Positions 1 through 64,000 of a stretch of 64,000 nucleotides of DNA are shown piece after piece. Under the pieces are notes generated by a model. That model was not told the origin of the DNA. It ran no database searches and was given only the letters and a program-made list of their open reading frames with translations. Source of the DNA: Dysidea avara (lineage: Eukaryota > Porifera > Demospongiae > Dictyoceratida > Dysideidae); the NCBI RefSeq assembly GCF_963678975.1, contig NC_089279.1, positions 34,849,297-34,913,296 of the forward strand, in the 5' to 3' direction. A program made the position numbers and the translations under genes. Position 1 is the first letter of the stretch. Every line of letters begins with the position of its first letter.

Positions 1-1145
1 TGTTAGCTTGCAGGGCCAATTCTAGGACGCTCTGCTCTAACCTGGTCATTCGCTACACCTCAAAGGATTGTGGTGTATTACCAGACCCACCACTTGGAAT
101 TTGGCAGCACACGCACACAAACACCACCATTGATCAGAGAGATGTCATCCTTTATTTAAATTCAACCAATAGCTCAAGTATCAGAATCCCATTCTCTGCA
201 CTACATAGAAGAGCAATAAGCTCAGGTATATGATACATGATACTACATTACAATCTGATCTGACGTAATAACAGGTGGTAGTCAAGTCTCTGTGTCAACA
301 TTCACATACAGAAACATGGAGAAGATCTCATCCTTCTCAAATATGGATACCAATTATACTGTCCTGTGAGTGCAATTAATACATGTGCACATTATGTGTA
401 TAATATTGTAGATGGACTGTCTGCATATGTACCATGTAACACATTCTTACCTTACACAGGAGACATGCACAGAAGACGTGCGAGAACAATACCAGCAAGT
501 GGTGTCCTGTCCACTACAGTAGGAGATTCAGCATTTAATTCATCACTGACGGATCCTGTGGAACTGAATTTCACATATTCACCAATGAGAAAAATCACTA
601 AAATAAGATGTGGCTTTTGGAACACCAGTTTAACCCAGGGCAAGTAAGTGATCAAAACGATCATAATTATACTGGAAATCATAGTACAAAAATGTTTCTT
701 GACATGTAAAGTGGGGGATGGGACACTAGTGGTGTTAGTGTAATCAATGTTAGTAATGACACTGTCACATGTACCAGTTTACACTTGACTATATAGTTTT
801 GCCGCGTTAGTGGATGTTTCTGGAACTCAACAGGTTTGTGCACTATACAAAGTTATTTGTGGTACAATACAGTGCATGACACAGGATATATTTGATGATG
901 AAAAATTGTGACATATGTTGGATGTGGAGTTTCCATTCTTGCTCTCCTAGTTGCCATCACATTATTTATTTATTGCAGGTTAAAACTACCCACTATATTG
1001 AACCACCCTTGACTTGTCTTTATGTTCTACAATAGAAAAACTTTCTTACCTGGTATCCAGAATTTCAGCCATCTCAATCTCTCAATTGCATTAGCCATAG
1101 AATTGGTTTTGTTTGTTAGTGGAGTTGAAGCTGCTACTGACAATA

Positions 1146-1254
<109 letters not shown>

Positions 1255-2529
1255 GAGAGTTTTATAGTAAGACTCACCTGGTAGTAAGTCACATGTAAAA
1301 AGTGCATACCTTATATATATATAAGTATATGAGGCACTACTATGATTTATTTACATGTAGCAATGGTTTTGCAAATCCTCACCACATTTCAGGTAATGTT
1401 TGCCATTTTAACACCTCAGCTCATGATCATACAGTTTATTTCCAGCTGGTTGTCCATGTAGATGCAAATGTAAAAATATTATTGTATATAAATAGCTATA
1501 AAACTTCATGCCATTTGCCCCAGGGGAGGACAGCACTAGTTTAAACTGAAAAGCTACTGATCTCATTGGCTACTTTCAAGCACATAATTTTGTTTCCCTA
1601 GTCAATAACCAACCAGAAATTGATTCAACTCGATATCATACTCAAACAATATTGTATCATACTATGTTACTCACCTAATATGAGACGAATAGTGCCTAGG
1701 AAGTTGGGAGATTTAACTGTTGTACATATCCAGCTGGTTATAGCCATCATTTTCTTTGCTAAATTTGTAGTTTGAAGCAACACAATTATAGCCCTTGATT
1801 ATTTCTTGCTTCCTCCTGTTGCTATCAACATATGTGACCCATGCAGCCTGTCTTATAGCCAATCAAATTTTGACCACAATTGTGAAGTTCAAAACTGATA
1901 AACTTTTTCTGAACATTTCAACATTTTCACTACCTATATCTATGGAAATTTTCTGAATCTTACAGAATTGTTATAACTCACGCACACCAAGTCACACAGA
2001 AATGGAGATACTCAATATTAAGCAAACACATGTATTTGACTGGCTCATTCACATATCAGTATAGTAATTGTTTTTATTTATATAACACTAGTATAAGCGG
2101 TACCAGGCATTGTGGTAGATTTTCTGTGAAGTTGTTGATTCAAAATCCTATTGTTTTCCATGACACTACCTGGACATGATTGGCAATACACCGTTAAAGT
2201 TTAGAGAAAATGTGACAATTGGATGTTCTAAGGTTCATCCCTATGGATACAAATACCTGGAAAACAGAACTTTTAAAGTTGCTTTTTCATCACCTGCTCT
2301 ACTTCCTCTGCTTCAGAAGCTCCAATTTGGGAACTTTATTGCTTAACCACATCATCTTGAAAATGTTTCCAGTGCATTATTACAACTATGAGATTGGTTA
2401 GCGATCAACATGGCCACACAAGTTGTATCTTGTAGGAACAGAATCTGGATCACAAAAGCCATGAAACAATTTATACAAGTGCAATTGATTCACAAGAACA
2501 AGTGAAATCCTCCACACAAAACAGCTTGG

Positions 2530-2907
2530 ATGTAGAAAAAGGGGCACGTCCACAAAAGTAAGAGCTGATATCTGGAGCGGTCAAGAATGAATGATAACAA
2601 AAAAATTGTAATAAACAAATATTTAATATTGAAACCCTATCCAGCATTGCTCGTGTTCTATATTCAGTCTTGCTGCATTCCCAATTAAGTCTTAACTCGA
2701 CTGGCTAGTAACTTAGCTCAGTGCCTTTTTTCTCCACTCTAACTATTTAAAAATAGCCAAACTACTATAGAGTTAAAATAATTAATTGGGAATGCAGCAA
2801 GACTGAATGTAGGACATGAACCATAATTATTCATTCTGGCCACTCCAGATATCAGCTCTATAAATTTTCAGTTATTTTTACCTTCGTGGACATGCCCTTT
2901 TTACAGC
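2530..2907. mobile_element. Foldback/MITE in GPCR intron
   Basis: The outer left end (GTAGAAAAAGGGGCACGTCC and the following AGAGCTGATATCTGGAG) pairs with the right end; an inner pair starts CAGTCTTGCTGCATTCCCAA near 2670 and is complemented near 2790. The stems are discontinuous and there is no coding sequence. It lies in the intron between the TM2 and TM3 exons. Confidence 0.75.
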
Positions 2908-3478
2908 CAAGCTAGGAGTAGCAGTCTACTTACATAAACCTTAGCACAGTATTTTTTATTCTTCACAGGTTGGCTGTTTGGTTGTGGCAATCTTGTTGCA
3001 CTATTTCTTCACTGCTGTGTTCATATGGATGTTGTGTGAAGGAATACTCATCTACTTCTTACCTGTGAAAGTGTTTAACACTGGAATTGGCAAGAAGAAA
3101 TGGTTCTATTTGGCTATTGGTTGGGGTGAATATTGGGCACCTACCAACTATGCTAGCATTAAGCACAATGCTAGAATGATAGACAGAGTAATGATGTGCC
3201 AGTGAAATATAGTTGTCATGGGTAAAGATAGCTACTCTAATAGAATAATCAATAACTCTGATGGAGCAGTCAGGTATATAACTATTTGATTTGACTGTTT
3301 TGATACAATTACCAAATGAAATAAATCACTCACAAGCTAAATTTTATTATGATTATTATAGCAATGAAGGATAATAGGCTGGTGTTTAGTGAGTATGTGA
3401 AAATACAGTTTGCATGCAGCACACAAGCTTGATATACATTGTATGCACATGTATACATTAGCTATTTGTACTGTTACA

Positions 3479-3956
3479 TATGTGACCGGATTGGTGAAAA
3501 GGGGTCTTTTACAAACATCCATTTTACAAAGTTTGACAATTCGTAAATTCAGATTGGAAAAGCTATTGACTTGAACATTGCTTAGTATTAATATTGTAGC
3601 ACTACCATAGCTAAATGGATAGAGACAATATTTCAGGTGTATATATATGTGCTGGTTCTTATTTCCCATTTTAAAGGAACATCAAGAAATGCCTGTTTTA
3701 GGTATTCAGTGTGTTGCAGGTCAAGCCACATTACAGCCATCCCCAGGTTGTCCAGAACTCCATTATAGGGTCTAGACCACTTGTACAGATGCCACTTAGT
3801 GTGCTTGGGAAAAGTAGCCACCAAAAGCTGACCACTCAAGTTATGAATGTGAAATTTGATAGTTCATTCATGTATATAACTTTGTGTTCTTGGTAAAAAA
3901 ATCAGATCTGCTGTCACATTGGCAATAAGACCAGTTTTCCCAGACTCAGTCACATG
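3479..3956. mobile_element. TATGTGACC-type MITE, diverged copy
   Basis: It starts TATGTGACCGGATTGGTG and ends with a diverged complement (CAGTCACAT). The ends match the better preserved elements at 32951, 38113 and 43650. ORFs across it have no recognisable product. Confidence 0.5.
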
Positions 3957-4020
3957 TGTTTTTTGAACATCAAGTTATGGTCTTCCAAGTTCATAAAATG
4001 GGATGCTAAAGATCCTTATT

Positions 4021-4885
4021 CAGGCCCGTAGCCAGGGGGGGTTCGGGGGGTTCTGAAGAACCGCCCTCTTGGAAAAAAGGTCCACAATTTCAGTAAAAGG
4101 TCCACAATTTTAGCAAAAAGGTCCACAATTTTAGTATACAAGTCCAAATTTTCAGGAGCAAAAGTCCATTAGCTACAGTTTACTAGATACCACTATAATA
4201 AGAAGCTAAAATAAGTGCTCCGAGTAACTCATTCAATGCTTGCATTAAATGCAATGCAAGATCGAGATACTCTAATAGAGCAGTCAACCACTCTAATAGA
4301 ACAATCACTCTAATAGAACAGTCACAATTACATTTTCTTTTAAAAGCTACTTAATTTACATGTAGATTGTCTAAACCGAGCTTTCATTAAAATATAAGAT
4401 TTTGGTGGACAAGCCCCTCCATGCAGAGCCCACAAATAGCATCCATGCTTCAACTCCATGCAATGTGTAAATTTCATTGTTTAAGACACCCTTTGTTCTG
4501 CTACACTGCCCCTGTTGATCATGGCAGAGTGCTCAATCTTTCCCATTCTTATTCATTGTGACATTCCAATATATTATATTTAGACACATGCATGTGCAGA
4601 TGGTATAATTACAGTAGCAGTAGAGATATTTTTCCAGATATCATTCATACAGCTGGTCTTCAGCTTACCTAAAAAAATTGTTATTTTTATTGACTGAAAT
4701 GCCACTAAATTCAACCTTTTAGTATCTGTTTTCAAAAAATTTTCTGGGGGGGCATGCCCCCAGACCCCCCTAGATTGGGTGTGCTTCGCACACCAGTCTC
4801 AGTACCTTTATTAATCATCATGCAAGTAAAGGTCCACTTTTGGTCAAAAAGAACCCCCCTTTCAAAATTCCTGGCTACGGGCCTG
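4021..4885. mobile_element. 865-bp TIR element in GPCR intron
   Basis: Perfect 16-bp terminal inverted repeats (CAGGCCCGTAGCCAGG) are flanked on both sides by TTATT, a likely 5-bp target duplication. No transposase is visible, so it is non-autonomous. Three tandem copies of the dispersed ACTCTAATAGARCAGTCAC motif lie inside, near 4268-4330. It interrupts the intron between the TM3 and TM4 exons. Confidence 0.85.
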
Positions 4886-5041
4886 TTATTGCAAATCTAG
4901 TCACATACATACGACTCCACATACTGCTAGTAATCAACAATTATTATTGTAGCTTTGCATATGCATTTAATTAGGTGTGCCAATTCCAATTGTATCCATT
5001 ACTGCTGGAATTGTTCATGACCAATATGCCACAGCACAGTA

Positions 5042-5988
5042 GTAAGTTGTTAACTATACACTTTCTGTAATAACAACATTACTTGTGCAGATATATATCT
5101 ACATTCTAGCAATAGACCTCAAAGATGTTTTCTATATGATTTCAGTAACACTATCTCCTTCTCAGTCTTTAAGATGGAGAGGAAGACATGGCCAGTTCAA
5201 TTGACTCTTGTTGAATTTCACCAGTGCACAGTTTAGGAGTATTACAAAGGTCATCACCCAGCCAAGGAGATGCTAAGGTCTTTTGGGCAATAATCTGGTG
5301 AAGCACATGAATGATATTCTCAGAGCAATTTAATAGCTATATAATTATGTTGTGCAAGTTGAGAGACAATTTTTTCTCACACTTTGCATCGATTAGTGGA
5401 GGTGTCAAGAGCATACGTGAGGTTTGTCCAACAGTGTTTTAGTAAAGTTTAACTAATCATTACAATAAAAATATGCATCTCTATATATCTTTGTGAAAGG
5501 TTTCGTCTGTATTGATGATCAAGTAAATGGCATGGAGTAGCTAAATATAACAAAATTACTAGTGCAAAGCTATAATAATATATTAAGTACTGAACATAAT
5601 TGTATAGTCGAATGGTCAGTTAACACGTTGAGCTGAAAGTATAATTAAGCTACGTACAATGAAACCTGTCTTGATGACCACCCACCTCTCTTAAAATTCC
5701 ATAAAATGAGAAGTTTGTATCTATGTATTCCTGTCACCTAGCTGCCAAAAACATTTGGCTCAAAGGTAACCAAGTCAGCCACAGCATAGCTATTGTGCTC
5801 TGATAATTTAAATTTTGGCAAAACTTTTGTTATTAACGATAAAACACAATTTTATTTGAACTGTTCACACATACATTTATCCACCATGCAAATTCAATAC
5901 ATGTAACACATAAATTTATTTTATTACACTATAATCATCTCAGCCCCTAATACACTATCTCATCACATACATGCAGATAGGATAACAG
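5042..5988. other. Intergenic, no gene recognised
   Basis: I looked here for the missing TM5-7 exons of the GPCR and saw none. A fragment near 5655-5705 resembles mariner-type MITE ends (GAAACCTGTCTTGATGACC). Confidence 0.4.
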
Positions 5989-7879
5989 TCAGTACCACAC
6001 TGATGACATATTATTATCATCGTCATGAATGTAATCCCTTAAACTCTTGGTCGCTGACTTGTTATTTTGTATCACCTTATAACAACCAACAGTAAATAGT
6101 TTTCGACGGGAAAATTTTGTCTTCATTCTGGTTTTAAACTCTTTTAAGTTGACCTTCAAGCCTTGTTTATCATATATGAACTGGCGCGTAGAAACTCCAA
6201 GGGTCAGTAGGTCACGAGAGTTCACAATTAGATTGGTAATTCCTTCACTGGTCACTGAGTTTATAGATAAGACAACACGTGATAATCCACCATGAGCTGA
6301 TACTGTCTCCAAGAAAATGTCAGAAATATCGGTATCTGAAAAAATTGACAATTGTAGTAAGTTTGAGTTGCATGCAGATGAGAGTGACAGTCGTTCTATG
6401 GTAGAACAAGTTAAATACTGAAGCTCCTTACAGCCAGTAATGATGTCCTGAACACTATCTGAATCACTGTAAGAGAATTTGCAGTGCCTCAATGATGGAA
6501 ATATGACAGAAATAACCATACCCATTTCAGTTGAGGCTTGCTTGCAATACATGCAGAGCATACTGGTAATTCAGAACTCTTATGAAACTCCAATCCTTGT
6601 AAGCCAGAAAATTTTTGAAACAGGCCGAACATTTTGTGTGAATATTGTACATCGGGTGTTACATGAACTCCAAAAATACAAACCTTTAATGCTAAATAGG
6701 TTAGCTTCTTCATGTCACTTAGAATTTTCCACAATTGTTCATGACTCTCAACTACATCAAATGGGATGAAGCATAAGTTTAGCCCACGTAAATCACTGCA
6801 GTGCTGAGCAATCTTTCGTAGACCTTGCAGGCTTCTTAAGCAGTTATCATTACCTTCTAGGTTAAGACGTTGAAGGTTAGGACAAGCAATGGCCAGTTGT
6901 TCCAAGTGTCCTGAGTGAAGTGAATCGGATAGTGCAAAATTAAAATCAGTTACAAAATTGAGGTCTGTAACAGATCTGTTCAGCATACTATCATGAACAA
7001 AGTGAAACTCATCATCACTGAATACAATATTTGCACTGAAAGCTGCCTTGCCATTATAAACAGAACCATTTAACAGTACAAGATCGTTCTCTAAACCCAA
7101 GAGTCCAAAGCTACTTGCTTTCACAAATGGAATGGTAGCTGTTTGACTAAACTCTAACTGAGCCATCGGAAAGACAGGTGAAAGATTTCGTGTTGATCCA
7201 AAATCGTCATATAACTTTAAACAAGCTGTGTGACCCATTGGTAAAGCAGCATTCCACTGTACCCACAACTCCAAAAAATTTATCTGCAATTGATCTGCAA
7301 ATGCATTGGTCACAATATTCAAGTTTCTCGGAACAAAACCTTTTCCTATCCAATCTGCACACATGAAATACAAAAAGATTCAGTTTGTAGCCTCTGTGCT
7401 ATGACTACATGTACTGTGAGTTCCTTCAACCTACCAATCTGTAGCAATGGCTCGATATCAGTGCTCAACTGAACTTCCAATTTCTCCAAATGTTCCATGT
7501 GTTGTACACCAAGTCTGACTTGCTTAGAGTCTAACTTAGTTACTCGTGGTAGATTAAGTTGTGTTAAGTAGTTACAGTGGCTCAACATCTTAATTAGTGT
7601 TGACGGTGCCACGTGATTAGGAAACATCAATCGTTTAATGTAGTCTCCACAAGTTTTAAACACGTTCGTCACAGCACGTTCCTCTCGACGGTCATAAAGT
7701 GGCCATACAAATTCACTCCATAACGATGGTGTTTCGCTCACAACTCGTAGTCTTCGTGAAACGTATCGCAACTTCACTTTGTCACGTGTCGTCGATAAAA
7801 AAGATGTGATGTACACCAACAGCTCCAAAGGAAGACTCAAGAATTGTATACTTTCTTCGTTATCAGAATTTTCCATCAT
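5989..7879 (-). CDS. F-box / leucine-rich-repeat protein, with one frameshift
   Basis: Two exons: 7435-7879 and 5989-7354, intron donor GTAGGT, acceptor TGTGCAG, phase 1 on both sides. The start is the double ATG at 7879, just upstream of the F-box (LPLELLVYITSFL... ending in a Trp-containing SLWSEFVW). The rest reads as degenerate leucine-rich repeats (LEQLAIACPNLQRLNL, LRKIAQHCSDLRGLNL, LTYLALKVC), as expected of an SCF substrate receptor that would bind Skp1 through the F-box. Exon 2 is not one reading frame: the upstream part runs to a stop at 6489, the downstream part is open from 6571 to the stop at 5989. A one-base shift between about 6490 and 6571 is needed; it may be an assembly error, a mutation or a very short intron. 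The substrate is unknown. Confidence 0.8.
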
Positions 7880-7881
7880 TG

Positions 7882-8294
7882 GAATAGACTCTTTCCAAAA
7901 CCACGCCCTCTTTAAAATAACTATGGTAACCGACCGGCCGCCATTTTGAATGGGGCCAGTGCAAATAATCTCGATTGACGGTTGCGTAGAAATTCGGTGT
8001 TGACAGCAGCCCGAACAGAGCAGTTTTGATGAACAACAGACTATGGAACTCTTAGAGGTTACAGAATTAGTGTTTCTGGTCAGAGACAGGTGGTTATCAG
8101 GGGTGAGCAGGGCGTAAAACATCGACAGGACTAATTTCGTTGTCTCCTGGTATCTCTCGCATTGTGTACTAGTACAAGTGGGTACTGTTAGCATCTGTGA
8201 GCTCAGCTGCTGCTACAATCACAATTAAGTTGTCAAATGCAGTATAGCCACTGAAGAATATTGGTATATACCTCTTGGACAAGCTCTTGGATTA
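7882..8294. repeat. Left arm of inverted duplication: F-box gene 5' flank
   Basis: The sequence from 3 bases upstream of the F-box gene start outward is repeated in reverse orientation at 9878-10325 with scattered differences. It is the presumptive promoter and 5' UTR and includes CAAAATGGCGGCC on the minus strand, similar to a YY1-type site. Confidence 0.88.
7935..7952 (-). promoter_or_regulatory. YY1-like core promoter motif
   Basis: The minus strand reads CAAAATGGCGGCC about 60-70 bases upstream of the F-box gene start. The duplicated copy near 10257 has changed to CAAAATGGCAGCC, losing the CpG. Functional assignment is inference from the motif alone. Confidence 0.4.
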
Positions 8295-8637
8295 GGCCAA
8301 TGAAACTTGATTAGCAGTTTCGCGTCATCGCCCGCATGCTTTTGATACACCCGCATGGAATTTCATTATTGGTATTTCAGATCGAAATACTCTAATAGAG
8401 CAGTCACTTTTACTATAATAGAGCAATCAGCTATACTCCAATGGAAAAATCATTTGTTATATGGATTAGTAACGTACTTTAATGCAATGTAGATCTCATT
8501 GTTTTTGGCAGAAATCTTCATGTTTGGATGTGTATTGTGCTTTTGGAAAATAATGAATAATGAATAATAATCGCCCGCCCGCATCAAATTTTCAAAAATC
8601 TGAGCGAGAAACTGGTAATCAAGTTTCATTGGCCTTA
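8292..8637. mobile_element. MITE with TAGGCCAATGAAAC ends
   Basis: About 36-bp imperfect TIRs (AGGCCAATGAAACTTGATTA) enclose roughly 270 bases with CGCCCGCCCGCAT and AATGAATAATGAAT stretches and the ACTCTAATAGARCAGTCAC motif near 8388. It abuts the edge of the inverted duplication. Confidence 0.85.
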
Positions 8638-9877
8638 TTCAAATAAATCGAGCATAAGCAAGGAAAAAATAAATAACAAGTCAGAATTTGATCACCTGGG
8701 AGTTCCTTGTTTTTACAGTACGACCTACTATCTTCATCGTCCTTTCAAAACTGTATTAATTTCATTGATGAGACTACCATATCTAAATCAAGCTAAAGGA
8801 GAATATTTGACCTGGCAGCTTCAACATCTATCTCTTCTTCCAGAAGAATATTCTTGGGCAAGGATTGCTCCAAATGAAATCTTGACATTATTGCTGATTA
8901 TTTTTTTGTAATTGTTATTCCTTGCCACACCCACTCATTGGGTACAACCCCATCTGTGGCAGTCTGTGTCTGAGGACACACCTTACGTTATATTGTATCA
9001 CATGGTTTTCATCAATAATAATTATGGTTTTTCTCTTTCTGACATTTTGTAAGTATATGGTACATGCTTACTAAGATCCACTGAGTCAACACATTCAATG
9101 ACTGAGCATAGAAAATGAGAACATTTTAAATATATCTGATTATTGCATAGTGCTGCATGGTACATCAGCCCACATGGCAGGAATACTTGGCAGACGTACA
9201 CGTCAGTAGCACAAGCAGTGATATTGCAACAGCACAATCCATTGTGCCATCCCATGCTTCATGTATCATTTCAGTCCTATTGTTTAAATTACAATACATC
9301 AACTCATGTGAATAATAATACAATTAGTTCATCATACCCCACCACATACGCACATGATTTTGATCATACACACTGACATATACCACAGTAGCCACCCTAC
9401 AATGTCTTGTTTCGTAGCAAACTTGACCAACGTGTTATCCTCAGATAAGTGTGGGCATGAGGAGTACATACTCACCACACCAGGGGGCAGCTCTATGCTT
9501 TACTTTGAAGAAGTGACTTTTCTTCTGACTCAGTTTGTTGCCGTGCTTTCCCAACTTCAGCTTCAGTACAACAACTTCAACATTTTCACATAGCACTAGT
9601 AGCGAGGCACAGTACATTGTCAATGTGTACCAGCTTAAAACTAGTCTCACTATGTAATAGATGGTAGCTCTCTGTAAGCTGTATTTTACACCAGCTCACA
9701 ATAAGTTTTATTTACATCGGCATGTCAAATTGTATTGCAGTCACAGGTGAATGGGCAGTGCTGTCACTCAATTCTGTACTGGAAATTCACACCCTGTTTG
9801 TTTTGTTATGTGCAACGGCTCAGATTACACACACCAAGACTACCTCGCACGTACCATAGTCATTTATTCACCTACTA
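8638..9877. other. Spacer between inverted duplication arms
   Basis: No gene recognised. Short ORFs on both strands (for example 9143-9376, 9354-9593, 9751-9942) lack family features and plausible exon signals. Confidence 0.4.
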
Positions 9878-10325
9878 ATAATCCAAGAGCTTGTCCAAGA
9901 GGTATATATACCAATATTCTTCAGTGGCTATACTGCATTTGACAACTTGTGATTGTAGCAGCAGCTGAGCTCACAGATGCTAACAGTACCCACTTGTACT
10001 AGTACACAATGCGAGAGATACCAGGAGACAATGAAATTAGTGCTGTCGATGTTTTACACCCTCCTCAGCCCTGATAACCACCTGTCTCTGACCAGAACAC
10101 TAATTCTGTAACCTCTAAGAGTTCCATAGTCTGTTGTTCATCAAAATTACTCTGTTCGGGCATAGCTCTCTCGAGAATCTATGGTTCGGGCTGCTGTCAA
10201 CACCGAATTTCTATTATATGCAATGCCCAATCGAGATTATTTGCACTGGCCCCATTCAAAATGGCAGCCAGTGGGTTACCATAGTTATTTTAAAGAGGGC
10301 GTGGTTTTGGAAAAAGTCTATTGAA
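9878..10325. repeat. Right arm of inverted duplication (orphan promoter copy)
   Basis: Reverse complement of 7882-8294. Similarity stops just before the position of the F-box start codon, so this copy carries the 5' flank without the gene. It is followed by unrelated sequence. Confidence 0.88.
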
Positions 10326-10489
10326 ACGCCTGGAAAACCTCAAATAATGCACACCTGGCGATCACGTGACCTTTCAGGCGAGGGAACTGCGAGGGATTGT
10401 GCTAGAATTGTCAAGTTAATTGTCTATAGATAGTGGTAGTAGTTATGATTAGCTATTACTACTCTTAATAACTTTTTTCCCGGGCTAGA

Positions 10490-11110
10490 TGGACTGCCCT
10501 TGCCTCCACCCCCAGCACTAGCTGTTAAGGCCACTCCAACTGAGAAAATTCATTGTTTCCCATTTCCCGCCCGCGTGGTCATTCATTATTGCTGTCAACT
10601 GAACTGACATTTTATTTATTATTTATCACGTGATTGCATAGCAGTAACTATAGTTTAGCATTCAGAGAGCCCATTTAGCTAGTTTTTCACTGTTCAGGTT
10701 TTTAGTTTAAATATTTCTATTGTATTCTTACCTGTAAGTTAGTTATGAATTTCAAAAATTTGTGGAATATCTACAATGAATAATGGATAATGAACCGCCC
10801 GCCCGCATGTATTTTTGAGGTCAATGAAATGGGAAACAAAGAATTTTCTTGGAGTGGCCTAAAGTACTGGACAGCTGGAAAAAAACCAGCAATCACTCAG
10901 GGCCGCCAGAATCAAGGCAACCCTCGGAGCAAGCCAGATCGACATGAGATGGTATTGGATGTCGAGACAAAGACCGATGACCCCGTAACTTAGTCCAGGA
11001 CACTGCCACTGGATGCCAGTGGACCTTCAGTCGCATACACTAGATTTTAATGTTTATACTGTACATGTCTTGTTGTATATATGCTGTAAAGCAAATAATA
11101 AATAAATAAA
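10490..11110 (+). mobile_element. LINE 3' end relic split by a MITE
   Basis: Reading DGLPLPPPPALAVK upstream of the MITE continues in frame after it (VLDSWKKTSNHSG), followed by a 3' tail ending in repeated AATA units at 11095-11109. This looks like a non-LTR retrotransposon terminus with a later insertion; I cannot name the clade. Confidence 0.45.
10528..10860. mobile_element. MITE with AGGCCACTCCAA ends
   Basis: TIRs of about 38 bp (AGGCCACTCCAA... with AAAATTC and GTTTCCCATTTC) and the same internal CCGCCCGC and AATGAATAATG segments as the 8292 element, so the two belong to one superfamily. A further relative is at 23506. Confidence 0.85.
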
Positions 11111-11465
11111 TTATGCACCTATCAATATCATGCCCCACCCCCCTGGGTGGGGCAATACAGAGGATTTGACAAAGTCTAGTGTCAAATTCCCCAGTACTGG
11201 GGTTAAGAAGCTTGTCAAAACCCCACTATGTCCCCACTTCAAACGAGGGGTTCTCTAGGGACCTATACTGCTGCCATCAAACTGAAAACTGAAATGATTA
11301 CGTTACCTATTTTTGATTGGTCATAAATATTGTCAGACATCATTTTATTTCAAGTTATTTTTATTAATTTTAAATGCTTTTTAATGCAGGTTAAGCCTGC
11401 ATTAATGGCCTGTGGGCAACATGTACCCACAGCCTGGGAAAATATACACAAATACACTAAATTTT

Positions 11466-11708
11466 CAACTAGAGTAGGGACCATAGCATGTCGATAAAAA
11501 GTACTGAAACAAGCTATTAAGTTGGAGTAGTGCATGATATTAAATCACAGTAAAGCAATAAGAAGTGTTATATCCCTACTGTGCTCAAGATACCATAATA
11601 AAAATGTGCACAATAGGGATATAACACTTCTTATTGTTTTATTGTGATTTAATATCGTGCACTTGTTTCAGTACTTTTATCGATGTGCTATGGTCCCTAC
11701 TCTAGTTG
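11466..11708. mobile_element. Foldback element with about 110-bp arms
   Basis: The arms start CAACTAGAGTAGGGACCAT and are near-identical inverted copies separated by about 30 bases; the left arm carries an extra segment of about 20 bases. Non-coding. Confidence 0.88.
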
Positions 11709-11739
11709 CAGAAGTACTTTCTGCCAGACCCTCAGCACA

Positions 11740-11815
11740 TTTGTTTTTGTACCTACTGCACTGTATGTCCATTTAGTCCCTTGTATGTTGTGCTGTAAAG
11801 CTCATAATAAATAAA
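11740..11815 (+). repeat. Retroelement-like 3' tail
   Basis: GTGCTGTAAAGCTCATAATAAATAAAT resembles the tail at 11070-11109, suggesting a second 3' end of the same non-LTR family. Confidence 0.4.
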
Positions 11816-11819
11816 TGAA

Positions 11820-12480
11820 AATTCCTAATTTTTTAGTGTACTTGTTTGTTAACTTTTTTGTAAATAATTATTATGACTGGTGAACCCACACATATCACAT
11901 CTGAAATGGCCCTGGCTATATCAATTATTGTCTGAAAAATGAAGCATCCATTACACTTTGTTGTCAACTATGTTCAACCCATTACACAGCAATATGAATC
12001 AAGAACTGTTCGAAATGCACCTCTACAATCAAAATAGCCACTATGAAAAATACAAACAATTTCCATTTTGAAGGGAAGCCATCATGTGATACTGCTAAAT
12101 TGACACTTTTTGCCAGCAAAGATGAATGGGACACAAAGGAGGACACTGGTAGTCCATGAAGAATGCATTGTACATACTACGGTATGCCAAAAGGCACCTC
12201 TCGGGCCGAAGCAACGTCGAACAGTGAAAAAATCAAGCCCGTAGCCTTAGCTGTTATCGAGTTACACTTGTCTGAAGGCATCATTCAGTCAGTTACTTAC
12301 TCAGTCAGACAGTAGAAAATTCCGTTGAATAAAATTTTTTGAAATTCCGTAGCAACTTGTTGAAAGCATTTTGGGTTGATTTGAAAGCTTGTTTGGGCTT
12401 AGTTTTACCTAACCAATACTGCCTCATTGTCGTCTGGGAAATTTGAGGCTGGCTTTTGGGTGATGTTATTTTGTGGGCCA
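11820..12480 (+). repeat. Dispersed repeat family X, copy 1
   Basis: Shares an ordered series of blocks with 19740-20260 and 30190-30590: an ACTTTTTTGTAA block, TTATGACTGGTGAA, GTTCAACC...TTACACAG, AAGAACTG, CAATCACTACAGAAA-like and GAATGGGACACAAA. This copy and copy 2 continue into AGTGAAAAAATCAAGCC. No intact ORF. Class unknown. Confidence 0.65.
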
Positions 12481-12883
12481 CACCTACTCATTTATGGTCC
12501 CTACTATACAGTACTATCATACTGTATGATACACACAAATTATTACAATACTTATTACAATTATATACTACCTACATTATTACAGCTATACTAATAATTA
12601 CAGTTGGTTGAAGTTGCTGGTGGGGATTAGTTAGTTCCCTAGAACAACGATAGCAAGGATATAGAAAATGGTATGTATAGGCTCTCTCAGAATTAAAGTT
12701 ATCAGTAAAACGAGTCCAGAAATAGTTGGTTATGTGATGCTTAATAATATTGTCTTAGTAGATAGGTCTATAGGACTGGTAAACAGTTATAAAGTCCAAA
12801 ATGGTGTTGAGTTGCTGTTGATGTCCCTGGGTGGATTAACTTTTGGTGGGTTCCAGACCTCGGAGTACTGCTAACAAAAGTGA

Positions 12884-12948
12884 TGTGATGATTGATGTTA
12901 AAGTTATTTTTAACATTAGAGTTATCTTTAACATCAATCATCACCATG
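12884..12948. repeat. Short palindrome
   Basis: GTGATGATTGATGTTAAAG is followed within about 15 bases by its complement, giving an AT-rich hairpin of about 25-bp arms. Confidence 0.75.
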
Positions 12949-12954
12949 TTGTAA

Positions 12955-13103
12955 ATTCTGCTTGGTGGCCATTTGTTGTTTGACAGGTCTCCTCGTGTTC
13001 ATGTTTACATACTTAGGCACCAAATGTATTGATGGGAAATATTTACCATGTCATACATTCTGCTTGGTGGCCACTTGTTGTTTGACAGATCTCCTCATGT
13101 ACA
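12955..13103. repeat. Direct repeat, about 100-bp period
   Basis: ATTCTGCTTGGTGGCCA and the following TTGTTGTTTGACAG occur at 12955 and again at 13056 with few differences. Confidence 0.8.
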
Positions 13104-13650
13104 AATCTAGACTGAAACAACTGAATCTACTGCCACTTATGTATATCTATGGACTTCATGACCTAAGGTTCTATATAAAATCTTTAAAATCACCAACAGC
13201 TAGATTTGTATGATGAACTATAGTCATTTAAGATGTATTTAGTAGCTCTACGTTGTATATATGCACTCTAACATAGTGATATCTTTTATTAGTTGTGGTC
13301 TCTGAAGTTGAGATTGAACTAGTGCAGTGTATAGTTGTTTCTTAGCATCAATACAGATAGTTTTAAAGGTTCGTCTGATGAGTCCTATTGTTTGATAAAC
13401 ATTGGTGGAGATAATGTGATGATGTGCTGACCAGTTAAAACTTAAAATTGCATGAGAAAGTTAATACACCAACATCTTTGTATTGTAGTGAACTTTTGGT
13501 TGGATTTCCACTGATGGTATCAGTTGGATGATCTGTTGTAGTTGTTGGATAAAAGCGAAGGTTAATTTTGATTCGTTGAAGAGTAGGTCTGATGTGGTGA
13601 TCCAGTTAGAAGCATTATTAATGTCAGTTTGTACTTTTGTGGTATCCTAA
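13100..13650 (-). mobile_element. LINE reverse transcriptase fragment with internal inversion
   Basis: The minus strand from about 13640 to 13211 decodes to degenerate LINE RT C-terminal sequence (NWITTSDLLFNESKL, WSAHHHIIST, YQTIGLIRRTFKT, LYTALVQSQL, RPQLIKDITMLE, RRATKYILNDY). The continuation (SRLKQLNLLPLMYIYGLHDL, then FYIKSLKSP) lies on the plus strand at 13100-13210. The switch happens at inverted copies of TACAAATCTAG (13100-13110 and 13200-13210). Several stops show that it is dead. Jockey/CR1-like superfamily by eye. Confidence 0.78.
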
Positions 13651-13651
13651 G

Positions 13652-13936
13652 CAGGGGCAATTTTATGGGGGGTTTGGGGTTTCTAGAAACCTCTTTGGGG
13701 CTGGGCTTACTTCAGAACAGCCATCCAGCCCTTAGGCCACTGATCATGATTCTTTCTTAACTACAGCAATCAACTCAAAGGACATAACACATGAATCATA
13801 ATTACTCACCAATGCTCATCTACTGATACTTTCACTATTCTTGCAGTAAAACTCAAAGATCACAAGTATTTTTGAGAGTATATGACTGAGATACTCTAAT
13901 AGAACAGTCATCTACTCTAATAGAACACTCACTTGA
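13652..13936. mobile_element. hAT-type MITE left end, cut by gap
   Basis: CAGGGGCAATTTTATGGGGG with G-rich subterminal sequence resembles hAT-family MITE ends; two ACTCTAATAGAAC motifs lie at 13892 and 13913. The right end is not visible, perhaps inside the N block. Confidence 0.4.
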
Positions 13937-14136
13937 NNNNNNNNNNNNNNNNNNNNNNNNNNNNNNNNNNNNNNNNNNNNNNNNNNNNNNNNNNNNNNNN
14001 NNNNNNNNNNNNNNNNNNNNNNNNNNNNNNNNNNNNNNNNNNNNNNNNNNNNNNNNNNNNNNNNNNNNNNNNNNNNNNNNNNNNNNNNNNNNNNNNNNNN
14101 NNNNNNNNNNNNNNNNNNNNNNNNNNNNNNNNNNNN
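13937..14136. other. Assembly gap, 200 N
   Basis: Exactly 200 undetermined bases; the true size is unknown. All ORFs across it are artefacts. Confidence 1.
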
Positions 14137-14265
14137 GACAATGTTCAATCCATTAACAAATAAGGCAAGTGAAATGAAATAATCTCCCAATTATGTAATA
14201 TCTTATGACATCACAAATTAGTATAAAATGACTGAAAACTTATACTAGAGTATCATTTAATCAAG

Positions 14266-14582
14266 ATGAGTCTGAATATGTTTGTAAACACTGCTGGCAA
14301 TAAAACATATACTGTCAACATAACAGAGAGAGAGGTTAGTAACTAATTATCATTGTATTGTTAACACTCTGTTTTTGCCAGCTACCAACTATTACAATTC
14401 TGGGACTAAAGAAGAAGATAGGGGACAAAACTGGTGTGCCTCCAAATAAACAGAGATTGGTGACTGGTAATCAACAGCTTACACAATATAGTAATAGCAC
14501 GCTTGTGAAAAACTGTTCTGCAATAAAAGAGATGTGTACAATTCACATGATAGTTTGTTTGAAAGCTGGACAAGATTATTGA
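14266..14582 (+). CDS. Ubiquitin-like domain protein (Ubl family member A)
   Basis: Exon 1 is 14266-14334 (23 codons, MSLNMFVNTAGNKTYT...) and exon 2 is 14382-14582, separated by a 47-nt GT-AG intron in phase 0. The product of about 89 residues has a ubiquitin-like pattern: beta hairpin, helix (TILGLKKKIGDKTGVP), then QRLVTGNQQL and a final strand CTIHMIVCLK. The same two-exon plan recurs at 18468, 33346, 36208 and 40043, which supports the exon limits. It ends soon after the Ubl without a diglycine. A RING2-like relic follows 70 bases downstream, so this is probably a truncated Ubl-RING gene that may or may not still be expressed. Confidence 0.7.
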
Positions 14583-14654
14583 CATGTACTATAGTCAAGT
14601 AGCAACACTTAGAACATGCATCTGGCAGAGATGAAAGAAAGTGATCATACAATG

Positions 14655-14827
14655 GACTGTCCTTCTCTAAGGCAATGCACAAACTGTGGAATCTAACTGA
14701 ACATGCAACAAACCGTAAACATATGGAATGTACAATATGTGCCGAACAATTTTGTTTCATTTGCTTGAAAGACTGGAATGACACCCACCAGTATCAAAGA
14801 TGTAAACCTGCAGACCTCTGTCGCTAA
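14655..14827 (+). pseudogene. RING2-like relic of Ubl-RING family
   Basis: DCPSLRQCTNCGI then a stop, then after a frameshift HMECTICAEQFCFICLKDW and a stop at 14825-14827. It matches the end of the 33346 and 40043 genes, but the Cys at the RBR catalytic position reads Arg and RING1 and IBR are missing. Confidence 0.75.
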
Positions 14828-16124
14828 AGGATACTGAGATTGCACTGTTTATATAACTATAACAGACTTTACATTATTTATCCTATGTCTTACGGTTGTT
14901 ATTTTAATAATTTTAAAAACATGTATAGCATACTTTGTCTTTTGCACAAATTATTACTCCACACTTGTAATCCTTTCCTCTACATTTTCTTTATAAATAT
15001 GTACGGCACAAAGAAACATGTACCGCCGTTAAAGACAAATCTTTTTCAAGGCCTATTCAACATGTGGAGCTTGTACTATCCATTCTTGCGCGGCCAGAAT
15101 GCACACAATTAGATGCAGACTATAGACCTGAACACATCAGTGGATGTATGTAGCAGAGATGTTCACCAGTTTACAATACCCACTTCCTTCTAAACCTTGC
15201 TGAATCTATAACACAGAACAAGTATGTAATCTGTTTACCTTTAGCCAGCATCCCATAATGAAACTGATATATGTTTGGACAAAAGATATGGTACACACTA
15301 TACATATTATAGGCCTGACTTGTCAATAGAAATGTTATCCTGTAAACAGAGAGTCACTTGATACAACTGAAACATGTCTTAGGGTAATTCCCACATTAAA
15401 CTGCTTTTAAAGCTACCAGCCTACCTGGCTTGCTTACCACTTATCAATACACATAAGGTACTTTCCAAACAGAGCAAAACATTTTACAACCACAACACAT
15501 TAGGACCCCAAATACTAAAATTTGACTGGCTCCATACTAGAGCCCAATACACACATTCCAGTTAAATCCTTCCTGAGGCAATGCAAAACATAACGGATAT
15601 GATCCCATAACAGTGGCAACAGGTTGACTAAACAAAGAAGTTATTTACTGGACAAGATGTACGTATCATAATCTACTGGATGCATATTCATGGTTTCTTT
15701 GTTACAAACAATTATTTGAGCATAAAAAACTCAGACCTTGTAGTAGCACCATCACATCACTCAGGCATCACAGCATAGACTTTGAGTTACTAAATTACAC
15801 AGAACCCAGTTAAATCTTTTACTACCATACTTTGGGTAAATAAAAGAATCGATCAATATTATGCATATACAGTGTGACACTGACTATCCTTTTTGCTGAC
15901 TCTGGATACAGAGTACTGACAATTTCATAACACATAGACAATCAGTCATAAAGGTCTAAATACTGCAAGAGCTAAATCAAATATATTTTTATGTTCACTC
16001 CAAAAGAATTTTGCTACAGTAGTTAAATGAAGCCATCATAACCATGAAGATGACTTCATAGAGGTTAGCTAATAAAATGGAGTGTTTGTAGAATTACAAG
16101 TTATTTGCCAACATAGCTATGTCA
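14828..16124. other. Decayed duplication between Ubl copies
   Basis: Segments at 15360-15800 are diverged copies of 17260-17620 (shared ACATGTCTT...GGGT and CCCACATTAAACTG). No gene recognised. Confidence 0.45.
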
Positions 16125-16200
16125 ATATTTGTACTCAGTTAGCAAACTTTAACAGTGAAACTACATACACTACAATACATGATATATGATCTAGATAATA
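16125..16200 (+). pseudogene. Ubl exon 1 relic
   Basis: ATAGCTATGTCAATATTTGTACTCAG followed by TTAGCAAACT and AACAGTGAAACTACATAC matches the start of exon 1 and the downstream intron of the 18468 gene, with most of the exon deleted and the initiator region altered. Confidence 0.55.
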
Positions 16201-16232
16201 ATAATACACTAAGGTTCATGTTCACAGGTAGC

Positions 16233-16393
16233 CTGAGTTAAAACAGCAGTCAAGTGGTGACTGAAAACATTAGAACCACTAAAGAGGGTCTACTTACAGA
16301 GTACTTCCAGAGGAGGTCCGATGTATTCACGCGTCACAGGGGCATAGAGTCTGCCAGGGCACAGGCCCGGGAAATCGCTGCTAATGCTGGGCA
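16233..16393 (+). other. Small GC-richer ORF, unidentified
   Basis: A reading frame open from about 16233 to a TAA near 16391 encodes EGLLTEYFQRRSDVFTR, then HRGIESARAQAREIAANAG. It is higher in GC than its surroundings and looks protein-like (amphipathic helix), but I recognise no family. It could be the 3' end of a mobile element ORF. Confidence 0.3.
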
Positions 16394-17989
16394 GCGAGCC
16401 TGGTAATGGCAGCACCCACCCGGGCACATCCCATAATTAATACAGACGAAAACTACATACTTTCTATCTCTTTGGAGCATCTTGTAAAACTTTCCAACAG
16501 TTGCTATAATAATACAGTATCATAAAACATCATGTACATTTGAGTTTACCAAGACTCCTCCATCAATTTGTAAATTTCTACATAATGCCCAGCATTACGT
16601 GATAAAATTTTAAGATTTGAGCGGTTGAGAGTCAAATGTGTGCTGCAATTTAGTGAAACTACTCAGTAAACAACAGTACTGGATATAAAGTGAATGTTTA
16701 TTATACATCTAATGATAGAAGCGGACAAAAGCCAATTCCAGTCATGGATAGGAATGAGAAGAGCAGGTTGTGATGCCCATCTTACTTAAGGCTGGACTAA
16801 GGACAGAGGATAATTGTTTATTTGATGTTGGTTATCAAGTATGCCTAAAGTGTTCAGTGTGTGCAAGTAGAGAAGAGGGAAAAGTCGATACAGCTGGGGA
16901 TGGAGTTCAAGCTTTGTGTGCAAGTAGAAAAGACAGAAGAGTGAAAAAGAAGTCCAATATTGGGACTGGAGGCTAGGTCACTATAAAGTCAGTCTGTCAT
17001 TGTTCAGTTTTAGCTTCTATATTATTCATGCAGTAAATAATTTAGTCTAATAAGCTGCACAAACAGCAGTGTATAGTAGCTAGCTAGGTACACGTATGCA
17101 CTTTTACAAAAGCAAATGTGTAATAAAAAGATGTTCTTATTTCCTGCTTTTTTAGCCAACAAACACCCATAAATTTATATAAGTTTAATTTAATTTTATG
17201 GCTATAGATAGCAGGTGTCAAAAGAAACGAAACTGTGAATGTTATTCATACTGTAGAACTGATACATGTCTTTGGGTGATACCCACATTAAACTGAAAAT
17301 AGAAACTACTAGTCTACCTGACTTGTGTACAACTTCACATGATGTACTCCTTGAACTAGCAAATACCTTATATGGGAATTTACTTTACAGGATTGCAACT
17401 CCAGCACTAAATTTTGATAGCTCCTTCCCAGGGATCTAAATGCCACCTGTTCTCCTTCCTGCAACATAAGTCTTAACTAAATTATTAGAGGATGGTGTAT
17501 CAGGTACATGCACTACTACATTTCTTGTAGTTATTATGTTACAAGCTATGTCTAATAGAATTAAGTTGCCCTTAGACCCTGTCCTGTAGTAGCACCCTTA
17601 CGTCACAATGCTTATTTTGGGATCATCCTTAACACTGTTTTGGATCTCCTTATCACGTGACATGATTGCACTGTTAGACACTGTGCAAATCTTGGTCATA
17701 AGTAAGAAGCTGGCAAATAAGCTCATTCAGTACGCTTTTGTGGCTTGGCATTACTCAGTGGATTACTAATGAGATTAGTAACTTTGTTACTTGTAGTAAT
17801 AATATTACGTATTATTACACTTGTTACAGTAACTTCATTACCTAGGTAACACATTACGTTTGTAAGTAAAATAATTTGAGTTATATTACCTGTCTTTATA
17901 GCGTATTTCGTTATATTACTTTGTTACCACATAACATGTTACCCTCAACACTGCTTATAGTGTTACCCTCAACACTGCTTATAAAGTAT

Positions 17990-18330
17990 TGTCAAGTAGT
18001 AGAAACAAGCACTCTCTAATAGCTGTTGCTATCCCTTTAAAGTTAAATGCCCATGCATTGCTAATGTTACAGGCCAGGTGTGCTTGCTGTGTTATGTTTC
18101 AAATAAGTATAACTAATTGGACTACACCTCACTGCTGTCCCTTGACAGCTCCTTGTAATAATGCTGATAAGTACAAACAAGCTGGTGTGGTTGTTACTGT
18201 CCATTTAAAATTGCCCATGTTAGAGACATGTAGCTGCTGTGTTTTGTATTGTCTTACAGCATGGTCTCCAGAGAGCGTGGTACACTATGGGTTTAGAGAC
18301 CATAATCAAATCGTAATCTAAAACAAATTT
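17990..18330. repeat. Inverted copy of the 18615-19080 repeat
   Basis: GCCCATGCATTGCTAATGTTACAGGC is the complement of the block at 18725, and the CACGCTCTCTGGAGACC region matches 18675-18695. The two opposed copies flank Ubl exon 1 at 18468-18536. Confidence 0.65.
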
Positions 18331-18467
18331 ATTTGAATTTCATTCAGCTGATAAAATGAAGCCATGCATTACCACAGATCAATTTATAAGATTTTCCCAT
18401 GAAGATGATGTCATAGTAGTTAACTAATAAAATGTAAAGTCATTAGATTCACAAGTTATTTTCCATC

Positions 18468-19702
18468 ATGGTTATGACATTATTTGTACAGAGCAGCAAA
18501 AGCAAGAGCTTCACCCTGAACATCACCTATAATCAGGTTAGTGAACTATTAACAGTGAAACTACATACAATACATGATATAATTATGATCTAGATAATAT
18601 TAGACTACAACAAGTTTGATACTGAAATTTGATTGGCTGAAAACGTGGTCTCTAAATCTCGTAGAGCCACGGTCATGTCCAATAGAGACCACGCTCTGAG
18701 GCGATACGAAACACGATAATTACGCGCCTGTAACATTGGCAACGCATGGGCATTTAAATGGCTAGTAACAGCCGTACTGAACTAGAGGGAGGTGTAATGG
18801 GCTTGTTTGTACTAATCAACACTACATTACTTGCTTACAAGCAGCTATCAAGGCACAACAACAGCAACAATGAGTTGTAGTCCACTCGCTGAGTCCAGTA
18901 CTTCGATACATAGCACGCGCCTGTAACATTGGCAACGCATGGGCGTTTAAACGGGTAGCAACAGCCACGTTGTGGTCCCGCCATGTAGGGAGGTGTAGAG
19001 GGCTTGTTTCTAGTAATTAGCCATACATTTCCTATTTACAAGCAGCTGTCAACTCAAGGTACAATAACGAGTTGTAGTCTAAATAAGTTAGACGTCAAGA
19101 ACCACTGGGTTCTACAGGATTTAGAAAACCCTCAGGCCCTTAGTAGCGCCCTCGCTGCGCTCAGGCGCTACAGCCCAGGGCCTTCGAGTTTTCTAAATCC
19201 CGTAGAACCCTGGTTCTTGACGTCTAACTATTATATAGAGTGTACATTTAGAGATAATCTGAGAACATTTTAATGAAGTACTCTGTATATAGAACCTTTA
19301 AGGACTCTAATATTTTCAGTCTCCATTGGTTTAGTGTGTCAATGCAATGTTATCTCTATCTCTAGTGTATTTACTTCAATGTTCTATTTCAAGTGTGTCC
19401 ACTTAATCATATAGTTACAATCATTGACAATACTGGGACTAAAGCAGTTGATCGAGAAGAGGATTAATGCTCCTGTCAACCAAATGAGGATGATAGTAGC
19501 TAGTCAAACAATAACACAAGAGAATGACTACAGTTTAGTCACCAGTTTTCCAATCATAAAGAACTATGCTACCATCCTTATACTGCTCCGTCTAGGTGCC
19601 TACCAGGAGGTCAAGAGAAATATAGCTAAGAATTGGGCATGGACGAAGAAACTGTTACATCATTACAAAACTGTGATTAAATGTCCACTAACACAGCCGT
19701 AG
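18468..19702 (+). CDS. Ubiquitin-like domain protein (Ubl family member B)
   Basis: Exon 1 is 18468-18536 (MVMTLFVQSSKSKSFTLNI...), exon 2 is 19415-19702; both junctions are phase 0. Exon 2 gives TILGLKQLIEKRINAPVNQM, then RMIVASQTIT and YATILILLRL, fitting a degenerate ubiquitin fold. The tail is about 30 residues and basic (KNWAWTKKLLHHYKT), with no RING domain. The 878-nt intron is swollen by two direct repeats and a foldback. Neighbours 14266, 35240 and 36208 are close relatives in the same orientation, so this is part of a tandem array. The frame is intact; whether it is functional without a ligase module is unknown. Confidence 0.65.
18722..19080. repeat. Two tandem copies, about 190-bp period
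   Basis: GCGCCTGTAACATTGGCAAC and the following TACAAGCAGCT and GAGTTGTAGTC blocks occur at 18725-18880 and 18918-19080 in the same orientation. Confidence 0.8.
19083..19233. mobile_element. Foldback element in Ubl intron
   Basis: Arms of about 55 bp begin GTTAGACGTCAAGAACC and are inverted around a GC-rich centre (AGCGCCCTCGCTGCGCTC). Confidence 0.88.
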
Positions 19703-19739
19703 GTGTAGATGATCTCCTTTCATGCTTTTTATTTCTATA

Positions 19740-20260
19740 ATCCCTACTCACACACAATTTTTTTACAGTTGCTTGTTTACTTTTTTGTAACATAATTTAT
19801 GACTTGGTGAAACCAACGTAAAGGAAAGAGTGGCACTGGACAGACACAAAACGCACCCATTACTGGAAAGCGTTCTTGTCATTTCGTTTCGTTTTCAGCT
19901 CTGTTCAACCAATTACACAGCATTACAAACAAAGAACAGTACAAGAAGCGCCTCACCAATCAATTCAGTCACTACAGAAATTAACAGAAAATTCTCAAGA
20001 CAATCAGCTTCACTGAAGCTACTACACATTAGCTACTGCGAATCAACACCATCACAGCAGTGAATAAAGAAATGGGACAAAAGGAGGAGAAAGGCTAGTC
20101 CATGACGCATGCTTTGTTGCTGCTGTAGTTGGGCTGAAGCGACTTCAAATAGTGAAAAAATCAAGCCTGTAGCCTCAACCAGAGTTGAGTTATGCTTGGC
20201 TGGCTGGAGGAATCAGTTACATAGACAGCTAGCCAGCAAAAAATTCTTTAACTAACAGTC
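19740..20260 (+). repeat. Dispersed repeat family X, copy 2
   Basis: Aligned blocks with 11820-12480, including GTTCAACCAATTACACAG, AGAACAGTACAAGAAGCGCC and AGTGAAAAAATCAAGCC. Diverged and non-coding. It directly follows the Ubl gene. Confidence 0.65.
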
Positions 20261-22657
20261 TCTGGACACTGTAGTGAATTTTTATTGCATTAGTGTATTA
20301 ACATGGTTTCATTGGTTATTACACTTAGCTGGTATCTTTGTATCATCTGTAAGTGCAACTCCATAGTGACTTCAGAGCACTTCAAGATGTAGCATTCTTC
20401 ATCACCATATCTATCCCATTATTACTTTTGGATTTGTTTCGACAAAATCGTGCTCATTTACAAAAATTGGGTCACAATTTTATCAAGAAGCCATAACATA
20501 TCTTAGTCACTAAAGCCCCAACACACCACAAATTAGATCCAATTATTGGTTTTTTATAAGGTATATAATGGTGGTTACAAAAATTCAACCAAGGTGTGTT
20601 TTACTAATTAAATGCTCTTTTGCACCTTGCAGGGCTTATAGGTCCTGGTTTGGAGTCCCATATATGGGCTTGGTTATGTCTAACTAATACTGCCAAGCTG
20701 TCATGAAGGAAAACAAGGCTGTGACATTATTGGACAAGAAAATCCAAACTTCTATGATCCAAAACATTGTGATGACTGTATCTGACTATTGTACACACAA
20801 AACCAACATGGCCAAAGCATTAATGTGTGTATATCACAACTACCAGTGTTCTAATGATGTATGTATCAACAATGAATGGAATGTATCAACATATTTTACA
20901 CCAGTTACGTAGAAGGTAACACTAATTATCAAAAAGCACAAATCTTCAAACAGGGACTATGAAAAAAGCAACACCAGAAAAACAACCTTCTGCTGCTAAC
21001 GTTTAACACAAAATGTGCAGTACTGACACAGAACTGGCAAAACATAATACAATCATTAAAAGCTCCACTAGAATCACAATCACTCTAATAGAACAATCAC
21101 TATGAATGGAATATCAGGTTGACCATACTGTGCAGGGCAGACTCTTTAAAAGGTCTGTAAGAAAGTCCTCCAAGTGACTGCCTTCTTTACTATGTATATT
21201 AAAAGCATGCAGGCAGATGGTACTCTTGTAAGTAGTCATTTACTATTATCTTAATGACATACCGTAAATCAGGAAAATTTCAGTGTAGAAAATTTACGTC
21301 TACTAAAATTTTGATGCAACATATTTTCGTCACTGGCATATTCAACGAAAAAAGTGACAGAATAAGTATTTGCATGCGCAAATTATTCGTATACCTAGGT
21401 AAAAATAATTCGTCGTTTTAGTTTTCGTCGATACAACCAGCGCCAAAAACTTTTAGACAACAAATTTTTCCTGATTTATGGTAGGTATCACGATAATCGC
21501 ATTATCATTATTATCACACAGCTAGTTACATATTATGCACCAGACTACAGTACCAGATGAGAAGTTAGCATACAGCTGCTTTAAATGTGTCGTGATTGGG
21601 TGTACAAAGTATTCACACCATGTCCTCACTGTGGTATCAAGTATACAAGAGAATTTTCTGCCATTGCACTGAATCACACACATGACCACACACACACACA
21701 CACACATGACCACACACACACACACATGACCACACACACACACACATGTAGGGTGGTATATAAGGTGCCTTATCCCATTAATAGCAGTAGCCGCCATATG
21801 GTGGCACGGCATTATAAATTGTGCAGGAAATAAATCTAGCTTTGCTATAAACTGTTTAGTGCATGTGTAATAGTGAGATGCGCTAGTGCTAAAGTGGACA
21901 TGCCTATAGGGGTCCCGTTTCTGGGATAAAAGGATCCTTCCCAGCACTAGTGCACGTTTGTTATGCAATAGCGTAAAGTGTTTACAACCTTTCATAATAG
22001 GCGAAAGAAATTGTTCTTTGAGTTGAAAACAAGTTGTAAATAACAAAGAAAGCGTTATGCATCGATGGAGACAGGTAAAGTCAACAGTCGGCTGCTTTAT
22101 CCCAGACGTGGCATGGTGGTAATAAGTGCAGATACAAATGCGCACCAGCAAAAACGGGACAAATCACGAAGAAACCAGCTGTGGAATGGATCGCACTGTA
22201 ATTAAACTGTATAGAATAGTTCTGTGGAGTGTAAGGCACCTTTGTACTTTTGTAGATAGTTAGTTGAGATTCCGTTGTCTGTTTGGGATGGTTTTTACCA
22301 ATGTTTAGACTTTGCCAAGTAATAACTCATTGCGGTTGGTTAGTATTATGTAAACAAAAACAACACAATTGAGTTCCTTATTTCATAGCGAGGATTTAGA
22401 TGTGCGGTTACTAAGTAGTTCTGTGTATGGTAAGGGTAATATGATGCAATTCGGCGATTCAGCTAGTAGTCACCAGGAATTCAGCTGGCAATGGGTTAAT
22501 GATTTCTTTTATGCCATATAACACTACCACATGATTGTTTAATATCCACTTGTGTAATTTCACAGTACACAGGATCATTTGGTGGTTACAAATAACAACA
22601 CCATCCATCCCATCCACAAGCCCACCCCACACAATCGTACAAGAACATGTCACTTGC
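20261..22657. other. Intergenic with MITE and CA repeats
   Basis: No gene recognised. Contains a MITE at 21262-21486, a CA-rich stretch with CATGACCACACAC units at 21676-21750 and one ACTCTAATAGAACAATCAC motif at 21074. Downstream exons of BCKDHB were looked for on the minus strand and not found. Confidence 0.45.
21262..21486. mobile_element. TACCGTAAATCAGGAAAA-type MITE
   Basis: Inverted ends TACCGTAAATCAGGAAAATT and AAATTTTTCCTGATTTATGGTA enclose about 180 AT-rich bases. Confidence 0.75.
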
Positions 22658-24020
<1,363 letters not shown>

Positions 24021-24264
24021 CTAAACAATATGATACCAAATGTACTGAAGTACATATATCACCACTTGGAGATGGACATCACATGTACATTATGGATAAA
24101 TGGGGATATGTATGGAAAACTTACAAAAAAATGCTTGTGACACTTGGAACTACACCAATACAACAATAATACATGTACATTGAGGCCCTCTCTATGTAAT
24201 AAGGTCACCTACCAACTTGATAATCCCCAAATAAGTCATTTGTGTACAAAGTGGTTTGCCTAAT

Positions 24265-24449
24265 GTACCATATAGCCTAAATATTTCAAGAGGGAAAATT
24301 TTTGCTGATTTTGCGGTTTTGGGGTTATCAGCAATAATTTTAGCATTGAAATGTTTAGAACTCAATACATTTTGGGAGTGTTTGCAAATACGCATTTTTT
24401 TATTTTTAGCAACATTGCTCAACCTCGAAATATTTAGGCTATACGGTAT
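24265..24449. mobile_element. TACCATATAGCCTAAATATTTC MITE, copy 1
   Basis: Inverted ends TACCATATAGCCTAAATATT and the complement ending ATTTAGGCTATACGGTA. The interior (GATTTTGCGGTTTTGGGG, CATTTTGGGAGTGTTTG) matches the 50801 element in reverse orientation. Confidence 0.82.
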
Positions 24450-24553
24450 GCATAGCCACCTGCTCTACTGTGTAATAAGGTCACCTGTCTAAACAGCCAA
24501 CTTGGTAATCTCAAAATGAGTCATTTGTGTACCTGCCACCTGTCAATACATAG

Positions 24554-24763
24554 GAGTGGCTCATAAATGATCATATTGACATATTAGCTAGAGCAGGCGT
24601 CATTACGAATATTAAACATCATGTACTTCTTACCAGAGGTGGAATGATATTAGAATCTCATAGTGACTCCACTAATGTCATCTTACAAGTTTCACCTATG
24701 GATGAAGTTACACACTCAGTACATTTCCTTTCTTATGCGGTACAAATGTGTGCACTGTATTAA
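24554..24763 (+). other. 69-codon open frame, unidentified
   Basis: Open from a TAG at 24551 to TAA at 24761-24763. The translation (HIDILARAGVITNIKHHVLL, VILQVSPMDEVTHSVHFL) looks protein-like but I recognise no family and see no clear start or splice sites. Confidence 0.25.
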
Positions 24764-27700
24764 TAACAAGTAGTACAATATCGGTACTGTAGTGCTATGG
24801 CTGAAATGATTTTGATAAATGTGGGGTCCGGCCTGACCACGAAACATATGTGGAAGCATAACCAGTGTCGTACAGAGTATCTTTTGTGTAAAGGAGGTAA
24901 AGATTTCAGTTATTCTCGCAAACTGGGTCCTATAGTCACGTGTGTAAACACCATGGGTTTGGTTTTTCAATAAACTAATCTTTCAGCATTCAGGGGTCAT
25001 ATCAGTTTATTGTGCTCAGAATACTCACCATACTCTCTCCGAGACTCTCGGCAACCTAAGACACTGATCTCACCGTCTTACTAGTAGTCTTGTTAATAAA
25101 GCCGCCAGGTTCCTTCCGGTTCCTTCAGAAACGCGTACAGCAGAAGTCGAGGCAGAAACTCGGTCAGAAGCTATTATGTTGGTGCGCTTTATTAAGAATT
25201 GCATTTTATACCGGTAAACGCTTCTTATTTAAATTAAAATTGCGGGCGCTTTTTTGGCTTGGATTCTGGACAGATTCTGGATGTTCCGGCCGGATCCAGA
25301 AAAGGAGGAGGTATGACTGCAAGATATAGATCATCAGCGTAAGCGTCAAAATAAGCATTGATTTAATTTTCAGGTGGTGCTCTATTTTATGTGACTGCTC
25401 TATTAGAGTATTTATTTATTTATTTAATTTGTCTAAATGACAGGGTGGCATCAAAAGGCATAGCCTATACAAGGGTGCTTCCCTCAACATACATACATAA
25501 CAAGACACAGAACAGGAACAGTATCTCAATTCCTTTGCCTATTTGCTCCCTATGCCTCCAAGTATGCCTGCCTAGTAGTAGTTCATGGAATTCTTTTCCA
25601 CCAACTGTGACTGAGGCACCCAGGGCTTGTCATCATTTAAAAAAATAATATGATTCAAGTGTTTTCACTGATTTATCACCTGTTGAAGCATTGCAGTTGC
25701 AACTGATTACACGGTACACTTGTACTAGCCATGCATAAAATCAAGGTATAAATCAGAAAGAAGAGATTGTTCAGTACAGCTCCATACTGGATCCTTGATT
25801 GCATGCAATGAGTGTTGTCAGTAGCTAGTGAGGTCAGTTCAAACAAGATCAGTACTCCATTCCTGAGCACCTATTTAGCTACACAATCTGTTGCAACTCT
25901 AATCCCTACTGTCAGAACTGATTACCACTATCACAATTCAATGGCCATTAGCACTGAGTACTGACTGTTGTTATCATTATTCAATCGACCTGCATATTAA
26001 GGACACCTTGGGACTAACTGTACGTGTCCTGATTATCCAAATAATCCAGGTCAGTTTACATGCTAAAGGATACTTTGGGACCATTACTAAGTGTCTATAG
26101 TATGTACAAGTTGAGCTGGATCCTGAAAAATAGCTAAAAATTAAAAGTGGATTTTTTTCTCAAGAGAGTAAACATTTCAGCCAACTAGATGATTAGTGCT
26201 GACAGCCAAGGTGTCAACGTGCAATTTGGCTCCATTACAGGTTTGGGAAAGAGCTGCAACGAACACTGCAGTTTATGGCTTCCCCATATGAAATGTACGG
26301 TGAAAATTTTGAATATTATGTCAGACATCAGTTTGTTGCAAGATATTAGAACTTATTATATATCACCACACTGTAGAACATTTAAATACCAACAGCATAT
26401 TAATCGGCAATGAGCAATTTGGCTTCAGGGCAGAACATTTGAACAAAAAGATTTTGAAATCATTTTAGTGGGTCAAGCAGCACTAAAAATGAGCCAAATT
26501 TCAAGATCATGTGTAATTGCATTCATGAGTTATTAAATGTTTTTGAGGATTCAGCTCAAACGCATACATACTATAGATTATACAGGTATCCACATTTGAT
26601 TAACGGGCTCCATTGTAATAATCTTCTGGATAGATCTTTTACATGTAAACACTGATGGTGTAGTGGAAACCAGTATTTGTCAGTGGGAAAGATCCTTATA
26701 TGGTAATAAATAAACATATGATTTACTCTTTGCTTTATTTACATGCATAATGTACAACTCACAGGGGCATAGTTAGGGTGGTTTCCCTGGGGTTCTGGAA
26801 ACCCCCTCTAAAATTTTAACTTTTGCACTTACAGCAGGAAGGCTATCTTATTTTAGCAGCACAAATATACAAAATAAAAGGGAACAAGGTAAGGAAGTGT
26901 ATACGTAGCTACTATCATTGTAATGTTAAATCCTAAAAGTACATTAAGACATAACAAGGGTAAGCATTTTAATGTCCATAGTCTGTCAGAGGCTGCATGG
27001 GAGCTGCACTCCCAGCTATAACTCACTACAAAATCAGGTAACCACCTTGAAAAAATCTTAAATACAGTTTGTATTGTATATATATGTATATGCTCCCAAA
27101 CTTCATACTGTTTTTGTTATAAGAAATTATCCTAGATGGACACTGAGAATTAATTCTCTGTCCCAGTATACTTTTTTTTGGCGGAATTAAATGCCATGCA
27201 CAAGAACAGAAATTTTTAAGTTGCATTACATGCTGTTTATTAAGTGTAGCTTTTATCTATTGACTATTGGCTGAGAGAGAATTTATATACCCTCATTATA
27301 GGATACAAACTGTAATTCACTTTATTTTCATGCAAAAAGTTTGTGATAAAATTTTTCGTGTAAAAATATTTTAATATGATTTATGTTAATGACTGCTCTA
27401 TTAGAGTAGTTCATTCTTAAGAAAAAAATTTAATTTTGTACAAGTTTTGCATACGAAAATTATTTTACAAGGAAAAAAAGTGAATTGCGGTAGTAATTTA
27501 TAGACAGGTTTAACAAAAGGCGTGGCACATTTTTTATGTTACACAATCCGGATTTGTGTAGGGCAAAAAGATCGGGAAAATCAATGTAGGGCAAAGGTTT
27601 TCAAAGTGTCTCTGAGCACTGTAATACTGCATCAAGTAATCACTACCCGAAATACAAACCCTTGTGTTCATACTTTATCAATACTCAGGATTTGTTGAAT

Positions 27701-28060
27701 AAGAATAATGGGGTGACTTTTCTGTATAGCTGGTTTATAAACTCGAAATTTAAATTATCTCCTAAAAACTTTAACATCTGAAAGGCGACTTATTTCACCA
27801 TGCCTGAGTTTTTAATGGTTTTAGTCCTCAAACTAGGTCTACACATTTTTATCATTGCTTGATTGATAAGTTCCAGTTAACACTGCATTTCTTTTGCCCT
27901 ACTAAAATGGCTGATAATTTGTGCATGTGGCGCATTTTTATGACCACACCTCTTCGTTAAACGTATCTATAGCATATTATTGCTGCTTGTAAATAATAAT
28001 TATTGTGGGCAGCTAAAACATATGCAAACAATCAAATTGAAGGGAACATGATATACTCTA
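24764..28060. other. Intergenic, repeat remnants
   Basis: No gene recognised. A GC-richer stretch (25000-25345) may be part of a mobile element. A hAT-like G-rich end (CAGGGGCATAGTTAGGG) is at 26763. A MITE is at 27309-27495. Two inverse copies of the ACTCTAATAGARCAGTCAC motif lie at 25394 and 27395. Confidence 0.4.
27309..27495. mobile_element. AATTCACTTT-type MITE
   Basis: CTGTAATTCACTTTATTTTC at the left and AAAAAGTGAATTGCGGTAG at the right are inverted. Carries one copy of the dispersed CTCTAATAGAGCAGT motif in reverse. Confidence 0.65.
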
Positions 28061-28079
28061 ATCAGAATATGGATCCTTC

Positions 28080-28300
28080 CACTACATGGTATTATTCTAT
28101 ATGAAGAACAGTTGCAGCTTCTCACATCAATGTCTTTATTATAATTATGCAAGTCTGTCATCCACACATGCTAGTAGTTTAATGCCTATGAAACCACAGC
28201 ATGCCAACTTGAGAATGGCATCCATTACCATGCAGAATCACAACCAGCACTGTCCCATATAGAGTCTGCATGACATACAATTCACATGCTTCCATATTAA
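28080..28300 (-). pseudogene. Relic of the neighbouring fibrinogen-like gene
   Basis: GAAACCACAGCATGCCAACTTGAG and the next 70 bases are a diverged copy of the last third of the 28456-29307 gene (around 28570-28660), without an open frame. Confidence 0.6.
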
Positions 28301-28455
28301 ATATTATGATGACATAATGATTGTGTAAACTGAGTAACACAAACATAGTACACACATATTATGGGTTATATAACACTCTTGTTTACAAATGTACACAATG
28401 TACAGAGAGTTTATGTAACTAACTAACATGTCACTTAACAACGTGTCTTATAGAT

Positions 28456-29307
28456 CTACTTGATGTAAATTTCTAACTTTTCCACAGCTATATCTTCATC
28501 CTGATGAACATCATTTTTACAGATACGAACTTCAAAATCCTCAGCTACACACACTGGTAGTTTCCTATAGAACCATGGCATCCCAATTTGAGCACAACAT
28601 CCATTGCCAGTACCACAGCCAGTACCATCCCATAAAGGATCTGATAGGTAGTATAATGCAGCTGCACTTCCCACATCTCCAGACTCGCAGTAGTAGTGAT
28701 TTCTCACAAAGTCAGGTGGAGGGGGACCAGGATGAGCAGCACACGGACAGTTACAGCAACCTCCACGATTATAATCATCACTTAAACCAACAGCATAGGT
28801 CCACACATGTTTACGTGGTGATCCTAAAGTGATGGAAATGCCATCAACATATGCATCATCAATGGATTGTATTTTTGCATCAAAGGCATCTGTTCCTCCT
28901 TTCTGGTAACCTTTAGTTTGTCCACAGATGTGTTGATATTCAACTCCCTTCACAAAGAATTGTGCAGAAGCACATCCAACTACATATCCTAAACACAGTC
29001 TCCTGGGAGTGGTGATCTTGTGCCATGTTCCTGGACAATTATCATCTCGATTCATGTCTACATCAACAACTTGCATCCATCCTCCTTCAATACCATCACA
29101 CTTTAGCTTCATGTTGCAAGTGACCTCAAACAGTCCTTCACTAGTTTTTATCCAGTATTGCCCAACACTTCCCCTACTAGTAGGATTACGTTGGTATATC
29201 TCATTACAAGAAGCAGCAGAATTGGCCTTGCTTTTACCAAGTAAGATGTCTTCATTGTTAGCTGAGGCAGAAACAAACAACAGTAGTAGGATAAGGCACT
29301 TCTCCAT
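28456..29307 (-). CDS. Secreted fibrinogen-like (FReD-type) protein
   Basis: One intact exon of 283 codons. Residues 1-16 are a signal peptide (KCLILLLLFVSASA). The mature part starts with SCNEIYQRNPTSRGSVGQYW and continues EVTCNMKLKCDGIEGGWMQV, the cysteine-rich beginning typical of fibrinogen-related domains, followed by the PGTWHKI, CLGYVVGCASAQFF, DGISITLGSPRKHVWTYAVG, SDPLWDGTGC and CCAQIGMPWF blocks. I recall this extended type as abundant in sponges and cnidarians. There are about 20 Cys and a CCNCPC cluster, expected to form disulfides outside the cell. No coiled coil or membrane segment. A lectin-like or matrix role is inference. A decayed copy lies just downstream. Confidence 0.82.
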   Translation of the reverse strand: MEKCLILLLLFVSASANNEDILLGKSKANSAASCNEIYQRNPTSRGSVGQYWIKTSEGLFEVTCNMKLKCDGIEGGWMQVVDVDMNRDDNCPGTWHKITTPRRLCLGYVVGCASAQFFVKGVEYQHICGQTKGYQKGGTDAFDAKIQSIDDAYVDGISITLGSPRKHVWTYAVGLSDDYNRGGCCNCPCAAHPGPPPPDFVRNHYYCESGDVGSAAALYYLSDPLWDGTGCGTGNGCCAQIGMPWFYRKLPVCVAEDFEVRICKNDVHQDEDIAVEKLEIYIK

Positions 29308-32300
29308 GGTTACTGGTACTGACTACAGAAGTTTAATTTGCACTTCACTAGCTGCATCGTGCTGCATTTATAGGTTTGCTAACAGGATGTTTTTCACTTA
29401 GTGGACAGTGCAACAACAACATAGTGGATTTCCCGCACTCACCTCATGTGTTCATAGTAATTCAAACACTAACTTGACAACAAACTTGATTCAAACACAT
29501 AATATTTAATATATTTTTATGTATACACAGCTGCCATGCACGTAACCATTATAACAGGATGTTATCAGATATAGAGTAAACTAAAAATTCCCATGTTTAC
29601 CACCTCTCAAACGTGGGAATATCCTTCAGTTGAATAAAAATTTTGTTTTAATCTCTAAAGAATACTTCACTTCCACAGCACATAAGTCACATGTTATGTA
29701 GTTATGAAATGTCAGAAGTTGAAGGGATTTCTTTATAGGCCTATTTTCTGTTTCACCTTATTACTAGTATAGCTAGTTGTCTTAAGTCTCCAATTTCTGT
29801 CTATTAGGTTAGGTAATCCAAACACTGCAGCACAAGTTGCTGTAAGAGCAACAGTATAGGATAAGGATACTTCATTATCTCCACTTGTCTTGATCAGTTT
29901 TTAAATTACTGTAACAATGTATAGCAAGTCCACTCCAGTTCATAATTACACTATGTGATGATAATTCTACACATGGTGGTGTGCCATGTGGCCCAAGCCA
30001 GCACGCTGCACCATGGGTATAATATTGGTAGGAAGAAAGAAAACATGATAATTATCATGCATGCATGCATACATATTATTTACATAGTTCCATAATCTCT
30101 TATCTAAATGGAACACTATAAATTAATAGACTGAAGCAGGGATTAAATGTCTACTATGACTTCCCTTGTTTCATTATTTTTTTGTAATCCTTAAAATTTT
30201 TATTTTCCTTATGTTACTTTCTGGAGCATAATTATGACTGGTAAGCCTGCACATACTGCATTGAAAGAAAGAATGGTGCCAGACATATCGTAATTAATTA
30301 ATTTTACATCTGAATACACCCCAACTATTATGCTTTGTTTTCTGCTGTGCATGTTCAGCCTGTTACATGTGCACAGCACAAAGAACTGAACAAGAAGTGC
30401 CTCTGCAATCAATCCAATCACTACAGAAAATAAAGACAATTCACAGGGAAGCCACAATGCGCAAACAAGAATTGACACCTTACACAAAAGAAATGGGACA
30501 CAAATTAAGACTGATTTCTAAAGGGGGTGGAGGTCTGATGGCATACTCCCCTAGGAAAATTTTGAAACAGCTGTGACTATATTGAATTTGAAAGAAATGA
30601 CTGCAACCTAGAAGTAATTTAAGGAAATAGCAAGCTGAAAAGACTACGAACTAGTGAACTATGTACGTATGTAGTAGTTATGTACAAGCCGATTTTTTAG
30701 AGTAAACTGTTGTTTTATATTATTATTAGGTTTTAAGGCAATTTTATTTTAATAGTGAACGGTTAAAAAAATTAAAGCCATAACTATAAGTTGCCAGAAG
30801 GTTACATGCAAGCACATTTAGCTTAGTCATTTGTAAACCCAGGATTGTAAGACAACAAAAGTGGACTGCAAAATCGAAAATATTTGAACTGAAACAACTA
30901 TCTCAATGTTGAAATTTTGGTCAATCCCTAAACTGAAAGAGAGGTAAGATTCATAACACATAGTATATGTATAACTTTGACTTTATACTTTTCTTTGCTA
31001 TTTTAGCCTGGCTTTTACAACTATCCCAATCATCATTTACAACCAGCCAGTAGTCTAGCTAACTAGTCCCCCTTTTAGCCTCTGTCCCCTGTACTGGTGC
31101 TTTACCACACCAATCCTCTCTTTACTTTAGGACAATCATGACATTATAGAGGCTATAATCAGACTTAATTATTTATTAAGGGTGATTTGTGGTCCAACTA
31201 TATAATTATATAGTTAACTCCTTAATGTCATTATGTGTAAATTGTTGGGATATCAGGCAAGCATAACACAATAATTATAATAGAATGTAGCATTCAGTGT
31301 ATTCACTTCAAAAATATTATACTTGTATAGATGATTATATGTAGGCTGCTTGCTTGGCTATATCAATGCACATGCGTGCACTAGTCAAAGTTCAGATTTT
31401 GTTATAGTTTGAATTTTTAATATAGCTGTATATGCAGGAGTGCATTAAAATGCCATGTTGTGCAGCTCAGGTTGTGGTACTTACACATTCCTGACTGTAT
31501 AATTATTACATGTACGTAAAGTTGCATCATTAATCATTGCAGTAAAAAATTTAATTTCTTACCACAATATGCAAATATCAGGCAAGTAAACTGTTAAGAT
31601 ATTTTTGTGGTTGCTTGTGGTTAGTGGTGTGCTGTCTACTCATTATTCCAAGAACCAAATTAGGAACTTTTTGCATGCCTTTGCAATTCCCCTGAGACAC
31701 TAAACATGTGATTATGACCTTGCATCTCACAGGAAGAATGTTAGGCAACTCTATTAGCATGTGTAGATACCATAATAATAATAATAAACAATTATGCAGG
31801 CTTTTCACCTTGATTCTATATATCTCTATCAGTAGCAAATAGTATGCCTCTCACAGCTGTTACATTTACTATGTAGCAAGAAAAATGCTTGTGTGGATTA
31901 TGCATTAACTGATAAGAACCTTCATACAAACTGTTGAAGCTGTCGTGCATATAAAATTGTATTGTTATTAGTCAGTCATGTGATTATTATTCCAAGTAGT
32001 GGAATGCATTGTAAACATCTTAAGAGAAGGATGGCTGGATTCTTGGAAGACACAGTTTCCCTTCAAGTGTATTTACAATAATTGTTCATATTTGGTGAAA
32101 TTTATTGCACTAATGATATGTGGTTCCAAGGATCATCATCATCATCTCTGTGAGTACTTGGACAACTGTTAGCCCTGCTTATTTTAAGAAAACTGGATTA
32201 GCACTACGGTTTGAATAAGTAATCACTGTGCATATTATCATTATTATTATAACACTATGGTTCCAGTTTCTGTTTATATCAAGCAGTGATAATGATAACA

Positions 32301-32950
32301 CACTACTATATGTAACATTTATAAGTGCTATAGTGCAAGGAGTTTACCTGAATTATATATAGTACCATTCATATTCTATATGTATAGCTAATATTAGCTA
32401 TAGCTATATGTACTGGTAACTATGCTATTATATATAGAACTTCTTGCATGTATACAGTACATAATTATACACATGACACTAGCATTACTACAGTTCACCA
32501 CGCATGTGCATCACTTGAATAGAAAACACAGGACTAGGAAATGATTGCAGTAGCACTTATATTTACCTGCTGTGTACACACTTATTCACCTCTCAGCCAT
32601 CTTTGCAATGAGAACTTATACTTCATACAGTAATCCACTTATCTAATTAATCTTATGTACTGTAGTTACATTACAGTTACATATTCTATTGTGTGTGGAC
32701 AGGATTATAAAGACAAAAGCATATAATCCATCATACATGCTGGACACTTGTCTAACAAAGTCAAATTATAGCTGATTAAACTTACAATCATGCCTTTCTG
32801 AGTTTAGCATCCTGAAATATGTATACTTACTTACATGGAGCATCATGGACACAGAACTCAGACTTGCATTATTTGTGCAGAAATAGTGCTAAGTTCTCTG
32901 CCCATCCTAGAAATACTCCTGTTACATTAATATTATGTCTACAACTACTA
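29308..32950. other. Intergenic, no gene recognised
   Basis: AT-rich sequence. Contains repeat family X copy 3 (30190-30590). Short ORFs have no family features. Confidence 0.4.
30190..30590 (+). repeat. Dispersed repeat family X, copy 3
   Basis: Shares TTATGACTGGTAA, CAGCCTGTTACATG, GAACTGAACAAGAAGTGCC, CAATCACTACAGAAAATAA and GAAATGGGACACAAA with the copies at 11820 and 19740, in the same order. Confidence 0.65.
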
Positions 32951-33207
32951 TATGTGACCGAATTTTGGAAAATCACCCTTATGGTCGCGCCTGAAACAAT
33001 TAGAATTTTTGGAACTAGTATGGTGCTGTTAATAGCAGAAAGCACTTTTTAAATGTTTCTAAAACTTTTCTTGTAATTCAGGGTATCTATGGTTTATTCC
33101 ACCCTTAATTGGGTAGGAATTTAACTTATAATGCTGTGTTTCAGAACTAAATATTTAAAGTGTCAAATGCGCCCATAAGGATGATTTTCCAAAATTTGGT
33201 CACATGC
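32951..33207. mobile_element. TATGTGACC MITE
   Basis: TIRs of about 38 bp (TATGTGACCGAATTTTGGAA, then ATCACCCTTATGG) with near-perfect complement at the right end. Preceded by TA. Lies just upstream of the 33346 gene. Confidence 0.88.
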
Positions 33208-33345
33208 TGTGATTCAATGGTTGCAAAACTTTCTGGATTGATGCCCTGCATGACAACATATATGCATCTTGATTATTATTCTGGGTAAATTGGTAGGTCA
33301 TGCAAGTATACATGATGCAATAATCAATCTATTACGTTATTTTTA

Positions 33346-34408
33346 ATGATGTCAGGCATGACCACTATAAAAGTAACTGTTGACATTGTAAAACCATCAT
33401 TTACCAAAATACCTTTGAACTTGTTTGTCACTACTGCTAACAATAAAACATACACTATTCCAATACTTGACAGAGAAGTAAGTCAAAGCCTCTTAGTTGT
33501 ACTATGCTATACTCTCTTCTTTATTACTACTAGCTGCAAACGCTGACTGTGTTAGGGTTAAAGAAGAAAATAGAAGACAAAACTGGTGTTCCTCCAGAAG
33601 AGCAGAGACTGGTAGTTGGTGACGAACAATTAATACATGAAGGCAAACTTATCAAAGATTATCCAGCAATTAAACCCCAGTGTACAATTCACTTGATTAT
33701 CCGCTTGCCAGGTGGACAGGACTGCGTAGGATGCTTTGGACCATCAAACCTTGTTTCACCATGCAGATGTCATACTCCATACTGCAATGAATGATTGTAT
33801 TATGCGGCACTGCCAAAGTATGGCTGATAAAAAACAAAGCACAATGACTTGCTCAACCTGCCATGAGAAATGGGACTTGATTAAAATTCAACGACTATCA
33901 GGTATCAGTGATACACAGTTTAATAAAATTGCCAAGCAGATGTCCCAAAATTTTGTCAACACGCAACCAGGTATTCAAGAGTGTCCAGGCTGCCAGAACT
34001 ATTGTGAACGTCAAGATAAAACAAAGAGCAGAGTTTACTGCCGTTTGTGTTCCAGAGCAGGCAAGCCAGCAGAGTATTGTTTCCAGTGCTCCCTCCCATG
34101 GAGAAATTCAAGCAGCAACACATACTGTGGAAACCCAAACTGCAAATCATCCAATCCACTTTCTTTGCTTCCTTTGGCAGAGTATAAAAAAAATTGGTAC
34201 AATAGACAATTGCCCTTCATTGAGGTTGTGCCCAAAATGTGGAATTCCAATTGAACACACAAGACACTGCAAGCGTATGGAATGCGCAATATGTGCCAAA
34301 GAATTCTGTTTTATTTGTCTCATTGACTGGAAAAGCGATACTAATAATCATTATTTTGTTGAATGCAGACCAGCTCCAATACAGACATTTGTTCCTGGAG
34401 GAAAATGA
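33346..34408 (+). pseudogene. Ubl-RING1-IBR-RING2 (RBR-type E3 ligase) with two frameshifts
   Basis: Exon 1 is 33346-33477, exon 2 starts at 33534 after a 56-nt intron. The Ubl (LTVLGLKKKIEDKTGVP, QRLVVGDEQLIHEG) is followed by RING1 (CVGCFGPSNLVSPCRC... CSTCHEKW), a cysteine-rich IBR (CPGCQNYC ... CRLC ... CFQCSLPW ... CGNPNC) and RING2 (LCPKCGIPIEHTRHCKRMEC, CFICLIDW). The HCKRM Cys sits where RBR ligases carry the catalytic cysteine. The frame breaks twice: a tandem AATG (33786-33789 and 33790-33793) shifts RING1 out of frame, and a run of eight A (34186-34193) adds one base before RING2. The first is unlikely to be a homopolymer error; the second could be. The order resembles Parkin without RING0. 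The homologue at 40043 is intact. Confidence 0.8.
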
Positions 34409-34661
34409 ATAAAATTGCAAATAAGAACACTTTAACTATGTAGTACAAATGTTGATGTGGTTGTTAAATTGTGTACAATTAGTAGCATGTCTTACACTGT
34501 ACTGGTTTATTCATGCATGCACACATGTATATAAAATTTTGTGAACTTTATAACTACAGTGTGTATTATATATTATAATGTTTATTATTACAATATTATT
34601 GGAAGATACAATAAATGGCACACACATGTGTATTATATTTTTAAATGCAATTGTACAAAGG

Positions 34662-34697
<36 letters not shown>

Positions 34698-35239
34698 ATG
34701 CCAGGTGAGGTAAGAAATGATATGGGAAGATAGAATTGTTAGCCTAAATAGAAACTTCCTGAAGGTTGCACTACGGCAGACTGTCATAGTGGATTTGGAA
34801 GCTACTGTGCATATATTTTGCCAAATTTCTAAAAATGATCAATGATTATCATTCATAGAAAGATCCTCCTACAACAACTATACTCAAATATGGTAAAGAT
34901 CATAGGTCATGTTGACTCAAGGCCGTTCTTTACACTGGGGGGTCACGGGTAATATTTGGGTATTAGGATTGTTAATGAGAATGTATACTATACAAAGAAA
35001 CCAGTGCCCTCAAAAAGTATGGCCATCAAACAAAACACTATATAAGGCAACAAGTATATTAATCAGCATGTGACATTGAAGGTCATGATATAATGCAACT
35101 GTATAGATCAGATGATTCTAGCATCATGCATCTTTTGGCAAATAACACAACTCTATTAAATCTCTTACTTAATTCTCTGAATGATGATGTAATAGTTGAG
35201 TAGATTAGTATAAAGTGTTTGACTATAGAACCATTCAAA
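34409..35239. other. Intergenic
   Basis: No gene. Contains a TA dinucleotide run (34667-34694) and a hAT-like G-rich fragment near 34920. Confidence 0.5.
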
Positions 35240-35302
35240 ATGGCTATGACCTTGTTTGTACAGAGCAATAGTACCACCCAGACCATCACTTACAGCCAGC
35301 AG
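35240..35302 (+). pseudogene. Orphan Ubl exon 1 (copy E)
   Basis: MAMTLFVQSNSTTQTITYSQQ followed by GTATAT. Nearly identical to the exon at 36208 and lying in a 970-bp tandem duplication with shared flanks (GAATGATGATGTAATA upstream, ATAGCAGAACTT downstream). No second exon before the next copy. Confidence 0.6.
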
Positions 35303-35356
35303 GTATATACTACTTCATAGCAGAACTTAGGACACCTTATAGACCTCAACAGTGTT

Positions 35357-35932
35357 AGAACTTAAGGATTCGGTGGCATCAACTCTACCTGAGTTTGGTG
35401 TTACTATGCATGGCAAGGCGTTTTACAGCATCCTTGGCAAATGACCATGGTGATGTTGGCTTCTTTTTGGGGGTCTCACCGATGTTGTCAGCAAAAACAT
35501 CCAGGAGACTGCTATCCATATCGTCATTAATTTAATGCTACTTGTGTGGTGGAGAAAAAATGTAAATAATAAAAATAATTTTAATACTGTAGTAACTAGT
35601 GGTAACTATTATGATATGTGTTTAGAGGTAAATGGTGAGAGAGAAGATGGTAGACGGAACTCTGTGACATTGTTCAGAATTCCAGGAGACTCTGACAATA
35701 GTATTGTCAATAGTCAGGTAACTAAGAACTTAATACTAGTCACTAACATGACAAGCATTAATGACGATATGGATAGCAGTCTCCTGGATGTTTCTGCTGA
35801 CATCATCGGTGAGACCCCCAAAAAGAAGCCAACATCACCACGGTCATTTGCCAAGGACGTTGTAAAATGCCTTACCATGGTAACACCAAACTCAGATAGA
35901 GTTGATGTCGCCGAATCCTTAAGTCTCATTTA
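35357..35932. mobile_element. Long inverted repeat with about 175-bp arms
   Basis: Left arm 35357-35531 and right arm 35757-35932 are inverted copies (GACTTAAGGATTCGG-type end, TTTGCCAAGGA, AGTCTCCTGGATG). The right arm is open in the plus frame and forms the C-terminal half of a 132-codon ORF (35535-35935) ending in SDRVDVAESLSLI; the left arm is slightly degraded. Probably a mobile element or a hairpin duplication of an exon; it lies between the two copies of Ubl exon 1. Confidence 0.75.
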
Positions 35933-36207
35933 AAAAGCATAATCTATTATGCTGTTATGAACTTATTCCCTAACACATGGAGATACCACAATGCGTTTAC
36001 TACAATACATTACTATACGGTGTATGTATTTCACAGTGGCAGGTCATCATTTTACTATAGCTTTATAGATCACATGCAGCATTCTTCAAAGCATCAAATG
36101 TTTATACTGCTAATGAAACCACTGAGCTAATTCCCAGAATGATGATGTAATATTAGTTGAACAGATAAATATAGCAACTGGCAACTTATAAAATCATTTC
36201 TTTCAAA

Positions 36208-36590
36208 ATGGCTATGACCTTGTTTGTACAGAGCAATAGTACCAAGAGTTTCACCCAGATCATCACTTACAGCCAAGTTAGCTACAGGTACATACTAGCT
36301 ACTTTATAGCAGAACTTCTCTATTGAGGACACCTTAGGCCTCAAAACAGAGGGATGGTCTAATCTAATGTAAAAGTATTGCAGGCATGACCGTTTAAATG
36401 TTACTTAAAATAGAGACAATCCTTGTCCATATTGGGACTGAAGCAGTTACTTGAGAAGAGAATTGGTGTCTCTGCCAACCAGATGAGACTGATAGTAACT
36501 GGTGAGACAATAACAGAAGAGAATGATCACAGAATGGTTAAGAGTTATGAAATCATTAAAGACCGGGCTACTGTCCTTATACTATTCTGA
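36208..36590 (+). pseudogene. Ubl gene copy F, ended by a nonsense codon
   Basis: Exon 1 is 36208-36276 and exon 2 starts at 36414 (QSLSILGLKQLLEKRIGVSA). The last strand reads ATVLILF, then TGA at 36588-36590, then LPGGN in the same frame; relatives have Arg there (RLPGG), so this looks like CGA to TGA. The donor after exon 1 is a weak GTTAGC. Confidence 0.7.
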
Positions 36591-37439
36591 CTACCAGGAG
36601 GAAATGGTAATGAAAACATTTAACATTAATTTTGCATCAGATTGTGTTGTAACAGTATACACATGTAGCTTAGTCCATGTAACACATGCGACATGTCATA
36701 CAATAATTCCCACCGTATCATAGTGTTGTTATGTTTCGATACAGATACGAAAACTTGTTTATTATTCATTGAGCATGCATATAATTCAATTCAACGTCTA
36801 GTTAACTTATGAGAGCATTTGTGATATTCCATGCATGCATTAGTGTATGTTATAGCGGATGCTGTTCTTGAAGTATCCAGCCAAACAAACTTGCATGAGT
36901 TTCTACATATGCAGCAAACCACATATGGTCACACAAAACTATTAGTACTACTGCATCTAATATTATGTCCCTGCATGTCATTTAAATTAAACTGTATACC
37001 AACATACAACAAGGAATTGTTTTGAAGTGTACATGGAAGCACTTTCTTTTGTAATTTAGCTATAGAAAGACAATATACAGTAGTATACACACTCTTGTAA
37101 CACAAATGTTATACACTATCAGCAGAACTTCAGTTACATACCTAAACCTCTTATATGAACGTTAGTCAAATTAGTGAACTTTAAGTAACTGAAATCGATT
37201 CAGATGTGGTTAACGATCAATCAAATACCCTGATAGAACATAATATATTTTACACAGGATGCAGTAAATCCTGAATCCTGATAACCACAAAGTTTGAGGA
37301 ATACATTTTCCCAGAATGACAACTGAGAAGATATGCAATGCTAAAAATGACACTACTCTTATTATGAGTATTAGTTAATACAGTCTATACTACTGACATT
37401 AACTGTACAAGAGATATATTATGTTACATCATGAAGGAT

Positions 37440-37545
37440 ATAGTTCATTTTATGGTCAATAGCATGTCACACATTCTACTCCTTTCACTGCCTTGGAAAC
37501 AAGCAGGGTCAGGTGACCAAATAGATTGTGTAAATCTCAACTACT
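37440..37545 (-). pseudogene. Relic of the 46722-46862 transmembrane exon
   Basis: TGGTCAATAGCATGT, CACTGCC...GGAAACAAGCAGGGTCAGG and GACCAAATAGATTGTGTAAA match the 46722 exon and its flank; the frame is broken. Confidence 0.55.
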
Positions 37546-38112
37546 CTAACGCAACAACCCCCTCTCATACCAACACTCCTGTATCATTCACTCAAAATAC
37601 ACCACAGGATTTCTGTCTTGTACATAATCCTCCCTTAGTTTGTAATGATCCTTGATGAATCACCACCTAATTGACATCATAATAGTACAAGTAAAATAAA
37701 TAGTGCAATAACATTGATGAAAATAATGTATTGAAAATTGAACATGTGAAAGTAACCTAGCTCAAAAGAAAAGATTTTCTATGTGAGCATTTGCATATAA
37801 AGTAGGGCGATTACTCTCACTGACCTATCCCTTTTCCTTAAGTTCCACCCTTTCTCAAATTGTGAACAATGTGCTGTTACACATATAACTGGTCCTAATT
37901 CACACACAAACACCTAAACTGGTTTACCTTGTGTGAGCATGCAAAGAATGCATCTCAACTCTGGGAGTGACAGACAGCTCTATGCACCATTGCCTCACAT
38001 AAGACTTACATTGTGAGTGGACCACACTTTTTGAACAGTCTACCTGATCAGTGGCAGCTTCACTCACTCACCATCTATAGTGATAGCATACAACTACTGT
38101 AAACATCTTCAA

Positions 38113-38367
38113 TATGTGACCTGGCCTACGAAAATAGGGCATGTGGGAACAAACTACACCCCACTACATACCATCTCATATCTCAGTACTGGGATAGACT
38201 ATTTTTGTTCTGTAATATGTATTTTAAAGCCAACGAAATGTTTGATAAGTGCTGAGAATTTCATGGCAAAACAATAATGGAATACAAAGTTATGATGCAT
38301 CAAAATTTGAAAAAGTAGGCAATTTTTATGTGCCAACATGCCCTATTTTCGCAGGCCCAGTCACATA
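38113..38367. mobile_element. TATGTGACC MITE
   Basis: TIRs of about 33 bp (TATGTGACCTGGCCTACGAA, AATAGGGCATGT) with complementary right end. Same family as 32951 and 43650. Confidence 0.88.
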
Positions 38368-38667
38368 TATGGTTAGTTCTTAAGTAACTATATACATGCA
38401 GTAGTCTCTATGCCTTTAACTTTGCTAGCCACAAGCCTCATGAATAATGCATTTGTTCTTGCCTGTAACAAGCTGTGCCTTTAACTAAACAGTTCTAGCA
38501 ATAACAGAGCAATCACAGCCTTGCCAAGTGATTTGTATAACTGAAGTTATTAAGGGCTCAGGTGTACATAAACCATGAAATACAACAACGTGATCATGGC
38601 AAACAAATTCAGTGAATAACTCAGACTAGGTGATTGGTGGTGCCTGGAAGTTAGTATATTATATAGT

Positions 38668-38776
38668 TATACAACGGCCACAAGTGCTCTGCCTGATATA
38701 AACGCACGAGCCTGAGGGCCGTCAGGCCCGAAGGCAAGTGCGTTTATACAGGCAGAGCATGAGTGCACGTTGTTAT
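38668..38776. mobile_element. GC-centred foldback
   Basis: Arms (ACAACGGCCACAAGTGCTCT, GCCTGATATAAACGCACG) are inverted around GAGGGCCGTCAGGCCCGAAG. It resembles the GGCTTCGCC centres in the 54-kb palindrome in design. Confidence 0.8.
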
Positions 38777-39681
38777 GAACCACTCACCTAATAGGTGGGG
38801 AGAGTCTCACAAGACAGCTGTAGCACTTATAAAGGCCAGGTTTCTAACATCGATTGTGGGTAACCAAGCCAGACGTTGCGATGACGTTCCCCCTGCAGTA
38901 CTGCAGCCACCTGAGATATTGAAAGCTAGTACGCTATGGGTTATATCACTAACCTGCATTCGCTGTTTGACTCTCATCATGTAGTGCTCAGCATGCCAGT
39001 GTGCCATATAGACTAAGCACCAGACTGATCACCAGTGATTCTCTCGAGTGAAAAAAAACAGCTAAATAGACGGTTTAAGTAAACAAAACCTAACTACTAA
39101 ACGATACTAGTCTAATTCTTACTATTCAAATTGACACTAGCCTAGAGGGCTATGTGTGTAATAGTGCACACTTGCCACATTCCAAACAGAACACACTAAA
39201 AAAATCCCCAGCACTTTTTAGTAGTAAACAACCCAAAATACATGACAGTTTTGTAAGGCTTTCATGATGCCAGCACAGCAACAACAATCAACAACACTTT
39301 ACAAATTGAACACTTCACAAATTTATACTTACCGGTATTGTAAGTATTACTAACTAAATTTACTGTAAGAATTAACAGTTTACTGTAAGAATTAACATAT
39401 AGTGGCAGACCATTTATCGAAGAAAAAGACACATGTTCTTCTCTATCAACTATATGCACTTTCAAGCAAATATTTAAAATCAAACATGATGACAATTTAG
39501 TGGTTGAAGTCCAGCAAATTTTCCTTCCCACATAAACAGTATAATATACGTAGATGATAAGATCTGGTAAGAGTTTAAGTAAAGTGCCACCTGTAATCCC
39601 ATGATACCATGCAGTGCTAAAACCAAATGAACTGTTCAGCTTCCTGTTGGGGATATTAATTATATGGTTTCTGCCCCTATA

Positions 39682-39992
39682 CAGGTGCGTACGCAGGAAT
39701 TTTGAAAAGGGGTTTCCACTACAGCCAAGTGACTGTTATATTAGAGTAGTTTATATTGCCTGACTGCTTTAATAGAGTATCTCGATTTTTTCACCAAAAT
39801 CATAAGCTATAAGTGTTGCTATTGTGTGAGAAACTATTATTTAACTAAGATAAAAGTTTGCAATGTGTCCTGTTCCATGATAGATTCCAGATTCTGGAAA
39901 CCTGAAGCTTCAATTTCTTAATGTTTTAAGTAGTGTGTAAAATCCAAAGGGGTTTCCTGAAACCCCTGGAAACCCCCCTAGGTACGCCCCTG
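39682..39992. mobile_element. hAT-like MITE
   Basis: CAGGTGCGTACGCAGGAATT at the left and AGGTACGCCCCTG at the right, with GGGGTTTCC/GGAAACCCC subterminal repeats. Two inverse copies of the ACTCTAATAGARCAGTCA motif lie inside. Confidence 0.75.
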
Positions 39993-40042
39993 CTATATAA
40001 GATATTGTGTGGAAAGTTCACATTATTTTTTGTCTTCCCAAG

Positions 40043-41254
40043 ATGTACACGACGATGTTCGTACACTCTGAGGCTAGTAAAACTTTCAGTATTTTAATAA
40101 GTAAAAATGAGGTGAGCTAAAGATGTTATAAGTAGTCAGTGATGGTGTCACTGTTTGTTTAATAGCTAATGGAATTAAATGTGTTTGAACTAAAACAGAA
40201 ATTGGTTGTTTAGGCCACTTTTTGCCAGAAACAATTGCTCAAATGGCTACTGCTTGTGAAGTGCCAAAGAAAACCATAAGATCCTTGTTTGAGCAGGCAG
40301 CTCGCATTGCTGTGTCCTGTTCTTACAGAATTTTTAATTCTAGAGCCTCCCCGGGCTGGGATCTTTTAGACCACCTTAGGTAAACTTTAAGTATTACATA
40401 TATGTAGATATAGTTTTTTTTGTTTTGTTTTTTTGTGTATTGTAATTTAATTTACCTTTAGTTAATGTAAGTCTTGCCAGGGCTCCTGTACTGATCCATC
40501 AGCACATGGTACCCCTGTGTCTAGGCCCCTGTATGCTTGTAATGTATATTTTGTCTTAATCATTAAGACGTTTATTTTCTTTCTCTCAAAACTACAACAA
40601 AGAATTGGAATTCCATCAGACAAGCAGACAGTATCATTTGCTGGCAAACCATTAATAGATGATGATGAAAAAGTGGAAAATCTTATCACAACAAGCAATT
40701 GGTACACAATCGACGTGAATCACATGCTGAAAGGTGGAGGAAAGTGTAGATTTTGTCTTGATGATACAACAACATTTTCAGCACCCTGCAAGTGTCAATT
40801 CTGCTCCAACTGTTTTTTCTACTATTGTGACCATATAGCCAGTAAGGGGAACACCACTATAACATGTCCTAGATGTGCAGAGGAGTGGGATTTGAATGCT
40901 ATTCAAAACACTTCCATCATCAGTGACACTCAGTTTAGACAGCTATCAGAGAAACTGTCACAAAACCATATCAAGTCACATGTGGCTGATCAGGAGTGTG
41001 ATTACACACAGCTGCTTGATTTGCTGTCTAAAGCAAAGAAGACAACGATTGATGGGATACCCAATTGTCCCTCAATAAGATTGTGCCCATCTTGTGGTAC
41101 AGGAATACAACATCATGAGGGCAGTTGTAAACGCATGATGTGCCAAACATGTCATAAACAATCCTGCTTTGTCTGTCTAACTGATTGGAGGTACCATACT
41201 AATTGCACATGCACACCTGCTCCAATACAGACTTCTGTTCCTCGTAGAAAATAA
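40043..41254 (+). CDS. Ubl-RING1-RING2 protein, putative E3 ligase (intact)
   Basis: Exon 1 is 40043-40111 (MYTTMFVHSEASKTFSI...), exon 2 is 40568-41254; phase 0, GTGAGC donor. The 251-residue product has a Ubl (about 1-78), RING1 (C83-C126: CRFC, CKCQFCSNC, CPRC) and RING2 (C196-C226: LCPSCGTGIQHHEGSCKRMM, CQTCHKQSCFVC). Cys210 in GSCKRMM occupies the RBR catalytic position, although the usual His two residues later is Arg. The region between the RINGs (about 127-190) has no IBR cysteine set, unlike the relative at 33346. The expected role is ubiquitin transfer through a thioester on Cys210; that is inference. It is the only family member here with an unbroken frame through both RINGs. Confidence 0.82.
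40189..40383 (+). other. Open frame inside the intron of the 40043 gene
   Basis: 64 codons ending ...SRASPGWDLLDHLR. The composition is protein-like (PETIAQMATACEVPKKTIRS), with a possible helical bundle or HTH look, but no family is recognised. It could be an exon captured from another gene. Confidence 0.25.
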
Positions 41255-42503
41255 AAGACTTGATTTATCATTTATACAGTTTGCAAGAATGTTATCTCCA
41301 CACTATACACAACACTGTTTCTCATATCCTGTTTGCGTATGTATAATAAATTTTTTTAAGGATGCAGTCAAGCGGATAATAGGCTGTATTATTAGAAACC
41401 TTACAACTGTTATTATGTTGATAATAACTTGTAAATGTGTATGCATAGATTAGGCACGCCAATACCTGGCACTGCTGTGAATTGTTGCTGGGGGGATTTT
41501 CACATGTAGAGAATACATTGTAACAACACCTCCATACAAGTTCTTGTAGAATACTCTCACAGAACACTGTACTGAACATGCCAATTTTAAAGACCAAATT
41601 GGTTATACAACTCATACATTTGAGTGTGTGTTCAACCACTGTACCTGTTGAGCAAGTTTTTCTAGAACTGCTCATCATAATACACCAAAATTTTGAATAC
41701 TGGTAACAGATGGCTTAATTATTGTCCAGCAAATTATCATATTGTAAGTAAGTGATGTAGCAGTAGAGCTGCAGTTTTTTTACAAAATTTATGCAAGATT
41801 TGTGTATGCTCTATAGTGGCTCTTATGGTACTGGTTATCATATAGAGATATAAGACTTCTAGTTTGTACTTAATTTATTCAAACAAAATTTTTGAATCAC
41901 CTTGTACATGCATGTTAGTACAGGAGCAGTGCCTCTTTGTTATTACGTAGCTCTCATAGCCTTCCCCTGAAAGAGTCATACAGCTTTAAAATATACAATG
42001 TGGGTGACCACTTGATCGTCACAGTAATGGACCAAATTTTGATGATAGGACAATCTTCGAAAGATTAGATAAGAAGTGCTCCGATAACACATGTGTGTGT
42101 GCGTCGTCTACAAAAGGATAATTGGAAGTGAGCTTTTGCAACTTAACCAAATGAGAATACATTCTGTACAATATGCTTCGACTGTTGGCATAAATAAAGT
42201 GGACAGCTAATGTACAACACACCACCTGACTGTAAACATAGCAAAAGTTGAGCAACCCAAAACCACATAATTTTTATAGTAATTCTTCATCCTGTAAAAT
42301 AAGAATTTGTCATCTAAGAGGAGTTCATAAGTGCCGTGCAATGCTCCACAAGATGTGAGCTCCTAGCAATGAAGTATGTACATAAATTCATTTCGCTAGT
42401 AGTCTTACTACATATATATGTAATAGATTAAGAAGTTCTTCTTACGTGGTGTGTTTGTACTACAGACTAGCTCGCTTGGTACAAACACTGCAAAAAAATC
42501 TGT
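41255..42503. other. Intergenic, no gene recognised
   Basis: ORFs at 41322-41678 and 42019-42255 (minus) lack domain features and coding context. Confidence 0.4.
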
Positions 42504-43037
42504 TCACAAACTCATTTTTATGCAGACATTACTGAAATCATCCAAAGGTGTTGAAGTACAGCTAATCAATTGATATACAGTATTCACTTTAAGACCATCA
42601 CAAACAACCTTACTTAACAACTTATCACTTTGCAAAAATGCTTTAAAAATGAAACCAAGCATGAAAACTACCTTGTAGTAAACACTTCTTAGAAATTGCT
42701 TTTCTAAGGAAGCTAACGTTCCTAGAAGACAAGTATTACTCCTAAGAAACATCACACATATGATGACAGGTAATATGGCTTCCTTACTCCTACAAACACG
42801 GCTATGCACACACCTAACCAAAAATGGCAAGATATCTAAGCTTAAGCTAACGACATATGAATTCATATATACTCCCAGTTGATGTTGTAAAACACAAAGA
42901 ATGATTATTGTGGCCAGGATCCTGTAACCTCCTTGTGGCTTATATAAGTTCCTGGTGGCAGATGGCACAGAACTAACAGAATAGCCAACAAAATTAATGT
43001 TGTTTACAGATATAAAAGTCGCACCTTTAAATTTCAT
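42504..43037 (-). CDS. Hypothetical 177-residue protein
   Basis: An unbroken frame of 178 codons starting MKFKGATFISVNNINFVGYS, unusually long for this AT-rich DNA. It is helix- and Leu/Val-rich (SLDILPFLVRCVH, ILPVIICVMFL, VFMLGFIFKAFLQSDKLL), compatible with an alpha-solenoid or membrane-associated fold. No family recognised, no promoter or neighbour clue. Could be an exon of a larger gene or chance. Confidence 0.3.
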   Translation of the reverse strand: MKFKGATFISVNNINFVGYSVSSVPSATRNLYKPQGGYRILATIIILCVLQHQLGVYMNSYVVSLSLDILPFLVRCVHSRVCRSKEAILPVIICVMFLRSNTCLLGTLASLEKQFLRSVYYKVVFMLGFIFKAFLQSDKLLSKVVCDGLKVNTVYQLISCTSTPLDDFSNVCIKMSL

Positions 43038-43649
43038 TGTTCACGCAGATCCACAGAGGACAGTGGGTTTGAAAAAACCTGCAACATGTATTGTTATAAC
43101 AAACTGAAAGATTAAAATACTCTATTATTGCACAATACATGTCTGAAATTCACAAGAAACAAATAATGACCTTAAATTCTCATTATTAATTTCAACAAGT
43201 TTATAAACACATGCAATGTAGTTACAGACACAAACTAGTTCTCACAAACTAAGAAAATGAAGCTATGTTTCACAAAACAATTTGCACGCATACAACATAC
43301 TATAGCATCAAGTTGGCTGACTACTGGCTACACCTTTGCTGGCAAGGCTTGCAAGCTAATTTGTTCAAGCACACTAAGTGCAGATCATTCAATCGGTTCA
43401 AGTCACAAACAACCTTTACCCATCTGAATGTGTTATCACATAACCATATACATGCAGAGCTTTGATTGGACACTGTACCTTCAACAACATGCTAGCTACA
43501 TATGTATATAGTTGGTACAGTACGTCTGTAACAAATACAACACAAAACAGGTTAATTATTACTATTACAAGTTTACATAAAAGTCTCTTCAGCTTAATTG
43601 CCGCTGGGAATACTGGTCTGTACTGGAGCTGCATGGATTGCATCTGACA

Positions 43650-43892
43650 TATGTGACCAGATTTGCGAAAAGGGGTCTTCCGCACACATCCAAATCTATG
43701 ATCTTGGAAGACCATAACTAGGTGCTCAAGATACCTATTAGCCTGACAATTTGTCCATCAATTAAGCTATGTTGGTGCTCACTACTGACCAAATTTCAGG
43801 TGAGTATCCTTTTCCAATGTGAAGTTATGAGTCATCAAAGTTGGTACATTGTATGTGTGTGGAAGACCCCTTTTCGCAAATCCAGTCACATA
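43650..43892. mobile_element. TATGTGACC MITE inside RING2 relic
   Basis: TIRs of about 36 bp (TATGTGACCAGATTTGCGAA, AAGGGGTCTTCC) flanked by TA. It directly adjoins the RING2 relic at its DWKS end. Confidence 0.9.
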
Positions 43893-43894
43893 TT

Positions 43895-44037
43895 GGTGAG
43901 TGGATTTCCAGTCTACCAGGCAAATAAAACAAAATTGTTTAGCACAGATTTCACATTCCATGTGCTTGCACCTTGATTCATGTTCAATCAACATATCACA
44001 CTTTATGCACAACTACCTCAGAGAGGGACAACCTTGA
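43895..44037 (-). pseudogene. RING2 relic on the opposite strand
   Basis: The minus strand reads GCPSLR, a TAG, then LCIKCDMLIEHESRCKHMEC and CEICAKQFCFICLVDWKS, a clear match to the RING2 of the 33346 gene. The Cys at the catalytic position is kept. Cut off by the MITE. Confidence 0.78.
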
Positions 44038-44052
44038 TAAAGTCTATTGTTT

Positions 44053-44161
44053 GTGGGTGCTGATTGGTGAAGCCATTCACTACTGAGCAACATACTTTGT
44101 AATACAATCGTCATAGCGCCCTAAAGTGTAAGAAGAAAATAGTTTCACCAATCAGCACCCA
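44053..44161. mobile_element. Short palindromic MITE
   Basis: GTGGGTGCTGATTGGTGAA and its complement bound about 110 bases. Confidence 0.75.
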
Positions 44162-46721
44162 CTGTAGAGCTGGTGGAATGCTAAACAGAAATTCTATTGG
44201 AAGTGCACCAGACCACTTTTTCCCCATCCACACACAAAAGAAAAAAATTGGTCTGATCTATGCGAGACTAAATGAGAGCTACTTTTAAGCGCTAATTAGT
44301 ATGATGTCACTGTTAACAGGAAGTTTGCACTTACATAGGGATAATCTGTAGCATTGGTTTATAATAGTAGAGCTGCACTATAGTTAATGATGGGATGAGC
44401 CACTCACATTTTCTGAGAATGGGAGGATGTTCTGAGAGTGGAGGATGGTATAAGTATAATGTAGCACCCTATGAAGTGTTCACACTATAGACATACCAAA
44501 TTCACATTTTCAAGTGTGGTTTTAAACTGTTCAACCAGCAACATGAAAAAAAATGTAGATCTCTAAAATTCTGTTTCTGCATCTACTTATTTATCATATC
44601 ATTCTATCACAAGCCAGAAAGCCTAAGACAAAAAATATCCCCAGACAATCGTCACAATACAAAGACCAACATACACAGGCTGATAGTAAGATTACTGGAA
44701 ATAGAATACTGCTATTACTGACACTACAGTAAACTATGGAAAGCTAACCTTACATAAAATTATCCCACCAGGGACCGGTGAGAAGGCTAAGCTACTGTAA
44801 TTCAGCCTGAAAACATAGGGACTCAGAAATCTTTGCATCTAATGCAAAAAAAAAAGAAATTTAAATCTACCTTATACAGGATTATATGTACTCTAACAAT
44901 ATCATTCAAGGTTATTTTGTTGTCAAGAACCAGTCTGAGTGACTCGACCATAGGGTGATACAGTAAGTTTGTTATCGTTGGATAACTAACTTAGCACAAA
45001 GTAGCAGAGCCACTCTGTCTAGCTATATGATTGTATGGTAGCAATCACCCAGTATGGAACTTCAACACTCCCATGCACTGGGACATAAGATCCAGAAAGT
45101 GATCAAGTATTTTAAAGGTATAACAGGCACTGTGAAAAAAGAGGGATATAAGATGGTATTTCCAGTGGCTTATTGAATACAAAAAAGCTTGGTATAACCT
45201 GTATTATACTAACAATCTCTTGTAAGACTTCAGTTAATGTGTTAAATAAACTGAAACCATATATGCAATAGTATAGTATGGATTATACTAAAGTATAAGA
45301 TGAGTATAATACAGGATTTATATTAAGGCTTATTTGTATTCAATAAGCCACTGGAAATACCATCTTATATCCCACTTTTTGCACAGTGAGGTTCTGATCA
45401 AGAAACCAACCTAATAGAACAGTCACTTATATATCTCTGTAAGTAAATAGCTACTTAATTTCTCCATAGCAATACAGTAAAAATAGTCTAAATCATCCTG
45501 GAGGCATGGCATCCATGTCTGTTCTGTTCTATGCTTTGAACTTTCACATTGACACAGATGGCACATTTAGGGATCATCAAGTTGGCAGCTGACCTTATTA
45601 AGTAACTGTTATATCATTTATGTCGGCTGTCTTAAGTGTTCATGATATGAAACCAGCCAGCATGGACTGAGAGAAAGCTACTTTTGTTTGACTCACATTA
45701 CCATACGCAGCTTTGGTTGGGCAAATGTATTTTCCCAGAGTGCTTAGTATGAAGCTATCATTTATATGTGACCTTTGTGATAGTCTTTCCATAAGATCTG
45801 TGACCATGATATCAAAGTCTTAACACCAGCTGAATTTCCCTCTTTATCTGTGCCTTAACTATGCAACTGTGTCAAATAAATCAATGGCAGGTTTCAAATT
45901 TTTGTTGATTGCTGCATGAATTTAGTAAGGCCACTATTTGGTGATTTCTGTTTCTCATCAGCACCTGCTTTTTTCACCCCCACATGTATTTCTCCATTAT
46001 TAAAGATGTAGGCATTGTTTTGTCAATAGCAAAATATCAAACATGTGCAAAGTCAGTTTTCAAGATTACCATGCTTGTGCAGAAATAACTCATGCAAGAA
46101 AGCTGACTAGCTCTATACGTGTGTCAAACAGATAATTATCTTGAGTGTCACAGTATATGTCAGTGGAGCTGACTGTACACCAGAAATGGACACCAATAAT
46201 CTTGTAAATATTGGACACAGCCTAGCCGTTATGGAAACTAGTAGGATAATGGCAATGACCTGCCCACCTGCACTCTGCTTTCAAAATTTTCTGATGAAAT
46301 CACCAAATAGTAGCCGTACCTGACCATTGACATGCTTAAAACACATCACCGATCTCACAGCAGTCACCACACTAGTATTTTGTGCAATGAAGCTTATAAG
46401 CAAGGTTCCTCAATTACATGCATGAATGATAAAATTTCTTTTAGCATGTCTAGCTAGCACACAATATCTACTGAAGCAGTGTAGCATAGCCGACAGAACC
46501 TCTCCACTGAAGGTGCCATAGACCTCTGTATTGATTTGAGATTAGTTTCAATTATGTAGATACTTGGCATAACAGTTGATAGCTGCATACAATGAAATCC
46601 ATGCAAAAATCTACGACATTTTCTTAAAACAGTGCATGCAACATATATACAGTTTTAGTATGAAACTTAGATAACTGACAGTTTACCCATTACAAGTGAT
46701 ATTATGCCATAGAGGATATCA
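44162..46721. other. Intergenic with one MITE
   Basis: No gene recognised. An open stretch at 46141-46323 (VYVSGADCTPEMDTNNLVNI) may be an exon but has no recognised family. Confidence 0.4.
45128..45388. mobile_element. 261-bp MITE with 55-bp TIRs
   Basis: CACTGTGAAAAAAGAGGGAT and GGTATTTCCAGTGGCTTATT segments are repeated in inverted orientation at both ends; CACTGTG is the terminal motif. Confidence 0.88.
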
Positions 46722-46862
46722 TTATTGGTAGTTTATCTTATGGCTAGTAGCATGTATTGGAGTCATCCAGTGGAACACTGTCACACATCCTAGTCCTCCT
46801 AGTAGAAACACTGCCATGGCAATCAGCAGAGTCAGGCGACCAAAGTAAATTGTGTCAATCTC
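46722..46862 (-). CDS. C-terminal exon with a transmembrane segment
   Basis: A 47-codon exon after acceptor TTACAG in phase 0: EIDTIYFGR, then a hydrophobic helix (LTLLIAMAVFLLGGLGCVTV), then FHWMTPIHATSHKINYQ and TAA. Upstream exons are not identified with certainty. Other exon-like segments on the same strand at 47985-50107 may or may not belong to it. No family recognised. Confidence 0.5.
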   Translation of the reverse strand, partial: EIDTIYFGRLTLLIAMAVFLLGGLGCVTVFHWMTPIHATSHKINYQ

Positions 46863-47984
46863 CTGTAATAACACATGATAACACACAATAGGACTGATAT
46901 GGGTATTACTGTTTTACTGCATGTTAGAGAAGCACAAACAGTTTAGCTAGAATAAACTTGACATCATCAGCACCATGATATTGAGGAACCAATATACAGG
47001 TGTCCATGAAGTTACAGTGAGCCTTTCTTATCCAAACACCAATAGAGTCTCAAGTAATGGTAAAAGTGTTTAGATAAGTGAAGTGCTTTGAACCCATACA
47101 TTTATATACAAAGCTCTGTAGAAATACTCTAATAGAACATACACCTGTACTTAAAATACTCTAATAGAACAGTCATCTCCTATACAGTCGAAACGCAACC
47201 GTCAAAAAATACACTTTATTACGCGTATTTAGTTGTTTTCCCGCGAAGAAACAAGCGATTCTTCCGGTAGAACACCGTCTGACTACAAGCGCTTGTAGCT
47301 GCCAGATGCAACGTTCGTTCCTGTTTGCACTGGGGGTCACGCAACAACAAGTCACTGGTCTCTCCCACAGCAACCAAATTCGACAGGTGCAGTAAGTTAG
47401 CAACGAGCTACAAAGCACTGAACAAAGTTGGTGAGTAATGACAAGGTGGTTTTGAGGTGTGGGTACAATTTGTTTCAAGCCATATTAGTGTTGCTAATTG
47501 ATTTGCACAACTAGACAAAAGCCCAAACTTGATAATTATGCTGTAAAAAGTTGTGCACTTTGGCTGCTGTTTACACATACAGTAAGATGACAAATAGCAT
47601 TTTTACACACTTTTTAAAATCAACAATTTCTAAAACAGTTATCTGGTGGAGACTTCTTGTGCCAGAATACTGCTGCCACTACTCCGAGTTGACCACAGAG
47701 ATGAAAGTTTGTACCATCAAATTCAGCAATAACTTGAAACTGCTTGGGGTACAGCCATCTTCAAGGACTCCATTCTTACTGTGTCCAGGGTAAATCCCAC
47801 ATAATACTGCTCCTGTGGTGGAGATACACAGAGGCCTGGTCATCCATTACAGTCCAAATCCTGTAATAGTTTCAAAGTACATCAAAGATACAACTGGATG
47901 TACTAGCCGTTAGAATGTAGTATTACTAAATGCGAGGTAAATTGATCAAAAAAAAAAAAATCACACTAACACCGACCAACTTAC

Positions 47985-50107
47985 CAAGGCCACTTTCACC
48001 TATCCAAGTCATTGTTACTTCAGAAGGGCCTTTTAATTCCAAAACTAAGTTATCATGGTACGATACTGCATCTGGTACAATCAGTTTGTTCTGGCAGCTT
48101 TTACAAACCAAGGTTACCTGTACAATACAAACGTCACAAGTACACATGAGTACAATACAGTTTGTTACACTACAGCAGCAATGAAAAAACTTCCGTGACA
48201 TTTCCCACATACATACATACATGCTACAAAAGTACATTTTACACCATCAGAATCCAACAAATACAATTCTCAGCGAATTCAGAGTTTAGAAGACAACAAT
48301 GCCCATCATACTAAATCAGGGGGTGCTAACAGGAACAAAAATTTGTAAAGCAGAGACTCCTAAAAGAGATACCGTATGACAAGAAAAATTGATGAATCTA
48401 CATTTCAGCAGCTTTGGTAAATTAAATGTCCTCAAAAATCAAGAAATTATATATCTAAACATACTTTTAAAGGTATTTATAATTTAAAATTTCTTATGGT
48501 AATTATCCATTTCAAGTAACTATCATTATTTCCAGCAGTGATTACAAACTTCAAGGAGTTATTTGTATTATTATATTATATATACAGTGGAACCTCAACG
48601 CCCCAAATTAAGGACACAATAAAAAAACCTCCCTAATAAGGACAAAAAATTTGGTCCCAACAGGTCTGGTTAATACATTTTTACCTCTGTTTTAACCTCT
48701 AAAAGAGGAAAACCTCTATATTACAGCAAAAAAGTGGCCAAAAATTCTGGGTCCCAAAATGTCCGTAATAGAGAGGTTCCACTGTAGTAGCTCCGTGCAA
48801 TTATGTACTGGTAAAGCACCATTGTGAAACACATTTAAAATGCAACTACAGCTAGTCTAAATAAAGATTGTAAAAAAATTCAGGTTACCGTGGGACAATA
48901 TTTAAGTCCACATAACATACAGCAATGTTCTAACTTGCCAATATTTGCTGTGAGCAATGGGAAGCCCTTACCATTGGATGTGAAATCACAAGTTGCTGAA
49001 TCCAGCTGCACTGCAAGAGTCTGACCTAGTAGAAGAGGTGGTAACTGATGATTTATTTTTAATATGTACACCACTGTGTGAAACTAACATAGCAGTAACG
49101 ATTATTATTTTGAAACTACTGTAACACAAGAAATTTTTGTGGGATAAAAAGATTGTATGGATTTTGCAGGCATCTTATCTACAAAATTTTATCATAGATA
49201 ATGTAGGGAGATGTCTTTCTCATAGTTTTATGCTTGTTACGAGTCCAGACTATCTCACTAACTCAACTTTGTTTCTTCATGTATTATCTTGTTAGTTTCC
49301 TTATCACTTTTACATTGGGCGAGTGTTATCAAATCATGGTGGCATGCAGCCAGTTTGTTTCAAACTTCATCGTTGTGCATGGTTCCGCAGGTATAGCACC
49401 AATATTTTTTTGTGGCACTATTTCTAAGCACCAAGACAAGGTATAAGAATTTTTTCAGTATTAACTAAATGATTAAAGATTATATTTGTGTAAACTGAGG
49501 CTGATACAGTTGACTACTGAACCAGTAACGAAGATTGTCCATAATGATGTCACTGTTGCGAATCTTTACTTGTACTTGATTTTACAGTCCATGTTCAAAA
49601 GGTGTGGAACAACTGAGACATTTTCACAATTGAGAGATCTATATCTGAGCCACAAAAATTTCTTTCAAAAAAGTTACTTTTACATTTTGGCAATCCACAA
49701 AAGTTGTTTAACACCTTATGGCACTGTGGTGTATGGTTTATTGTGTATAACATGATACTGAATAACAACCTCTTCTATATTAACGGAGTACAAATTCGTT
49801 TCACAAATGTGTACAGTTTCATACAACTACTACACGTGCTCCATACAAACCTTATCACTTTCGTTGACTCAGATTTTGTGCACTCTTTTTCGTTTGTCCA
49901 CAGCAAAGTGAAATCGGGAGCAGTAAAATTCTTGTTCAATTCTAACACTGAAATACTCCCAACTCACACGCTTAAAGATTAAATAAACAGGATAATTATC
50001 TTCATAAATCATCTCTTCAAGTGTTTTTATTCGAAAATACGCCAGAAATTTACTGGTTGAACGCCATTTCTCTCGTCCGCGTGACCTGTCGAAAACGCCA
50101 TTTTGAA
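47985..50107 (-). CDS. Unidentified multi-exon gene with zinc-ribbon-like Cys pairs
   Basis: Putative first exon at 50107 (MAFSTGHADERNGVQP, donor GTAAAT) behind a CAAAATGGCG context; an exon of about 48890-49045 (LGQTLAVQLDSATCDFTSNG ... CCMLCGLKYCPT) that ends in phase 0 before GTAACC, and an exon 47985-48118 starting VTLVCKSCQNKLIVPDAV and ending WIGESGL before GTAAGT. The CMLC and CKSC pairs would make a four-Cys zinc ribbon followed by beta strands, reminiscent of the zinc-bearing OB fold at the C terminus of RPA1-like or SHLD2-like proteins; that is a guess. Linkage of the first exon is also uncertain. Confidence 0.35.
48594..48785. mobile_element. Mariner-type MITE
   Basis: TACAGTGGAACCTC and GAGGTTCCACTGTA ends with GGACA/GTCC subterminal repeats, the classic mariner MITE layout, next to TA. 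Confidence 0.88.
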
Positions 50108-50170
50108 CTTCTTGTAAATTGCGCGTGCAACTAAAATCGCCCGTTTTTTGACGGTTGCGTTTCGACTGTA

Positions 50171-53100
50171 TAAAGGTTATGGATATATGAGGGTTGGATA
50201 AGGGGGGTCTGCTATAGTATCCATACACTATAAAAATTGTTCAAAATCTGGTTATTGCACTGTAATTGTAATGTTACATGTTTAAAATATATCTCTTGTA
50301 TAATAGTCCCCCGGACATTGTGGCCATATTGTGTTTGTGACATCGTTGTGGAAAAAGGCCAATCTTCTAGTTCTACTATTTTGGTTAGAGAAGAGCTGCA
50401 CTAAGACAATGGTGCTTGCACAGTAAAACTTATCTGATAACTGAAACTCTTAAAATTGCCATACCGCTCAAAACCTTAGTTAAATGCTCTATTACCATTA
50501 TAGTAGGCCAGCTGTTACCCAAACCATAGTGATCCCAAGGCAATAATAATAGTGTGCAGACAAGTGAATTACTTGGATAACTTAAACCCATTCATTATAT
50601 ACAATGCCCTGTTCAAAGTTCAAATACTCTAATAGAGCACGATTAACTTACACCAACACTCAAAATGCTCCAATAGAAAATTTTGAGGGTACGGAAATGC
50701 AATGTTTATGGGCCTACTGTATTGACTGTTGCACTAGAACATTCCAACTTTTTCGGTGATAGATGTATTACCTCAGGATGTACACTACACATACAACCAG
50801 TACCATATAGCCTAAATATTTCGAGGGGCAAATATTTTGAGGTTGGGCAATGTTGCTAAAATAAAATTTTTGCAGATTTACAAACACTCCCAAAATGTAT
50901 TAGACTATATGAAGGTCTAAATATTTCAAGGCTAAAATTTTCGCTAATAATCCCCAAAACCGCAAAATCAGCAAAAATTTCCCCCCTCAAAATATTTAGG
51001 TGATACGGTATAAGGATCACTTTTATCATATATACATGTTCAAGCACTGGTAGTATTGGGTGATAAATGAAGATTGATCATTTGTGTAATTCGAGAAGGT
51101 ATTGAGCTACAACTAACAGATATGGGTATAAGGCAATGAAATTAAATCATTTATGTGAGTTATGAAAATTTCATCTGGTGTTGTAAGTTGAGGAGAAATA
51201 ACATTCTTTGTTTTTGTTATAACCATACCTAGTTGCTTTGTCTTTAATGTCACCTTTATAACAGTTAAATTACTCATGAAAAATTTGATGTCATAGGAAA
51301 CAACACTTGAAAATATAAGAGTCCCCCAAATAGAGAATCTGTGTGACATCATTATGGAAAACACTCATTGATAATGTATGGTCACTATGGTGATTACCAT
51401 TTGTCAACCTGTTCTACCAACTACAGAATCTTTGCAGTACAGAAGTCACTAGAAACGTGACCTATCAAAATGGTTGATGACGTAGTTTGGTACATTTTAA
51501 AGTTAATGGATTATGTTTTTCTGTTGGTGCTTTACAGTTACCTCTACTAGTGTAAATGATGCTTGAATACACAACAGTGAAAGCACTGACTTTGCTTATT
51601 TATAAAAAATAAGCTATTCAAAATATCATCACATGGCGAGAGGAACAAAATGTTCCGTCTTCACACAAAAATTTCTACTGAATCATTTAGTGGGCAATAT
51701 ATACCCTGTCTGTTCTCACATCGTCATTATAGCAAGATGAACACAATAAACCTGTTTTAGCTAGAAAGATCACCTCTCTATAAAGGCCAATTTTAAATTT
51801 CCCAAGTGAGAAAAGTCATACACTGATTCAGCTGTACAAAGTATCTACCTTCATATTAAGGCAAAGAATTCTGGGCTGAAGCTGACCAGTTTCACTGTAC
51901 AATAGTAACACGAGTTCATAAACTAGTAGAGAGGGAGAGGTGTATACAAGCACTAAACACCTACAATCCCACAGATAAGCACCATCATCTGTTGTAACAC
52001 ACGCCTCTTATAAAGATGATATCGATACCCAAATGGACACAAAACTAACATGAAAGCACGAGGGACAGTTATCTTGATAGTAATGGAAGTTAAACATGAA
52101 CAAACTACTGTAGCTGAGGAGAAAGAGACATACACAAAGATTGTGAAACTGTATCCTGCTAAGCCCTCTCTACTATATTATGAACTCTTGATAGTAATCA
52201 CGGTATTTATATTTATAATCCAACAAGTGAATGTGTTACAGTATAATACTCTCAATAGCACCTTGACGTATTATTTTGAAATATGTTGAACGATTAGCCA
52301 ATAGACCTAATTCACTGAATTAATTTCATAGTGCTTATAACCCGTTGTGAAGGAGTTGTCCGCCAATATTCGCCATTTGCAGTACCAAAACCATAGTAAC
52401 ATCACAATTCTCCGCCAAGTTCGCCATTTGCAGTACCATAACTATGGTAACATGATAGCAACCGTTGTGCTCGCCCAATTTCAGAACTCAAAATGGCATC
52501 CGAAAAGCAATCACCATGGTAAATAGGGATCCTTGTATGGCTTCGTACGACATCAGAGGGTGCTTACTGTTCTAAATGAGTAAGGTCTATAGAATTAGTA
52601 TTACACTTGTTTGTCAAGGTCCCTTTAGGGGGTAGCGCCTGTTTGAAGCCACACAAATGCTGTTGTTTTATTTTTGATACAAGCAAAAAGGAAGCTACAG
52701 GAATCTAAGCTACTACTTCGAAGATTGATCTAACTTTCTACTATACAGAGACCAAGGTATAAGATTGTACCTTGTTTCATTCACACGCTATAGTCCCTGA
52801 AAGTTAACCCATACATTTTTCTTATTCCGAGATACTGGCTGCTTGCACAGGCATCAAATTTGCTGTGAAGATTCTTCAATAAACTTGTGGAAACTTAGTG
52901 CATGGATTTGTCTTTGCACTTCTTCAAAACAAAGAGCAAGTTCCCGTGAGCGAACTTCGACTTCCAGGCCTTGTAACTTCACGCTGGATCACAACAATTA
53001 TAATTCCATGCGCTAGAAGTTTACACTGATGGTCCACCAAAAGTTTGGTAGAGATCCGACTATCGTGTATTCCAGAATATCGCCTTTTACAATGCAGTGT

Positions 53101-53557
53101 AGAACATGCGCACGTCGACCAGTTATTACAACAAATTCCAATAAACCACAAATGCCAACTTTATCAAATAACAAGTTATAAATGAAGTTCTGAACAAAAG
53201 AAAAGCTCTTGTTCCTTTTCTTTACACACTGGGACACCTTCCTGTTACTTGTGGAGTTGCCAAGCCTGTTCTTCAATAGTTCACTCTATTGTCACTCTTG
53301 GGCACCCAGATGATCTTTTTCGTGACCATTTTCAAATGAAACAAGCTGTTTCTTGGCTAATTTCTTTGGCGCAAAACACAGCCGCCTAACATGGATACTT
53401 TGAGTATGTGAGTATGCATAATATTGCCAATTATGTTGTAACAGCCGCATGTGGTTATATGGGTTGTCCCTTGAATGGCTTCAAAAACCTGCTAGCACCC
53501 TTAACAAAAACTTGTAATACTAATTTGATTGACTAAAATAGTGTGGTGTGTTTCTAT
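50171..53557. other. Intergenic with repeats
   Basis: No gene recognised. Contains the MITE at 50801, a partial relative of the palindrome at 52200-52310, two direct copies of CGCCATTTGCAGTACCA (52365-52470), and a stretch at 52900-53200 resembling the 58890 repeat in phrasing (TTTGGTAGAGATCCG). Confidence 0.4.
50801..51010. mobile_element. TACCATATAGCCTAAATATTTC MITE, copy 2
   Basis: Same ends as 24265 with the interior in opposite orientation. Confidence 0.82.
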
Positions 53558-54717
53558 TATAATCCAACAACTGAATGTGTTACTGTATAATACTCTCAAT
53601 AGCAGCTTGATGTATTATATTGATATACGTCAAGCGATTAGCCAATAGGATTAGTATTACACTTGTTTGTCAAGGTCCCTTGACAAAAATCTATAATACT
53701 AATTTGATTGGCTAGAATAGTGTGGTGTGTTTCTATTAGAAGTAAATGTCCGACTTGAAAACTATTGCTACCATAGTGATAGATGCCCCAAGGTATGACA
53801 CAACACATGGTTGCTTAGCAACGGTTGCTAAGTAACCGTTGTAAGGCAAAACTCATTTTGAGACCATAGCAACGGTTGCCAGGCAACGGTTGCTAAGTGT
53901 GATTGGTCTTTTGCAGTGGTTATTTTTGAATTTCTGTTGCCTAGTAACAGTTGCTATGGTTGTCAGATTAATTTGCAATAGGACGGATGGATGTGGTATT
54001 CGGGATTAATAGTTCTCGCATTGTAAACAGGAAGGAAATAGTGCTCGGCTTCGCCTTGCACTATTTTACTCCTTCCTGTTTACAATGCTCGCACTATTAA
54101 TCCCAAATACCACAACCATCCATCCTATTACATATACGTATATGTAATAGGATGGATGGCTGTGGTATTCGAGATTAATAGTGCGAGCATTGTAAACAGG
54201 AAGGAGTAAAATAGTGCGAGGCGAAGCCGAGCACTATTTCCTTCCTGTTTACAATGCGAGAACTATTAATCCCGAATACCAGAGCCATCTGTCCTATTGC
54301 AAATTAATCCGACAACCATAGCAACTGTTACTAGGCAACAGAAATTCAATAAATAACCACCACAAAGGATCAATCACACTTAGCAACCGTTGCCTAGCAA
54401 CTGTTGCTATTGTCTCAAAATGACTTTTACCTTAGCAACGGTTACCTAGCAACCGTTGCTAGGCAACCATATTGTTGTTATGCCTTGGGCATGTATCACT
54501 GTGGTAACAATAGTTGTCAAGTAGGACACTTACTTCTAATATAAACACACCACACTATTTTAGCCAATCAAATTAGTATTATAGATTTTTGTCAAGCGAC
54601 ATTGACAAACAATTGTAATACTAATTCTATTGGCTAATCGCTTGACGTATTTCAATATAATACGTCAAGGTGCCATTGAGAGTATTATACAGTAACACAT
54701 TCAGATGTTGGATTAGA
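53558..54717. repeat. Large nested palindrome, about 580-bp arms
   Basis: The arms meet without spacer at CATATACGTATATG (centre 54137/54138). Each arm contains its own hairpin of about 150 bp (53966-54126 and 54148-54302) built on GTAAACAGGAAGGA stems around GGCTTCGCC, and several TAGCAACGGTTGCTA palindromes. Outer parts carry ACTGTATAATACTCTCAATA and TAATACTAAT blocks. A truncated third arm follows at 54717-54840 in direct orientation, and a partial copy lies at 52200-52310. No ORF; probably a composite of foldback elements. Confidence 0.88.
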
Positions 54718-54839
54718 AGTAGATATCCGACTTGACAAATAGTGTTACATAGTGATAGATGCCCCATGGGATAGAAAAAATACGGTTGTTTAGCAACGGT
54801 TGCTAAGTAACCGTTGCTAGGGTAAACGTCACTTTTATA

Positions 54840-54998
54840 GTTTATTATTGTGATTGTACATATGTATATAATTAAGTAACTTGTCGTAATTGCACATACT
54901 TATATAGTTAAGTAACTAATTGAAATTGTACACATGAAATTGCACATCAGCATTATACCCCTGGAGGGTCCTGCTGATTAACAATAAATAAATAAATA
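54840..54998 (+). repeat. LINE-like 3' tail
   Basis: GGGTCCTGCTGATTAACAATAAATAAATAAAT resembles the LINE end at 62120-62160 (CTGTTGGGTGTTTGCTAATC then AATA units). Confidence 0.5.
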
Positions 54999-56091
54999 TC
55001 ATTCTTCTTTGGCATCTTGGAAACTGTTAGTACTCTAACAAAGCTTCTCTGTCATGCCAATATCTGCTGCTCATGCTGCTGCTATGCTGGTACATGCGAG
55101 GTACTTTTATGCACGTGCAGCTTATTTAAAAGTCAACTTATCACACAAAGTAGGCAATTACACCCAATTATTTATGCAATGACCAAATGTAACTATGACA
55201 ACGGAGATCACAGTAGCACAATAGTCTTGGGTAGCCAGACCACTTTTTCTCCGCCACGGCACTTAGATAGTATAAGTGCATGCCGGGCCCGCGCTAATTA
55301 GGCTTCTTTGTCTTTCATAAAGATGAATATTTTGTCTTGTTTGGCAATCTCAGTTGCTATTGATTTTACCTCAATATCAGTGAATAGTTATTTAGGTCTG
55401 CCAGCATTGTGAGTAGACTGCAACCTTTTTTGCTCTTCAGTTCCCTACCAACACACAGATCCACCTATTTATAATGCGTGGGCTTGGTACATGCTGTTTT
55501 CAGAGAGTGACCATTGAATTTGGAGCAATCATTTGGCAACTCTGCTTCTTCACTCCCTGGACTAACGGCCCCATGCAACTGCCCAGCAAATCACCCTTGC
55601 TGCTCTCTAGTAAGATCAGCCAATGTGTTTGAGGGGTCATTGTTCTACTGTATGTCATCCTACATTTGCCAGCATCGATCAGGCCTATTCTGAGGGCAGG
55701 CTTATGTTATTGCCCTCAGATAGCTTGTTCCTAATATATAGTCACTGGTGTTATCCAGCTTTCCAGTATTTGACAACCAGTTCCGGGGGTGGTGGCATGC
55801 AAGGGTTAGCCCTGGAATAAATTGTGCATTTTTAGTACACTCAGTTGTCAACTCAATATGTTAATTAACTGAATGGACATAAATTGGAGAAGATTTTGCA
55901 AGACTGGTCTTGGAATTTCGTGGTCAGAAGTTTACCCTGCTGACTAGCTCAGGGGAAGATAACCAGGAGGGTTTCTGACATTTACAGAAGTTGGTCAAGT
56001 ACGTTCAGGGAAATTAGCATTGATTTACAAGAGCAGTCAACTACTGTAATAGAACAGTCACATTTTGTAGTCAGTTTCTGTTCACATGACC
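54999..56091. other. Intergenic, no gene recognised
   Basis: ORFs at 55017-55301 and 55623-55820 show no family features. Confidence 0.4.
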
Positions 56092-56447
56092 AGGGCCGCC
56101 CACAGGGGGGGGGGGGGGGGGTAACTGGGGCATTTTACCCCGGGCCCCAGCCTGAAAGGAGCCCCAGGAGGCCCCATGAAGGGCCCCCTGAATACCTGTT
56201 TAAAAGATCGATATACTCTAATAGAGCAGTCAGATCTAAATACTCTAATAGAGCAGTCACAGTATTCTTCAGAGGAGCAGTGTAGCAAGCTTATAGATAA
56301 GGAGATATGGTTGGTGATGGGTAGTTATTGTCATTGCCAGCAGGTTGTGACCTTTTTTTTTTTTTTTGGTCTTCACCTTACAACTTGGGTCAAGGGCCCC
56401 ACTTTAACTCTTTGCCCTGGGCCCCTTAATTTCTCTGGGCGGCCCTG
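56092..56447. mobile_element. hAT-type MITE with perfect 8-bp target duplication
   Basis: Ends CAGGGCCGCCCA and TGGGCGGCCCTG, flanked by CACATGAC on both sides (56084-56091, 56448-56455). A G run and GGCCCC blocks are subterminal. Two ACTCTAATAGAGCAGTCA motifs lie inside (56216, 56240). Confidence 0.93.
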
Positions 56448-57932
56448 CACATGACCTACATGTACCAACACAGTAAAATCATATCTTAGAGTGTACAGAC
56501 CTGAAATTTCCCTGGTGCATATATGCCCCCAAACCCTCAGAATGATATCCATGTCTACTGATCTTTCAAAACCTTTTCTAATGTTTGGTAAATATTGCTT
56601 CCAAATTCAATCCAGTGATATAGATCAATTTTTATGGAATTTTTCTTTTCAACAGATAAAAATGGTTAAAATTCTGGATTTTTACTGTTTTTTTACAGTC
56701 CAATAGTTGCATCCGGATCCAAAATTAGCTATTTTAGAATTTCTCATTGTAGTGATGGGGGAGGGTATTCCCCAGATTCCCCTAGCCAGCATGGTGTGTG
56801 CACTGATGGAAAAAACTCCCTCAATCACCTTGTCTAATTGTATCAATCAAACTGAATTACTAAATTACATGTCTGGTCCCTTAACATTTAATAAGCTCCC
56901 CTGTGATGTACTAAACATTGGTTAGCACACTATTCCAGAATGTCAATTACCACATAATGCTCTGTAGTTATAATACATGTAGTGGATGTGCATTCCTTAG
57001 TATAGAATTAAATACAGGTGTGTGCTTCGCTAACATTTTGCCAAATAAAATTATTCTGCTTGATTTCCAAAGTTTCCCTCCATATGGTATTGTACAAAGC
57101 TGATAGTGAAATTTTGTGATGGTGGTGGTGGTGGTGGTGGTGGTGAAACAACTGGTAGTGAAACGACTGGTAGTGAAACCAACAGTGGTGAAGCTGGTGG
57201 TGAAGCTGGTGGTGAAATACCCTCCCCCACCACTACAAAGCTGGTGGTGAAACGGACAGTGTATATTTTGTGTATATTCTAGTGCTCTATATTTTGTCAT
57301 TGGTTTGTTTATGTTATAGTACAGTAAGGGTTCAACATTTTACAAGTGTGCAGAGAATACTCTTATCCCCTACCTTCTACCTAAAAGATAATGTTTTGCA
57401 TTTCCAGATCATACGTGTTAGCTGCTTATCAATATACTGGTTATAAGCACTGGCTATAATTGGGCTAATGATATTATGACCCATTACCATTTCTACTGGA
57501 ATATAGTAGCAGTAGCATGTGCAGTATGACCATGGTGGCAGCTGTTTCCATAGATACCTCATATTTTATTATGGTAGTGTTGGGATTATACTACAGTATG
57601 AAGTGCAACTGGCCATGGCACAAGTACACTCATTGCTCAGTGCTATTGTACTTAGCAACAATGGCTGATTGTCACCAAACAGAGTTAAAACCACAAATAC
57701 ACATGACATTTATACGTTTATACCACACACACTGTATGCTGTGGTACTGAACTGGTTATGTGTTGTAATGTCACTAGACCAATTACAGCCAGTGTAATAA
57801 TCACAATATCGATAAGCACCTGGTGTATATTGGTCTGAGACTACCCAAAAATGTACTACAAAATGTCATTGTGAATATCTTATTTATTAACACTCTCCTC
57901 AGAACAATTGCTTTTGTTGTGATATAACTATC
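56448..57932. other. Intergenic with GGT minisatellite
   Basis: No gene recognised. At 57116-57250 GGT triplets pass into degenerate GGTGGTGAAAC/GCT units; the Pro/Ser-rich minus ORF there is a repeat translation. Confidence 0.45.
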
Positions 57933-58245
57933 TAATCCAAAACAGCCAAGCTGTAAAAAAAGAGTGCGGCCCTAAGAAAGGCTATGGTGAAAAAAGATGT
58001 GAAATTCAAGGTGGCGGCCAAGAAATGGCTGTGATGGTAGGGTAATGGTAAAAATTTTAATAACAATTCTTGGTGCCGCTTGGTCTTGGCACAAAATTCA
58101 CCTGAATTGTCGTTATTAAAATTTTTACCATTAACCTACCATCACAGCCATTTCTTGGCTGCCACCTTGGATTTCACATCTTTTTTCACCATAGCCTTTC
58201 TCAGGGCCACACTCTTTTTTTACAGCTTGGCTGTTTTAGATTAGA
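57933..58245. mobile_element. Foldback with about 125-bp arms
   Basis: AACAGCCAAGCTGTAAAAAA... GAGTGCGGCCCT, CTATGGTGAAAAAAGATGTG and CCAAGAAATGGCTGTGATGG are all repeated in inverted order around TTGGTGCCGCTTGGTCTTGG. I recall this type from sponge DNA, without verification. Confidence 0.9.
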
Positions 58246-58356
58246 TTTCACTTCTTTTTGTATTTGTATACCCCAAAGCCGGCCTATGGCCAGCTTTAGG
58301 GCTTTTTAACCTATCATTTTTTTCTTTACCACAGGAAGAAGAAAAGATGAAGCAGG

Positions 58357-58683
58357 GTGATTTCTTTGTAGCTGAACTGTCTACAAGGTGATCCTTCTAG
58401 CTGATCTCTCTACCGGATGACTTGTTTGTAGCTGAACTCTCTACAGGGTGATTTGTTTGTAGCTGAACTCTCTACAAGGTAACTTCATCTTTCTACAGGG
58501 CGATTTGTTTGTAGCTGAATTCTCTACAGGGTGATTTGTTTGCAGCTGAACTCTCTACATGGTAGTTTCTTTGTAGCTGAACTCTCTACAATGTAACTTC
58601 TTCTAGCTGAACTCTCTACAGGGTGACCTGTTTCTAGCTGATCTCTCAACAGGGTGACTTGTTTGTAGTTGAATTCCCTACAG
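58357..58683. repeat. Minisatellite, about 30-bp unit, some 11-12 copies
   Basis: Degenerate units of TGTAGCTGAACTCTCTACAG plus GGTGATTTGTT. The copies differ by substitutions and small indels. Confidence 0.9.
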
Positions 58684-58889
58684 AATAACTTGCAATGTAA
58701 TATAATTGAGTAAATTATAAACGTAGCTGAATGCTTTATTAGGGTGACTGTTCTATTAGAGTATCTCGGTATCTCGATCTCGCATTTGCTACACGTAGTT
58801 GCCTTTCAACTCATAACTCAGTGGTTTGTAATCCGATTCTTCTGTACTACTGCAAGGACTTTCTATTATGATTATTCCAGCTATATTCT

Positions 58890-59415
58890 GATTTCCAGCT
58901 CGTTGCTTTAAGCGGTTTGCCTGGTAGACACGAAAACTAACAGTTTTTTATTCATAAAAATCGATCGCGTAATTTTGACACAGGTTGGCTTTTGTGTCAT
59001 ATCTCCATGGTCTTTATCCCGATTCCTTTCAAACCACAAAAAAGCACTCCTACGATGGTTGCTCCATCTACATATCAATTTTCAACTGATTCCTCCAGGG
59101 GGTTTACCCTGTAGGCGTGACAGACCTTCGACTTTATTTTACACAAATAATCGGTCATAACTCCGTGAATGTTCATCGGAGTCCTACCAAAGTTGGTATG
59201 GAGATCCGCCTTAACGAGCCCTTTAAGTGTGCCAAATTTCAGCCCAATCCGAGCACGAATTCGTGTTTTATGGCGAATTTTGCGAAGTGTGCGAAATGAA
59301 GAAGAAAAAAACAAAGAAATTAAAACGAAATTTTGGTCGCTAGTATCTCGGAAATGGCAGAAGCGATTTTCTTCAAATTTGGTATGTAGATTCAGGGAGT
59401 GATATACATCTGTAC
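58890..59415 (+). repeat. Dispersed repeat with ATTTCAGCCC...GTATCTCGGAAATGGC blocks
   Basis: The blocks GTTGGTATGGAGATCCG, CAAATTTCAGCCCAATCCGA, TATGGCGAATTTTGCGAAG and AGTATCTCGGAAATGGCAGA correspond to a repeat that I recall as very common in Amphimedon-type sponges; not verified here. The ORFs inside are short. Confidence 0.55.
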
Positions 59416-59786
59416 AGTTCCATGACCTATTGCGGGATGAGGGAAGGGAACCACAATTGAACAGTCCACCTGATCAGTAGCAATATTTGGTAACTTCATT
59501 TACCACCTGCAGTGATAATATACAGCATTATATACAGCTCCAACATGTAGCTGTGCATTTTTTGCGCTACCACTTGGTAGCTGACTATTTGGGACCATAC
59601 ACAAGTACACAATACATACGTACAAGCCTCATATTGCAACAATCTTTACTGAAAAAATTAACAGCCTAGCTAAAGGTGTACAGAAGCTGTTCAAGATGTC
59701 CAGTGTTTGGGCTACAACAAAAACAGTTAGAAAGAAATTTGCTAACATGTTCTATGTACCGCACATATATTAAATAGTGATACGGA

Positions 59787-59895
59787 TTCCATCAGACAAG
59801 CAAAAGTGTCATTTGCAGGTCAACCATTAACAAATGACAATGAAATGATGCGTTCGACAAGCAGACATTATCCAGACAATACACGTAATGTCTGA
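59787..59895 (+). pseudogene. Ubl relic related to the 40043 gene
   Basis: GATTCCATCAGACAAGCA and CATTTGCAGGTCAACCATTA match the Ubl of the 40043 gene (ATTCCATCAGACAAGCAGAC, CATTTGCTGGCAAACCATTA), with a one-base loss and a stop. Confidence 0.7.
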
Positions 59896-60537
59896 GTAAG
59901 TTTCTATTTAGCTATCCGGACAAATTGTCCAGAGAGATCTAGAGAGCCAATGAAGATACTGCTAGCAATGGTTGCGGAAGCACTAAGAAGAGTGTTGTAG
60001 CAAAGAAATGGGTGTCTGAAAATGATATAAGTCTTCAGATGATACAATGGTGTATAGTTTGAAACAGCGTCTGGTGATCGGGAGTATGTGACCATGCTAA
60101 AATGTGAAGTTTGACGTAAGTTTACTGATAAGCTCTACTCAATACGAAACTATAGGGCAGCCTTTAATGAAGGTACAGACAATATTTGACCTTCAAGGAT
60201 CATGCGGCAACTGATATGCACCAGCAAGCAATGGCATTGGAGGCCAAATAGACAGCCAGTAGCTTGATGGAATATGCACCAATTGTAAGGGTAACGGCTC
60301 AACCAACCTTAGTGAGGCTACCAAGTTGAAGATTAAAAGAAATATGGATATTGCTTACACAATCACTAAAGAAAACCTTGCTTTTGCTAAGATGAGAGTC
60401 ATTTGTGCATGAGCTTGAAATTATTGACTTAGCTATAGCCTGTAATATGACCATATCACTTACTGTAATTATTAGTTAAAGCAGTATAATACAGTGTAAT
60501 ACATTCAATAATTGTAACATTGTATTGTGATATTACA

Positions 60538-60820
60538 CAGTGGTGGATACAGGGGGGTTGCAATGGTTTCAGCTAAACCCTTCTGAAAATAGCGCGTGCC
60601 CCAAATTTATTGACGAGTCGTCATGTCAGTGATAAAATCACCACGTGTGCTATAGAAGGATTCTCTACTGGCAAAAATCTTCATAGTTTAGCTTTCGAAA
60701 TCACAACTATAACGTTGTACAGCGGGTTGTGACCTTTTTTTTTTTTGGTCTTTGACTTACAGCTAGGCTGAAGTTGAGTGGAATCTGAAACCCCTCTAAA
60801 AATTTCTAGATCCGCCACTG
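60538..60820. mobile_element. hAT-like MITE
   Basis: CAGTGGTGGATACAGG and CTAGATCCGCCACTG ends; it shares TTGTGACCTTTTTTTTTTTT and ACTTACA blocks with the 56092 element. No clear target duplication. Confidence 0.65.
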
Positions 60821-61479
60821 TTACATATAAGATACAACTGTCATTGCTACAACTGATATCTTGTTTTCTGTCAATAAGACAAATTAATCACATCTGTAAT
60901 ATTATGGTAAAAAAATTTGTAAGTGATTCACAGATTAAACTTACCCTTTCAAAATGCTTCCAGATGTGATCTCAGAAGTTGTAATTTTAAAATAAATAAA
61001 ATTTTACTGGGAAGCATGCCCCCAGACTTCCCAGAGTGAGCATGCTTAAGTACATTTTGAATGTGACTGGACAACCATAATTAATAACAGGTCATTGGTG
61101 GCTTAGTCCAGACAATGTGACAGTGCAATATTTTCACACTATTTCGGGCACTGCACACACACACCCAATGTTGGGCCGCTACTTTTAAAAATATATATAT
61201 TACTTATTACACAATGTATAAAGGTACTTTGTTAGGTAATAATATTATATTAATGTGCTAGTTAAATAACACATTAGTACTTTGTTAGGTAATAATATTA
61301 CAGTAACGAATAGTAATGCACTACTTTAATAACGCATTGCTTATGTAAAGTAACTATCCGTTAGATATCACTGGCTTTGTTACTGCATTACGTAATAATA
61401 TTATGTAACGCGTTAAAAAAGTAGACTCCAGTTATTAGACGCACATGGTCATTAAGTACATATTGCCTGTTAAGTGCAT

Positions 61480-62165
61480 GTGGTATACTTGTACTAGACA
61501 CCTGTTTGTTAAGCGCATATGGTTGAAATCCCTTGTTGAAATCGCCTCTGCATCCTTAATGTGTACTACATACAAAATTGTCAGAACGAATCAAACATGT
61601 CACAGCACACTCGATGCCTCACCAGGTTCATCGTGCAAGCCGTCATGTCTAGCCGATACTGCCGTCTGTAATAAAGTCTGCCATCATTAAATCAAACTGC
61701 TACCAGAACCCATCATGATCAGAAATTTAATCATATACAGTCTTCAGTAAACACGTATCTCTATTCATTCCTACCCAGAACTATTCCCCATTGGAACGAT
61801 CTATGTATCCCTAATCTATCTACCATTGATCTTGAAACATTTAAACAATCAACTACTCCTACTTTGTAACTGTAACTTAGCACTTATTGTATTTATTGTA
61901 ACTTAGCCCTCACTGTAATTTAGTATTCATTGTAATTCTAGCACTTATTGTAACTTACCACTTACTGTAATTTAGCACTAGTTGTAACCTAGCACCTATT
62001 GTAACTTAGCACTTATTGTAACTTAGTACTAATCATTATTGTAACCTAAATTATAGGCACTTATGTTATTGTAACTTAAACTAGGCACTTATGTGTACGT
62101 ACCTTGTACATTAGCGTAAAAACCCTGTTGGGTGTTTGCTAATCAATAAATAAATAAATAAAGTA
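61480..62165 (+). mobile_element. LINE 3' end (RT C-terminus, 3' UTR, AATA tail)
   Basis: A frame open from about 61678 reads THHDQKFNHIQSS, then NTYLYSFLPRTIPHWNDL and IDLETFKQSTTPTL, stop, matching the C-terminus of CR1/L2-like LINE ORF2. The 3' UTR has about ten degenerate GTAACTTAGCACTTATT units (61868-62060) and ends TTTGCTAATCAATAAATAAA plus one more unit. Upstream frames are broken. Confidence 0.78.
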
Positions 62166-62300
62166 GCTACCTCACTTCTAAGGATTTCTGTTTTCATTAC
62201 TGAAGCAAACTATTTACTGGTGTTCAGGTCGCTTAAAAACTGTAGTGGGCACAACTAATTCCCTCCTAGCAGAAATTCCTTACCGTAATTTATAGGCCGT

Positions 62301-62530
62301 TGCTATTCGTACGACGATACGTATGAATAGCTCACGTGCTATTCGTACGACGATACGTATGAATAGCTCACGTGCTATTCGTACGACGATACGTATGAAT
62401 AGCTCACGTGCTATTCGTACGACGATACGTATGAATAGCTCACGTGCTATTCGTACGACGATACGTATGAATAGCTCACGTGCTATTCGTACGACGATAC
62501 GTATGAATAGCTCACGTACTATTCGTACGG
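62301..62530. repeat. Six identical 36-bp hairpin units
   Basis: Unit TGCTATTCGTACGACGATAC followed by GTATGAATAGCTCACG, six times without a difference, then a partial unit; another half unit lies at 62575. Each unit folds by itself (GCTATTCGTACG against CGTATGAATAGC), and CACGTG forms at five of the unit junctions. The ORF through it (12-residue repeat) is probably incidental. Confidence 0.95.
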
Positions 62531-62889
62531 TAACGCACTAAAAAACAACAAAAACTAATGGCAGAAAAGCTATATATTCGTACGACGATGGGGTACACAT
62601 AGCTATCAGGTACAGCTACAACTTGAATAATCCAGTAAAATGTTCAATATATATAAGACCACCTAGCATTCAGTGACATGCACATTAAATAATTCTGACT
62701 ACACTGAAATTTTAGTTTAGAACAGCTTTGATGTAATTTGATAGCAACACCTCAACACAGCTATACTGTATTGTTCAGTATATCAGTAGGTATGATGATA
62801 ATTATGTTGACAGTGTACACAAAAAGACACACATACAAAGCAAAGCAAACAATTATAAACAAATGTTCAATCAGAAACATGATCAAGTA

Positions 62890-63876
62890 TTATTCAGAGT
62901 CAGAATCAAATAGATATCCAAAGTACTCTTCGCATTCTTTGTAGTTACAGAACCACATTTCCTTTTCTGAATTTATCTTCTTTGCTTGTTTTATTGTGAT
63001 ATTCACACATGTGTGATGGTATAAGTTATCACAAATATAACATTTCACCATACAGGGCACTTCTTCTGCAAACGGCTTCCTTGACATGTGCTCTGAGACA
63101 TTTGGCAGTCTGCACTGGTAATAAACATTCAACTTTTTAAGCATAGCCCTTTTCTCCTTGGTTTTTGTACATGGGAAGGGAGTAATCTTGCCAGCTTCAA
63201 AGCAATTAATAAGATGACTGCGGATTTTCTTGTGGTCATAAAGGCATGATGCTGGATTTCTGCCAAAACAAAGATCAGTCAAAAAAGCAATAGCGTACAC
63301 CCCACAATCATCAGGGCTAACTTGCATTTGCACCTTCTCTAGATGGACTTTGATTTGTGCTGATCGTGTATTGCAAATGGCAGCAATTTGTTTCAAAACA
63401 TGATATGTTGGTTCAGTGAAGATGCTGTCATATACGTAAACTTCATTATCTGACACAGCTTTGATTGCCACCCAGTGATCACAGCCAGTGTGCAACACTT
63501 GACAGTAAGCAAATCCTGCGTAACCTATCATCCAGTCAAACTTTTCAAACATAAAACATTCTCCAATGGCTGGAGTTGATAGCCCCTGCAAATCAGGGAA
63601 TTGGTCACGTAAGAGTTGACTAGCAGCATTAATGTGATCATCGTCAAGCTTGTCACCTTGCTTAATACTGCCAATAAGCCTTGTAAATCTTTCAATAACA
63701 TCATGCTGACAACGATTACGATTATTCACTTTTCTCCTTTTGCGATGATGTACTTCAGGGCAGTGCTTGGATTGCTGTTTATCTTCAATTGGTGACTGTG
63801 CAGTGGGCTGCTGTTTTTCTTGAAGTGGTGACTGAACAGTAGGTTGCTGTTTATCTTTAAGTGATGACAGTATGAC
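62890..63876 (-). CDS. Ulp1-like (C48) cysteine peptidase with PHD-like finger, partial 5' end
   Basis: One exon of 328 residues after acceptor AATAG at 63877-63878; upstream exons are outside the window or unseen. Order: three repeats of a Gln-rich peptide (KDKQQPTVQSP, QEKQQPTAQSP, EDKQQSK), a basic HHRKRRK, then the peptidase with His134 (CDHWVAI), Asp150 (VYVYDS), Gln185 and Cys191 (SPDDCG), the full Ulp1/SENP catalytic set. The C-terminus has a PHD-like Cys/His pattern (CMVKCYICDNLYHHTC ... WFCNYKEC) and an acidic tail. It would cleave SUMO- or ubiquitin-like conjugates, or be a domesticated or still mobile transposon protease; such Ulp1 domains are frequent in eukaryotic transposons. 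The polypeptide is intact across the exon. Confidence 0.82.
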   Translation of the reverse strand, partial: VILSSLKDKQQPTVQSPLQEKQQPTAQSPIEDKQQSKHCPEVHHRKRRKVNNRNRCQHDVIERFTRLIGSIKQGDKLDDDHINAASQLLRDQFPDLQGLSTPAIGECFMFEKFDWMIGYAGFAYCQVLHTGCDHWVAIKAVSDNEVYVYDSIFTEPTYHVLKQIAAICNTRSAQIKVHLEKVQMQVSPDDCGVYAIAFLTDLCFGRNPASCLYDHKKIRSHLINCFEAGKITPFPCTKTKEKRAMLKKLNVYYQCRLPNVSEHMSRKPFAEEVPCMVKCYICDNLYHHTCVNITIKQAKKINSEKEMWFCNYKECEEYFGYLFDSDSE

Positions 63877-64000
63877 CTATTAAAAAAGATGATGCAAATG
63901 AATTAGTATTACCATGGTCCACACTTGTTGAGCCCTTTGTGTGTTTAGATAATTTAAAATTTGGATAAATGAAACCAATTCATCTATTTCAGAGCCCTGC

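Follow-up and report, generated by a model that had tools for sequence, protein, structure and literature searches.

RBR (RING1-IBR-RING2) ligases form an E2-dependent ubiquitin thioester on RING2. Parkin and HOIL-1 (RBCK1) both combine a Ubl with an RBR; in HOIL-1 an NZF lies between the two, whereas Parkin has RING0 there and depends on PINK1 for its activation at Ubl Ser65. In fish and cnidarians, uncharacterised Ubl-RBR proteins have a Ubl that ends in -PGG and is followed by the RBR. RBR ligases are described as having changed little in structure since animals emerged (PMC3087547), and the role of the RING2 catalytic cysteine in RBRs is described in PMC3305615. A literature search that covered few subscription papers listed none describing Ubl-RBR proteins that form a family lacking RING0. 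Here we analysed a window of sponge DNA (the whole stretch of 64,000 nucleotides). The copies that it holds probably belong to a multigene family of RBR-type E3 ubiquitin ligases in which an N-terminal Ubl is joined closely to RING1 through a conserved Gly-Gly, the window being part of a decaying cluster.

The first-pass annotation had named eight Ubl copies or relics in the window, referred to below by their first positions, and RING2 sequence in four places. All eight matched another window copy by BLASTN, indicating that they are real and homologous. The matches paired 14252-14575 with 33396-33721 (65%, E 6e-14), 16042-16203 with 18397-18602 in two pieces (E 5e-18 and 3e-14; identities in Table 1), 19411-19584 with 36410-36583 (75%, E 7e-28), 35170-35349 with 36128-36344 (72%, E 1e-29) and 59786-59845 with 40610-40670 (84%, E 1e-11). 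The protein signal of the 59787 fragment by itself was insignificant (E 6.9). The four RING2 places were likewise borne out, at 34193-34405, 41054-41251, 14616-14815 and 43902-44036 (minus strand); the catalytic cysteine was present at 33346, 40043 and 43902 and gone at 14266. Because the copies share 65-85% identity inside a single contig, assembly duplicates are unlikely, and the different disabling mutations of sister copies also ruled them out. The window contains one run of N (13937-14136). Copies 14266 and 18468 have open two-exon Ubl-only frames (Pfam ubiquitin 7.5e-8 and 1.7e-4, respectively, the latter under its cut-off), and 36208 carries a TGA at about 36588, within the last Ubl strand. 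Both 14266 and 36208 are truncated.

Copy 33346 had been presented as an example of the full plan. Its domain plan stood (Pfam on the read-through gave ubiquitin at 2.3e-12 and IBR at 9.4e-10), but its coding sequence is no longer open, as a pair of frameshifts splits exon 2 over three frames, with the Ubl and the first half of RING1 at 33534-33791, the remaining RING1 and the IBR at 33790-34188, and RING2 in the third. Introns were ruled out as the cause of the frame breaks, since the sister copy at L015 is continuous at both sites. The second break, which lies in the A run, might stem from a sequencing error. Viral contigs, scanned once with the 33346 RBR read-through, yielded no relative. 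For 40043, the loss of the IBR was confirmed, but the Ubl exon is also interrupted by about 386 bases. This insert was ruled out as an old intron, being absent from the sister copy and showing by eye no clean splice frame. Exon 1 of 40043 matched other copies weakly as protein (E 0.002-0.017), and the later part of the copy was of RING2 type by the IBR model (4.3e-6) and matched ubiquitin below the cut-off (3.8e-4).

Table 1. Family copies, relics and disabling changes, in window positions
Feature	Position	Strand	Details
Ubl-only gene, 89 aa	14266..14579	+	exon 1 14266-14334, intron 47 nt, exon 2 14382-14579, TGA 14580
RING2 relic, frame-broken, catalytic Cys replaced	14616..14815	+	associated with 14266
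Relic of 18468 type: upstream region, exon 1 start, intron	16042..16203	+	BLASTN, 80 and 85%
Ubl gene with unrelated tail, 118 aa	18468..19699	+	exon 1 18468-18536, intron 878 nt, exon 2 19415-19699
Disabled Ubl-RING1-IBR-RING2 copy	33346..34408	+	exon 1 33346-33477, intron 56 nt, exon 2 from 33534
Frameshift 1, 4-base duplication within RING1	33789..33796	+	not in sister copy L015
Frameshift 2, A run between IBR and RING2	34186..34193	+	not in L015
Exon 1 alone	35240..35302	+	then inverted repeat 35409-35531 / 35757-35879
Ubl relic	36208..36602	+	exon 1 36208-36276, exon 2 36414-36602
Exon 1 (40043-40111) and first Ubl exon 2 piece (from about 40166)	40043..40201	+	
Insert of about 386 bases in Ubl exon 2	40202..40587	+	not in sister copy at L017
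Open frame: Ubl remainder, RING1, RING2; IBR missing; catalytic Cys kept	40568..41254	+	
RING2 relic with stop, catalytic Cys kept	43902..44036	-	
Ubl exon 2 fragment of 40043 type, about 60 bases	59786..59845	+	BLASTN

Searching the sponge's own genome (551 Mb) gave 26 matching stretches, on C5, C6, C8, C9 and C12. Five intact genes outside the window indicate that the Ubl-RING1-IBR-RING2 plan is genuine: one of 317 residues (L010), 14 kb beyond the window, and four more on C12 (L022, L023, L024a and L024b). The introns in all five models are of the GT-AG type, and one of them, in phase 0, interrupts the Ubl at a shared place. With matches accepted up to E 0.1, Pfam detected the IBR in 5 out of 5 and ubiquitin in 4 out of 5, finding no ubiquitin match in L010. 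Direct Pfam support for RING1 came from one main case, L023 (RING1 3.7e-4 and IBR 0.0027, both below cut-off). Four further open exon-2 frames lie on C5, C6 and C9, and exon 1 was found for one of them (L031) within the 700 bases examined. The catalytic cysteine of RING2 was present in all nine open members, with a histidine two residues after it in four; RING1 was degenerate in 4 out of 9. In the four C5, C6 and C9 frames, RING1 had neither of the two tested C-x2-C pairs (0/4), and E2 binding there is therefore doubtful. In the tree, three C8 rows grouped together (100/99), as did two C5 rows with C6 (100/100) and L024a with L024b (98/98), and the C12 copies did not form a single resolved clade.

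Profile searches returned both Ubl and RBR matches, and profile and predicted fold together placed the family among RBR ligases. A profile built from seven RBR members was, among solved structures, nearest ARIH2, which it matched at 7e-11 across RING1-IBR-RING2 (positions 3-211 of 227). NCBIfam gave Rad23-type and chance-level matches only. The fold predicted for exon 2 of L023, with exon 1 left out (pLDDT 86.8, pTM 0.48), matched HHARI (7.9e-9) and Parkin (1.7e-8), then ARIH2, HOIL-1, RNF216 and HOIP; the global TM-scores of these RBR matches were low (0.16-0.38) because domain placement was not predicted. In intact members, an E2 bound at RING1 would most likely pass ubiquitin to the RING2 cysteine and from there to a substrate. 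By analogy with Parkin, the Ubl may act in cis as a ubiquitin mimic, holding the RBR shut or docking it to a partner. The copies probably spread by DNA duplication that included introns and upstream regions, and most of those in the window are now disabled or reduced to the Ubl.

The idea of a clustered birth-and-death family fits the copies, which form one family with duplication, module loss and decay. Module loss is real, but in most window copies the changes are disabling and do not point to removable modules in use, though the Ubl-RING2 arrangement is seen again at C8:10.04 Mb. The first-pass annotation further suggested immune or conflict-type evolution; that positive selection of this kind acts on these ligases is rather unlikely. 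Clustered turnover, with sister copies disabled separately, is in its favour, and so is a CRE-like motif, TGATGYMA, picked post hoc and present in the 160 bases that precede the ATG in 5 out of 7 window copies and 6 out of 10 tested. However, pairwise dN/dS was 0.22-0.33 over whole stretches where dS was below 1.3, and below 0.35 wherever finite. The values were 0.163/0.499 for L024a-L024b, 0.28/1.24 for the Ubl of 14266-33346 and 0.068/0.307 for 33346-L015. The last pair, both disabled, gives 0.22 over 256 codons, and this implies that the loss was recent. A single 25-codon RING1 block between 33346 and L015 reached 0.92 (2 synonymous and 9 nonsynonymous differences), but it lies in a gene of which both copies are already disabled.

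The alignment and the predicted fold indicate that the Ubl is a ubiquitin fold ending in Gly-Gly. Ubiquitin was its nearest match among solved structures, and the predicted L023 Ubl lay within 1.3-2.4 A of it over 56-58 columns in five rows. Gly-Gly was the sole invariant pair of the aligned Ubl part (11 out of 11 Ubls, in rows that we picked from one genome), and 8 out of 11 had Arg at the position aligning with ubiquitin Arg72. Among the 16 tabulated Ubl copies, Gly-Gly was kept in 14 and lost in 14266 and 18468. From the alignment, the invariant pair suggests a ubiquitin that may be cleavable or recently captured. Taken further, the Ubl could be a modifier made in one chain with its own ligase, deubiquitinases cutting after Gly-Gly and thereby releasing a Ubl fit for conjugation together with the RBR ligase. 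The conservation of Gly-Gly and the likeness to ubiquitin agree with such a chain, but we consider it improbable: the residue directly before Gly-Gly is P, H, S, V or K and never Arg, the pair is missing from two copies, the rows were analyst-chosen from a single genome, and Gly-Gly might serve as a hinge or be left over from capture. An extension of the idea, in which the intact genes would be self-contained, expanded conjugation cassettes, the Ubl-only 14266 and 18468 decoys or non-conjugated forms, and the Ubl-RING2 form at C8:10.04 Mb transfer-only, is highly doubtful.

It is also very improbable that the family is dead and every copy of the region a neutral relic. As many as seven of the eight RBR-bearing copies read in the C8 cluster are disabled or truncated, but open genes exist at L010 and on C12, and even the disabled sisters 33346 and L015 retain the low ratio given above.

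The family had been described as resembling Parkin, which is true of the domain order but does not extend to kinship beyond it. The seven-member profile reached Parkin through a RING2 fragment only (1.3e-4). With the 33346 RBR read-through alone, Parkin RING2 was the best solved match by a small margin (9.3e-5 versus 2.9e-4 for ARIH2), and the intact L023 RBR matched Parkin RING2 at E 0.43. None of the Ubl structure matches was named Parkin among the best 60 of 352 and the best 60 of 312. The Ubl-RING1 linker, at 2-22 residues, is too short for RING0, and Pfam scans of family members returned no RING0-type match. PF17976, the RING0 model, matched the genome at four loci only, all of them on C2 or C11 and all with a same-strand ubiquitin-family match 1.4-4.9 kb away; judging from these matches, the separate Ubl and RING0 genes are presumably Parkins. 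We therefore regard the family as Parkin-like mainly in domain order and rule out Parkin membership, as RING0 is lacking and the RBR profile is nearer ARIH2. Least probable of all is that the family consists of divergent Parkin duplicates that lost RING0: the domain order, the nearly equal fold match and the RING2 hit of 33346 agree with it, but the three-domain ARIH2 match, the weak L023 hit, the Ubl matches, the short linker without RING0 and the RING0 matches at four other loci all speak against it.

A Ubl-Gly-Gly-RBR fusion that expands and decays in clusters would open a further path for the evolution of RBR regulation or even of a private modifier; if Gly-Gly is a hinge only, this would be an ordinary expanded ligase family. 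HOIL-1 shares the RBR fold with the sponge family, in which Pfam scans did not find an NZF. The Ariadne-type RBRs ARIH2 and HHARI (ARIH1), the top family-profile and top fold match, respectively, share the RING1-IBR-RING2 order and the RING2 catalytic cysteine, but the sponge family has an N-terminal Ubl, and Pfam scans did not find an Ariadne-type domain in it. With Parkin, it has in common an N-terminal Ubl followed by the RBR, the RBR fold and the RING2 sequence of 33346, and it differs in lacking RING0, in the 2-22 residues between Ubl and RING1, in the Gly-Gly at the Ubl end and in a Ubl nearest ubiquitin. The ubiquitin precursors (ubiquitin-eL40, ubiquitin-eS31 and polyubiquitin), the best Ubl matches, likewise have a ubiquitin fold that ends in Gly-Gly and is followed by another domain, whereas the sponge Ubl has a residue other than Arg before Gly-Gly and is fused to an RBR ligase.

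The Ubl-RBR genes, in which an N-terminal Ubl is joined via Gly-Gly to RING1-IBR-RING2, are a real genome-wide family that is partly intact, with mostly broken members in the window (C8:34849297-34913296). All eight Ubl copies claimed there by the first-pass annotation proved real: BLASTN pairs each of them with another window copy, and the larger ones also have strong protein matches. A six-frame sweep of the window with profiles built from the family (E < 0.01) recovered five Ubl exon-2 copies and four stretches of RBR pieces, with no further family match at that threshold. The check for Ubl and RBR profile matches, run on a read-through of the 33346 copy, returned Pfam ubiquitin (2.3e-12) and IBR (9.4e-10).

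Features of the Ubl-RBR family and its surroundings (window positions unless a contig or locus is named)
Feature	Location	Remarks
Ubl exon-2 copies	14388, 19424, 33540, 36423, 40583	
RBR pieces	14616-14815, 33790-34399, 40742-41248, 43890-44060 (minus)	
Fragments of family copies	16125, 35240, 59787	
Intact copy L010	exon 1 3977-4057, intron 56 bases, exon 2 4114-4983 (in L010)	317 residues; 14 kb outside the window
C-terminal ends of L024a, L024b	3495, 8813 (in L024)	CTVM, CIVL
Frames upstream in L033	751-1113, 1070-1354 (in L033)	resemble additional Ubl units by eye; 751-1113 without Pfam ubiquitin match
CRE-like TGATGYMA sites	upstream of 14266, 18468, 33346, 35240, 36208; L024 near 1891	
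F-box and leucine-rich-repeat gene	5989-8212 (minus)	F-box-like 2.1e-8, LRR below cut-off (Pfam); inverted copy upstream in L019/L020, 91-93%
Open frame	28456-29322 (minus)	288 residues, secreted-looking by eye; 95% copy in L015; no Pfam match at E <= 1
Duplicated segment	47233-50168	98.5-98.9% identity to L016/L017, ~96 kb off; adjoining duplicated pieces 78-95%
Long inverted repeats	53557-54718	232 + 215 bases, with 92 and 96% complementarity; probable transposable elements of the non-autonomous type
Open frame	62890-63873 (minus)	Ulp1-type C48 peptidase 4.8e-5, PHD finger 7.5e-4 below cut-off (Pfam)
Ubiquitin-family matches in large arrays	C13:10.07-10.34, C10:5.80-5.89, C7:12.02-12.09, C4:41.87-42.02, C9:16.03-16.11 Mb	

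The 33346 copy, described earlier as the full plan, does contain Ubl, RING1, IBR and RING2, but it is not an intact gene: its modules are split over three frames, one with the Ubl and first half of RING1, one with the remainder of RING1 plus the IBR, and one with RING2. Both frame breaks are absent from an inverted sister copy ~95 kb downstream (L015; 85% over 1.2 kb), which is disabled separately by its own stop and one-base deletion. The claimed loss of the IBR from 40043 was confirmed; its Ubl exon is interrupted by ~386 inserted bases, which a sister copy in locus L017, broken too, does not carry. As proposed, 14266 lacks RING1 and IBR: it is an open gene made up of the Ubl alone, and the RING2 relic behind it has lost the catalytic Cys. 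The two copies called Ubl-only differ: the Ubl of 18468 is open and continues into an unrelated tail, and the 36208 Ubl carries a stop within its last strand. Among the eight RBR-bearing copies read in the C8 cluster (14266, 33346, 40043, the RING2 relic 43902, L010, L015 and two in L017), one, L010, is intact.

Using the L010 exon-2 protein to search the genome (550.8 Mb, 108 contigs; genes with introns), we scored 47 of 47 candidates and found 26 stretches with matches, on C5, C6, C8, C9 and C12. At C12:16.71-16.79 Mb, five copies were read, of which L022, L023, L024a and L024b are open; L022, L024a and L024b have an additional intron between RING1 and IBR. For most of C12:16.718-16.775 Mb the coverage is this search, which gave no match there. 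Four further open exon-2 frames, on C9, C5 (two) and C6, each contain a Ubl, a RING1 region, an IBR and RING2; Pfam matched the IBR in 4/4 and, below cut-off, ubiquitin in 3/4. Of the three matches on C5, two were read, and of four neighbouring ones for RING2 at C8:9.99-10.04 Mb, one. That one, L033 (C8:10.04 Mb), has Ubl and RING2 with RING1 and IBR absent, apparently a second loss of these modules. In five complete models, Pfam at E <= 0.1 matched IBR (5/5) and ubiquitin (4/5), some matches lying below Pfam cut-offs, as do both the IBR and RING matches of L023. Ubiquitin-family matches number at least 145 genome-wide (150 of 184 candidates scored).

In the tree, three C8 rows formed one group (100/99), both C5 rows fell with C6 (100/100), and L024a paired with L024b (98/98); the C12 rows were not resolved as one group, the 40043 row is long and the L033 row is less than half filled. 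Pairwise dN/dS was 0.33 for L024a-L024b, 0.22 for 33346-L015 (256 codons), 0.23 for the Ubls of 14266-33346 and likewise of 18468-36208, and 0.24 for RING2 of 33346-40043, pairs with larger or infinite dS being little informative. These low values indicate that evolution of the copies was mostly constrained and that they were disabled recently, a pattern of birth and death. That part of the earlier interpretation is upheld by duplicate copies and decay; its extension to an arms race is not shown by these values: dN/dS over whole stretches is 0.22-0.33 in these pairs, although, in the other direction, one RING1 block of 25 codons reaches 0.92 (33346-L015). Window pieces between 27 and 58 kb are repeated 86-109 kb downstream (69-99% identity, partly inverted), a route by which copies spread. 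Recent duplication or conversion would account for the segment shared with L016/L017. A CRE-like TGATGYMA motif, picked after viewing the sequences, occurs in 6 of 10 tested copies, 33-131 bases ahead of the ATG (expected 0.05 per 160 bases); the copies are related. The F-box gene, judged by sequence, is another duplicated ubiquitin-system gene beside the cluster.

In RBR chemistry, as described in PMC3305615, an E2 on RING1 hands ubiquitin to the RING2 cysteine and then to substrate. By analogy, ubiquitin would most likely pass from an E2 bound at RING1 of a family member to its RING2 Cys and on to substrate, and the Ubl might regulate the RBR in cis or dock a partner. The catalytic RING2 Cys is kept in all nine open members. 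Both tested RING1 C-x2-C pairs are present in C8 and C12 members (5/5) and missing in C5, C6 and C9 members (0/4), so that this latter branch may not recruit E2 in the usual way. The ends of L024a and L024b, which to our eye resemble the CaaX lipidation motif, suggest lipid-anchored ligases.

As far as can be told, this chemistry is ordinary for RBR ligases; the feature of the family that stands out is its invariant Gly-Gly. Across 11 aligned, hand-picked Ubl exon-2 segments (ten from open frames, and 33346), the sole columns identical in every row are two glycines at the position of the ubiquitin C-terminal Gly-Gly, and Arg occupies the position that we number as ubiquitin Arg72 in 8 of 11. 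Gly-Gly is kept in 14 of 16 tabulated Ubl copies, 14266 and 18468 being the exceptions. This invariance would be consistent with a Ubl captured recently from a ubiquitin gene, and also with a hinge or with a deubiquitinase cut site. A full cassette, with modifier, Gly-Gly cleavage site and dedicated RBR ligase encoded as one chain, strikes us as quite improbable. Fish and cnidarians have uncharacterised proteins of a similar kind; if true, this would make the family less novel.

Against solved structures, an RBR profile built from seven family rows, two of them window copies, matched ARIH2 across RING1-IBR-RING2 (7e-11) and Parkin through RING2 alone (1.3e-4); with 33346 as sole query, Parkin RING2 ranked first (9.3e-5) and ARIH2 scored 2.9e-4. 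Two Ubl searches returned, among the best 60 of 352 and the best 60 of 312 matches, nearly all ubiquitin or ubiquitin fusions by name and none named Parkin; the family Ubl is nearest to ubiquitin among the matches listed. AlphaFold2, given L023 exon 2 (starting after residue 23 of the Ubl) and 16 family rows, predicted a fold with pLDDT 86.8 and pTM 0.48. Foldseek matched this model to HHARI (7.9e-9), Parkin (1.7e-8), ARIH2, HOIL-1, RNF216 and HOIP, and its Ubl part to ubiquitin; because global TM-scores are low, the model supports individual domains, not their arrangement.

PF17976 (zf-RING_12), which we take to be the Pfam model of Parkin RING0, matched seven times in the genome, on C2 (three loci) and C11 (one locus), with none of the four at a family locus. 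Every PF17976 locus has a ubiquitin-family match 1.4-4.9 kb away on the same strand, and these are presumably the Parkin genes. With such loci elsewhere and a short Gly-Gly-RING1 linker in the family, we rejected Parkin identity. The first-pass description of a Parkin-like plan without RING0 holds for domain order, whereas the RBR profile, the Ubl and the linker point away from Parkin. PMC5264512 describes Parkin as Ubl, RING0, RBR and a small helical REP, with the Ubl inhibiting the RBR. In family members RING1 starts 2-22 residues past the Gly-Gly.
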